64,000 nucleotides of DNA from Malania oleifera (taxonomy: Eukaryota > Streptophyta > Magnoliopsida > Santalales > Ximeniaceae). The stretch is from assembly GCF_029873635.1 (NCBI RefSeq), contig NC_080421.1:42017120-42081119 (forward strand), read 5' to 3'. The position numbers and the translations under genes were made by a program. This document shows, in pieces, positions 1-64,000 of the stretch. The first letter of the stretch is position 1, and each line of letters opens with the position of its first letter. Below the pieces are notes generated by a model that saw nothing but the letters and a program-made list of their open reading frames with translations, was not told the origin of the DNA and made no database searches.

Positions 1-870
1 TTCAAAAATTTGAAATGCAGCTTTTGCTGGAGACAAGATGAGATCATATCAACACAGGCAAACACTAACTCTGTTTACAGAAAATGGTTTGAAATTTGAA
101 CTTTATTTCTCTATAAATTTGGTCTAATATCTCAATATCTGTTTAATTTGTGTGCAGATGGAACCTTCTTCTGGCTTGAAATTCATGTTGATGCGTTTCA
201 ATTTTGCAGCAGCCTGAATCCTTCTTCACTCCCATTCACCTCACCATCCTTCTCATGCTTGTGGAGCTGTTCTAATGTTAATCAACAGAAGCACGTGTTA
301 GACGCGTCACGCAAGAACAGTGTCTTCAGGCTTTAAACAGGTCAGTACCTCTCGTTATTCATCATTTTCCAACCTAGTTTTTACTCCATGAATTCCACGA
401 GCCTTGCATGAAGGTAGGCAAACTAACTAGATGGCTACAAAGGTAACTTCATCTCACCTAAACCCCAACTCCACCATTTCATGAAAAAATCATATGCCAT
501 CTTTGATTTGTTAAATGGAATGGCTTAGGAAAAGAATGGACTGAGAATTTGAACGAAGAGTATGATGAAGTTAAGTAAATTCAATTCCATCCTCCCCAAT
601 TCTATTCCACTCTGTACCAAACATGTAAATAATTCTTTTAAGTATATCAAGCCCATATAGTCGTTGAAGATTTTAAATCCAATGACAAACACCCTTCTTG
701 AGACTCTTTTAAAACATATTGATTGTTGGTGAATGGAGATAACTCTTCAATTATTCTTGGGATGGGAGGGAGTAGATCTTTGCTTCCGGCATCTCTAACT
801 ATTCGGTTAGTGTCTTTTACTTCTTTGGAATGACTAGGCGTAAAGGGCATGTTTGTGCATGTATCAAAAA
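1..870. other. Left flank, no supported gene
   Basis: AT-rich sequence. Short open frames occur on both strands, but none shows a recognisable domain, codon bias or splice context. I see no RNA gene or repeat boundary here until the hAT-like terminus at 871. Confidence 0.5.
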
Positions 871-2615
871 TAGCGTTGGTAAAACGGGTCATGACCCGTC
901 AAGTCAGCCGTAACCCGTTCGTTTAAAATGGGTTCGGATTTAGAAAAAATCAACCCATTTATATACGAGTTAAATCAGGTTCGGGTCAGGTCACATGCCG
1001 GGTGACCCATTTATTTGGATCCTATATATATATTATTGTTGAGAATTCTATTTGTGAATTTGTCCCATATTAGAAAAAGTGAGTAGATGATGGGTGCTTA
1101 TATATATGGTTGGACTCAAGGCCAATAGGTTTAAATTTTTGGATCAAATTGGTGTTCACACATGTGTATCAAATACACCTATGGACTCCTTCAATGCTAA
1201 CAAATGGTATCAGAGCCGACGGTTTATAACTCTGGGTTAGGGACGTGTGTGACTAAAGATAGATCTAATAGAGTCAAGACGTGAGAGGTAAGATTGGTTT
1301 GGAGGCCCACATAAAATACAATCCAAAACACGTAAGATGCGGTGGTAAGGCCTACTTGAGCAACATTTGGAGAATTGGTCCCGTAAAGGAGAAGATGACT
1401 TTCATTCAAGGGGGAGTAATTGAAACTCACAAGTGGGGGAGCTTCCGTTCAAGGAGGAGATTGTTGAGAATTTCATTTGTGAGTTTGTCGCACATTAAAA
1501 AAAGTGAGTAGATGATGGGTGTTTATATACATAGTTGGACTCAAAACCCAATATGCTTAAGCTTTTGGGTCAAGTTGGTGCTCACACATATAATACCCCA
1601 ACCCCGAAGGGTCTGAGATATTTACTTCTTACCATTGATTTACAGTGGAAGTAAATAAACTTAATTATTATAAAACCAGAGCACTAATTATCCATATTAC
1701 AATCATTTATTTCAAAGAAGAAAAATTACATAAGTATAAATATCTAGCATCATACTAATATTTCTAATCAAGTTTTATTTTTCTATTTTATTCCCACCTG
1801 CATGCTTGCTATGCCTGAGTTCCGATATGTCCTTCAAAATTATCTGAAATGTAAAAATATGATTGGGGTGAGGCGACACTCAGTAAGTAAATAAGATTAT
1901 TATTAGTGTGTGACAAAAATGAGCTTTTTAAATATTTCGTAAAATAATATTTAATACTATAACTTCAAAACTGCTTGTAAAATAAATATAAATTTAAAAA
2001 TTTCTGCATAAAACTTTCACCGTCAACTATAACAGTAAAATTTAATAACCATATACTGTGACTGTTAAATTAAAATTTTAATTTTAAAACTGTAAAAATA
2101 TTTAATTATATACATATATATACTTTTTTCTTATACGTTTCCTTTAGATCATCATTTAAGCACAAGAATGCCCATTTTCATATAAACATATAATTTTCCT
2201 TCAAATCATCAATAACTCTGTACACGTAATTAAATATATATAAACATATATTGTAAAAACCACCCTTAGGTCTGTTAGTCATAAGTCATGTTTACCCCCA
2301 TGACTGGGTTGTGCGGTCCGAAAATTGGACTTAACTGACTGGCTGACCAAACTGAACCAGGTGTGCACTCAAGAGAAATCCACTAACATAAATAACCACT
2401 TTGTAAACAGTGTAGGTGTACTCTGATCCGTTTAAACTTTAAGTTGCGATACCGAGCATCTGTAACTTTGAACTTTCTTTACCATAAGGGGTTTTAAGAC
2501 CATCTTATTATAATTTATGTAATTTAAAATAATCTCGTGAAAATCTCATCTTTACTCATATTTTCATGAAAAAATGCAACGTATAAATAAACTCATGCCA
2601 CACAATTTTTGTGTT

Positions 2616-2618
<3 letters not shown>

Positions 2619-2659
<41 letters not shown>
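2619..2659. repeat. (TA)n microsatellite
   Basis: About 20 TA units inside the solo LTR. It is likely hypervariable. Confidence 0.95.
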
Positions 2660-2669
<10 letters not shown>

Positions 2670-3294
2670 TATTTAATAGAAAGAAATGCTGAAAATTTAC
2701 CCAAGGGGATTAGAACATTTCTTAACCCAAAAATAAATGCAAGTATATTAAAGATAGAACTGGTATAATTAAATATGTATAAATAATAAACTCATGGTAA
2801 TTTTATGGAACTAACAAATATAATTGAAATTTACTTACAAAATAAACTCGGGTATGAATTTTAACTAAAAACAAACTAACATAATCAAATTTACTTACCT
2901 CTTATTTTATCTCGTGCTACGAATACAATAACTATCTCTAAGAAATGAGATCGGAAAGAGTGGGTGAGTGAGAACTTATTCAAAAATTCTCTCTCCACCA
3001 CTAATTCTTTAACTCACTAATCATTCTCTTTTTTTGAAAATTTTTGTGAAAAATTAAGGTTGAGACCTTCTTATTTATAGGAAAATTTTGGGGAAGAAGT
3101 GGAATTTGTAAAAGTGTGGGGAGAATGGTGAAATTATAATTTTTTTAAAATTAAAGAATGGGCAAGAGATGGGCTAGGTGTGGGTTGATTATGGGATAGG
3201 AATGGAGGTCATGTGGGAGTATTTGCCACCACTCCCATTTAATTATTTTTTAATTAATCACTTACTTAATTAATTATTTTTTTTTTTTTTTAAA

Positions 3295-3296
<2 letters not shown>

Positions 3297-3333
<37 letters not shown>
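3297..3333. repeat. (ATT)n microsatellite
   Basis: Twelve consecutive ATT units, preceded by a T run at 3279-3291, inside the solo LTR. Confidence 0.95.
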
Positions 3334-3334
<1 letters not shown>

Positions 3335-4529
3335 GTCATGTTTTAGTTTTTAGGTTTTTTTTTTTTAAGAATTAAATTTGAATTTCGAAAAGTCATGTGG
3401 GCCCCATATGGTCTTGTGAGCCCCACCAACTTTGCGACTCAAGTGGGTCCTACGTAACTCTCATAGTTTTCATACCATTTTACGATCCCTACACAACTTC
3501 AAGACTCATGTGGACCCTCACACGGTTTCAGGATTCATGTGGCCCCACACGGTCTTGTGAGCTCCATATAGAATACCTATATTATTATTATTTTATCATA
3601 TATTTCTACAAATTATGTCAGTCAAAACATTATTTTATGTACTTATTTACGTATACAAACAGTATCTACCTTGTTTTATCCTATAAAATTTCATTTTGAC
3701 TAGGCCGACCACCAGGGAGCGACTGAGCCGCAATGGTCTATAAGCACTCGCTTAGACAAGATCTTTCTTAGGCATCAAACATGGAATCAAGGATCCTAAC
3801 AGAGAAACAATTTTGTTTTGATACAACTAAATGACCATTATTATTATTCTACTTTTTTTTTTTTTTTGGTTATTACAACACATGTGTATCAAGCAAACCT
3901 ATGAACTCCTCTGATGCTAACAATTATAACTCACCCACACAAAAAACCCTATTCCCTAACCCTGCGGGCCGCAACTCTCCTCTGGGCTCTGGCTACCTTG
4001 CCTCCTCTCTTGCTGGTGCACTGCTGCAAATATGCGACCCACTTGGCCATTCCTTGAGCTCGAGTCTTCGTCTAAGTCGTCTCCTCCACAACCATCAGGT
4101 CCCCTAACTCCCTGGAACCCTCACGGATCAAGCTCCCTCATGATCCAGAGAACAGAGGTAGAGGTGAGTTACGATTTTTTGATTTTTTGGATTCTCTCTT
4201 CTCCGTTACGTTTCTCGATTTCTGGCTTTTTGGCTTTCTTTCTTCTTTGTTTCTCCCTCACACTGATTATTTTACTTATTTATTAATTTTAAGTATTTTT
4301 TAGTTATTCTCATATTGATTATTATTTTTTAAAAATGTTATTTTATATGAAAATTTTAAAAAAAAATTTAAATAAATAAATTATATTTTTTAAACGGGTG
4401 ACCCGTGAAACGGACGGGTTAAGATTGACATATATGTGACCCATTTGACATTGACTTGTTAATGACCTGGCCTATTGAAAGCCCGCTGGATCCAGCCCGC
4501 GAAACCGTTTTGCCACTCCTAATAAAAAA

Positions 4530-5040
4530 AGAAGCTCCTAATATTCATCCACCAAAAATCCCGTGCTTCACAATGTATTGATGAATTCTAACACTTTGAT
4601 TAAGAACTCCAATATGCGCACAACAAGAGAGAGAACAATACCTACAAGGACATAGCACTAACGGTGATGGTTGTCAGAGGGTATCCTTAAGGGTAGATAT
4701 TAGCCATCTATGGTGTAGAAAGCTCCAGCAACCACATCAAGAATAATAGAAAACCAGTGCACAAGCATGCGCTCACAATGCAAGGAAGCAGGAACAACGG
4801 CCAAACTTGTGTAGTCCAGACAAGTCAGAGAATACAGAGAGTCATGACAAAGTAGGGATTTAATTAGAGAGAGGAGCGAGAATCAGCTAACAGAGGAAAA
4901 TAATTCATAATGACAAAAGGAGCAAATAGTTTATCACTTTACAACAACAGCAGACCCACCCAGTTTTATATACTCGAATTATTTATGTCATCTAGTTTTG
5001 TTTAGGGAGAATCATTGAAAACTTCCATGCCATCTCCACG
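4530..5040. other. Non-coding stretch between hAT-like element and PPR fossil
   Basis: No domain, RNA gene or repeat recognised. It could be the decayed 3' part or downstream flank of the minus-strand PPR fragment next to it. Confidence 0.3.
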
Positions 5041-5049
5041 ATTCAAATC

Positions 5050-5345
5050 TTGCACGAGCACCAATCATTATATTCCGTGATTGATGTAACCTCTTTGTCC
5101 ACGACCTCACTAAACAACTTAGAATCCAATTCTTGGCTGCCAACTTGACATACCCTCTATCATTGCACTGAAAGGTCCCAACATTCTTCTCAGACATATT
5201 TTCAAAAAGTTCACAAGCAGTGTGAAATTCCCCTCATTTCAAATACCCATATGCCACATGATTAAATACCTTTCAGTAATTTCGTCAAACAGGTAACGAG
5301 CACATTCAATTTCATCCAATTCACAATACAGCACGACCAGACAAC
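5050..5345 (-). pseudogene. Pentatricopeptide-repeat (PPR) gene fragment
   Basis: Read on the minus strand, the segment gives PPR-like pieces in different frames. One piece contains ECARYLFDEITERYLIMW, another CELFENMSEKNVGTF, and a third FSAMIEG. These match the plant PPR (PLS-type) pattern of 'ARxLFDEMxERDLVSWNxMI' repeats followed by 'ACELFExMxEKNVxxxxAMIEGYVK'. Plant PPR proteins bind organellar RNA. The pieces need at least two frame changes and a stop to be read together, and no start, signal peptide or full repeat array remains, so this is a short relic. It has no evident partner gene nearby. A chance resemblance is possible but unlikely given two adjacent repeats in correct spacing. 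Confidence 0.6.
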
Positions 5346-5349
5346 TCCT

Positions 5350-5780
5350 CACGACCGCACAGATGGAATCTGCCCATGAACAGATTGACCAAGCTTTTTT
5401 GAGTAGGAAAGAGAGACATCACTGTTCTTCTGAAAGTACAAGAGGATCTGAGCATGGTCTAAGATAAGATTGCAGAGAAAGATAAGATGTGGGAGAGATA
5501 TATTTGGGCAATAACGTACTTAAAGATGTTCTGGAAATTGAGGAGATGGTAGAGAAAGTAGATCTTTGATTGTTTACGCCTCCTCTTTAGGGTGAAAAGG
5601 GTGGACTGTTAACTTTTTCTCACAACTTCAGTTTTGTGGATTTAAAGATTGTGACATTTACATAATTTTTTAGTAAAAAGTAGAATAAAAATTTGAAGCT
5701 ATTAGTTTAAAATAAAATTATTAGATAAATTTTAAATTTCTACAAATTTGAAAAAAAAAAAAAACATGCAAAATATTTTA
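5350..5780. other. Non-coding stretch before Copia-A
   Basis: No gene or clear LTR recognised. The 5' LTR of the following Copia element was not found here, so the element is probably truncated on this side. Confidence 0.3.
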
Positions 5781-6032
5781 CCAAATTTTAACCCTTCTAT
5801 CAAGGAGCTCAAAAGAAAGCAAAGCATGGAAAAGGGAAAGGATATTTAAAGGACAATGAATCCTCTTCTCATATCTAGAAGAAGGTATCAAGTACAGACA
5901 AATATCGTTTCTGTGGAAAACCTGGACATTACCAGAAATACTGCTTGAAACGGAAAGTTTGGTTCGAGAGGAAGGGTAAGCCTAGTGCTTATGTATGTTT
6001 CGAATCAAATTTTAGCTGAAGTTCCTTATAAT

Positions 6033-8422
6033 TGTAACGACTTGAAGAATAATGATATTTAAATAATAAAAGAAAGGGAAATGGAAACAGGAGCAGAATG
6101 AGGCAGTCAACTTCGTCGACGACATTGCATTTTGGATTTCATAATCCCGAGAAATTTTTCAGCTCCTTATCAACAAATACAGGGGACTCGTCGACGAGGA
6201 CAGGATTCGTTGACGAGAAGATACTGAGAGAGAATTTGTGGAAGCATGAAATTCGTCGACGAGGGTTGAAGTTCATCGACCAACTTTCTATAAGACTCGT
6301 CGACGAGGTGACGTGACTCGTCGATGAATCCCGCAGTATAAATAGGGTTAAACGAGAATTTTCAGTCATTTTCCTACGCCGAATTTCTCTCTCTCTCTTC
6401 TCATATGGTTTCTCCTCCTTCTCACTAAGATTTTGGGCCGGATTTCCGCTGGTTCGACGATATGAAGCCACCACGACGCTCCTAGAAAAGTTCTCTGCAA
6501 GTCTGCCGAAACGGATCATCGATGGGGCTGAATTGAAAACCATCTCAAATCTAGGGTAAGACTTTCTACTCAATATTTGGTTAATTGACAATTGTAGGAA
6601 GTGATATACGCGTAGAAATACTGAACTTTAGTTCTAGGGAATGCTGTTTCCAGGGTGTTGAGTTGGGAACCCTACGGGTGCGGGACAGATTTTCTTAGGG
6701 GCTTTTCAGGAATCAGGTAAGGGGATAAACTAAGCTAGTATTTTATGAAAAATATGTATATTTTTATAGCATTTGATTTTAGGAAAATAAATATATTTAT
6801 ATATGATTTATATTTGGGAAAATGCTGTTAAAAGTGATGATATGTTAAATATACGAAAAACTTGTTTAGTGTGGCATAAGTAGAAATTAATATGAAACAT
6901 TGTTTCTAGAAATGTGTTAATGATACGGATTTTTATAATGGAAAACCGGAGTACGGGCCAAGATTTTTATATTTTTGTCAGCGTACGGGTTGAACTATAG
7001 ATATATTTTGTTGGCATACGGGGGTGCTATGTGTATGATTTGTCGGCGTATGGGTCTTACTATGCGTATGCTGTGGAAAACCGGAGTACGGGCCAAGATT
7101 TTTATATTTTTGTCAGCGTACGGGTTGAACTATAGATATATTTTGCTGGCATACGGGGGTGCTATGTGTATGATTTGTCGGCGTATGGGTCTTACTATGT
7201 GTATGATTTGTCAGCATACGAGCTGAGCTATGGATATATTTTGCCAGCGTACGGGTCGTGCTCTGGATGTGATTTTCCAGCGTACGGGCTGAGCTATGTA
7301 TATGATTTTTCGGCGTACAGGCCGAGCTATGGATGTGAATTGCCAGGGTACGGGCTGTGTTTTGCTATGATTTGCGGGCGTGCTAGCCGAGCTATGGTAA
7401 AATGTGAAATACCGGCGTACAGGCCGATGATTTTTCATGATATACGTATATATGCAAAATGATATGATTGATCTGATAATTAATGATATGAGATATCCAT
7501 GTATCACAGTTTCAGCATATGTTATATGATATCAGAACCTTGTTGGTTTGGTTTAGGCTAGCACTTGCATGGTACCATTGCTATGTGTCCATGGTCATTA
7601 TGATCATGATATCTGTGTTAACGCCAATGTACGGAGTGGTGTGAGATTGGATGGTCGATGTGATTTTAAGAAGTGTGTGAGCGCCCTTGGTGTACGGACC
7701 ACGTCTGGCAGACCCATCACACTTACAGACTTTACTTTTGACTTGGCAGTGGTCGGCCAACCATTGTCAGTTCCCGCTTTCGGGCCACACAACCCAGTCA
7801 TGTGGGGTTAATACATGACAACAGCTAACTAACCTACCAGAAATGTTTTTGTATTATTATTATATGAGATAAAATATGTCTATGAAAATACAGTTCTGCC
7901 ATGTTTTGATGATATATATGTTTTCCCAAATTTGACAAAACAGTTACTGAATATGTTCTGTATAATATATGTATAATACAGAATACTTATGTTGCCACAC
8001 ACTAATATTAGTTTATTTCCCTTACTGAGAGGTGTCTCACCCCAAAATTTTATAAACTTTTTAGGAGCCTCAGATAGGAGAGCGGGAAAAGCCCCGCTGA
8101 TCTAGTGTTGGTTGTCTGCCCTCTTTGAAGGGTAAGTTTTAGTAGGGACAATTGGATTTTGTGGGAAATGTCCCTAGATTTTGTTTTTGGGATGTATATA
8201 CTGAAATACAGTGGATATAGTGACTCTGGTATTTATGGTAATGTGATGGATGTTTTCATATTTATAATATTGTGATTGTATGTTTCCTACTACTTAGGCT
8301 TCCGTTACGTGTTCTGATGTATCTCTGGTACCCACGGGTCCAGGGGAATTATGATCTGCTAAGTTGAGTTTTGTGATTTTGTAATATTAAAAAAAATGTG
8401 AAAATTAAGCAGGTCGTCACAA
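6033..8422 (+). mobile_element. Ty3/gypsy-type solo LTR (2.39 kb) inside Copia-A
   Basis: It starts TGTAACGACTTG and ends GGTCGTCACA, with an exact target duplication ataat (6028-6032 and 8423-8427). The left part (6113-6330) is an array of about seven TCGTCGACGA-like near-palindromes. A TATA-like ATAAATAG at 6340-6347 follows, then a splice-donor-like region, a minisatellite (6940-7420) and the conserved CTTACTGAGAGGTGTCTCACCCC block at about 8020-8042. The layout parallels the solo LTR at 29576-31759, including GGAAATGGAAAC near the start, so both belong to one broad family. No coding domain is present. Confidence 0.85.
6940..7420 (+). repeat. Minisatellite within the LTR (CGTACGGG-type units)
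   Basis: A segment of about 134 bp starting GAAAACCGGAGTACGGGCC is directly repeated (from about 6941 and 7075). The whole stretch is also an array of roughly 35 bp units, each with a core like GCGTACGGGCTGAGCTATG. Open frames here give repetitive peptides (SAYGLxYxY) that simply reflect the tandem array and should not be taken as genes. Confidence 0.85.
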
Positions 8423-8999
8423 TAATACTTGGTGGATTGATTCTGGATGTACAACTTATGTTTCTAATATGATGCAGGGATTTCTAACAATTCGAAACAT
8501 AAACCCAAATGAGAAGTTTATCTTCATGGGGAACATAATAAAAGTGTCAGTTGAAGCTGTCGGGACCTATCGTTTAATCCTAGACACTGGTTATTGTTTG
8601 GATATATATTAGACTTTTTATGTTCCTAGTATTTATAGGAATTTAGTTTCATTATCTAAATTGGATGTTTCTTATTATACTTGTAATTTTAATAAAGGTT
8701 TTTTCAGTTTATTTAAGGATACCTATATGGTTGGTTGTGGTATGCTTTGTGATGGATTATATAAGTTAAAACTTGAAATATCATTATACTGAAATTCTTT
8801 TAACCTCACATCATAGTATTGGCACTAAACGAAGTTTAGTGAATGAACGATCTGCTTACTTGTGGCATAAACAATTAGGTCATATTTCCAAAGAAAGGCT
8901 GACAAAGATTAGTAAAGAGTGAAATACTTCCATATTGGATTTCACTGAATTTGACATTTGTGTAGATTATATTGAAGGAAAGCAGACAAGAAAGGAGCC

Positions 9000-9720
9000 A
9001 CAAGGAGCACTCAACTTCTAGAAAGTATACACACTGATATATGTGGACCCTTTGACGCAAATACCTTCAGTAATGACAGATATTTCATCACCTTTATCTA
9101 TGATTTTTCACGTTACGGATATGTCTACTTGCTACATGATAAATCTCAAGCGGTAAACGCTTTGGAGATTTATATAAATGAAATTGAAAGGCAATTAAAC
9201 AAAAAGGTGAAGATTGTTAGATCTGATAAAGGAGGTGAATATTATGGAAGGTATAACGAAATTGGACAACTACCTAGTCCATTTGCTAAATTCTTTGAAA
9301 AATGTGGTATTTGTGCTTAATACACAATGCCAGGTACACTAGAACAAAATGGTGTATTAGAAAGGCATAATAGGACTTTGATGAATATGGTTAGGAGCAT
9401 GATAAGTAGAAAGTATTTACCCAATTCATTGTGGATGTATGCTTTAAAAACTCCATGTATGTATTAAACAGTGTTCCTAGTAAGGCAGTTCCAAAGACAC
9501 CATTTGAGCTTTGGACTGTCAGGAAACCAAGTTTGCAACACTTGCAAGTTTGGGGTTGTCAGACAGAAATTCAAGTTTATAATCCACAAGAAAAGAAGCC
9601 GGATGCAAGAACAATCAGTGGTAATTTCATTGGTTATCCAAAAAAGTCAAAAGGGTATATATTTTATTATCCTAATCATGTCAGAAGAATAGTTGAAACT
9701 GGAAATGTTAGGTTCATCTA
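9000..9720 (+). pseudogene. Copia-A integrase region
   Basis: Retroviral-type integrase core of the Copia polyprotein. Recognisable pieces include VRSDKGGEYYG, NGVLERHNRTL and the downstream VPKTPFELWTVRKPS, in the family order. Integrase joins element cDNA to host DNA. It lies between the pre-integrase and RT regions of the same element. Fossil coding sequence with several breaks. Confidence 0.8.
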
Positions 9721-9889
9721 GGATGATGAAACTAATGGGAGTATGGTTCCATTAAATGTGGAAATTAAGGAAATTACAACTCCCACTATTCAAAGTAAAC
9801 CTATTATAGAAAAACCACAAGAGATTGCATTAAGGTGATCTCAAAGAGAAAAGAGATCTGCTATCTCGAATGATTATACGGTTTATCTT

Positions 9890-11441
9890 CAAGAGTCAGA
9901 TTTTGACTTAGGAATGGACGATGATCTAGTTTTGTTTTCACAGGCCATTAGCTGTAATAATTCTGATAAATGGATGGATATCATGAAAGAAGAGTTAAAG
10001 TCTATGGAACAAAATGAAGTATGGGATCTTGTAGTATTGCCAGAAGGTTGCAAGAGAGTTGGATGTAAATGAGTTTTTAAAACCAAACGAGACTCTTGTG
10101 GTAACCTTGAACGTTATAAAGCCAGACTTATTGCTAAAGGCTTTACTCAGAAATATGGTATTGATTATAAAGAGACCTTTTCACCGGTCTCTAAGAAAGA
10201 TTCTTTCATATTCATTATGGCTTTAGTAGCTCATTACAATCTAGAGTTACATCAAATGGATGTGAAAAATTCCTTTCTAAATGGGAATTTAGATGAAGGT
10301 GTTTATATGGATCAACCATTGGGTTTTACAGTTGAAGGGAAAGAAAATTTAGTGTGTAAACTTAAGAAGTCAATATACGGATTTAAACAAGCTTCCCGAC
10401 AATGGTATCTTAAGTTTAATAATACCATTGGTTCCTTTGGATTTAAAGAAAATACTATTGATCGATGTATATATCTAAAGATTAGTGGGAGTAAGTTTAT
10501 ATTCCTGATTTTGTATATTGATGACATTTTGTTTGCAACTAATGATCTTGGTCTATTACATGAAACTAAAGAATTTCTCTCTAAAAACTTTGAAATGAAA
10601 GATATAGGAGAGGCAAAGTATGTGATCGGCATATAAATATTTCGAGATCGATCCCAAGGACTAGTTGGTTTGTCTCAAAAAGGTTATATAAATAAATTTT
10701 TAGAGAAATTTAACATAAACAAATGCTCAGTATCACCTGTTCCAATTTAGAAAGGAGACAAATGAAGGATGTACCTTGTGCATCTGTTGTTGGGAGCTTG
10801 ATGTACGCTCAAATGTGCACAAGGCCTGACATTAGCTTTGCAGTTGGAATGCTCAGAAGATATCAAAGTAATCCAGGAATGATTCACTGGAAGGCTACAA
10901 AGAAAGTTCTAAGATACTTACAAGGAATGAAAGATTACAAGCTTGTGTGTCGAAGGTCTAATCATCTTGAGGTGGTTGGATATTCGGATTCTGATTTTGC
11001 TGGGTGTGTAGATACAAGAAAGTCCACATTTGGCTATGTATACTTGCTAATCGAGGAGCAATTTCATGGAAGAGTGTGAAGCAGTCAATAATTGCTGCAT
11101 CCACTATGGAAGCTGAATTTGTAGCTTGCTTTAAGGCAATAGTTCAGGAAAATTGGTTGCGGAATTTTATTTCAGGACTTGGAATAGTAGACAGTATCGC
11201 CAAGCCGCTGAAAATTTATTGTGATAATTCCGCAGTTGTCTTCTTCTCTAAGAATGATAAGTATTCCAAGGGTGTTAAGCATATGGAATTGAAATACTTT
11301 GCTATTAAAGAAGACGTACAAAAACAAAATGTGTCAATTGAACATATTAACACCGATTGTATGATAGCAGATCCTTTGACGAAAGGATTGCCACCCAAAA
11401 CATTTATTGGTCATGTTGAAAAGATGGGCATTATTGAATAT
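9890..11441 (+). pseudogene. Copia-A reverse transcriptase and RNase H region
   Basis: RT motifs are visible: HQMDVKNSFLNG, VCKLKKSIYGFKQA and LYIDDILFA carrying the catalytic Asp pair. These are followed by the Copia RNase H region (CTRPDISFAVGML, SDSDFAGC, DPLTKGLP). The order and wording match plant Copia polyproteins. The frame ends near 11444, the expected end of pol. Several breaks; a fossil. Confidence 0.85.
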
Positions 11442-11449
11442 TAATGTAT

Positions 11450-13990
11450 GTTGTTCAATTGATGTTTGAGTTCGATAATGAAAATGTTTATGTTATTTCT
11501 GTTTTCCATTTTGTATACATAATTGTTATAAAATAATGATAACAGGATTAAAGTTTGACCTAATGTATGCCTCTCGGCTAAAAAATCATTATATGTAGTG
11601 GAACTTGTATTGTAGTGCATGGAAGGAACTATGTTAATAAAGATGATATAGAACCTCCAAGGTGTATAATATTAGACAAAACTTGTCATTTTCCCAGGCT
11701 TATCTGCATTTACCCTCAAATTGCATTTTGTTACTTCTATGAGTGCTATTTATATATGCTTCATGGTTTGATGGCTAGTGTCACTTTCAATCCCTAATCT
11801 CTTGTCACAAAATTCTATGAGTGATATTTCTAATCTTTTCTTCACGGTTGAATGTTAGATATGCTACCCATATATGTTGTGAGCTAGAACCACTTTAGAC
11901 AGACGTGACTTCATGGGCTTTTGGCTTTTTTCACGGAAGAAAGAGATGTCACCCAACACGGCTTCTTGGAAAAAACCATTTTCTTTTCCTTTCCTTTCTT
12001 TTCTTTTCTACTTAGTTTTGGTTTTGTGAAGTGTGCAATGTATCTTATTTTATTTTTTGAATGACAAAGCAAGGGCATTGGCCAACTCAAATGTATAATC
12101 CCTAATCTGGATGTTGTGCACCAACAAATTGATCTCTCTTAACAATTAAATTAAATAGAAATAGCCTATGGACTCTGTTTCTAGTACACCTTCTTGTTTA
12201 ATTGAATGAAATTTAATCAATCTGCTAGGAATGCCTTTAAATTGTTCCTGTTAAATGTATTTATTCATTTTTATAGTTTCTTTTAAATTGTCTTTACTTT
12301 TGAATCTATTGTTTTTGTTGGGTTTTGTGGAGCCTAGTTTCGTTTGATCTAGATGATGATAACCCCACCTAATTTAATGTTGCGTGACTTTTAATGAAAG
12401 ATTTTTATCCTAAGACTTAATCCATGGAGTAAAGACTTTGGTCGATCGTACTCGTGGGGGGGGGGGGTCTAGGAGCAATGCTTTTGGGAAAAATTTTTGG
12501 GCCCGTTTTGTAGCTCATTAGGAACCCTGTGCGCAGCATATAAAACGATTGTTTTTTGGGTGATTAGGTTAGGCCGTCATTTTGAGAGTGAGAGAGAAAA
12601 TCATTGTACGGCGTATTTTCTTACCCTCTCTTTTACCCTTTCCCCAAAACTCCTCAACCATCAAAAAGAGTATATGAACAAAGGAGAAATGAAAGCTAAG
12701 CATTTTATATCATTATCAATTCAAAATCCAATATTGAGTTCAGGGAGCTTAGTCTAGATAGGCGTACCTAAGGTTTGGTTCATATCCTGCAAAAGGGTTA
12801 TAACAGTAAGAACACACAACCAAAAACTATTATCATTATTATTACTATCATTTTCTTCATGTTGGGATGCAAGGGCAGGAGAGGGACATAAAGAGAATCC
12901 TATTAAATTTCTGGCAGCCAAATTCTAAACCAGATTGGGTTCCAACTCAAATTACCCATTTCCCCTACATATTATTGTTATATTACAGCCAGTGTATTAT
13001 CTTATTGACATATAACTGGGAAAGTGAAGTTAAATTTTAACTTCAAAAAATCTCAAACTACATTTTTTGCAGTTTCAGAATGACTATTAAATTGAATGAA
13101 TTTTGACCGATCAATGCTACAGTTCCAAACTTCACCTGAACATCAACACATGACTTGCAGCACCTAGACACCACTGAATTGAAGAAACCACTGCCGAGAG
13201 AACGTCGTTTGAGCAAAGCCCCAACACTCCAACTCGGTGGAGCTTCCTTCCTACCTTATGGTCCTTAATATTGGATTTTTGTCTCACTTATACCTCCAAA
13301 AAATTTTTATCTTTTTGCAAAATACAAAGAAGCTTTGTGTCTACAAGTAATAACCTCTCCAACTCAGTGGAGCTTCCTTCCTACCTTATGGTCCTTAGCA
13401 TCTACTTCAGCCCCCTCTCTACAAATATTAATATTGTTTAGTTTGTGAAATTCTTGATAACTCAAAATAATTTTTTGAATTTTTGAAATCTAGGGAAGAG
13501 TTAACTCTTTTCTTCTTTTTTTTTTTTCCAAAAGCATGTGCACATTGCATACCACTAGTTTATATAAAACATAAGGACGATATATACTTTTATAACAAAA
13601 CACAGAGATTTGTTGTAATTATTGTAATCTATTACAATAGAAAGGCAATTTCCCCCATTTTAAGTAATTCTATATTGATTTTTTTGAACCCTAAAATACT
13701 ATCATAACAAGTGAAATGGGTCCGTGTGTATTATGGGAGAATTTAAAATGTAAAAATTCAAAGAAAAGGAATTAATTTCACTCATTTATTAAAGTATTTT
13801 AAAACAAATATAATATCTCAAAAAGATAATAATGTATGTGCGTGTACATATATGGGTGCATATCTATTTATGCCGAATAACTTATTGATGAATCTAAAAA
13901 GGAAATAGCAACAAGAATCAATTTTAAATATGAGCCTCATAAAACCTTTTCTTATCTTCTTTTCCCACTCCTTTAATCTTTTCTCTCTAA
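11450..13990. other. Gene-poor stretch
   Basis: Non-coding AT-rich DNA after Copia-A. It probably includes the decayed 3' end of that element, but no LTR partner was found. A G run lies near 12459-12468 and a T run near 13511-13528. A 45 bp direct repeat (13228-13272 and 13359-13403) is present. No gene is supported. Confidence 0.4.
13228..13403 (+). repeat. Dispersed pair of 45 bp direct repeats
   Basis: A segment containing GTGGAGCTTCCTTCCTACC occurs at about 13228-13272 and again at about 13359-13403 with very few differences. The roughly 86 bp between them is unrelated. A small local duplication of unknown origin. Confidence 0.8.
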
Positions 13991-13994
13991 TCAG

Positions 13995-14050
13995 AATAGT
14001 CCACTTTTCATCTGAGTGGTTCTCACCTAGATAATGTTTGTAAAATGTTT

Positions 14051-14099
<49 letters not shown>

Positions 14100-14190
14100 G
14101 ATGTAGGCCACCACCCATCTCCCATTCTAAGACCTTTATACAAGCATCATTACCTACATAAATTTAAAGTATTAAAATAATCCAAATTCT
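13995..14190 (+). repeat. Left arm of a foldback-like inverted repeat
   Basis: This arm, which includes TGAGTGGTTCTCACC, a (CT)n run and GGCCACCACCCATCTCC, matches the reverse complement of 35108-35290 (GGTGAGAACCAC, a (GA)n run, GGGTGGTGGCC, and onward AATTATTTTAAT). The two arms bracket the Copia-B insertion. Before that insertion they would have been about 220 bp apart and able to form a hairpin, as in a foldback or MITE-like element. Terminal motifs and a target duplication of that element were not determined. Confidence 0.7.
14054..14096. repeat. (CT)n microsatellite
   Basis: About 21 CT units inside the inverted-repeat arm, with a matching GA run in the partner arm near 35198-35230. 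Confidence 0.95.
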
Positions 14191-14197
14191 GCACCCA

Positions 14198-14365
14198 TGT
14201 TGAGGATCATGCTGAGAATCATTTGTCCTAATTTAGGAGATTATTATGTATATACTTTTCATTTATTTGTTCTCTAATTGCTATGTAATTATTACACATA
14301 ATACTTAATTAAATATAAATAAACAGTACTCACCATTTTCCATGGTGGTTTTTTAAACCTTCTCA
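14198..14365 (+). repeat. 5' LTR of Copia-B
   Basis: 168 bp, TG...CA ends, paired with 34700-34883. The two have visibly diverged by substitutions and small gaps, so the insertion is not recent. Confidence 0.85.
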
Positions 14366-15654
14366 AGGTATCAAAGCCTAAACGATCCAACCTAATTTTT
14401 TGTTTAGCGTTGCTTCCGCAACCCTAGCTAGTCTCTTTCTCCTCCCTCTCCTAGCACTACACGCATTCCCTTCCCTTCCCTCAGCCGTCGCCGCAGCTAG
14501 CCATCATCCTACAAAATCCCCTTCCCTAAGCCGCTACCCCATCGTCGCGGCGACGCCTAATCCCAATAACCAGCGACTCCAACAACTCAGACGACCTGGT
14601 AATCTGTTTCCATCTATTGAAGTTTCTTCTGAATCAACCTGCAGAGCCGTTGCAACACCAGCAACGCCAGCCTCCGTAGTTCGAGCTTTGAATCGACACC
14701 GAGCAGGACTCCTTTTCTGAGTCCAATATAGCCCTCTCCACAGTGTTCTTGCACACTTGCGACGGCTGAGTACCATCTGATCTCCCGACTTGCGAGTCTC
14801 CGGCGGCAACGAACCTAAGTCGTCCAATCTCCGAGACATTCTTGTTCGCATCCCTCCCTGGCTGCCCATTGACGTTACATCCAGCAATCGCACATCCAGT
14901 AGCCGCTTTCCTCCTTCGCCGCAACCATCCAACCTCTGCAGATTCAGAGTCGTCGCAACATCAGCGACACCGCCTCCGGCCTTCGTGGATTCAGAAACGT
15001 CGCAACACCAGCAACCCCCCTTTGGCCTTTCCTTCCCCCGCAACTCCGCCACCAGCCCTACACTCCCTTAATAGCGAATTAGCAAACCAGCAACCCAGTG
15101 CCACACTTCGGCAACCAGAGCCGTCAACGCCCACTGACGTCGCTGATTTTCCGTTGCTGAATCTCTGTCGCTGCATACCATCTTCCTGAACCAACGAACC
15201 AGCGTCGTCACCACCCATGGCTGCCGAATCCATCCTCCTTCCTTTTAACACCCTCATTCACATGGTTACAATCAAACTCTCCTCTTCCAACTATCTCTTA
15301 TACAAAAGTCAATTGCTTCATCTCTTAGAGAGCCAAGAACTGATCGGCCATGTTGATAGGACTCTTGCACCCTCACCCCGCTTTGATCCTACGAATTCTC
15401 AGACACCAAACATCAAATATGTGGCATGGAAAAATAAAAACAAAGGCCTCATTAGCCTTCTCTTGTCTTCCCTCACTAAGGAAGCCATGGTTGAAGTTGT
15501 GGGTCTCTTCACTTCACGCAACGTCTGGGTTACCTTGGAGAACACCTTCAGCCATCGCCCCAAGGCTCATGAAATCCATCTGAATGATGATTTGCAACTA
15601 ATTAAATGCAGCACTAGGTCTGTTTCAGAGTATGCTCGAGCCTTAAAAGCTCTC

Positions 15655-17704
15655 TGATGTAATTAGTGTATTCCCAAGAGGATGTGAATTGTATTTCAAA
15701 AAATTATTCCTAAGTTAGGTATGTTCAGTGTTAAGCCATAAGTAAAATATTGCACAACCCAGGTTCTGTCTAAGCAAATACCAACTATCTAACAATATAA
15801 AACTGAGCAGATAAATAAAACAGATAAAGCAAACTCAGTACTTCCCAATCATTCACAATAATAAAGATATAAACAGTCAAGTGCTAAAATTAAATAACAT
15901 AGACAAGAGAAAGCAAACAAAATATTTGTTATCGAGGTTTGGTCAAACTAGCCTACATCTCCGGCTCAAGCTAACCAGCAAGAGGATTTCACTAATTCTC
16001 ACTTAACGGGTGGAGCGACACCAATTACAATCTCTTCTTCTTATTAGGCAAGGAATACCCCAACTCACATTCATAAGATTGAGCCCAACCTATAACTACA
16101 CCTTACAGGACAGTCATCCTTGTTCTCCTAATCGGGTCTGAACCAATCTAGTGCACATCTTACGGGATTGTGTAAATCCTAACTTTCCTAACCAGGTCTA
16201 AACCAATCTGAGACTTTCTTAACTGGGTTTAAGTCTATCTGGGACTTTCTTAAAATGGCGAGTCTCTCTCTTCAGGCCACACCTAGAATACAACGATATA
16301 AAATATTTTTCGTACAAAGAAATGCTTCTCAAAAGCAAAGATGTATAAATTTAAGCACTAGATGCACTCACACATGATATGAATTAAAGCTCAAGTGAGT
16401 ATGGGTGTTTTTCTCAAAAATATTTTTGTAATCTTTGAATAAAGATATATATGGTAAGCACTTCAAAGATTTAACCCTAAAAGTATTTCTCCAACTATAT
16501 AGCTCAATGAAATCTTGCAATGGAAGTGCAAAAGATTCACAAGTAAGAATATGTTTCTCCAAAGATATTTATCAAGGAAATATGTGGAGAAGCTCAAACT
16601 TTACTCTCAAGGAGTGATTTTGAAAAATAAAAGTAAATAAGCATGGATGATTTTTTTTTCTATGAAAAATCAATGCCCAAAGTAAATGCTCTCTTTAAAA
16701 TATTTTTGAAATGATAAGTATAAGAGAGTATAATACAATAAAGCACAAAAATAATTTTGGGACAATTATATTCTAAGCATTAGTTTTAAAAATGAGTATT
16801 GAGGGTGTATTTATAGTTTTTTTTTTGAAAATATAACCGTTTAGGGGCACGAAGGTCATTTTGAAATTTGTTTAATTAAAATTTAACCATGTTTAAGCGT
16901 TGGAAATTACCAAGACCCAAGAGGTTCGGTCGGCTGGTGCTAGTGCTGGTCGGCTGACCTCACACAAAAAAAATTGAATTTTAAAGGGGGTTTAGTCGAC
17001 CTAGAGAGGTTTCAGTCAGCCAAGCCAAAAGGCGATTCCAAACCTTCGTAGGTTCGGTCGGCTGAGGTCTAGGGCCGGTCTGCCAGGCTTGGTGACCGAT
17101 CGGTTGAGGGCCTTTTTGAACTAATTTGGCTAGTTGATCAAGCCTTTCACTTTGGTCAATTTTATTAGGTCGGTCGGCTAGGCATTTTAGTTTATTTTAG
17201 GGTTGGTCACCTGAACATGATAAAATTACAATTTCGCCCTCGGGGCATGGTCGGTTGGCTGAGGTTTTTAAAACATGAATAGGTCGGTCGACCGTGCCTA
17301 GTTAAGAACTCAAGTTTGGCCTTATTTTTTATCCTAAATGATTTAAACCTTTTTGTATGATTTTAGTTGTTTAGAAAAAGGTTTTTCTTTTACTGTGTTG
17401 GGTGCCCTAAGGTTAGTTTATGGTTATTTTGAGCTTTCATCCACATCATGCATGCAATGCATTATTACAAACCAAATATAAAAACTAAATGCATTACAAA
17501 TGAAAACCAAACGTCTTCTTCTTCTTTTGCCCTTCATTCTTCATGGAATACGCCAAACTGGTATGATATTTACGTCCTTTATGGCTCCCATTTTCAATCA
17601 CCTTATGTGTGTTGAATTATAAACCTATTTAAACACTAAATACACACATAAGTAATTTGTGTTTTGTCAATATTAAAACAAGGATCAGACTCAAAAAGTC
17701 AACA
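15655..17704 (-). mobile_element. Solo LTR of a SIRE-like Copia element, reverse orientation
   Basis: The element starts TGATGTAATTAG and ends AAAAAGTCAACA, with an exact 5 bp target duplication ctctc at 15650-15654 and 17705-17709. Its left end, read on the minus strand, resembles the end of the LTR at 19870-19923 (CAATTCAC, TCTTGGGAATT), so it is an inverted relative of that SIRE-like LTR. A cluster of GGTCGGTCGGCTGA-type repeats lies at 16920-17300. It has no coding domain. It is 2050 bp long. Confidence 0.8.
16920..17300 (-). repeat. Array of GGTCGGTCGGCTGA-like short repeats in the solo LTR
   Basis: About eight to ten degenerate copies of a motif such as GGTTCGGTCGGCTG or GGTCGGTCGACCG are spread over 380 bp. 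Some copies are near-palindromic. The position within the LTR corresponds to the array of TCGTCGACGA motifs in other LTRs of this window. Confidence 0.7.
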
Positions 17705-17999
17705 CTCTCTGTGCCCAACTTCAAGCAATTGGGTGGTCTGTTGATGACGCAGACATGGTACATTAGTTCCTCAGAGGTCTCGGCTCGGAATTATTGAGTT
17801 TTTCCATGACACAAATGACTATCACCCTGTTACCTTGTTTCTCCGATTTGATACCCAAAGTCGAGAGCTTTGAGCTTTTTCAAAAATCATTGGAATCTGC
17901 CTTACCCCTGTAGAGATTTGAAGAATTATAGCAGTTACATAATAAAAAAAAAAAAGAGGAAAATAGGAAAATTTTTAAAGGGGATTTACAGGGTCTCGT

Positions 18000-18510
18000 C
18001 GACGAACACAGGACATTCGTTGACGAGCATCCTTCTTGGGTTCGTCGACGAGGACATTTAGCATGCACGGAAGTTGAGAAAGTCATAAAAGCCATGAGGA
18101 TTACAACCAAGAACAACTCATGGAACTAAAAGAGTAGAAGAATGGAGATGCAAGCGTCAAGTTTAAGATAGTCATGGGAATAGGTATTTGGATTTCATTG
18201 TATTTACATAACTTATATGATATAACTAGAAGCTCAAAATCATACCTTAGACTGACCTTAGGACACATGCTTATCATGAAGAATTTATTTAAAAGATTCT
18301 AAGTTAAACTGAATTTTGGAAGTAAATTTTTAGAGGTCTCGTTGACGAACGCATGAAGGCCACTTGGCGATGAATACCTTATTTTCGTCAACGAGAAAAT
18401 ACCGAGAGCACAAAAATTTCAGATAGGTCTCTCGTCGACAAACTTAGGATCACGTCTATAAACAAGTGTTAAACACTCGTTGACCAAGGTGTCCTCTCGT
18501 CGATGAATGT
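18000..18510 (+). repeat. TCGTCGACGA-type near-palindrome array in the SIRE-like LTR
   Basis: About nine copies in two clusters (17996-18050 and 18335-18507), for example CTCGTCGACGAACAC, TTCGTTGACGAGC and CTCGTCGATGAAT. The same motif fills the start of the gypsy-type LTRs at 6033 and 29576. Confidence 0.8.
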
Positions 18511-18908
18511 CGCACAGAACTGCGATTCAGCGGGGATACACATGGAATTTCGTCCATTTAAATTAATCTAACGGCTGAGATTAAACCTAGGGTCAAGAAC
18601 TTATATAAAATTAACCTAAGAACCCTAGTGCCTCACTTTTTGCCAAATATTGAGAGTCTTGAACGTTTAGCACAACTTGGGAGGGCATTGAACACATTGT
18701 TGAACTCTTGCTTGGGATTTCAAAACATATACATCAAATCTGAGCTAAGGCTACATTGATTTTCAAAAGGCATTCTAGTGATTGTTGTGCATTCAACTTG
18801 GTATTGAGGTTTGGTAAATCGATCTATTTGTTATTACTTATTCTCAAAGAGTTTTTCATCTCAAAAATTTATCATTGAATATTAATTGAGAGATTGATCT
18901 TGAGTGTA

Positions 18909-18949
<41 letters not shown>
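18909..18949. repeat. (TA)n microsatellite
   Basis: About 20 TA units in the SIRE-like LTR. Confidence 0.95.
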
Positions 18950-18953
<4 letters not shown>

Positions 18954-20279
18954 CGAAAAGATCACTTCTGGAGAAAATTCTGCCAAAGGTTGAATATTTT
19001 TTCAAGTGTTTATTCATTTAAAGACTCGATATTTTCGATATTACAAAACCAATTGATTAAATATCCTAAGAGCTCATAAATGTATATTATTGAGGGATAT
19101 TTTCTGAAAAATATTATATTAGGTTTTTGATATTTGTAACACATTATATATACATATTCATATACAAAGATCATATTGTGTTTTGTATATTTGGAATAAA
19201 ACTAATCGATCTAGATTTTTGGAGCAAAACTGAATTACATATATGTATTGTGATCATTTAGTTGGATTCAATATTTGAAGCAGAATATTTTTTTTAACCA
19301 AAGATTATTTAGAGATTTGATTGACCACATTACATACACTCATTGAGCTTCAAGTTTTATCATATGAATGTGTGTTAGGAGTTTCTATTGTACTCATCAG
19401 CTTGTGTAGAAGTATTATTGAGTTTTTGCAGAATAGTTATATTGTAATCCCCCCCCCCCCCACCTATTCGAGTTGTGAACTGGTGGTTTGAGGAATGAGA
19501 GTGTATCTATTGTAAGCCAGCAGATTAGAGGAGTTGTCCCCTGCCTCGTGTAAAGCAGCGGAGTAAGGGAAGCCTGTCCGAGGTAAGGAGTAGGATTTTA
19601 GTGGAATTATTGAGTGGGTTGCTCATGGTGAGACGTAGGCGCGTTGGCTGAACCTTATAAAAATTGTGTTTGCCTTCTTCTTCCTTTCTCCTTTTAATTT
19701 CTGCCCAACGCATTTCTTAACCTATCTTGCATGTGTCTGTATGTTGAATAACCTTACAAGCACTTGGTAATTAATTGGGTATCATGAATATAAACTTATT
19801 GGATTGAATTAATTCAACCCTGGTGATTGTCTAGTTAAATCTTAATAAAAAAGGATATTGAAGAAGTAAAATTAAAAATATTTTTTCAAAATACTCAATT
19901 CACCCCCCCCTCTTGGGAATTCACTTGTGGTATCAGAGAGAGGTTTACTAGACTTCATCGTTTATTTTTGTTTAAAAACAATCACATGACAACATCGATT
20001 GTTAAACTCCATTCGATGAGGGAGGTCCACTAGGACCCCCATCTTCTGTGGTGTAATTGACTCTTACTGAAACGTAGGAGATGAGTATATACCTGTTAAA
20101 TGTAGATGAAAAGTATGGAAAAATAGTTTAAGGGGAAACCATGTTTCCCATGAACTGGTATTGTTTAGTTGATAAGGTAAATGTTTAAGATAAAGATGAA
20201 TATCCAAGGAAGCTGCGAAATTTGGCAAATAAATGCTAATGCAATGAAAATCTGCTATTATGTGACTAGATGTAAAATG

Positions 20280-20815
20280 AGTATAGTAGGGTGATGGCCT
20301 AACACTGCTAAAGAGATTTGGGAAAAGTTAGAAGTCACATATGAAGGTACTAAGGAAGTAAAAGATAGTAGGATAGACATGCTTACTAGTCAATGTGAGG
20401 CATTTAAAATGACTGTTGATGAATCTATTCAATCCATGTACACTAGATTCACACATATCACGAATTCTTTAAATGCTCTTGGTAAATCTTACCCTACTTA
20501 TGAGTTGATCAGGAAGATACTTAGGGGACTACCGTTAGTTTGGGAAGCTAAGGCCACTGCAATAGTAGAAGAAGGAATCTAAAGGAGATGTCGATTGATG
20601 AATTGATCGGTTCGCTTATTACTTATGAACTAGCTATAAATGAAAGGAAGAATGAGAAAAACAAAACTAAGAAAGTTACAGCGCTTAAGGCATCATCTAA
20701 CAGTTCCAGTGAGGGAAGTGATTCAGAATCAAATGATAACATGACGCTTATCACTAAGAAATTCGGAGAGTTCATGAGAAAGAACAAGAAGTACACCAGG
20801 AAATTCAAGGGCTAA
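20280..20815 (+). pseudogene. SIRE-like gag region
   Basis: Two adjoining open stretches carry the gag core (VKDSRIDMLTSQCEAFKM, YELIRKILRGLPLVWEA) and a lysine/serine/acid-rich tail. The particle-forming role is inferred from the family. It stops where gypsy-type sequence begins at about 20822. Fossil. Confidence 0.75.
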
Positions 20816-20821
20816 AAAATA

Positions 20822-21573
20822 GTCGTGCGACGGTCCTACCTCCTAGCATTCCATGTAACCTCTGCCATAAACTATTGGGTGAAGTCCCGAAATGCTACAA
20901 TAGAGTCACTGCCACCCTCACTGGCAACTCCCTCACTGCTACTGCCACCAGCATTGGCAGTATTATCTCTGGATTCCATCTTGAAGAGACAAATGAGAAA
21001 ATTGTTTAGAACCTTAGTACCTTACGTATCTGCTACAACTACAATACCATAAGACTTTAATAATTTATCGCTCCTAATGATGACATACTCTACCAGTTTA
21101 CTACTTTCATTCTAACTCAAGTTCCGCCCCTCCACTTGGAAACAAAACCGTCAATGGATTGCCGTAATTTTCTGAATCCGTCAATTGATCTGGAAAAACA
21201 CAAACCGCCAATGGAATTTCTATCTCCAGGCTTACGAAGCAAAACTCAACATTCCTATTCTACCCATTCCTATCTTCCTATACTTTGGTATTACCTCATA
21301 ACCTCGTCTAACCAAGTTTACAAGACCTAAAAACCTGATTAGCTCTGATACCAACTGTAATGCCCCCCTTTCAGGCATTGTCACTTTCCTTACGAGCCTT
21401 GCGCCCATGGCAACAACGGGTACCTATTAGAGCACTCGCTGTGAGTGGGGGACATTAGCTGCCCTAAACTAGTAAGCCCCCAAGCAGAGAGTCCTACTTC
21501 ATCACAATCATTCATAAGAAAGAGTTTCCGGGGATTGGGATACATTAGTTTTCCCTTTGCTTTGATACCATAT
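20822..21573 (-). mobile_element. Ty3/gypsy fragment: gag start, primer site and LTR edge
   Basis: On the minus strand this resembles the gag N-terminal region of the chromodomain gypsy element at 55380-55620 (shared GGTCCTACC, CTGCC and GGATCC-like landmarks in the same order). It is followed at about 21344-21357 by the reverse complement of a TGGTATCAGA primer site. An LTR-like edge TGTAATGCCCCCC begins at 21357. A second reversed primer-like site (TTTGATACCATAT) at about 21561-21573 abuts the Cassandra LTR. A patchwork of 5' ends of minus-oriented elements, all broken. Confidence 0.65.
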
Positions 21574-21891
21574 TGTAACACCCCAAACTAAGTCTGCCAG
21601 GGAGCACTGCGTTTCTCCTCCTCCACTTGGACTAGACAACAGGGGGCGGGCTTTATTGGACTAATGAATTGGCCCACAGACAATACGGTCCTTTCAGTGT
21701 AGGTTGTCCTCATTCACACCCACTTCATGAGAAAACTTACTAGAAGGTCACCCGTCCCAAGATTACTCTAAGCCAAGCGTTGCTTAATATAGAGTTCGTA
21801 TGGGAAGGCTCCCGAAAATAAAGGTACACTTGTTGATATGGGTAATAATGTCAAAAATCCTTTGAAGTCTCTCTTCACATGAGGTATCACA
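21574..21891 (-). mobile_element. Cassandra TRIM LTR, inverted (copy 1 left)
   Basis: Read on the minus strand the LTR runs TGTGATACC...GTTACA and contains a 5S rRNA-derived domain (about 21729-21800: reverse of GCTTGGC..., GGGACGGGTGACCTTCTAG). Cassandra elements are known for carrying such 5S-like promoters in their LTRs. It is the inverse of the LTR at 24123-24434. Confidence 0.85.
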
Positions 21892-24122
21892 TTTGGTAGC
21901 AGAGTCCCGAACTAGGAAACTAAGGAAATTAAATAAAAAGTAAACCAAGGGTTTCAACAAATTTGTCATGAGGTCCCTGTTCTCGCACGAAGTCCCAAAG
22001 TGGTTCGTCCACGAAATTAAGAGGCTTCATCGACGAAGAGATCCAGACGTTCGAAAATTACATGCTTAGGGATTTCAAAGACGTTCCTTATTTCGTCAAC
22101 AAACGACATCAATAGCTCGAGGATGAAGGCGCCATTCGTCGAAAAAATTTTTAACGGGTCAAAGGCTCTATAAATAGATGTTTTTTTGCTTCTTCACTAA
22201 GAAATATAATTTATCTCTCTCTCTCTCTCCTCTCGCCTCTCTCTTCTTAACCCACACCCATGGCTCTCTCTCTTTACGATTATTGCGCTTCGTTGACATA
22301 TTCGACGAAAGGAAAAGGAAGTTATATAGGAGGATTTAGGGGGAGATTCTAACAAGTCTAGAGGAGCAGATCTTTGGATTTGAGTATTTCAGGCATTACT
22401 CCAAATTCAAGGTAAGTAGGTTTTAAGGGCTTATGGTTGTTTGTGAAATATAGGAAGGATTCTTAGGAAATGATTAATGGTAGATGATCTAGTGTTGTGT
22501 TGATTTATTTGGGAAAAGAAAAATTGTGGTTGTAGGATTTTGAACTGCAAACACGTAAGGCGTGGAGTTGTTTCTCGTGGGCTTTTTGTAAGCAGGTAAG
22601 GGGATTTGTCTTACATCAATTATTTTTGAAATCGAACTGGTTTTAAAACTATATTTATGATTTCGGGGGCAAAATTAGGGTTTTGGGGTGCGTAGGCGTC
22701 TCCGTTTTTCTTTAAAACCTATGTATTATTATTAGATTAAAAGGTGAGATGTGAAACTGTGTATGTAAATGTAGTTTGCAATTTTTTTTAGGTTTTTTGA
22801 TTATATTATAGCATTTTAATCAAATGAAGTGTGACATGATTATGGTTCATGTAAATGAACTACGATTGTGGATATTTAGGATCAAACATGGAAACTGGAC
22901 TTCTCAAATGTTTTCAGGGAACCTTGTTAGAAACGAGATATTGGGTTAACACAGAGGGCGTGTGTGTCGCCTGCTTGAAGTGCTGAATGAATGAGTGTGA
23001 AAAATACTAGAATTGTTTTTAAATGCGTTATGGAATGAAAACAAGTACTGTGCTTCGTTAAATGGTATATATGATGTATGAACCACCTAAAGGATATTGG
23101 TTACTATGAAATACGGTCCGTGGCTAGTGGGTGATAACGGGCAATACACACCTTATCGTAAGGGCCGGTATCTAAAAAGTCGATTGGTCACTGGCTTGGG
23201 TGTTTGGATCAAGGTGGGATATGACCAAGGTGGACGGTAACATCGAGGTGATTATACTGGTGGGCCACCAGAGCTAGATCAGGTCTACCGGATCGCACAA
23301 CTTTACCCTGGGGGAATAAAATGGGGTTTATGTGGGTGGTCCTAGGTAGGGATGAGTTCAAATATTGCATAGACACTGATTTAAAAATAAAAAAAATGGG
23401 CAGAGTTTATAGCTTTGAGTACTAAGCTTCATAGGGGATTTTACAGTGTATGGGTCTAATCCTACCCCATCTGGAACTCCCATGGGAAGGCATGAATTTT
23501 ATGCATATTGTCTATAATAGGGTTGAGAATGTTAACTGCGGTAATTCATGTTCAGTTAAAACTTTCTACTATTTTTTTTTGGAATCAACTCATTGTTAGT
23601 CACACCTGAGGGAACTATTATTTAACTTATAAGAAGTGTCTCACCCAGATATACAAATCTTGTTTAGGTGCCACAGAAAACCGGATTCCCCCCCCTCTCT
23701 TCCCTCCTCCCCCCCCCCCCTTCTCTACTTCCCCCCCCCCTCCTCCCCACTCCCTTCCCTCCTCCTAGCGTTCTAGTGGGTTTGGAGCGTAGTGTTTTTA
23801 GGAGTCCCCCTTTTTAAATACTCGTGTAAGTACGGGACTATGGTCAGATTATCTTTTTGGGGTGAAATAGAAACATTGGAAGCATTTTTAATAGTATGAA
23901 CTAGCACTCTGGTATTTATGGTTATTGTGGAGATTGAAGCTTTTCGCTACTTTATTGAATTGTTAGTTATGGCCATAAGGAACCATGAATCTTCGGGATT
24001 CAGGGACCTCATATTAGTATTCGAGCGCCTTACCCAGTGGAAAGTGTGATGAGATTCAATCGCCTGAGTGTGGAAATGTGGGTTTGCAAAAAGGATGTGG
24101 TGTTCTGTTAAGTGGGGGCGAA
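21892..24122 (+). mobile_element. Gypsy-type LTR body between inverted Cassandra LTRs (copy 1)
   Basis: It begins with a degenerate primer-like site (TTGGTAGCAGAGTCCC) directly after the Cassandra LTR. It continues with TCGACGA-type motifs (22000-22145), a TATA-like CTCTATAAATAG (22168-22179), a (CT)n run, a GTAAGT-type donor near 22411 and the conserved block CTTATAAGAAGTGTCTCACCC (about 23627-23647). It ends in a purine tract before TGTGATACC. No coding domain. LTR ends were not resolved. A C/T-rich run at 23688-23766 has no match in copy 2. Confidence 0.6.
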
Positions 24123-24434
24123 TGTGATACCTTGTGGAAGAAAGGCTTGGAAGAATTTGATGTTATACCCATATCAACAAAGGTGTACCTTTATTTTCGA
24201 GAGACTTTCCAATAAGAAAAATCATGGTAAGCGTGCTTGACTGGGTAATCTTCGGGAGGAGCTGACCTTCTAGGAAGTTTCTAGGAGTGTGTGAGACGAT
24301 AAAAAAACACTAAAAAGGATATGTGTTGGTGTGTGGGTTCCAGTCCTACCAATACGGTCTGCCCTATTGTCTGGTCAAGTGGAGGAGAGAGAGATGCAAG
24401 TTGCTCCCTAGACCAGCCCTGGTTTGGAGTTACA
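24123..24434 (+). mobile_element. Cassandra TRIM LTR, direct (copy 1 right)
   Basis: The LTR starts TGTGATACCTTGTGG after a purine tract and ends GGAGTTACA. The 5S-like domain is at about 24215-24290 (GGTAAGCGTGCTTGACTGGG, CTGACCTTCTAGGAAG). It matches 28460-28776 in copy 2 and is the inverse of 21574-21891. Confidence 0.88.
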
Positions 24435-25243
24435 TGACGGACGCCCTTGTCGGACGACATACGAAGTCAACATTTGCCTTAGCCGACATGTTATAATATG
24501 GAAGACTTAAAATGCCCTTTTGTTTGTTGCTTCGTAGGAATTCACTGGAGGAATCTAGAAGACGTTTTCAATGTGCGAAAGGCCCCAGAAGAGATCTTGA
24601 AGCCAATTGAGATCAGAACCCCTTGTGGGCCCACGTGGGCTTGTGGGCCCCACCACTATCCATTGGGCCTTCCCCTATTGGACTATTGACTTTGTTACAT
24701 TTAATATGTAGCTTGCAAAACAGTTTGCTTCATTGCGGTGGTCTTGGAAAGTTGTGTTTAGTTAAATTATGTTTAGTTCTTATAGTGTTTAGAAAAATAG
24801 GGCGTCTACTTATGTTTGAAGTGTGAGTTTTGTTGAGAGTGGTAATTTTATTTATTTTTTCCCCATGCCACGCTTAAGGTAGCTAACTGTTGTGTTTCTC
24901 CACTTTTCAATGCCAAATCTAGATATTTATACCATTGTAAATGTTGTTTTGAATCGTAGTTAGTAAGAGTTAATATCTTGTTATCAATAAAGACTTTGTC
25001 TTTGTGAGCTTGTAAAGCTTGTTCCGATTCTTGTGATGAGTGGCGAAGGAGGCTACCAGTCATTTCCTCGGAGATCAGTGGTGCTTGAGACCAATATCAC
25101 TCTCAAGCCCGTCACCTCATATTTCATCATCACGTCTCCATCCATCATAAACAGCCACCAACAAGGTTACTCCCCACAACCAACAATATCAAGTTCAGTT
25201 TGCTACATACATACATACATATATTAATATATATAATATGATA
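24435..25243 (+). other. Intervening segment of the tandem unit (copy 1)
   Basis: Non-coding. It contains GTGGGCCCCACC-type stretches (24625-24655), a possible poly(A)-region context (AATAAAGACTTTGTC near 24985-25000) and ends in CATACATA/TATA simple repeats. The look is that of a further LTR fragment, but no ends were found. It recurs at 28777-29575. Confidence 0.45.
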
Positions 25244-26017
25244 TGTGAGCAAACCGAATTTAATGGGATATTTACTCATAAAGAGGAAGACGGAATGGAA
25301 ACGAAAGAGAAGGAGTCAGTTAGTTGCTTTGTCGACAACACGCGAAGCGTGTCATCAACGACGTTTGCATTATGGAAGGATAGAAACGGAGGGAAGCGTT
25401 ACCAGGCCTCGTCGACGAAACACGGCATTGGTGATGAACACAGGGGTGGGATTCGTCGACAAGAGGTTAAAGAGGAAGTCATAGACCACACACGGAGATT
25501 TGTGAGAAGGCATACATAAGAGGATTCGTCGCGAACACAGGGGATTCGTCAACGAGAAATACCGAAGAGGGGGTTGAGCCCAATTGCATTCACGATGAGC
25601 GAATGATTTTTCAATGAAATTTCATAAAGGATTCGTCGACGAATGCGGTGTATGTTTCGTCGACAACGTTGTTATATATATATATATATCAAAATTTCGC
25701 ACATTTTAACTTCATTTAAGTAATCTTCGCCTTCTCTCGATCTCCTCTTCGGCTCTCTCTCTTCCTCCTCTATTTCTCATCATTTTTGGGCGTAGATTTA
25801 TTGTCGTATCAACAACCAAAGGGTCACCAAGACGCTCCGGGGGAAGTTCCTCCAAATCCGGCCAAAGAGGATAGTTTGGTGAAGCCGAGTGGGAAATCAT
25901 CCCTGAGGTGAGGTAGGTTTTTGTAAGTCATGAATCTGGTCTGTGATAGGTATACGCATGATGTACATGTAGAACTAAGAAGTTTAATACTGGATTTCAA
26001 GTTTTCAAGGGTATTAT
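25244..26017 (+). mobile_element. Gypsy-type LTR, left part only (copy 1)
   Basis: It begins TGTGAGCAAACCGAA and corresponds to the first ~750 bp of the solo LTR at 29576-31759. TCGTCGACGA-type motifs lie at about 25330-25665. It ends at the joint with the second tandem unit. Confidence 0.8.
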
Positions 26018-26335
26018 TGTAACACCCCAAACTAAGTCTGCCAGGGAGCACTGCGTTTCTCCTCCTCCACTTGGACTAGACAACAGGGGGCGGGCTTTAT
26101 TGGACTAATGACTGGCCCCACAGATCAATACGTGTCCTTTTCAGTGTATTTTGTCCTCATTCACACACTTCCTGAGAAAACTTCCTAGAAGGTCACCCGT
26201 CCCAAGATTACTCTAAGCCAAGCGTGCTTAATCATAGAGTTCTTATGGGAAGGCTCCCGAAAATAAAGGTACACCTTGTTGATATGGGTAATAATGTCAA
26301 ATCCTTTTTAAGTCTCTCTTCCATGAGGTATCACA
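26018..26335 (-). mobile_element. Cassandra TRIM LTR, inverted (copy 2 left)
   Basis: Reverse-oriented LTR with TGTAACACCCC at its left edge. The 5S-like domain is reversed at about 26171-26243 (AGAAGGTCACCCGTCCC, AGCGTGCTTAA). It is immediately followed by the primer-type site TTGGTATCAGAGTCCC at 26337-26352. Confidence 0.87.
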
Positions 26336-26655
26336 TTTGGTATCAGAGTCCCGAACTAGGAAACTAAGGAAATTAAATAAAAAGTAAAAAAGGGTTTCAA
26401 CAAATTTTGTCGATGAGGTCCATGTTCTCGTCAACGAAGTCCCAAAGTGGTTCGTCACCGAAATTCAGAGCTTCATCGACGAAGAGATCCAGAACGTTCG
26501 AAAATTATCATGCTTAGGATTTGTCAACGACGTCCTTATTTCGTCAACAAACGACATTCAATAGCTCGATGATGAAGGCGCCATTCGTCGAAAAATTTAA
26601 CCGGGTCAAAGGCTCTATAAATAGAATTTTTTTTGCTTCTTCACTAAGAAATATA

Positions 26656-26696
<41 letters not shown>

Positions 26697-28459
26697 ACCC
26701 ACACCCATGCTCTCTCTCTTTACGATTTCTTGCCGCTCGTTGACATATTCGACGAAAGGAAGTTACTATGAGGATTTAGGGGGAGATTCTCTACAAGTCT
26801 AGCGGAGCAGATCTTTGATTTGAGTATTTCAGGCATTACTCCAAATTCAAGGTAAGTAGGTTTTTAAGGCTTTATGGTTGTTGTGAACTATAGGAAGGCT
26901 TAGGAAATGATTAATGGTAGCTGATCTAGTGTTTGTGTTGATTTATTTGGGAAAATTGTGGTTTTAGGATTTTGAACTGCAAACACTGTAAGGCGTGGAG
27001 TTGTTTCTAGTGGGCTTTCTTGTAAGCCAGGTAAGGGGATTTGTCTTACATCAATTATTTTTGAAATCTGAACTGGTTAAACTATATTTTATGATTTCGG
27101 GCAAATTAGGGTTTTGGGGTATGGTCTCCGTTTTTCTTTAAACCTATGTATTATTATTATATTAAAAGGTGGAGATGCTTGAAACCTTGTTTTATGTAAA
27201 TCGTAGTTTTGCAAATAGTTTATTATATTATAGCATTTTTAATCAAATGAGTGTGACATGATATGGTTAATGTAAATGAACTACGATTGTGGAATATTTA
27301 GTATAAAACATGGGAACTGGACTTCCAAATTGTTTTCAGGGAATTGTAGAAAACGAGATATTGGTTTAAAACCGAGGGCTGTGTGTGCCTGTTAATGTTG
27401 ATGAATGAATGAGTTTGTGAAAAATACTAGAATTGTTTAAATGCTTTATGGAATGAAAACAAGTTACTGTGCTTTCGTTATAAATTGTATATATGATGTA
27501 TGAACCACCTAAGGAATTGGTTACTATGGAAATACGGTACCGTTGCTAGTGGGTGATACAGTGCAACCACACCTTATCGGTAAGGGTGGGTATCTAAAAA
27601 GTCGATTGGTCACTGGCTTTGGTGTTTGATCCAAGGTGGGATATGACCAAGGTGGACCTGTAACATCGAGGTGATTATACTGGTGGGCCACCAGAGCTAG
27701 ATCAAGTCTACGGACCGCACAACTCGTACCATGGGGGAAGTAAATGGTGTTTATGTGGTGTTCCTAGGTAGGGATGAGTTCAATATGCATATACATGATT
27801 TAAAAATAAAATGGGCAGAGTTATAGTTTTGAGTACTAAGCTAAGGGATTTTACAGTGTATGGGTCTATATCCTACCCCAATCTTGGGAACTCTCACTGG
27901 TAATGCATGAATTTTATGCATATCTTCTATACTATAGGGTTGAGAATGTTTTAACTGCGTAATTCATTTCAGTTAAACTTACTACTATTTTTTTGTTGGA
28001 ATAAACTCATGTAGTCACACACTGATGTAATATTATTTACCTTACTAAGAAGTGTCTCACCCAGATATACAAATCTTGTTTCAGGTCCTACAGAAAACCG
28101 GACCTAGCGTTCTAGTGGGTTTTGGAGCGTAGTGTTTTTAGGAGTCCTTTTTTAAATACTCGTGTAAGTACTGGACTATGGTCAGATTATCTTTTTGGGG
28201 TTGTAATAGATACATTGGAAGCATTTTTTTAATAGTATTAACTTAGCACTCTGGTATGGTATTTTGGAGATTGAAGCTTTTTCGCTACTTTATTGCATGT
28301 TATTTATGGATAAGGCAACCATGAACTCTTTGGGATCAGACCCTCATATTTATGTATTAGAGCGATTACCCAGTCGAAAGTGTGATGAGATTCACATCGC
28401 CTGAGTTTGGAAATGTGGTTTCGCAACAAGGATGTTGTGTTCTGTAAGTGGGGGAGAAT
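26336..28459 (+). mobile_element. Gypsy-type LTR body between inverted Cassandra LTRs (copy 2)
   Basis: Parallel to 21892-24122. It has a primer-like site, a TCGACGA motif cluster (26405-26590), TATA-like CTCTATAAATAG (26612-26623), a (CT)n run (26659-26694), a GTAAGT donor-like site, the conserved CTTACTAAGAAGTGTCTCACCC block (about 28041-28062), and a purine tract GTGGGGGAGAA at 28449-28459 before the Cassandra LTR. No coding domains. Confidence 0.62.
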
Positions 28460-28776
28460 GTGATACCTTGTGGAAGAAAGGCTTGGAAAGAATTTGATGT
28501 TACTACCCATATCAACAAGGTGTACCTTTATTTTCGAGAGCCTTTCCATAAGAACTCCATGGTTAAGCGTGCTTGACTTGGAGTAATCTTGGGATGGGTG
28601 ACCTTCTAGGAAGTTTTCTCAGGATGTGTGTGAGTGACGATAAAAAACACTAAAAAGGATATGTGTTGGTTTGTGGGTCCAGTCATTAGTCCAATAAGGT
28701 CTGCCCCTTATTGTCTGGTCCAAGTGGAGGAGGAGAGATGCAATGCTCCCTAGCAGACCTAGGTTTGGGAGTTACA
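28460..28776 (+). mobile_element. Cassandra TRIM LTR, direct (copy 2 right)
   Basis: 317 bp, TGTGATACCTTG to GGGAGTTACA, directly after a polypurine tract. The 5S-derived domain (28551-28620) is the clearest of the four copies in this window. Confidence 0.9.
28551..28620 (+). ncRNA. 5S rRNA-derived domain of a Cassandra LTR
   Basis: The segment AGAACTCC, GTTAAGCGTGCTTG, GGATGGGTGACC, AGGAAGT follows the order and spacing of the 3' half of plant 5S rRNA, including the region of the internal RNA polymerase III promoter. It is not a standard 5S gene: it sits inside a retroelement LTR and departs from the 5S sequence at several places. Related copies lie at about 24215-24290 (direct), 21729-21800 and 26171-26243 (inverted). 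Whether any is transcribed cannot be told. Confidence 0.82.
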
Positions 28777-29534
28777 TTACGACGCGTGGACGACCTCCGA
28801 AAGTCAACATTTCCTTCGCCGACATGTTATCATATGGAAGACCTTCAAATGCCTCTTTTGTTTGTTGCTTCGTAGGAATTCATGGAGTATCTAGAAGACG
28901 TTTTCAATGTGAGAAAGGCCCCAGAAGAGATCTTGAAGCAATTCTGAGATCAAGAACCCCTTGTGGGCCCCACGTGGTCTTGTGGGCCCCACACTATTCC
29001 ATTGGGCCTTCCCCTTTGACTATTGACTTTGTTACATTTAATATGTAGCCTTGCAAAACAGTTTGCTTGCATGTGCGGTGTCTTGGAAGTTGTGTTTAGT
29101 AAATTATGTTTAGTTATTATCGTGTTTAGAAAATAGGCGTCTTTATTATGTTTGAAAGTTGTGAGTTTTGTTGAGAGTTGTAATTTTATTTATTTTTTCC
29201 CCCATGCCAGCTTAAGTTAGCTAATGTTGTGTTTCTCCCCTTTTCCATGCCAAATCTATATATTTATCCATTGTAATTGTTGTAATCGTAGTAAGAGTTA
29301 ATATATTGTTATTCAATTAAAGACTTTGTCTTTGTGAGCTTGTATAAGCTTGTTTCGATTCTTGTGATTGAGTGGCGAGAGGCTACATTCATTCTCCTCG
29401 GAGATCAGTTGGTGTGAGACCAATATCTATCAAGCGATACCATTCATTTCCATCATTCACGTCCTCCATCCATCATCCACACAGCCACCACCAGGTTACT
29501 CCCCACAACCAACAATATCCATTTCAGTTGCTAC

Positions 29535-29575
<41 letters not shown>
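28777..29575 (+). other. Intervening segment of the tandem unit (copy 2)
   Basis: Counterpart of 24435-25243: GTGGGCCCCACGTGG-type stretch at 28963-28990, AATTAAAGACTTTGTC near 29315, then CATA and a (TA)n run (29547-29575) into which the next solo LTR is inserted. Non-coding. Confidence 0.5.
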
Positions 29576-29579
<4 letters not shown>

Positions 29580-29654
29580 ACAACCCGAATTCTAATGGGA
29601 TTTAAATCATAAAGAGGAAGGGAAATGGAAACCGAAATAGAAGGAGGCAGTTGA

Positions 29655-29970
29655 CTTTGTCGACAAACGCGAAGCGTTCATCAACGACGTTGCATTTTGG
29701 AAGGAAGAACCGAGGGAAGGTTACCACGGCCTCGTCGACGAACACGGCCTTGTTGATGAACACAGGGGATTCGTCGACAAAGGTATAAGAGAATTCATCG
29801 ACAAACACAAGGAGATTTGTCGACGAAGGCATAAGAGGATTCGTCGACGAACACAGGGGATTCGTCAACGAGGAAATACCGAGAGGGGGTTTGAGCCAAT
29901 TGAATTTCATCGATGAGGAATGAATTTTTTCAATGAAATCATTAAAGGATTCGTCGACGAATGACGTGTT
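29655..29970 (+). repeat. TCGTCGACGA near-palindrome array
   Basis: About a dozen copies in 315 bp, such as CTCGTCGACGAACAC, TTCGTCGACAAAG, TTTGTCGACGAAGG and TTCGTCAACGAGG. Spacing is irregular (about 15-35 bp), so this is not a simple tandem repeat; the repeated entity is the 10-12 bp motif. The TATA-like and CT-rich parts of the LTR follow. Confidence 0.88.
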
Positions 29971-30754
29971 TCGTCGACAAAGCTTGTTATATATATATAT
30001 ATATCAAAATTCGATTTTTAACTTCATTTTTAAGTAATCTTCGCCTTCTCTCTCTCTCCTCTTCGGCTCTCTCTCTCTCTCTCTCTCTCATCATTTTTGG
30101 GCTAGATTTATGTCGTATCAACAATCCAAAGTCACCACGACGCTCCCGGGGAAGTTCTCTCCAAATCCGCCAAAGCGGATCGTTGGTGAAAGCGAGTTGG
30201 AAATCATCCCTGAGTTGAGGTAAGGTTTTTTAAGTAGAATTTGGTCCTGTGATAGTTATAAGAAATGATGTACATGTAGAAATACTGAAGTTTAATACTG
30301 GGAGTTTCAAGTTTCAGGGTATTGATCAGGAAATCTTACGGGGGTCAGGTTAGGATATTTTAGGGGCTTTCTCAATAGCCAGGTAAGAGAATAAATTAAA
30401 GCAGTTATTTTCCATACAAATTATTATTAATTATGAGTAAATCTATTTTCAGAAAAACATATGTTATATCTGTTTATTACGAATGAAATGTATAATTGGG
30501 AAAATACTGCTATGATGATTAAAATGTATATGTATGTATGAGATGCCAGAAAATCACGATTTTAAAATATGAAGTATGACTTTTAACAGCACATGTGTGA
30601 CATGAATATTATTTTACGTGAGATGTATTATGATATGAAAGATTTTACGAGCAAAGCATGTTTTCAGGTATTATGAAAAGATGAGTTATGTTGTGATGAT
30701 TTCGATGAATATATGATAAATGATTTATTTTCAGAATGTATATACCTGAAACGA

Positions 30755-30895
30755 TTCTGACACGAGGCCATGTATTTATGTTATCGGCATGAGACCGTAT
30801 TTATTTATGATTTCGGCGCGAGGACGTATTTATGATTCCGGCGCGAGGCCGTATTTATGAAAATGATCGGCACGAGGCCGCTATTATATCATGTA
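30755..30895 (+). repeat. Minisatellite in solo LTR (CGGCGCGAGGCCGTATTTATGA units)
   Basis: Five degenerate units of about 25-35 bp with a core like GGCACGAGGCCGTATTTATG. Its place in the LTR matches the unrelated CGTACGGG minisatellite of the 6033-8422 LTR. Confidence 0.8.
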
Positions 30896-31756
30896 TTATA
30901 TGTTACCAGAACCCGGATGTTAGTTTAGTTCAGTTCAGGGGTTCGGTACCATATCTTATAGATAAGATGTTTATAATCAGATTAGCGCTAACCACCCCAT
31001 GAGGGGGTGGGAGATGGATAGTCGGTGTGGCTTTCAATAGAGTGTGGACGTCTACCTGATAATCCAGACCAGGGTGTGGCGAGCCCATCGTACTTACAGA
31101 CATATTTGACTCCGCAGTGGTCGGCCAGCCATTGTCGGGTCCTGCCTTCGGGCTGCACAACCCATCATGGAAGGTAATACATGACACCAGTTAGCTATTC
31201 ATCTTGGTATGTTTTCAGTATTACAGTTATAACATATGTTTTATGTATGTTATGAATTATTAACAAATATAAAATTATATGATTATCCAGTATAATATGA
31301 TGAATGTTTACAGAGTTATGAAATATACAGTATACATATAAGTGCCTTAAATATTCATGTTACCATACAGTTGTATTTAGTTTATTTTCCCTTACTAAGA
31401 AGTGTCTCACCCCCGAATATTAAATGATTTTCAAGAAACCCAGAGGGACCGGCGGGTCAGGGCCGCCGTTAAGTGGGTTTTGCTTCCCTACTAAAAGGGT
31501 AAGCGTTGAACTAGGATCAGGAGATTTTTGTTGTACGATCTTAGTGTTATTTTGACTTTTTAGAAAATTGTAAATAAATACAGTATTTTGGGAATGTATA
31601 TTACTTTGATATTATGTTTCATGGTTGAATGATGAGATTTTATTTTACTGCTGCTTAGGTTTCCGCTGTGATTGACAGGTGTCTCCGTTACCCACGGGTT
31701 CGAGTTGACTTTTCCATTTATTATGTTGTATTTCTTATTAAGAAATTGAGGTTGCT

Positions 31757-31759
<3 letters not shown>

Positions 31760-31809
<50 letters not shown>

Positions 31810-31826
31810 TTATTTATTTATTTGTT
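31760..31826. repeat. (TA)n and (TTTA)n microsatellites
   Basis: TA units at 31760-31804 followed by TTTA units to about 31826, the right side of the simple-repeat target of the solo LTR. Confidence 0.95.
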
Positions 31827-32785
31827 TATACATCAATATATCAAAGTGTGCCCAAAGGACTCCAGAAGTGTTCTAACTTGTGGAGAAAATCATTAAGGCA
31901 TTCTTCAAAGTTCGTGGTGATTTCGGTATTTGCTTGGACCATCCCAAGTATATAACAACTTCATTACAACTTCAAAGCTTGATAAGGGGATTTCAAAGTA
32001 TAATCTGAATTTGTGTGAATCAAACCGAGCCATTCAACGATTTACCTTGGTAAGATTCTTCCTAAACCAACCTAAAATTGCTTGAGAATCTTTGTTTAAA
32101 GTTCCATAAGCATTTGTTGAGAAACAATCTTGAATCCTCGCATTTTCATTCAATCCCGTAGCAAGTCAGTCAACTGACCCTAATGGTCAGTCAACTAACC
32201 TTGTATTGACTCTCGGTATTTTGTCCAAAATCTTAGTCAGTCGACTGAGATCCTTTTGTCAGTTGACTGACCCAACACTGCCACTCCAGAAATATGTTTT
32301 TAAATTCTTTAGGCAACTGATCCTTGATCCACAATCGACTGTAGTTACCCAAATTATGAAATTTCAATATTATTTCACATTGTTTGAGTCCTTGCTTAAT
32401 CTTGTGTAAGCCCATGCTTGAAACTTGAACTTCCATGATTTAGAAAGCATATTTGAGCTATTTTGATTTTCCATATCAATACTTGCTAGCTTGTAAATCA
32501 TTGGGAATATTGCTTGCTAAGTTTAGAATTTTATTCTTGAAATATTGAAATAACATCTTTTCGCATTTTAACCTGATATCTTTCTGAAAGAATCATTTGG
32601 GACTTATTCCTGGATAGCATCATACACCTTTTAAAAATCCTAGAACAATTGAAATGTCCTCTAATTTAATGTGTTTATGTTAATTAACTGAATTCTTAAT
32701 TTAAAGTATCTTGAGTGTGTATGCTTGCTTGTGAGGGTTGAAATTGGTAGGACTAGGTCACCTTATCCTGTCCTGCATCAACTTG
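31827..32785. other. Unassigned LTR-like non-coding segment with GTCAGTCGACTGAC motifs
   Basis: No coding domain. A cluster of CAGTCAACTGACC or CAGTCGACTGAGA-type repeats lies at 32163-32270, resembling in style the motif arrays of the SIRE-like LTRs here. The segment probably belongs to a Copia LTR nested in Copia-B, but its ends were not found. Copia-B sequence resumes at about 32790. Confidence 0.45.
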
Positions 32786-32789
32786 GGGG

Positions 32790-33345
32790 TAGTACCATCT
32801 TGTCCTGCATCACCTAATGTTCAACTGTTAGATGTTTTGGTTGTCCCTCACCTCAATAAAAATTTGCTATCCATTAGTAAATTAACGTCTGATTTTCCAT
32901 TATCCATTACATTTACTAATAATTTTTTTACTATTCAGAATCACCAAATAGGAAAGGTGGCGGCAACCAGTAAACGAGATGGTGTGCTAGAACGCGGCAA
33001 TTCCGATTTTGTTTCTATTCTTCAAAATAAATCTCTACATGCTTTATTTGATTTATGACATGCTTGCTTTGGACATGTGAATCATTCTGTTATCTCTCTT
33101 TTGAATAAAAAAGGAAACCTTGATCTTACCTCTTTATTGTCATCTCCTTTATTATGTAGTACATGTCAATTTGCAAAGAATCACCGATTGCCTTATACTC
33201 GTAATGAACATCAATCATTCAAACTGTTAGATCTCATTCATTGTGATATATGGGGTCCTTCTCCTGTAAAGTCAAATTTGGGTTTTGCATACTATGTTTT
33301 ATTTGTTGATGATTTTTCCCGCCACCCATTGATCTATCGAGTGTC
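32790..33345 (+). pseudogene. Copia-B pre-integrase and integrase start
   Basis: Contains LLDVLVVPHLNKNLLSIS, KLTSDFPLSITFTNNFF, then CSTCQFAKNHRLPYTRNE and DLIHCDIWGPSPVKSN, FVDDFSR. These are the pre-integrase zinc region and the start of the integrase core in plant Copia elements. The following part of integrase and the start of RT are absent. Fossil. Confidence 0.85.
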
Positions 33346-34625
33346 TTAAAACTCATCTTGTTGCCAAGGGATACACATAGGTACCTGGTCCTGTCATCAA
33401 GGCCACCATTATTAGTGTTGTTCATTCTCTTGCTGTGACAAACAAATGACCTCTTCACCAACTTGATGTAAAAATGCGTTCCTTAACGACCTTCTCACTG
33501 AACATGTTTATATGGAACAACCTCCTAGGTATATTGACCCTCGCTTCCTCAATCATGTTTGTCAGTTGAAGAAAGCTCTCTATGGCCCAAGGCAAACCCC
33601 TTGCGCTTGGTTTCAACGTTTTAGCTCCTTTTTCACTCACCTTGGTTTTTATTGTAGTTGCGTAGACACATCACTCTTTGTTTTTCATAAGCAGTCTGAC
33701 ATGATATATTTGCTTCTCTATGTTGATGACATCGCTATTATAGGCAACAACTCCAAGCTTCTTGATAGTTTTACTTGCAAGCTCAATTTTGAGTTTGCTA
33801 CCAAGGATTTAGGTTCTCTTAGTTACTTCGTAGCTTGGTTTTAAAGCTACCTCCACCACTGATGGCCTTTTTATTAGTTAGTTGAAATATGCACGGGACA
33901 TTCTCACACGTGCTCAGTTACTTAACAACAAACTAGTCCACACCCCAATGGTTGTTTCCCAACACTTGTCTGTTGATGGTCCTCTGTTTTTGAATCCCAC
34001 ACTTTACAAATCTCTCGTTGGTGTTGCTCAAAATCTAACTATCACATGTCCTTATATTGCTTATGATGTCAACTCTATTAGTCAATTTCTCTATTCTCCG
34101 ACGAAAGACCATTTCCTTGCTATCAAACGTATTCTTCGCTATATTAATGGCACACTGCATTTTGGCATCACTTTTCATCCATCTGCTGCTCCTAGTGCTT
34201 TAGTTGCTTACTCTGATGTAGACTGGGCAAGATGCCTTGATACTTGTCATTCTACCTTTGGTTATTGTATTTATCTTGACGACAATTTGGTGTCTTGGAG
34301 TGCAAAGAAACAACCTACTGTTTCTTGCTCCAGTTGTGAATTTGAGTATCGTGCCTTGGCTCTCACTATTGCCGAACTTCTTTAGCTCATGCATCTCCTT
34401 CGTGATCTCAAAGTCCCTCTTCCGCAGCGGCTTCTTCTACTTTGTGACAACAAGAGTGCAATCTTCTAGAGTTCCTATCCCGTTTCTCACAAACGGTCCA
34501 AGTATGTTGAGCTAAACTATCACCTTCTTCGTGAACTTGTTCTCGTTGGCAAACATTGCACCCAGTATGTGCCATATCATTTGCAAGTTGCTAACATCTT
34601 CACCAAAAGTGTGTCAAGACCTCTC
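33346..34625 (+). pseudogene. Copia-B reverse transcriptase and RNase H region
   Basis: RT landmarks are EHVYMEQPPRYIDPR, LKKALYGPRQTP and LLLYVDDIAIIG with the Asp pair. RNase H landmarks follow at 33882-34400 (SISQFLYSPTKDHFLA, VAYSDVDWARC, SWSAKKQPTVSCSS), with a further degraded stretch to about 34620. The G-run polypurine tract and 3' LTR come next. Fossil with several breaks. Confidence 0.85.
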
Positions 34626-34684
34626 TTTGAATTTTTCTAATCCAAGCTTCACGTTCGTTCAAATTCGACGCTCAGCTTACGCCA

Positions 34685-34699
34685 GGGGGGGGGGGGGGG
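34685..34699 (+). promoter_or_regulatory. Polypurine tract of Copia-B (G run)
   Basis: Fifteen G residues immediately before the 3' LTR, in the position where plus-strand DNA synthesis is primed in LTR elements. Confidence 0.75.
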
Positions 34700-34883
34700 T
34701 GTTGAGGATCATACTGAGAATCCTCTGTATAAATTCCAAGAGATTATTTTGTATATACTTTCCATTTATTTGTTCTCTAATTAATATGTAATTGACATGT
34801 AATTATTTCACATAATACTCAATTCAATATAAATAAACAATACTCCCCACTTTACAAGTGTGGTGGTTTTTCAAACCTTCTCA
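34700..34883 (+). repeat. 3' LTR of Copia-B
   Basis: 184 bp, TGTTGAGGATCATACTG to CCTTCTCA, partner of 14198-14365. Confidence 0.87.
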
Positions 34884-35107
34884 TAACCCATGTTATATTT
34901 GCATTCACATGCTTTAAATTTGTGAAATTTATTTGAGTATTTAAAATGTAGAAATATGTATCTCATTTTATATTTTTTCTAAATTTTAGAATAAATCCAA
35001 TGATCTATGTCTTACAAGTAAGATTTTATTCTAAAGTTCAGCAAATATAACATGGAGTACATATTAATTGCATATGTAAATGCAAATAAAGATAAAGGAA
35101 GTAAAGG

Positions 35108-35197
35108 TCAAGAATTTGAATTATTTTAATAATTTTAATTTATGTATATGTAAAGATATGTATAGAGGTCTTGAGGGGGGTGGTGGCCTCCATCTGT

Positions 35198-35230
<33 letters not shown>

Positions 35231-35290
35231 GGGAAAACACTTTGTTGATATTGTCTCAGGGAGTGGGTGAGAACCACATATGGAAAAAGA
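35108..35290 (-). repeat. Right arm of the foldback-like inverted repeat
   Basis: Reverse complement of 13995-14190: AATTTGAATTATTTTAAT, GAGGTCTTGAGG, GGTGGTGGCCTCCATC, a (GA)n run and GGGTGAGAACCAC. The 220 bp between 34890 and 35108 is the original loop. Confidence 0.7.
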
Positions 35291-36100
35291 GATTATTCTT
35301 TAAGTGTGGTATATTGAATCAGTCCAAGTGAACTTATATATAAGAATAATTTTATTGTTCTTTAGACTAGGCATTATAACATGACATTCTTTTAGTTGAA
35401 ATCGGTCTAAAGGTATTGAATTTTTTAGTGTTATAGTTTTGACAAAAATCACTCTTATAGAGAATTACAATCAAGGAAAAGACGATTTTTACTTTTAAAA
35501 CCTTAATGGCAAAAAAGACCAATACCTAAACTAGTTTACCCTACTATCCAACACCTCTAAAGTATAAATAATTTATAAGAAATAGTAATCTACATGTCTT
35601 CAAATATTTTTCTTAGATTAGGAGGCCATTAAATTTTGGATTCTTTGTTGAAAAGCTAATGAAGGATAATGTACAATGCTATTTGAAAAATATTAAGAAC
35701 ATGAATTTGAAGCTTTAGATGCCAAAATATAATATTAATTTAATTAAATTTTCGCAAATCAAAATCTAAACTTAAAATTTATGTTCCAAATGCAGGATTA
35801 GCTTAGCTTGTATAACAAGAAAACTTTTCCCCTTTCCCCCAAAAAGGAAAAAGACAAACAGAGCGGGACAGAAAAAATATCTGTTGGTTAATAGTGTAAT
35901 GACAAGCTATTAACCGTTTTAATGCCAGCACGAAATTGCATGGAAACGCCTTCCGCGCCGCAGAAATTTGGCCAATAGCTGTGCGGTAAATATCCAATGG
36001 GACCCAACTTAAGAATTTTCCTTTCCCAATTCCCAACATTTTCCTTACGAGGATATTGATTTTCCTTGCCCCCTTTAGACTGCTAGTCAAAAATTCTCAA
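35291..36100 (+). promoter_or_regulatory. Upstream region of the NPGR2-like gene
   Basis: Non-coding AT-rich DNA between the repeat arm and the first likely transcribed exon. It should contain the promoter of the gene, but I cannot name a specific TATA box or element with confidence. C/T-rich stretches precede the presumed transcript start. Confidence 0.4.
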
Positions 36101-36463
36101 TCTTTTCTCCTACGATTCAATTCAAATTCAGTTGCCCTGTTTTACTTTTGAGTTTTGCCCTTCACCTTCACGAACGCCCCAAACGCAAAGCATTTCAAGA
36201 ATTCAGACCCATTATGTTCGCATTCAATGCAGAACCTTCCCACCCGTTAAGATAGAAGGGAAAAGAAAACAAAAGGAAAAGAAAAGAAACGAAAAGAAAA
36301 TTAAGAAAGGGTAAAGACGTGGGTGTTCAGCAGCTTTGGTTGCCGTGGTTGATCGAAGGATTCAAAGTAAGGAGGCTTTGATTCGAGGAGTTGGGGAGAT
36401 GGGTATAGGCGTTGTTGACGAGTTGTGGGCTCTCGGCCTCCACTTTTCTTTTAGAAATAAAAG
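36101..36463 (+). other. Likely 5' UTR exon of the NPGR2-like gene
   Basis: C/T-rich then purine-rich leader sequence ending AAATAAAAG just before GTAACGT (donor at 36464). The next acceptor-like site, AATTTTAG, ends at 37071 and lies 15 bases before the coding ATG. The intervening 608 bp is T-rich as plant introns are. The exon start is a guess, and a transcript is needed to confirm it. A 5' UTR intron would be common for such a gene. Confidence 0.5.
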
Positions 36464-37086
36464 GTAACGTCTTTTCGTTGGGATTTAAGTTGATTGGTGT
36501 GGTGGGTTTGAGTGTTCTTTCGTTTTCTAGGGTTTGCAATTGTATATTGTGTGAAATCATTCATGCCTTGGTGTGAATTTTGAAATTTATGCCTATTTTT
36601 TTATCGGTGGGTTTTGGGATACCGCATGATGGTTTGTGATGATATTCACTTTTTGAGGCTTGAAACTGCGTGATGTTGGTGATTTTTTGAAGTGGGGTTG
36701 CGAATTCTGGTGTGTTTATTGCTTTAATTTGGAACGTCGCATTCTGGATTTGTGTTTTATGCTTGAACATTTGTAATATTATTCTCTCTCCCTCTCTCTC
36801 TGAATTTCAAACTTGATCTGTTAGCTTCTGTTGAGTACAATTCCTATTTGTTTCCGCTGGGGCTTGAGTTAATTTAGCTGCAAATTTCAGTTTTAATTTT
36901 AATTTTGCTCACAGACACTATATTGTCTTGTTCGAGTATTTGAATTTGTTTACATTTTTTGGCTAGGCTTTTTGAATTTGTTTACTTAGTTTAACTTATG
37001 TTCTTATACGAGATTATGAATTTTTGTTGTTGGTGGCGATGGTGGTTTTGGTTGTGGCTGAAGAATTTTAGGTATAGTCAAACGGA

Positions 37087-37356
37087 ATGAAGAGGAGTAA
37101 CAAACGGATCAAAGAGCAGAGGAGGCGTGCAATTGCCAAGAGGTTGAGGAAGATAATGAAGTGCCTTTGCTCGGGTGAGCAGTTAAGAGCAGCATCTGGT
37201 GACGAAATGGTTCCTTCATCTGAATCCCTTGCAACGAAGGATTTTTCAGTAAGTGGGTTTTCAGCTCGAGCTGGTGAGCGTGAGCGGAGGCCAGATACTG
37301 GCAACATTGAAGAGGCTGAATCATCTCTTCGTGAGAGTGGGAGTCTGAACTACGAG
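37087..37356 (+). CDS. NPGR2: NPGR2-like coding exon 1
   Basis: It encodes 90 residues. The start ATG at 37087 has an in-frame TAG twelve bases upstream, so no earlier start is possible in this exon. Residues 1-23 are strongly basic (KRSNKRIKEQRRRAIAKRLRK) and precede the conserved MKCLCSGE. A second in-frame ATG at 37156 would start at that conserved motif. The cysteines of CLC could be lipid-modified, an inference only. The exon ends at ...SLNYE before the donor GTTGGT at 37357. Confidence 0.88.
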
Positions 37357-40300
37357 GTTGGTTTTGTCAAGCCTTCTTGCTTTAAACTTGCATCATATAT
37401 TTAGTGATTTTCTCTTTTCTTCCCATGCCTCTTTCTGTGGACTATATTTTGCAAAATTTAATGAGCCGAAGTGTGCTTCTCTCTCTCTCTCTCTCTCTCT
37501 GCTAAAGCTGCATTGGTTTTCATACGACTAAATCATCTTATCTGGTCTTCTCTTATTTTGATCTCTACTGTTATCCCTTGTTTTGTTTTCAACTCTGCAT
37601 ATTCATACATCACCAATAATGCATTTTTGCCACTTATTCTATTCTGCTCAACATTGTCACCCTAGCTATGTTTATGCAATAAACTTGTTTCTCCATCAAA
37701 TCCTGGGAATAAGTGATAAAAACTAAGATTTTTAACATTGCAATGGTGATTATACATATATTGCCTTTTTTTTTTTTTTTTCAATACTAAGAATAAGCTC
37801 CATATGTTTTTTTTAATAGAAAAAGAAGTCAATTTTATTAAACCTAAGAAATGGAGTACATGATTGGAGGACAAGGAATCCTCAACCACCTAATTTTTTT
37901 AAACCTGAGAAATGGAGTACATGATTGGAGGACAAGGAATCCTCAACCACCTAGAAAAACTGAAAAAACCAAAAAACAGCTGAAAATACCAAAGAAGGAA
38001 AAAACAAAATACAAGAAAAAAATTCCTTTACAAGAGCACTGCCTTCCAATTGCTAGTGAGGTCAGACAGTGGAAGACCATTAAAGAAAACTCAAAGAGTG
38101 CACACACAAGGAGGTTAGGAATATCACTGTATCCTATAAAAGCCATGAGTAGGTAGATTGACTACTGAAAATCCTATTGTTTTCTCTCAATCCACATGGT
38201 CCAAAGGATAGAAAAAACAGTTGCACACCATAGAGCTCTGCCATTCCTATTCTTTCGAAAACCCTTGAAATTAACCAAAAGCAAGTCTTTCATCCTTCCT
38301 GGAGTCACCCACTCTTCCCCTGCAATGGAGAAAAGGGCATCCAAAGCTATGATGCCACCTTGCAATGCGCAAAGAGACGGGCACTTGACTCCTTATTTTC
38401 ATGACACATGAAGTACATATCAGGATTAAGAGCCATATAGGGTCTTCTCCTCCGAAGCATATTATGCATGTTGATTTTTCTAGGATCACAGTCCAGACAA
38501 AGCCCGAATCTTTCACAACACCTTAACTCTCCAAAGTAAGCGGTTCCAAGGAAAAGGGTTAGCGCTATTGGTTTTCAAAATATGAAAAAGAAGAGATTCA
38601 GAAGTAAATATATGCCTGAGGAATGGTAATAAAGTCCGCTTTTGGGAAGATGTGCGGGCGGGGGAGGCTTTTTTGATGCTGAAAGCTCCTCATCCTTTTA
38701 AGCTTTCCTCTCTTTATAATGTTCCTACTAGTTCTTTCACTGCTTCTGGTCCTTCTTGGGATTTCCATTTTTTCATGAATCTCAATGAAATACAGGTTGT
38801 TGAGCTCACCAACCTTATTTCCTTGTTGGACCAATAAGATCCACATGTTAACCAAGCTGGTAAATGGCAAGTAAGCCTTACAGCAGTTGCTTTGTGGCAT
38901 TCAACAATATTTAACTGCAAAATTCGTCAAAACTAAAATTGAGACTAACTGGTACAACGTTCTTCAAAATAGCCTTTGTCCATTATTCTGCCTGAACTGA
39001 ATCAGAACTGCTTAGGCTTTCCCATCAGAAACTTAAAATCCTTCATGCCCAAAGCAACTGGTTTCACAGAATCCGCCATCTGGCCTTGCATTCTATCACA
39101 GCAGATCAGACTAGTTTAGCAGTAAAGATAACAATAGTAGATTAGAATTTCATAGGTGAAGACTTGTTTTGATGTCAAAGATGGCTTGAATTGCTATTGA
39201 ATCTGGATTTACCTTCTTGCGTTTAAAAACTATCATATTTCTAGCATTCCGTGAGTGATAAATGGTTGCAGCCTAGATGAGTTTCCACTTTTTGAACAAC
39301 CCATAGCAGAAAGTCTACTAAGATTATCTTCCCATTTTGTTAGAACACCATGAAAGTTCAGCATAGCACTAGAATCCTGATAAGCCAATTGGAGGCCTGT
39401 GCAATGAAAAAAACAAGTGATTTCTAGCTCCAGGGCAGAGACCACAGATTTTCAAACAGGATCAATATTATTGCCCTGTTTGGCTATTCTTTCCATGGTA
39501 TTTAAACTATTTTTTATTGCAAGCCAGGCACATTGTCAGGGAATATAGTTCTTAATCCATAGGACTTCATTCAAGGAACAGTAGGATTACTCTCCCAAGC
39601 AGTGTGAAAGAGAGAACGCCTTTATCTGTGAGCTGCCACATAATTTCATCATCCTCCCCAATTTGAAATGTCTCTATAGCAGCACAGGATGAAGAAGCAT
39701 TAGCAAATAGCAGTAGCTCTTCTAGGCAGATGCCATGAATTATGTTGAAGAAAGCAATCAATCAAGTGCAACACCCAGCTTCTCTTGAAAGTGCAATCCG
39801 TACTTCCATAGTGCTGTATAAGAGTGCTATATTGATGCCAATTATCATAGAAAAAAATGTGTAGACTGACAATTTCCTATTCTGAACTTTATGTTAGGAT
39901 ATGTATAATCTCTGGCTTTTAAAATTCTCTTCCATGTACAAGAAAAACCAGGAGAAATCTTAGCTGCCCAAGTATTTTTTTCCTTTCAATTTATAGGTAT
40001 ATATCCAACCACACACAAGAAAGATTTAGAAGCACCTATATGCTGCAATAGCTTTATAGCAGATGATAGATTCCATCCTTTAAGCAGTATAATACCCAAC
40101 CCACCCTCCCTACTTAAGGGGTTTAGGAACATATTTCCATTTAACCTTACAACTTTGGGTGTTTCACACATTGCCTCTTTATAAAAAAAAAAAAAAAAAA
40201 AACCTTAAATTTTCTTTCCAATTCAGAAAGGACAAATTTTTTTTTTTGGATAGTAAAAGAAGAACAAGTTGAATAAGGCTGAAGACTTCTGAAGAATTGA

Positions 40301-43300
40301 TTTTATTAATTGTAGTCCACCTGAGTAAGATAGATATTTATGTGTTCAAGTGTGTATTCTGTGAGAGGTACTTTCAACTAATTGTTTACAATCAGCTCCA
40401 CCAATTCTCTTAGTTATCAGTGGCAATCTCAAGTATTTAACTGGAGGTGTCCCTTTTTTTATTTGAAGAGCATCAGTGGCTTCTTGAACCACACCCTCTG
40501 CAAAACCAGAATAGAACAGCTCAAACTTAGCTGGATTGCTTTTATACCATATATTGTCTTATTTTACTTTGACCAAGACTTCTGCATTTTACAGGAAGCT
40601 AGAGCACTGTTAGGAAGATATGAATATCAAAAAGGAAACATCGAAGCTGCTCTGCATGTTTTTGAAGGAATAGATATTGCTGCAGTGATTCCCAAGATGA
40701 AATTTACTCTTGCTAAAAAAGGAGACCGCCGCAAGAGGCGATCTCAAAGTGATGCTACCCCACCGATGTCTATACATGCTGTCAGTTTACTTTTGGAAGC
40801 AATATTCCTCAAGGCAAAATCATTGCAGGAGCTTGGGAGTTTTAAAGGTACTTTCCTTGCACTGATTCCTAGATTCTTTCCATCTCCTTGATTAAGTATG
40901 TTTATTTTACTTCTTCTAAGAAAAAATAAAATAAATAAAAAATGTTTATTTTACTTGCTCTATCAATTGCGATTTTACCTTTCATGTGCTCCCCCTCACC
41001 CTCCTCCCAACCTTTTTTTTTTGGGTGAATTCCCTGGTTCCATTCTTGGTGTTTAGGAAGAGTATTGATTGCTTAGATTCTCTTAAAAAGTTGATTGTTC
41101 ATTGGAACAAGTTATTTGTTCTAAAAATGTTTTAATTTATGGAGGCAGGTTTTCATGGTTTATAGCTGTTGCTAATTGCTAATTGTATAATGGGACTAAG
41201 AAGAGGCGATATAATAGTGGGTAACTGTAAAAACGAGTTAAAGTGGATTGTCTCACAACCCTATTACAGGAATAGTGTCAGGTGCACTTTTTGCAATTTA
41301 AAATATGTTTGTTTTATCGTTTTCACATATTTTTATGGATTTAGAGATATGGCACGGCATAGTTCATATAACATGTTATGAGAGTTATTCCCCATTATGG
41401 AAACAAAAGCTTAGGACAAAATTTGACTGTTGGTTCCTTCCCCCCCCTTCCCCTCACAGGAAGAAATGCCAAAAACAGAACAAATATTGGTGGCCTTATA
41501 CTGACCTTTTATGATTTGGGCGTTCTGATGTCTAACAAAGCCATCATAATAGGAGCTGCTATCATTCATTTATCTATCAAATGTTTCTAGTATTTTCGCA
41601 ATATAATATTCAAAATGCTCCAAAAAAATTCAGAAAGTTGAAAAGTTTTCTGCTTACTCAACCCTTGGTTTTTTGGTGCTGGGTTATTGATCCCCTGTTC
41701 CATTATACTGACATACTGCTCTACAATCTCCGTCACCATTAGAATTATTATTAGTCTGCACTCACTATGTTTCTAGTTTAAGAAAACTTCTTAGTCCATC
41801 CATCAGGACTCATCACAATCAAAGTCAAGTCATTGCATCAAATGCAGGAATATTTCCTAAAATGGCACCTTGATTAGTTCCCCTGAGGGACTTGTTGACA
41901 AAATCCTTAATAATACTCACATAACTGCTTGAGCTTTTTCTTCATCATATTTTTTGGTGGGTGAAAGGGTATGGGAAGTAAAACTTCACTTGTTATATTA
42001 TAAACTCATCCACACACACACATATTAAGAAAATCCTGTAAAGTTTTCAATCATCATTGCTCCTCATATTCCGAGAAAACCCCTCAGCATTATAAGGTTA
42101 CCATTTACTAATAACATCTTCAAAAATGGACACAGGTAATTTGACAAATTAGTTTCAGTTTTGAATTCCTAAAATATGTCCAACACTCGTCAACTCCCCA
42201 CTTCTCTTCAAAAAGGAAAAAATAAAATAAAAAATAAAAGGAAGGGAATTTGGGGTTTGTTGTGCCCATGGCTAGTAGTATATACATCTGTGTGCATGTG
42301 CTTGTTGCATTAGGAATTTTAGGATGTGTGGTGCTCTTGTTTAGATACCCAGCTTAAGTCAAATGATAACTATTCTGCTAGCTAGTTTTTTTTTTTTCCT
42401 TTTTCTTTTTCCTTTTATTTTTTCACTCAAGATGTTGGTTATGTTCTGTTCATTGTCTCTCTTCCTCTAAATCTATTATGATTAAACCGAAAGGGAAAAA
42501 TAAAAGATATTGCAAGCTATCCTAAAATAAAAGAAAACCATTTTATGGCTAATATTATATTTCCAATAATTTTTGCAGAAGCTGCTCAATCATGCAAAGT
42601 TATTCTCGACATTGTTGAATCTTCATTACCAGATGGCTTGCCTGAAAACTTTGGTGCTGACTGTAAATTGCAGGAGACTTTGAGCAAGGCAGTTGAGTTG
42701 CTTCCTGAGTTGTGGAAACTTGCTGATTCTCCCAGTGAAGCAATCTTGTCATACCGCAGGGCCCTACTTCATCATTGGAATCTTGGTGTGGAAACTACTG
42801 CAAAGATTCAGAGAGAGTTTGCCATTTTTCTTTTATACAGTGGAGGTGAAGCAAGCCCCCCAAATCTCCGTTCTCAAATGGACAGTTCATTTGTACCTAG
42901 AAACAACACAGAAGAGGCTATTCTTTTGTTAATGATTCTATTAAGAAAAGCTTCTCTCAAGAGAATTGAGTGGGACCCATCCATCCTGGATCACCTTTCA
43001 TTTGCTCTATCTGTGTCGGGGGATTTAAGGGCATTAAGCAATCAAGTAGAAGAACTTCTCCCTGGGACTATGGATCGAAAAGAAAGGTATCACACTCTGG
43101 CTCTCTGTTATTATGGAGAAGGTGAAGGCTTGACTGCTTTGAATCTGCTGAGGAAGTTGTTGAGTAATAGAGATAATCCAAATTTTCTTCCAGCTTTATT
43201 GTTGGCTTCAAAGATATGTGGGGAAAACCCTAATTTAGCGGCAGAAGGGGTAGACTTCTCTCGCAGAGCTCTTGACAGCTCACAGAGCAGATGTGATCAG

Positions 43301-45720
43301 TTGGTAAGCGTTGCCAATTGTTTATTGGGTATCGCACTTTCAGAAAATTCTCGATCTGCTGTGGCTGATTCTGACAGGGTTGCAACTCAGTCTGAGGCTC
43401 TTCTGGCTCTGGAAACTGCTGGGAGAAAGACAAAACTGAGAGATCCTACAGTTGTTTACCATCTCAGCTTAGAAAATGCTGAGCAGAGGAAGTTGGATGC
43501 TGCACTTTATTATGCAAAGCTCTTGCTTAAGCTGGAAGGTGGTTCTAATGTTAAAGGGTGGTTATTGTTGGCTCGAGTATTATCTGCACAGAAAAGGTTC
43601 CTGGATGCTGTGACTATCATAAATGCTGCTCTGGATCAGACTGGAAAATGGGATCAAGGAGAATTGTTGCGGACAAAAGCTAAACTCCAAATTGCACAGG
43701 GCCAATTGAAGAGTGCTGTTGAAACATATACTCAGCTTGTTGCTGTTCTTCAAGTTCAGAGAAAAAGCTTTGGGTCTGGGAAAAATCTTCTTAAGGTCTG
43801 TTAGTTGATAAGTTTCTCCCTTTTTTAGCTCAATTATAATTGCTAAAATAAATCAGACCCATTAGTTTTTTAAGTTAAAATACTTCCCTCATAATTTTTG
43901 ACCTGTGAACCAATGCATTTTCCAATTTTTATTTCATGTTACATGGAATGATGGATTTCTTGTTCTGGGAAATGTGACATTTAGAAAATTTTTTGCAATG
44001 GTTTATGGCGAGTGTGGAATCAAGGAATGATTTGCACCGTATCTTGCATTTTTATTATCATTGCCTTGGAACTAGCAAACAAAATGAGAAAAATTGGAGG
44101 CATCTGTATAGCAAGCTGATATTCCTGTCTCCTGAGACTTCCTGGAGAGAGATGGGGTGGGAGGCAATGAAAGGCAACTTCCTGGAGGGGTGGGATGAAG
44201 TTGTTGGCCTTGTCCAGCAGTTAGCAAAGGGGAAAAAAGCAACAAATTTAAATTATTGTGGTGTCAGTTAGCTTTCTTCCAAAAAATATCTTTAGTGTCA
44301 AATGATTTGCATCGTTTAAAAGTTGAAATCTATATTACATGGTCTTCAGTAGGAATATGGGATGTAGATGTGTTTTCATACATCGGATTCATCTCGACAA
44401 CACATCGGCAGCAAGGCCATTATCTCAAATACTTGGTTTTGGCTACAAAGTGTTGATCTAATTTCAAATATAAAGACACAATGATATAATCTTGTATAAC
44501 CTGGAGTAAAATCACGTCTCTGTATAATGTAGCCTCTCAGAAGCATGATTTCACTTGTTTTGAATCATCCATCTAATGTGGGCCTCATGAAGAGTTTCCC
44601 TGGAGCTTTTAGGCATTGCTTCAATCTCAGAAAGTTAAAAGGAAAAAGAAAAAGCATGATGGATACCTTTCCTAAACTTTTCCAGCTTTCCCTTGTTCAT
44701 TTATATATTCAAATGTGTTTTTGGGATCCTATCAAGCATATTAGGGAGGCATGTTGGAGTTATGTAGCATATCCATACACATGCTATGTTGTCCAGTATA
44801 TATCATATCTTTCTTAAATATCCATGTAATCTGGTATGTGACAGATAGGTGAAGTCATGCTTGGATCCAAAAACATAACAGAGAGTGGATATTTTTGGGG
44901 AAAATCTCTGAAACCTGTTCCTGGGTCTATTTTTTACATTAGTAAGCAGGTACAAAAACATAAAGAAGAATACATGTGGATATTGAATAACATTATTCCT
45001 TTTTGCTTCAGATGCAAAAAATTTGGAGAAAATCTCTGGGATCATTTCCTGGATCTCTTATTCTTTAATACTGTAAAGGGGATTCTCCCTTTGGTGTCAT
45101 CTTTTAAAAATATAAAATTTATCCTTATAACTACCAATGGTTATTCCAAATTACTCCTTTAATGCCCCACAACTATCCCAAAAGACCCTTATAATTATGT
45201 TAAATTTATCCCTATAACTACCAATGATCATTTCAAAATACTCCATTAAGTACCCACAACTATCTCAAAATATCCTTATAATTATGTCAAATTTATCCCT
45301 ATAACTACTTATAATTATTTCAAAATACCCTTATAATTACCTATAATTATCTCAAAATGCCCTTATACTATTTAATTTTTTGTTATTTTTTAAATAATTT
45401 TTAAAAATTTTAAAAATAAAAAATCCTGACGCACGCACATAGTGTGTGCTTATGGTTAGTACATTAGTAAACACATCCATATTCTATTTTTTTATTTTTT
45501 CAATAAATGTTAATCTAAGACAAAAATGTGTCGGAGCTTTTTATCTTATTGCATTACGTGTGACAGGGCAGTAGAAGCCCAAATAGAAGTTTGGAATTGG
45601 AAACATGGCATGATGTGGCTCAGATCTACATAAGCTTGTTACGGTGGCGTGATGCTGAGATTTGTCTTTCCAAGTCCAAGGCCATCAATCCCCTTTCTGC
45701 TTCTCGATGTCATGCCACTG
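37087..45720 (+). CDS. NPGR2: NPGR2-like calmodulin-binding TPR protein (partial, 3' end beyond window)
   Basis: Host gene of the NO POLLEN GERMINATION family (NPG1, NPGR1, NPGR2). Family members are TPR proteins that bind calmodulin and act in the plasma-membrane PI4K-alpha1 complex with HYCCIN and EFOP proteins; NPG1 is needed for pollen germination. Coding exons are 37087-37356, 40595-40847, 42579-43795 and 45567-45720 (270, 253, 1217 and 154 bp), with GT-AG borders and consistent phases 0, 1, 0 and 1. They encode 631 residues without an internal stop. Landmarks are MKCLCSGEQ, SSESLATKDFS, NIEEAESSLRESG, EGIDIAAVIPKMK, ILDIVESSLPDGLPENFGAD, MDRKERYHTLALCYYGEG and SLELETWHDVAQIY. The known relative is about 740 residues, so roughly 100 C-terminal residues with the last TPRs lie further right. 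Recognition is from memory of the family; the reading of NPGR2 over NPG1 or NPGR1 is fairly firm. Confidence 0.9.
37805..38510 (-). mobile_element. LINE fragment 1, 3' end of ORF2
   Basis: Minus-strand non-LTR retrotransposon 3' end. A T run and AAT-rich tail lie at 37805-37840, then a 62 bp tandem repeat of the 3' UTR (GGAGTACATGATTGGAGGAC at 37854 and 37916). The C-terminal part of the RT protein follows: RRPYMALNPDMYFMC (about 38460 to 38405, a zinc-binding-type region) and ALWCATVFSILWTMWIERKQ. A frame change separates these two pieces. It adjoins an inverted piece of the same protein at 38583-38837. Confidence 0.8.
38583..38840 (+). mobile_element. Inverted LINE segment (probable twin-priming product)
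   Basis: Plus-strand reading gives GNGNKVRFWEDVRAGEAF and LSSLYNVPTSSFTASGPSW, FMNLNEIQVVELTNLI. In plant LINE ORF2 this part comes roughly 100-150 residues before the C-terminal piece found on the minus strand at 38170-38510. So it lies upstream in the element but in opposite orientation, the pattern produced when a LINE inserts by twin priming. Confidence 0.72.
38990..40555 (-). mobile_element. LINE fragment 2, RT end to C-terminus (5'-truncated)
   Basis: Minus-strand ORF2 pieces in order from right to left: the end of RT (about 40340-40550: FELFYSGF, YLRLPLITKRIGGADCKQLV), REGGLGIILLKGWN at about 40100, a zinc-region piece with GEDDEIMWQLTDKGVLSF at about 39640, and a C-terminal piece with AATIYHSRNARNMIVFKRKK at about 39220. 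Several stops and frame changes break it. It is 5'-truncated close to the acceptor of exon 2. Confidence 0.75.
40595..40847 (+). CDS. NPGR2: NPGR2-like coding exon 2
   Basis: EARALLGRYEYQKGNIEAAL through LLEAIFLKAKSLQELGSFK. It includes the first TPR (LLGRYEYQKGNIEAALHVFEGID) and the conserved basic RRKRRSQSDATPPMS stretch. The acceptor is ACAG at 40591-40594 and the donor AAAG|GTACTT at 40848. It ends in phase 1. Confidence 0.92.
40848..42578 (+). other. Intron 2
   Basis: 1731 bp with GT and a TTTTTGCAG acceptor ending at 42578. T-rich. No transposon or RNA gene recognised. Confidence 0.85.
42579..43795 (+). CDS. NPGR2: NPGR2-like coding exon 3 (main TPR exon)
   Basis: About 405 residues without a stop, from EAAQSCKVILDIVESSLPD to QVQRKSFGSGKNLLK. 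It carries most of the TPRs, for example the helix pairs around LSFALSVSGDLRALSNQVE, YHTLALCYYGEGEGLTALN and WLLLARVLSAQKRFLDAVTI. An upstream in-frame ATG (42545) lies in the intron and is not the real start. The donor is AAG|GTCTGT at 43796. This exon also contains the segment that in the family lies near the calmodulin-binding region, but I cannot point to specific residues. Confidence 0.93.
43796..45566 (+). other. Intron 3 with 86 bp tandem repeats
   Basis: 1771 bp, GT at 43796, acceptor GTGACAG ending at 45566. A degenerate tandem array with a period of about 86 bp lies at 45100-45365 (see separate entry). The rest shows no gene. Confidence 0.85.
45100..45365 (+). repeat. Tandem repeat, about 86 bp units
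   Basis: Three degenerate units marked by AAATTTATCC at about 45117, 45203 and 45289, each followed by CTATAACTAC or a close variant and then TTTCAAAATA. AT-rich, within intron 3. Confidence 0.8.
45567..45720 (+). CDS. NPGR2: NPGR2-like coding exon 4
   Basis: GSRSPNRSLELETWHDVAQI through EICLSKSKAINPLSASRCHATG. This is the joint between the central and C-terminal TPRs of the family. It ends in phase 1 at GCCACTG|GTATGT. The next exon should begin LLYEAKGL or similar, and I found nothing like that up to 64000. Confidence 0.92.
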
Positions 45721-48700
45721 GTATGTATTATTTATTTTAATTTATACTTATTGCTGCATAGACAACAAATTTATATTTATTGCTTTGTTCCCTTTGCTAC
45801 CATTCATCAATTGCAATTTTGCTCCCCTTCTTTGTAATAAAATTCTTTTGGTGGCCCAAGTGTTTTTTTACCCAATTTTTGTCTAGTTAGAACTGTCTAG
45901 AATGAACTTTTCCAGAATCCTGAAAAAAATTCAGTTTTGTTGGTGCAGGAAGTGTTTGTTTGGAAATTTCTTTTTTTTTTTTTTAAATAAATAAGGAAAA
46001 TTTATTGAAAGGGCATCAAGGGGATGCCAGCCCATGGTACAGCAAGTCAAGCACCCCGAAGGTTGTCACTAAAACCGAAGGTTACTTTATAGTCATTAAC
46101 AACTGTCCCACTATGGCAGCTATTGACTACAGTTAGCCAGTGCTCTTTGCTGATCTAGAGTGCTGAGGATGATTTTTTAAACACTCCTATTCCTCTCTTT
46201 CCAAATGCACCAGAAAATTGCAAGGGAATGAAGGACAAAGCCTTTCTCTTATCTTTTGTCGCCCGAATCCCTTTCCAGGCCCAGAGTTCCCCCTCCACAG
46301 AGTTAGTGATAATCCATTGTTGTCCAATTGGAGTCAACACCATATTCCAAAGATTCCTAGTCTAAGTGCAGTGAAGGAGGATGTGCTCTACTGATTCTGC
46401 GTCAGCCATGCAAGTGGGACTCTGTTGGCATCTTGGCGACCAACAGACCCCTCTGCAAATTGTCCAAAGTAAAGATCTTACCATGCTTTGCTTTCAGGCA
46501 AGAAAGGCAGCTTTTGTGGGGGCTGCTGTCTTCCAAATCTGAGTCCAAGGGAAATTAAAGCTGCTTGACTCCAAAGGAAAGAGCTTACTGTAGAAGGATC
46601 TAACAATGAAACTTTCTTCTCATCTGAGTTCCAAACTGGAAGATCAGTACTATTGTGGTGCTGGGAGTTGTAGAGAAAGCTGTAGTCTGTGAGCTCCACA
46701 TTTTGAATGTTCCAAAAGAGCCCTTGATATGAGGTTTGGAGGTGCTAAGGCTGGCATCTTTGTCACTGGCCAAGTTGTAAGTGGCTAGAAATAAGACACT
46801 GAGGGCTTCTTGTTCATGCCATGCATCATGCCAAAAATAAATATTGTCCCCATTTCCCATCGGAAACCCAACTACACCGTTTGGTCCTCTGCTAGCCTAG
46901 GGAATCCAATCATTATGTTCAAACCCATATTTCTTAGCAATGATTCCCCACCAAAGCTGATCTTTTCTCAATCATGAATCTCTATAACCATTTCTTTAAA
47001 AAGGCTTTTTTGAAAATTTAGAGGGACTTTAAACCCAAGCCTCCTAAGTGAATGGGTTGCTCACCATGCCCATTTGGCAAGGCGAAATTTGAATTCCGCC
47101 CCGACGCCACCAAGGAGAGGCCCATTTTAGAGTTTCTCCAGCTGGAATGATTTTACTTTTTCCAAGGTTAACTTTCAAACCCGAAACCGCCTCAAACCAT
47201 GCCAAGATACATCTCAGATTCAAAATGAGAGGGCCATCCTCACAAAAAATAATAGTGTCCTTTGCAAACAATAGATGTGTGACCTCAATGGACCTTTTGT
47301 GCCTATGAACACTTAAGGCCTTTGATTACCCATTCTCTAGTAGCTTTTTTCAACATGAGGCTCAGCACCTCCATCACCACAATGAACAGAAAAGGGGATA
47401 AAGGGTCCCTTTGTCTTAGTCCTATAAAGGAGTGAAAGAAATCTGTAGGGTGCCCATTGATTAGTATTAAGAAACTTGGTGTGTTGATGCAATGAGCTAT
47501 CCAACTACACCATCACTCTCCAAAGCCCATTTTCCTAGGAGTATAGAGAAGAAAGTTCCAGTGGCAGTGGATCTTATCGAAGGCTTTCTCCATGTCAAGT
47601 TGGCACATAACTCCATTTCCCTTTTCTCTTCGAATAGTACCCACAACCTCATTAGCTATGAGGGCTGCATCCATGATCTATTTTCTCGCTACAAAGGTGT
47701 GTTGATGTTGCCTAATTACTTCTGGAGTGGCTCTTTTGATCCTCATAGCAAGGACTTTGGCAAGATCTTTTAAATACTTCCCACCAAGCTAATTGGACAA
47801 TAGTCCTTAATATTGGTTGCTCTAGGCTTCTGTGGGATCAGGGTAAGGAAAGTGGCATTGATTCCATTTGCAAATTTACTTAATCTAAATAATTCCTCAA
47901 AAGTCATATTAAATTCCTACTTGAGCTCACCCCAATTTGACAAGAAAAATGACAAGGAGATCCCACCTGGCCCTGACACTTTGCCTTCTTTGCATTCTCT
48001 TGTGGCATAGAGGATTTCCACTTTTCAAAAGGTCACTCTACGGTGGAGTGATTAATAGATTTAAAGTTGATGCCGACCACTATAGGTCTCCAGCTTTCAA
48101 ATTCAAAGTAAAGAGCTTTATAAAAGTTATAGATTCCCTTTTTGATTTCTTCTTCCTCAGTTAAGATGTTTTTCCCAATTCAATTCTGGAAATGTTGTTC
48201 GGTGGAAAAATCTGGTGTTCTAGTCTCCCTCCTTGAGTCATAAGGCTCTAGATATGTGCCTAAAGGAGATCTCTTCTGGGTAGATAGCCTCGATTAGCTC
48301 CTTCTTAAAAAAAACTCTTTTGGCCCTTTCATGAGTACTGAGCCCTTGTCTTAGCTTTTGCTCATCAAGGATCTTGATGTTGTTAAGAATGTTGGTCTTC
48401 TTCGCTTGAATATTCCCAATTGTTCTTTTATGACACTTTGAGCCCTCTTTCAATCCTTAAGTTTATAAGTTAGCACAAAACTAGCTTTCCCTTTAGCCTA
48501 AAGCGTGGACCACTAGAGCTTAATGAGGTCCCTGAAACCATATTGCTTTAACCACGTCTTTTCAAAGCGGAATGGAGTTGGTCCCTATTTGATTCCATGT
48601 CAATGAGGATAGGGAAGTGATCCAATATCGGCTTGGGAAGGAGCTCTTGAGTGGTTTTGGGGAAGTGTATATCCCAATTTTTTGAAATAAGGAATAAATC

Positions 48701-48838
48701 AATTCTCGAGAAGGAACGTGGGTCTCTAGAGTTGGACCAAGTGAAACCACCACCAATGAGCGGAAGATCAATAAGAGCGTTCACATTGGTGAAGTCCAGG
48801 AACTCTCTTATGCAGTTGTTCTTTGCGCTCTGCCCCTG

Positions 48839-50776
48839 TGTAACGCCCCGACCCTCTAGGTGGGCCCGGAGTGCCACTAAACATACATAACATGCAGATC
48901 TCTGATACCATACATATACAACCTGCCCAAATAAGGGAAAACGGGTGTTCCATACTGATCTGCATAATCATACATAGCGGAAAACATAAACATACATCTT
49001 CTAATAAAAATTTACTAGTCTCTAACTATTTCCTCACATACATCCATGCGTACTAAACATAACCTGCTATTACAGTTCCCCAAAAGACAACTTGGCCAAA
49101 GCCTGGTGCACATGTACAATAACTTAAATAAGCTAACAAAAACACTACGCTCTAGAATGCTAGGACCGGTTTCCTGTAAGACCTGAAATAAGATTTGTAT
49201 ATTGGGTTGAGACATTTCTCAGTAAGGTAGATCATATTACATTAGTGTGTGACAACATGATTTTATTCCAGTAGAAAACAATTACACATTTAAGTCATTC
49301 ATAAACCTGTAATATAGAAGATATATACAAAATTCCTGCATAAGATAATTCGGTTCATTACAAGCGAGAGTCCCCGAGGTTGGGGTAGGGTACATGCCCA
49401 TACACTATACGATCCCTCGGCTCGGTACTCAAAGTTGTAACTTTGCCCATTTTATTTTTAAATCATGTATATGCATAATGAACTCATTTCAGCTTTGGAA
49501 CATCATAATTACACCATTTACTTCCCTCATGGCACGGGTTGTGCGTTCATAATGCTTTGATCTAGTCCCGGGGTCACCAGCTAGTCACGCTACATTCTCC
49601 AGTCCAACTTGGCCCACACCATCCTGGTCCGTGATCAACCAGTGGCCCTTCTTACCAAGTTGACTAGCTCGATACCCATACTCAAGAATAACATGTGGTT
49701 GCACTATACCTTTCATACTCGCAACGGTACCGTGCATTCCTGGTAAGAAGCTTTCTCAAGCGGTTCATATATCATATATACAATTTATATCGAAAGCACA
49801 GTAACCTGTTTTCATTCATAAAACATTTAAGCAGTTTCAGTGTTTTTCATATTTCATTCATTTATTGGCATAAACTGGCACACACAGCTCTCGGTTTAAC
49901 CTTGGTACATACATAGCTCGGTATTTAACCGACATCTCTTTCCACATTTCTTGATAAGCATTTTGGAACTCCAGTTCCCATATTGCATAATCATATTTCT
50001 CAGTTCAGTATATTTCCATTTAACATCTCATGCCACACTCATTTGGTTTAAAAGCATTAACACAACATATGGTTCGTAAAATATAGTTTAAATTGAAAAC
50101 AAGGGTTTCAAGCATCTCCTACTTTAAGTATAATACCAATGAAGGAGTTTTAAAAAGATTGGAGACCATACCCCAAAACCCTAGTTTTTACCAAAATCGT
50201 AAAACCAAAAAAAACCGACAATTCCACTTAGTGAAATGTTCCAAATAAGCAGTCATATCGTACATAATACCATAACCTGCAGTTCTAGCGGATTTAAAAA
50301 ATGATTGATGTAAACAAATCCCCTTACCTATTTCCGGAAAAACGAACCCGAACGGCTCGAAACCCTAGAACTTCTAATCGGTGAAAACACGCGTACTTGC
50401 TCAACTAAGGGTGTGAGAGGCAACCGAAAAGCAAAGAAGAGCTCGGAAAGGCTTTTTGGTGAAAAAAGTTTCGAAATCCTAGGAGAGAGAAGAGCGAGAA
50501 TTGAAATTCTCTTTTTTAAAATGAGCTCAAACCTATTTATAGGTGAGTAGGCCCAAAGGAAAACTGACGCCGGTTTCCCCTATATCTACAAAATCGTCAC
50601 CGGTTTTGTGGTTGATTGGCCCGGCTAACCCAAAACTGTGGTCGGTTTTCTTCTGGCTCACAAAACCGTTGCCGGTTTGGGTCCCCACTTTTCACATTCC
50701 TTCTTTTTATTTTCTTATCCTTTATTTCTCTCTTTTATATTCATTTTCTTTTATTTTTCGGATTCGGGTTCCTACA
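48839..50776 (-). repeat. 3' LTR of the gypsy element
   Basis: 1938 bp. A TATTTATAGG signal at 50532-50541 would, on the minus strand, be CCTATAAATA, a promoter-like TATA. It also carries the shared CTCAGTAAG...TTAGTGTGTGAC block (49218-49252, reversed relative to the plus-strand LTRs). Confidence 0.88.
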
Positions 50777-51079
50777 ATCTCTCATCCTTACACAAATTTC
50801 GTCCTTGAAATTTGCCAACTGTTACTAAGCATGCTCTATTCTTACGACTCAGATTTACAGAAGAGTCGGCAGCCACCCACATAGAGGCTCTGACCCAAGT
50901 TTATTACATACCCTCATTTATGGTGGAGGAATACCGTGGTTATAACATAATGTCTCGGGAGATTACAATATCCATACAAAACCCTCCCAGAGACCATGCA
51001 TACTCTAAATCATAAACAACCTACTCTACCCAATATACGTACAAACCTCACACTTACCATTCCACTTACCTGCCTAACT

Positions 51080-51275
51080 CCGAGCATTTCTGAATAATTA
51101 AGGATACTTCTGACATATCTTTGACTTTAATTCCCATGATGCTTCTTCCATAGCGTGATTACGCCACAATACTTTCACTAATGGTATCTCCTTAGTACGC
51201 AGTTTCTATACCTTCTGATTCAGAATCTGAACCGGTACCTCCTCGTATGCTAACGCATCACCGATCTCCAGAGGT
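51080..51275 (-). pseudogene. Chromodomain region of the gypsy element
   Basis: Minus-strand reading gives EEVPVQIL, then LRTKEIPLVKVLWRNHAMEE and ASWELKSKI, the usual C-terminal chromodomain layout of plant Tekay/Del elements, right after the VHDVFHVSVLKKYVSDPSHV segment of integrase. Chromodomains direct integration toward heterochromatin. Fossil. Confidence 0.8.
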
Positions 51276-51894
51276 TCATAACTTAGCACGTGCGAAGGGT
51301 CTGACACGTACTTCTTCAGCACTGACACGTGAAACACGTCATGAACTCTGGATAGTGCTAGGGTAACCCTACTCGATAAGCAACTGGACCTATCTTTTTC
51401 AGGATCTCAAATGGCCCAATGTACCGAGGGCTTAACTTCCCCTTCTTTCCAGACCTCATCACCCCTTTCATCTGGGCGATCTTCAGGAATATCATATCCC
51501 CTACCTCGAACTCTAATTCCCGTCGGTGACTATCTGAATAACTCTTTTGCCAACTCTGTGCTGCTCTGATCCTCTCCTTAATAAGTTTGACCTTTGCAAA
51601 GGTCTGCTAAATCAGTTTCGGTCCTAAAATCTACCGCTCGCCTACCTCATCTCAGTATATTGGAGATCGACATCGGTGACCATACAAAGCCTCATATGGT
51701 GTCATCTCTATACTGGCCTGGTAATTGTTATTATACGCGAATTCTACGAGCGGTAGATATTGAACCCAACTGTCCCCAAAATCCAGCACACATGCCGGCA
51801 ACATATTTTTTAAAGTTTGAATAGTCCTCTCGGATTGTCCATCCGTCTGCGGGTGAAACGATGTATTGAATGTGAGCTGCGATCCTAAGGAATC

Positions 51895-52652
51895 CTACAA
51901 ACTCTTCCAGAGACGAGAAGTAAATTGTGGGTCTTGATCTGAAATGATAGAAACAGGGATGCCGTGGAGTCGTACAATCTCCTGCCCATATAACTCTGCC
52001 AGCCTATTCATGGAATAGTTGACTCTGATAGGAATAAAGTGTGCTGTCTTCTTCAGTTGATCCACTACAACCCATATGGCATTCTGTCCATGCATTGCTG
52101 CTGGTAACCCTGATACAAAATCCATCGAGTTATACTCCCACTTCCACTTGGGAATGTTAAGTGGCTGAAGTAGTCCTGCTGGCATTTGGTGCTCTGCTTT
52201 AACCTGCTGACATGTCAGACATTGCTCTACGAAAAAGCAACCTCTCTTTTCATGTTAGACCACCAGAAAGATTCCCTCAAATCTCTGTACATCTTCGTAC
52301 TCCTTGGATGTACTGTGTAGAGCGAACGATGTGCCTCCTCTAGAATGAACCGCTTAATATCGGCGTCATTCTTTACGCAGATTCTGGTATGGAATCTCAA
52401 TACCCCATCGCCTGAAGTATTAAAACCCAGCTTTAAACTATTCTGAACTCCTTCCATAACCTCCATCAGCTCTGCGTTTTCCTTTTGAGCTGCTTTGATT
52501 CTCTCTTGCAAAGCTGGCTGAATAACTAAACTGGCAATGAAAGCTTGTGGATCCTTATCCATCAATTCCACTCCTAACCTCTCTAGATCCATCATGATCT
52601 GATGCTGAATAACAACCGCTGAAACCGTCGCATCCACTGACTTCCGACTCAA
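51895..52652 (-). pseudogene. Integrase region of the gypsy element
   Basis: The zinc-binding start (AHRSLYTVHPRSTKMYRDLR) lies at about 52380-52250. The catalytic core pieces [20 protein letters not shown] and [15 protein letters not shown] are at about 52115-51910. It joins element cDNA to host DNA. Fossil with breaks. Confidence 0.85.
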
Positions 52653-52659
52653 TGTGTTA

Positions 52660-54144
52660 GCTACAACATTAGCTTTTTCTGGGTGGGTGGTAACTAATGG
52701 TGCAGTCGTAGTCTTTAATCAGTTCAAGCTATCTGCGCTGCCTCATATTCAACTTCTTCTGAGTGAAGAAGTATTTGAGGCTCTTATGATCCGTAAAGAT
52801 CTTGCACCTTTCACTGTATAGGAAGTGCCGTCAGATCTTTAATGCAAAAACAACCGTTGCTAGCTCCAATTCATGTGTAGGGTAATTCTTCTCGTACTCC
52901 TTGAGTTGGTGAGAAGCATAAGCGATAACCTTATCCCATTGCATCAAGACACACCCAAGTCCCTTCTGGGACCACATAGCCATCATCCCCTGACAGAATG
53001 GTCAATACTGGAGCAGTGACTAAACGTTGCTTCAGCTCCTGAAAACTCTATTCATATTCCCCAGTCCACTCAAATCTACTATTCTTCCTCGTAAGTTGCA
53101 TTAGAGGACCTGACAGTTAGAAAAGCCCCCCTCGACGAACTGGCGATAATACCCGGCCAGACCTAAGAAACTCTGAATCTCATGGACGTTCCTCGGTCTT
53201 GCCCTGTTAACTACCGCCTTTACCTTGCTTGGATCCACTGATATTCCTTCCTTGGACACTACATGCCCCAAAAATGCAACCTGTTCTAGCCAGAACTCGC
53301 ATTTCTTCAATTTAGCGAATAACTTCTTCTCCCTGAGTACCTGAAGGACCAATCTCATATGAGTCTCATGCTCTGCTGGGCTCCTCGAATAGACCAAAAT
53401 GTCATCAATGAACACCACCACGAACCTATCTAGGTACTCGTGAAACACTTTGTTCATCAGGTCCATGAATGCGGCAGGAGCATTTGTCAAACCAAATGGC
53501 ATAATGAAGAATTCATAATGGCCATACCGAGTTCGAAAAGCTATCTTCGGTACGTCCTCCGATTTCACCTTAAGCTGGTGATACCCGGGTCGTAGATCAA
53601 TCTTAGAGAAGACCTGTGTGCCCTGTAGCTGGTCAAACAAATCATCAATTCTGGGTAACGGGTATTTATTCTTTACTATCACCTTGTTGATTTCTTTGTA
53701 GTCGATGCACATCCTTATCGACCCATCCTTCTTCTTCACGAACAGTACCAGTGTTCCCTAGGGTAAAACACTCGGTCAGATGTAACCCTTATCTAGTAGC
53801 TCTTGTAGCCGTTCCTTCAATTCCCTCAGTTTTTCTAGAATCATATGATACGGAGCTTTCGATATTGGTGCTGTGCCTGGTGTCAACTCTACAGCGAACT
53901 CCACCTCACGATCAGGAGGCAATCCCGGCAAGTCCTCTGGAAACACATATGGGAAGTCACTTACTACGGGAATCTCCTCCAGCTTAAGTTCTTCTTTTGG
54001 CGTTTCTTTCACACATGCCAGGTACCCTTTGCATCCCTCCCAAAGTAACCTCCTAGCTTGAATAGCTAAGGGGATCCGTGGTGCAGAATGCACACACAAC
54101 CCTACGAACTTGAATTTCTGCTCCTCGGGAAGCTTGAATACCAT
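52660..54144 (-). pseudogene. RT and RNase H region of the gypsy element
   Basis: Contains VSDFPYVFPEDLPGLPPDRE (RT lead-in), [58 protein letters not shown] and the RNase H segment near 53050-52660 (including [18 protein letters not shown] in a short frame). Typical Ty3/gypsy order. Fossil. Confidence 0.86.
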
Positions 54145-54186
54145 CTCTCTCCCGTGGCAATCAATGCTAGCATAATTAGCTGATAA

Positions 54187-54507
54187 TCAGTCCATCCCCA
54201 GAATGATATCAAAGCCATGCATATCAAACATAATTAAGTTGACTAGTAATACTCTCCCTTGAATCTCTATCGAGAAATCTCGAATCACCTTACTATATAC
54301 GACTACTGACCCTACCTGTGTAGCCACTACTAGTTCATCATCTAATGGTTGTACCTCTACCCCACATAGCTTGACGAATCCCCGAGATATAAAGGAATGC
54401 GTCGCTCTTGAATCAAAAAATACTACATATTTATTCAAAAGCATATAAATATTACCTGTTACTACATCTCCGGCGTTCTCTGCATCTCCAGGAGTTAGGG
54501 AATACAC
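54187..54507 (-). pseudogene. Aspartic protease region of the gypsy element
   Basis: Retropepsin-like stretch with THSFISRGFVKLCGVEVQPL and LIMFDMHGFDIILGMD in gypsy order between gag and RT. The protease would mature the polyprotein. Fossil. Confidence 0.78.
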
Positions 54508-54589
54508 CCTTGCTTGGGTTGTACCCCTCTAGTATCCACCACGTGGCACCTAAGTAACTCCTCTATAAGGCTGCTGTGGGAATGTGTTG

Positions 54590-55538
54590 TTCCTTGGTAT
54601 GTCACAATCCCGCACCAGATGCCCTAGTTTACCACACCGAAAACAAACACCTAAACCCAATAGTTACTTTCCTGCATGCTGCTTGCGGCAAGTAGGACAA
54701 GCTGAGAAAGATGTGGTACCCTGAGATGTACCACTACCAGTCTCTCGCTGCTGGCCTTCGTTATCACCGTATTTCTTCCAAGTGCCCTGCCTCGCACCTA
54801 AATAAGAACTGGGAGGCGCTGGCCTCTTCTTCGGGATTTGTACCACTGTATCCTCCTGCAGGTTCTTCTCTGCCACGGTGGCTTTATCCACTAGAGTTGC
54901 AAAGTCCTGAATCTGCAGGATCGCCGTCCGTTTCTGGATTTCCTTCTTCAGACCCCTCCCAAACTTTCAAACCTTCCTTGCCTCATCTGGTATCATAAAA
55001 GGAGTAAAACGTGCTAACTCCATGAATCGGGAGGCATACTGCTGAACTATCAGCTATCCCTGAGTCAGAATCATAAACTCCTCCATCTTTGCATTCCTGA
55101 CTGTGGCTGGGATGTACCGCTCAAAGAACACCTCTCTAAAGCGGCCCCATGTCATCGCCACCACCATTGACCTCTGATCCTTCAACATTCTCACTGATTC
55201 CCACCATCTCTCCGTCTCGCCTGTCAACTTGAACGTCGCATAGACTCTTCTGTGCAACGCAGAACAACCGAGATCTTCTCAATTTCCCGAATCCAATTCT
55301 TTGCTCGGATCGGGTTCGTACTCCCTGCGAAGGTAGGAGGCTTCAGTTTGATGAATTGATCAATAGAACCTCCTAACTCAGCCGTGGGACGGTCCTACCC
55401 CCTAGAACTCTGCATGACCTCCGCTATAAACTGTTGGGCGAAGTCACAAAGTACCACCGTAGTATCATTGCCAGCCTCATGGCCAGCCCCCTCACTGCTA
55501 CTGCCTCCAGCATTGGCAGTATGATCCCTGGATCCCAT
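54590..55538 (-). pseudogene. Gag region of the gypsy element
   Basis: It starts MGSRDHTANAGGSSSEG. The gag core (YATFKLTGETERWWESVRML, WGRFREVFFERYIPATVR) is typical of plant Tekay-type retrotrans_gag. The zinc knuckle CFRCGKLGHLVRDC is at about 54603-54650. Fossil with breaks. Confidence 0.83.
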
Positions 55539-55954
55539 CCTGAAGAGAAAAATTGAGAAATGGTTTAGAATCTTAGTACTGTACATATCTGCTACAACTA
55601 CAATACTATAAAACTCATTTCAATTAATTAACATCCCTAGTAACGACATACTCTACTAACTTGACACTCTTATTCTTGCTCAAGCTCCGCCCCTCCACCC
55701 AGAAACAAAATCGTTGATGGATTGCCATGATTTTCTGAACCTGTCGGCTGATCCAGAAAAATACAGAAGTCCGTCAATGGAATTTTGTCTCCAAGTCTAC
55801 GAAGCAAAACTCGAAAGTCCTATCCTCATCCTATACTCTGGTAAAGTTATCCAACCTAGTCTACAGAACCTAGCAACTTAAGTTCTAAACATTTCCATAA
55901 CCAAGCAATGTGAATCTCTTCACACTTCCGGTTGGAACTCACTCTGATACCAAC

Positions 55955-57924
55955 TGTAATGCCTCGACCCTCTAGGTGGGCCCGGAGTGCCACTAAACAT
56001 ACATAACATGCAAATCTCCGATACCATACATATATAATCAGCCCAAATAAGGGAAAACGGGTGCTCCATACTGATCTGCATAATCATACATAGCGGAAAA
56101 CATAAACATACATCTTCTAATAAAAATTTACCAGAGTCTCTAACCGTTTCCTCACATACATCCATGCGTACTAAACATAACCTGCTATTACAGTTCCCCA
56201 AAAGACAATTTGGCCAAAGCCCAGTGCACATATACAAGAACTTACATAAACTAACAAAAACACTACGCTCCAGAATCCCTTTAGAATGCTAGGACCGGTT
56301 TCTTGTAGTTCCTGAAATAAGATTTGTATATTGGGGTGAGACACTTCTCAGTAAGGTAAATCATATTACATTAGTGTGTGACAACATGAGTTTATTTCAG
56401 TAAAAAACAGTTACACATTTAAGTCATTCATAAACCTGTAATATAGAAGATATATACAAAATTCCTGCATAAGATAATTCGGTTCATTACAAGCGAGAGT
56501 CCCCGAGGTTGGGGTAGGGTACAAGCCCATACACTGTACGATCCCTCGGCTCGGTACTCAAAGCTGTAATGTTGCCCATTTTATTTTTAAATCATGTATA
56601 TGCATAATGAACTCATCTTAGCTTTGAAACATCATAACTATACCGTTTACTTCCCTCATGGCACGAGTTGTGCGTTCATAATGCTCTGATCTAGTCTCGG
56701 GGTCAATAGGCTAGTCACGCTACATTCTCCAATCCGACTTGGCCCACACTACCCTAGTCTGTGATCAACCAGTGGCTCTTCTTACCAAGTCGACTAGCTC
56801 GATACCCACACTCAAGAATAATGTGTGGTTGCACTATAACTTTCACACTCGCAACGGTACCGTGCATTCCTGGTAAGAAGCTTTCTCAAGCGGTTCATAT
56901 ATCATATATACAATTTATATTGAAAGCATAGTAACCTGTTTTCATTCATAAAGCATTTAAGCAGTTATAGTATTTTTCACATTTCATTCATTCATTCATT
57001 CATTGGCATAAACCGATACACACAACTCTCAATTTAACCTTGGTACATATATAGCTCGGTATTTAACCAGCATCTCTTTCCACATTTCCTGATAAGCATT
57101 TTGGAACTTCAGTTCCCATATTTTATAGTCATATTTCTCAGTTTTGTATATTTCCATTTAACATCTCATGCCACACTCATTTGGTTTAAAAGCATTAACA
57201 CAACATATGGTTCGTAAAATATAGTTTAAATCGAAAACAAGGGTTTCAAGCATCTCCTACTTTAAGTATAATACTAATAAAGGAGTTTTAAGAAGATTGG
57301 AGACCATACCCCAAAACCCTAGTTTTTACCAAAACTGTAAAACCAAAAAAAACCGGCAATTCCACCCGGTGAAATTTTCCAAATAAGTAGTCATATCGTA
57401 CATAATACCATAACCTACAGTTCTAGTTGATTAGATTTCAAAAATGACTGATGTAAACAAATCTTCTTACCTATTTTCGGAAAAATGAACTCGAATGGCT
57501 CGAAACGGAAAAACCCTAGAACTTCTAATCAGTGAAAACACGCGTACTTGCTCAACTAAGGGTGAGAGAGGCAACCGAGAAGCAAAGAAGAGCTCGGAAA
57601 GGCTTTTTGGTGAAAAAGTTTTGAAACCCTAGGAGAGAGGAGAGAGAATTGAAATTCTCTGAAAAAAAATGAGCTCAAACCTATTTATAGGTGAGCAAGC
57701 CCAGAGGAAAACCAGCATCAGCTTCCCCTGTATCCACAAAATCGTCGCCGGTTTTGTGGTTGACTGGCCCGGCTGACCCAAAACCGTGGCCGGTTTTCTT
57801 CCGGCTCACAAATCCGTCGCCAGTTTGGGTTCCCACTTTTCAAATTCCTTCTTTTTCCTTTATTATCCTTTATTTCTCTCTTTTATATTCATTTTCTTTT
57901 ATTTTCCGGGTTCGGATTCCTACA
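55955..57924 (-). repeat. 5' LTR of the gypsy element
   Basis: 1970 bp, partner of 48839-50776. Followed in the element's direction (leftwards) by the Met-tRNA-type primer site. Confidence 0.88.
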
Positions 57925-58619
57925 CCCTATTTCTTTCATGGGGGTTAACACCATGTTGAAGTCTCCTCCAATTACCCAGGGTGCGTCCCATCGGCTTTTA
58001 ATCTCCTAGAGCTTAATCCAAAACAAATGTCTATGAGGTCTTTTGCCTGGACCGTAGACCCTAGTGACAACAACCCATAGAAAATTATCATCCAGATTTT
58101 TGAACAAGCACGAGATAGAGAAGGAGTTGATGAAATGATCGATCATCTCCACAACATTGAGATTCCTCAAAACGAGGATGCCTCTTACGTTGCCCACAAC
58201 ACCAAGGGAGATCGAACAACAATTCTCTTGTACCCAAATATCTCTGACTAAGAATTGATCCATATTTTCCACTTTAGTTTCCTATAAGCAGACAATGTCA
58301 CCTCATCATTCTTTAAGAAAAGATTTGATTAGACTCCTTTTATCATTGTCATTTAATCCCCTAATATTTCAGGAAATGAGTTTCCTTGACATGATTTAGT
58401 TGTGCAAACCCGAGTGCTGCTTGCCTCCGCCAAATCTTGTATCCACCCAATTTATCATAATTTATGATGCATTGCGGGCGTTTCAGCTCCCTGTTTGTGT
58501 CCAGCTTCTTGTTACTTCCCATATGTTTTTTGGAGCTAAATTGTACCCCCTCTCCTCTTCTTTTCGATCCCTTCAAACAATTTCCAAGCCCTGTCTTCAA
58601 AGCCATTGAAAGGCACACC

Positions 58620-59420
58620 GATGGCTTTATTGATCATTTTCACTTTAGTTTTACTTTTTGCATTGGGTCATGTCCTTCACTGTTACAAAAAATCACTTAC
58701 CTCACTGCTGGTTTCGGGGCATTGTAGAATCTACTCCCACTCAAGCATTTCATGTTCTGGCAAAGCTTTGCATGTAAGCTTTGAAGACATGCATGCTTTG
58801 CCATGCAATGTGGGGTAATCGCACTCACACTGCACATTGGAAGCATGACATGAAGAATATGTTCCTCTATCCACACACACCCTGTGTAGTTCTTGTTCTT
58901 CTGCCCACAGTTTCCGACAGTGGTGCTCACATGAAAAGGCCCAGTGGTGCTCATATGAAAAACACCTGCACTTCTAGAGCAGTAGCTTTGATACCAACTG
59001 TAGGTGTTATCCTATACTTGCTTATAGGAAAAGTAATTTACCATTTTGATGCAGAAAAACACCCATTTTAAAGGAAACTAAGATTCCAGAGTTAATTTAC
59101 AAATTGGATGACCCAAGAGCCCCCAATTTGCCCTTCCAGTCTTCTTTTCTATAGAATATTTGTATCATGTTACTTTAGAGGTAAATAACATAAAATTTAC
59201 TCAAAGCAAACTAAGAAATCAAACCAAGCATTAACTCACATCCTCCTCCTCCCTCCCCTCCCCAGCTCCCTCCACACACACACAAAAGAAAAAAAAAAAG
59301 AAGGAAAAACACACTTCACTGACATTGAACTATGAAACCAAAGCAAGCATATATTAGTTCCAAATCATAGCATGTGATAATTTTTTATTATTATTATTAT
59401 TATCATCATCATTATTATTA
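58620..59420. other. Unassigned stretch between LINEs
   Basis: Contains TTTGATACCAACTGTAGG at about 58987-59004, which looks like a reversed Met-tRNA primer site next to an LTR edge. No LTR partner was found, so an LTR-element remnant is only suspected. (CA)n- and A-rich stretches at 59271-59305 and an (ATT)n run (59385-59428) are present. No gene. Confidence 0.35.
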
Positions 59421-59429
59421 TTATTATTG

Positions 59430-60125
59430 GAGAGAAGCTTTAGAATCTATAAAATTTAGGATAAATAGAAATTTGGCATAATATATGAATTGTAATTTCA
59501 ATAATTGTAGGAGGAATATTGGAGAAAAGGTTAAAATTGATGGTAAAAAAATCAATAACATTATTAGATTTCGATATTTTGGATCTATTATGTAAGTTGA
59601 AGGAGAAATTGGAGAAAATGTATTGGATAGAGTTTGAGCAGGTTGGATAAAACAAAGAAATGCTTTTAGTGTGCTTTGTGATTGTAGAATATCCTTAAAA
59701 TTAAAAGGGAAGTTATATAAGACAATTGTATGACTAACTATGCTAGTTGGATCAAAATGTTGGGCAACTAAGAAACAACATATCAAAAAGTAAAAGTTTT
59801 CAAGCTGCGAATGCTAATTAAAAGATATATTAAGGAATGAATATATTCATAGTTAGGCGTTGCTCTTGTAAAAGATAAGATAAAGAAGTGAAGACTTAGA
59901 TGGTTTGGGCATGTGCAACATAGGCCAAGTAGTGCGCCAACGAGGAGGAGTGAGCTAGTTATTGTGAGGACAGTAGAAAGGGTAGGGGTAGACCAAAAAT
60001 AACTTGAAATGAGATAGTAAGGATTTAATAATCTTGAATTTGTTAGAGGAAATTGCCCGTGATCGTGTAAATTGACGGAAAATGATTCATGTAGCCGACC
60101 CTACCTTGTGGGACTTGAGGCTTGC
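59430..60125 (+). mobile_element. LINE 3' fragment (RT C-terminal part)
   Basis: Plus-strand pieces of a plant non-LTR reverse transcriptase C-terminus, in the expected order: YMNCNFNNCRRNIGEKVKID, FRYFGSI, GWIKQRNAFSVLCDCRISLK, LKGKLYKTIV, GSKCWATKKQHIKK, RWFGHVQHRPSSAPTRR, GRGRPKIT and MIHVADPTLWDL near the end. It is interrupted by stops and frame changes. An (AAT)n run at 60143-60180 takes the place of the tail. The 5' part of the LINE is absent, as in most LINE copies. Confidence 0.85.
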
Positions 60126-60141
60126 TTTTTTGTTGTTGTTG

Positions 60142-60142
<1 letters not shown>

Positions 60143-60180
<38 letters not shown>
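60143..60180. repeat. (AAT)n/(ATT)n microsatellite
   Basis: Simple repeat at the 3' end of the LINE fragment, switching strand sense in the middle. Confidence 0.95.
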
Positions 60181-62505
60181 CCATCAGAGGCTTACATTGG
60201 GCTTGGACGAAGGAATGGGGGGTAACCCATCTCCCATCCAATGCCCTTGCTCGCTTTGAACCTAACACCTCAAACATGGAAGCTCCAAGTTTTAACCACT
60301 AGGGTGCTTTCTAGGAAATAATGACTCACTAAAGTTAAATAAGCATAATATATGATAAAATGGCTAATCTAAAACATAATAAGCCTAACTCATTGAAGTA
60401 AACAATAAAATTATACTTGCTTAACTTTGTTAAGTATCTAAAGTTGGACCGTCATGCTCATTCCTATGTGGAAGGCTTAAGTTGAGAAATGGAATTCATT
60501 TCATTCTGAAAATAGCTAAACTAATGCCAAGACTCAACTTTTTTCATACTCATCATGGTAGTTAAAACAAAAAGATACAAACAAAAGGAGATTTAGTCAT
60601 GGGTTTGCGCTTTGGATTAAATCACGAGTTATCTGCTTATCCCTTTCATGGAGAATCAAACTCATAGTAGTTCAAAGCCAGAAAGGCCTATCAAGTGGAA
60701 CCAAAATCACTTAAAGAAATTAATTATGTAATCAGCTATTCATGCTTTCATCATTTTGTCACTGACTCATGCAAGATCTAATTAATGTCTTCAAAACAAT
60801 ACATCTTTGCACTGAAAAATATGGATTGATGATAAGGTGGATGCACTAGGAATAATATTCCCATTTCTAGTGATGTAGGAAAGAAGTAAAAATTCAGAAA
60901 TCAAAGAAAAAGAGAGTTATGAGAGAGAATTAGAAAGAAGAGGAGAAGAACAAGAAGAAGGGGGGAGACAGAAGGCTGTTGGGCAGCAAAGGACAGAACA
61001 GAGGATCAGAAACAGAAATAAAAAAGTTAGATTTAGAGCAGAGGAGAACAGAAAGAGAAAGAAAGAAAGAAGAAGTAACTAGGAGAGGAGAGGGAAGGCT
61101 GCACGTGAGAGAGAGAAAGAGAGGGGGAAACTAAACTTGCAATCTAATTCAAAGAACAACTGATTGATACAACACAAGCAAAGTATATATACAGCCAATA
61201 ATACAACTAAAAAACACGTAATTACAAAATAACCCCAACTAAAACAGATAATTGCAAAGTAATCTCATAGTACTTAAAAATAAACAAAATAAATCTAAAT
61301 TAACTAAACTTCTAAATAATTAGAATTTACCCAAACTAAAATAAAAAACCTAGGTAGAGTATAAAGTTATAAACATCTAAAGTTCTCTGTAGGTGATTCT
61401 CCTTCACCTAGTTTCCTACTTACCCCAATAGGGCATAAACTGATAAAACCGTTGCGGTTCGTAATTCCTATGAAGGACGTTCACCAATCCTTTGTAAGCA
61501 AATCCATGCTTCAATCAAGAATTGAATTCACATTATTTACTAAGCGTGTCATACCATGACAAGAAGTAATTTCCCAATCCTCATTAAGCATATATTGTGA
61601 GATGAATTCAGCTTTTGAGCAATACTATTGAAATAAGAAACCCCCTGAATTAAGCTTTGTCTGCTGTAAGCATTCCTTTCTCCCCCTCAGCACTGGTGGT
61701 GCGGCACTTTGATGAGACTCTGTCAACACTTCATTAGGGTACTAGTCCTTGGACATCCTCTTTGAAGACTAAGAGTTCGGGATCCACTAGAGGAATGGCT
61801 GAATCCTCTTTTTGCAGGCATTGAGGGGTACAGGAAAAAATTTGGGGGTTAATTCTTGATGCTCAAGCATAAATCCAAGAGTTTAAATTAATTGTTTCAC
61901 CCAAGGATTAATTGGCTGTCTTTGCGAACCCTTTCTGTTCAGGCATGATCCATCAGTCAAAAAATCAAGATTCACCTGAGTTGAGTGGTGAAACAAAGGA
62001 AATTTGCAAAAACAGATTGTTATATTCCCATTTCTGCACATACGACCAAGTTACCAACTTTGCAATGCTGTACTTGTCAAATCCTTCATACCTTGAGCTT
62101 GTGGCAATACACCGTCTCTGCTTTAATATGAAATTGATTTTTGTCAGAAATATTAAGAGTTAAAGAAGTTGCAACAAAAGATTCAAGGCAAGGATAAAGC
62201 TGTCCATAAAATAGGCAGCATGAGTTTGAAAAATCATATCTTCCTTATTTCTTTCTATTTTCAAGCAGTGAAGATGTCTATGGAAGGTTTACCTAAAGAA
62301 TGGCATCTGTAAAAAGCTCTTTTTGAGCATACTTTCTTATAGCTTATGAGTCCTTGAAATACTGAAAGTTTTAAGGTTATAAACACTAGCACTAAGTGCT
62401 CTGATTTTAAATGATGAACCATTTTCGCTTTGTCACTTTTTTTTTTCTTGCAAAATTCAAGTGATTCTTGAACCATTTAAATGTTCAGTCAATGCCCTCG
62501 ATTGT
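60181..62505. other. Non-coding part of intron 4
   Basis: No gene or element with clear ends. A purine-rich tract lies at 60880-61135. The following 61140-61340 is A-rich, with a TATATATAC signal at 61182-61190. A short LTR-like piece is possible but not shown. Confidence 0.4.
60880..61135 (+). repeat. Purine-rich tract (GA/GAA)
   Basis: Roughly 255 bp with over 85% A and G on the plus strand by eye, for example GAGAGAGAAAGAGAGGGGG. No coding meaning. Could be an old untranslated leader of a minus-strand element. Confidence 0.7.
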
Positions 62506-62507
62506 GT

Positions 62508-62580
62508 GAATAGGCAGAAAAGGATTCTTGTAGCCAACCGCACCTAGTGGGGCTTAGGCTTGGTTTGTTTTTGTTGTTGT
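62508..62580 (+). mobile_element. Short LINE 3' end remnant
   Basis: Reads RQKRILVANRT then WGLGLVCFCCC, the last residues of the same LINE protein as at 60070-60135 (compare MIHVADPTLWDLRLAFLLLL), followed by a GTTGTTGTTAG stretch. A 5'-truncated copy only about 70 bp long. Confidence 0.6.
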
Positions 62581-63101
62581 TAGTCTCATATAGAATTAAA
62601 AAAATATTGGCTAAAATGTCTTGTTGAATTGAACTCATGAGCCTTTGGGTTATTGACCTTGGTCACAAAATGAGGTGCACCTGCTCTCTACACAAAAATG
62701 GGTTGTTTATAGCAAGGGGACCTAGAAATTTGATTTACTTCACTTTCTTGGATGATGAGAAAAAGTGGTTTCTAATATTGCAATTCACTTGTATTCAATT
62801 GCTAGTGCTGAACACAGTATTGCTGAATTAGAAATTCACGCAGGCTGTCTGGCCTGCTTTTCAATTTATGTTGTTTTTCCTGCCTTCCTTGTTGGTTAGT
62901 TTTCCAAATTTTAAATTTATTTAGTTTTGCCCAATTTTCCCATATTGGTTGGAATTTTCAAAGTTTGAAACCAACCATGAATTTTCTCCTGAAATTTTAG
63001 CAAATTGGCTTAACTTTCATTTCTCTGAAAAATGTATAGAAAAAAAGTGGCTGAATTTTGAAAATGGCTTATTCCCTTCCAAGCACTCTTTCAATTTAAC
63101 T
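62581..63101. other. Non-coding part of intron 4
   Basis: AT-rich DNA with no recognisable gene, RNA or element. Confidence 0.4.
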
Positions 63102-63401
63102 CCATTAAGGCTTGATATACGTTGTTAGCCAATAACCTAACAGCTTAAGCTTTTAGGTAAAGTAGTAATCTAACATGACATTAGAGCTGGTTACCTGGAG
63201 GTCCTGGATTCTAGTCTTGTCGTCTGTGTTTATTATGTGGTGTTTTAACAAATTATTATATTCCTTGTAATGGATGTTATCTTGTGTTTATCTCTCCACG
63301 TGCTGTCAGGCTGCACATGTGGGGGAGTGTTAAGGCTTGATATACATTGTTTAGCCTACAACCTAACAGCTTAAGCTTTTAAGTAAAGCGGTAATCTAAC
63401 A
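63102..63401 (+). mobile_element. SMART/TRIM-like miniature LTR element (300 bp)
   Basis: Two 74 bp direct terminal repeats (63102-63175 and 63328-63401) share TTAAGGCTTGATATAC, AACCTAACAGCTTAAGC and GTAATCTAACA. After the first lies TGACATTAGAGCTGG, a degenerate Met-tRNA primer site; before the second lies ATGTGGGGGAG, a polypurine tract. All hallmarks of a very small non-coding LTR element. A clean target duplication was not seen. Confidence 0.75.
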
Positions 63402-63566
63402 AATTTGGACAATGAAGCTGAAATTAAAATAATTAGATATTTGCATTAAGTCTTTTGAGATTCAAAACCCTTACATGCACTGCAATGGCTTTTCTTGTAG
63501 ATAGATTAGCTTGAAATAGTAAATTCCTAATTTATCTTTCATTTGTTCTGGACTGGAGCTACATGT

Positions 63567-63639
63567 ATTGTGGACTACATTTGTGAATATTTCAAACATC
63601 AGCCATTGTGGACTACATTTATGAATATTTCAAACATCA
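63567..63639 (+). repeat. 36 bp tandem duplication
   Basis: TTGTGGACTACATTTGTGAA...CAAACATCAG occurs twice in direct succession with one or two differences. Local duplication of recent look. Confidence 0.85.
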
Positions 63640-63855
63640 GGCACGAGGTTAGTGTCCAAAACAAATTGCATAATTTCCCCACTCTCTCCAAAAATGCCCA
63701 TGGTAGCTGGGTTTTGGGCTTGCGTAAAATATTTGAAAACCAGCAAATACAGTATCTTATTTTTGTTCTGGACTTCCATTGAATTTTGATTTTTTTGGCA
63801 TGTGTGGCTTTTGTTTTGTTTTGTTTTTTTGTTCTTTTTTTCCCCTGCATTTTCT

Positions 63856-63906
63856 AGGGGTGGGGGCGGGGGCGGGGGTGGGATGGGGGAGGGGAGGGAG
63901 GGGGAA
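63856..63906 (+). repeat. G-rich tract, potential G-quadruplex
   Basis: More than eight runs of three to five G separated by one or two bases (GGGGTGGGGGCGGGGGCGGG and on). It meets the usual pattern for G-quadruplex formation on the plus strand, which would also be the transcript strand of the gene if intron 4 extends here. Confidence 0.85.
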
Positions 63907-64000
63907 TTGGTGTGCTTCTGAGAATCATAATTTAGTAGCTTTCTATGTCTTCTGGTCAAACTGAACCACATTGTTTGCTGGCTTTGTGTATCCTCTCCCC

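Follow-up and report, generated by a model that had tools for sequence, protein, structure and literature searches.

The closest described counterparts of the array reported here are the RM boxes of Sireviruses, palindromic repeats of the long terminal repeat (LTR) that lie shortly before a conserved TATA box and were reported as Sirevirus-specific and absent from classic copia elements (Bousios et al. 2010, PMC2829016). According to the available part of that paper, in which gypsy LTRs do not appear among those tested, 3' LTRs carry 8-14 RM copies in 11 of 13 elements and three and four copies in the other two, and the Sirevirus primer binding site (PBS) is 9 bp long. The palindrome clusters of maize Sireviruses are also located in the cis-regulatory region of the LTR (Bousios et al. 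2016, as described in PMC5311732 and PMC10760457). Their palindrome differs from the 10-bp palindrome TCGTCGACGA studied here, and the accessible portions of these sources report no gypsy carriers. One of the maize motifs occurs in Helitrons too (PMC10760457).

Three further systems share single features with the present array. In wheat, the ~162 bp LTR segment QuinCent is common to the gypsy element RLG_Quinta and the copia element RLC_Gisela, and an exchange was proposed (PMC11302176). The points in common with the present case are the sharing between gypsy and copia and the cryptic inverted-repeat structure of QuinCent. As far as the available text of the report goes, however, QuinCent is homologous throughout and linked to centromeres and the placement of nucleosomes, whereas in the present case only sites, spacing and a box are alike. 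The VANC target arrays of Arabidopsis VANDAL elements likewise consist of a dense short motif in non-coding mobile DNA, evolve by tandem repeats and offer a model for an array-reading factor; they differ in having one orientation and a known binding protein and in not belonging to LTR retrotransposons (PMC5735166, available part). The CpG islands in LTRs of gypsy Del elements are also CpG-rich, length-variable and located in the 5' part of the LTR, but the accessible section of the source names no palindromes, and eudicot Del elements are described there as lacking the island (PMC4029996).

The array resembles the RM boxes in being a near-perfect, CpG-rich palindrome present in many copies in the upstream half of the LTR, before the TATA box, and the Vitis Sirevirus RM, CGGTCGACCG, has the same GTCGAC core as TCGTCGACGA (PMC2829016). 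It lacks the CGG-CCG signature, as does one of the 13 published RMs (Tnd-1), and, unlike RM boxes as described in the available part of PMC2829016, it has a fixed spacing and a common central box. The restriction to Sireviruses does not hold here: the same palindrome, spacing and box were found in Ty3/gypsy LTRs, with which most of the module carriers sampled group, and a feature published as Sirevirus-specific is thus widened to a second superfamily. The sequence-only reading had proposed the array as something not described. That proposal needs narrowing, since palindrome arrays before a TATA box are published for Sirevirus LTRs; what looks new is a single architecture of eight sites and a box in both Copia and Ty3/gypsy LTRs. 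Among the open-licence papers listed, judged by title and the start of the abstract, none described this palindrome or box in LTRs, or its combination with the eight-site layout and box in Ty3/gypsy elements.

Two joined LTRs in the interval 18000-18510

The window, i.e., the whole 64,000-nt stretch of the Malania oleifera genome analysed, has 29 sites that equal TCGTCGACGA or differ from it at one position, against 0.19 expected and a maximum of one in 100 shuffles; 7 of them fall at 17996-18506. Every site has three CpGs and the core CGTC-GACG. Eleven matches are exact and 18 carry one mismatch, which is C-to-T or G-to-A in 17 of the 18, all such motif positions lying inside CpGs, as expected of decayed methylated sites. 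The stretch 17996-18506 proved to be two LTRs joined, not one array. The features on both sides of the junction are as follows.

17909-18055, + strand: 5' start of an LTR of a family designated X (TGTAGAGA...), cut off at the junction; palindromes at 17996, 18017 and 18042
18056-18060, no strand: point where the X LTR meets the Copia LTR; the 5 bp ATTTA overlap and occur in the relatives of either LTR
18056-19923, + strand: Copia Sirevirus-like LTR, the first 87 bp missing; run of C at 19903-19910; 3' end set by reading
18320-18506, + strand: Copia eight-site module; sites start at 18320, 18339, 18364, 18385, 18432, 18452, 18477 and 18497
18395-18408, + strand: central box GAAAATACCGAGAG, directly after site 4
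18602-18609, + strand: TATA-like sequence in the Copia LTR, 95 bp beyond its last palindrome
19931-19938, + strand: primer binding site TATCAGAG of Sirevirus type, last base of the 9-mer changed
20295-20579, + strand: Copia-type gag fragment (PF14223, Retrotran_gag_2, E 3e-17)

A genome search with 18000-18510 returned 41 matches from the 40 candidates scored out of 3,769. Leaving aside the window's own match and a second piece, all 39 places listed start at query position 57, i.e., at 18056. In all seven Copia relatives fetched, the LTR reaches 87 bp further upstream, to TGTTGACT or TGTCGACT (L002 has a second LTR-start sequence 23 bp beyond the first), and a PPT or near-PPT precedes the LTR start in five of the seven. 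In the window, these first 87 bp are replaced by 17909-18055. Part 207-356 of the query 17700-18055 is matched at 85-90% by other places in the genome, which represent relatives of the X LTR. One of them, L059, contains eight sites with start-to-start steps of 21, 25, 21, 46, 21, 25 and 21 bp followed by a TATA box; the other four fetched (L060-L063) have 4 to 6 sites. The X-family flanks join the gypsy-type LTRs termed class A below by single linkage, an assignment made from flanks alone. A continuous array over 18000-18510 was therefore rejected, the sites at 17996-18051 belonging to the X LTR. The motif had been placed as a whole in the LTR preceding the Copia primer site and gag; this is correct for the sites at 18339-18506, while those at 17996, 18017 and 18042 lie in the X LTR. 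The join at 18056 demonstrates that unlike LTRs do become joined in this genome and may itself be a dead rearrangement.

The Sirevirus-like Copia LTR

The LTR of the best-preserved relative, L008, is 86% identical to the window LTR over 18056-19918 and retains eight sites (up to 2 mismatches) with steps of 21, 25, 21, 47, 20, 25 and 20 bp. The window module has lost the site at 18320 (7 mismatches) and scores 80, against 20 or less in 10 window shuffles. The check proposed in the sequence-only reading came out positive, as relatives carry the array at the same place: in all seven fetched, sites (2 mismatches allowed) occupy +278 to +471 relative to 18056, including L005, where a stricter cluster scan found a run of only three. 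The TATA box stands 95-99 bp after the last palindrome in six of eight Copia copies, compared with 9-11 bp in the box loci described below.

The coding regions combine the window gag with a pol found in L065, upstream of the L007 LTR, where SH3_retrovirus (ORF 394-1335) is followed by RVT_2 (ORF 2022-2549); the integrase thus precedes the reverse transcriptase, as in Sireviruses. An RNase H-like ORF was recognised by eye in L007, with no Pfam match. The PPT AGGGGGAGATTG (AGGGGGAG plus AT/TG) is present in four of the seven relatives (L005-L008), with a second AGGGGGAG in L006 and L008 and a one-base variant of AGGGGGAGATTG in L002; L003 and L004, presumably 5' or solo LTRs, have no PPT before the LTR. 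The PBS region reads TATCAGAGC in L005 and TATCAGAGA, one base off, in the window, where it follows the C-run at 19903-19910; TATCAGAG was not found in the fetched DNA of the other six relatives. By its gag/pol domains, PPT, PBS and polyC, the window Copia element is classified as Sirevirus-like.

The Copia array is more decayed than the gypsy-side arrays. Among existing Copia copies, identity at the CpG positions of the sites is 0.67, against 0.95 at A/T positions and 0.89 in the spacers. The CpG positions decay fastest, and dead copies thus show no protection of the sites. Such decay is what would be expected of dead, methylated copies, and selection, if present, would act on active lineages only. 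Copia elements are a minority carrier of the module, since none of the 26 modules from pair-pattern loci fell in the Copia group and none of 40 box loci was a full match to the Copia LTR, two of them (L071 and L080) giving short matches only.

Architecture and abundance of the module

The module consists of eight copies of TCGTCGACGA arranged as four pairs. In regular arrays, the start-to-start steps are 19-22 bp within a pair, 24-25 bp between neighbouring pairs and 44-51 bp across the middle, where a 14-bp box, GAAATACCGAGAG (form G[AG]AAATACCGAGAG), directly follows site 4; a TATA box lies downstream, the RNA probably starting shortly after the module. The eight-site module finder, which permits set spacings only, detected 51 distinct modules in the window and the fetched loci with scores of 50-133, against a maximum of 20 in 10 window shuffles that preserve 2-base blocks only. 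Because the spacings are built into the finder, the evidence for spacing comes from the genome pair listing and the array scans. By strict single-linkage clustering of flanks, 29 of the 51 modules formed one group. Among 34 box matches (up to 2 mismatches) in the window and fetched loci, 29 have a palindrome (up to 2 mismatches) directly before them.

The survey covers one genome, of 1.49 Gb. Exact TCGTCGACGA occurs 132,361 times, against 1,383 for the reversed pattern, a control that has no CpG and is not composition-matched as the palindrome TCGACGTCGA would be. Pairs of TCGTCGACGA with 5-35 bp between them number 28,616, against 0 for the control, and the first 100 of these listed on contig 1 have spacers of 9-11 bp (52), 14-16 bp (22) and 33-35 bp (26), with no other class among them. 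On contig 1, the first 100 TCGTCGACGA sites span 1.08 Mb and fall into 44 clusters, extrapolated to ~61,000 clusters genome-wide. An exact scan of IMG/VR for the motif plus box gave no match.

The box core AAATACCGAGAG occurs 8,066 times in the genome, against 126 for its control. From the first 100 boxes on contig 1, 40 loci were chosen by hand, mostly away from places with known motif sites; in 38 of them, a palindrome (up to 2 mismatches) lies 2 bp before the 12-mer AAATACCGAGAG. A TATA box was found after the last site in 27 of the 40 loci, at a distance of 9 bp in 20, 11 bp in 6 (26 together) and 30 bp in one; in the remaining 13 none was found.

An ACGT-core element, GGTGACGTGGC with its variants, a G-box/bZIP-like site, recurs in the spacer between sites 7 and 8 of many class A modules (e.g., at 6307-6317). 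This is the spacer nearest the TATA box, and the element was not seen in the eight Copia modules.

Modules in Ty3/gypsy LTRs

Further modules of the window are listed below, the first two corresponding to the gypsy LTRs with which the Copia array had been compared in the sequence-only reading.

29795-29980, + strand: gypsy-type class A LTR module, score 112; box at 29872-29885
6145-6327, + strand: class A LTR module that has lost sites 1 and 2; TATA box 9 bp past the final site; superfamily assigned from flanks
26407-26594, + strand: module of a third LTR type (GGGTCAAAGG-CTATAAATAG downstream), from the module scan
21962-22145, + strand: degraded copy of the module at 26407, in the preceding 4.4-kb repeat unit, from the module scan
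25409-25598, + strand: rearranged, poor-fitting copy of the 29795 array, score 58.6, partly in register

Superfamily was established from coding domains in three loci. L055, a relative of the window LTR at 29.6-30.4 kb, encodes SH3_Tf2-1 and Chromo upstream of the module and on the same strand, i.e., an integrase with a SH3_Tf2-1/GPY-type C-terminus and a chromodomain before the 3' LTR, as in chromoviruses; L031 has SH3_Tf2-1 only, with no Chromo match. L064, a gypsy-type element, carries the array in both LTR regions, at 307-495 (eight sites) and 6881-7022 (six sites), flanking Retrotrans_gag and RVP_2. L064, L055 and L031 are accordingly classified, by these domains, as Ty3/gypsy, and the other class A modules are gypsy-like by flank similarity alone. 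ORF 1-312 of L027 and the integrase-core ORF of L055 gave no Pfam match at 0.001. Within one gypsy family (L051-L058), the number of sites varies from 5 to 13.

Three loci considered as further Copia carriers were rejected: L011, with a Copia gag-like ORF beside the module, L028, with a Copia-like ORF, and L037, with a Copia RT-like ORF. In each, strand or distance points to a nested element. L066, which spans the DNA from L033 to L037, contains no nameable ORF.

The modules from 21962 to 29980 lie in two head-to-tail units of 4.4 kb (21571-26015 and 26015-30323), which are 86-89% alike; either unit has two arrays and 300-bp inverted repeats. Near 21571 and 28457, the 300-bp stretches seemed to resemble 5S rRNA, an impression that had no Rfam support and was discarded; the Rfam scan gave only four weak, below-threshold microRNA matches, on the AT repeat at 29517-29590.

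Comparison of Copia and gypsy modules

The eight Copia modules were compared with 23 of the 29 class A modules, namely those scoring 95 or more. Identity was 0.73 at the sites and 0.74 in the box, the latter biased upward because orientation was set by the box, against 0.35 for the shuffled box (maximum 0.57). The rest of the central spacer was 0.20 identical, and the other spacers 0.18-0.41. In the modules oriented by their coding regions (L055, L031 and L027), the box agrees at 12, 13 and 12 of 14 positions, respectively. Against a second gypsy class (class B, 6 of 9 modules), box identity was 0.55, compared with 0.33 for the shuffled box (maximum 0.50), and the spacers reached 0.20-0.34, with 0.43 in the seventh.

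When the Copia LTR was compared by BLAST with two stretches of the window and with 22 gypsy-side loci, of which two overlap, matches were confined to 18339-18413, the exception being three pieces in L056, which probably represent a separate Copia remnant beside a gypsy LTR. The stretch 18384-18408, comprising site 4 and the box, matches 29861-29885 over 25 bp at 96%. The likeness between Copia and gypsy therefore consists mainly of sites, spacing and box, most spacers being unlike; with most spacers at background identity, no gypsy piece was inserted recently.

The module is thus common to a Sirevirus-like Copia LTR family and to Ty3/gypsy families, among them a chromodomain element and a second gypsy type. 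The proposal that the same motif is densely arrayed in LTRs of both superfamilies is supported, and the likeness extends beyond the motif, since 29795-29980 and 6145-6327 have the eight-site layout and the 14-bp box as well.

Origin and possible role of the module

The preferred reading, to which a probability of roughly 0.55 is assigned, is that of a promoter-proximal LTR control module exchanged long ago between the superfamilies and kept by selection. The module would act as an enhancer or core-promoter array, bound cooperatively by a hypothetical dimeric, palindrome-reading nuclear factor; a pair distance of about two DNA turns suggests that such binding is cooperative and takes place on one face. 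It may have passed between superfamilies by recombination or template switching between LTRs, after which selection for transcription would have kept it while the rest of the LTRs diverged.

The weak point of an old exchange is that background-identity spacers fit convergence equally well. Convergence is the less probable of the two, yet it deserves weight: Copia and gypsy LTRs would each have built the array by tandem duplication, with one host factor, or such a factor together with a partner at the box, rewarding the geometry and without any exchange. Arrays can evidently grow and shrink, as the 5 to 13 sites of the L051-L058 family indicate. However, a 14-bp box at one offset, the order of the pairs and the 25-bp match between 18384-18408 and 29861-29885 are much to reach twice, and old exchange is favoured over convergence, in our estimate, at odds of about 2 to 1.

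A structural role of the kind proposed for maize Sireviruses, in which the palindromes would fold as RNA or DNA hairpins and feed small RNAs or mark the LTR, the spacing being a by-product, appears improbable. The two modules folded as RNA did fold better than their shuffles (z -3.24, with 0 of 200 shuffles as good, and z -2.90, with 1 of 200), and the palindrome regions of maize Sireviruses are described, in the available parts of the sources, as small-RNA hotspots (PMC5311732, PMC10760457). But good folding is to be expected of any array of palindromes, the folds predicted for the two modules are not the same, and folding needs neither exact spacing nor a non-palindromic box nor a set distance to the TATA box.

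The insertion of a gypsy LTR piece into the Copia LTR, one of the explanations offered initially, is very improbable and was rejected for the array at 18339-18506. At 18056 the Copia LTR does adjoin a piece of a foreign LTR that has three sites, but this piece (17909-18055) lies outside the Copia LTR and ends in a cut-off junction rather than an insertion; the main array occupies the same place in 7 of 7 relatives, and the gypsy LTRs tested are unlike the Copia LTR beyond 18339-18413. A neutral minisatellite grown by slippage and carried passively would account for the differing site numbers within one family, but can be practically dismissed, as spacer sequences differ between units and families while the spacing is quantised and the positions of box and TATA are fixed.

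If unlike superfamilies do share one promoter module, a single factor would link their bursts, and exchange would join mutation in shaping the control regions of LTRs. A further step, which we consider doubtful, is that one fixed-geometry module has spread across the Copia/gypsy border and that tens of thousands of elements answer to a single palindrome-reading factor. Such a factor might be an anti-silencing protein or a regulator of the host. It may even recognise the site in its methylated form, given that the three CpGs of every site decay in the manner of methylated CpGs; methylated GTCGAC would resemble the W-box core GTTGAC, and LTRs could then fire from methylated chromatin. The ~132,000 exact sites form an unusually large natural test set in which spacing, site number and box can be related to the age and activity of elements.

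Other repeats in the window

A second near-palindrome array, around the Vitis Sirevirus RM CGGTCGACCG, was observed at 16927-17294. Genome-wide, CGGTCGACCG forms 6,678 spaced pairs, against 0 for the control, with start-to-start distances among the pairs listed of mostly 24, 31-33 and 39-43 bp. Palindromes of the TCAGTCGACTGA type, in pairs 21-22 bp apart, occur on the minus strand at 32167-32270; genome-wide there are 23 exact pairs, against 3 for the control. A single spacing rule for all GTCGAC-centred palindromes was dropped, as CGGTCGACCG pairs are spaced differently and TCAGTCGACTGA pairs are rare. A box-like stretch (32210-32223, one mismatch) lies between two TCAGTCGACTGA-type pairs and, given the rarity of the exact pair (23), may be due to chance.

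A minus-strand element at 48839-57924 has LTRs at 48839-50776 and 55955-57924 that are 91% alike and contain no TCGTCGACGA within one mismatch; a gypsy RT-like ORF was recognised in it by eye at 53101-53739. Downstream of the class A module at 6145-6327, a tandem array with units of ~33, 66, 99 and 135 bp containing CAGCGTACGGGC extends over 6939-7397.
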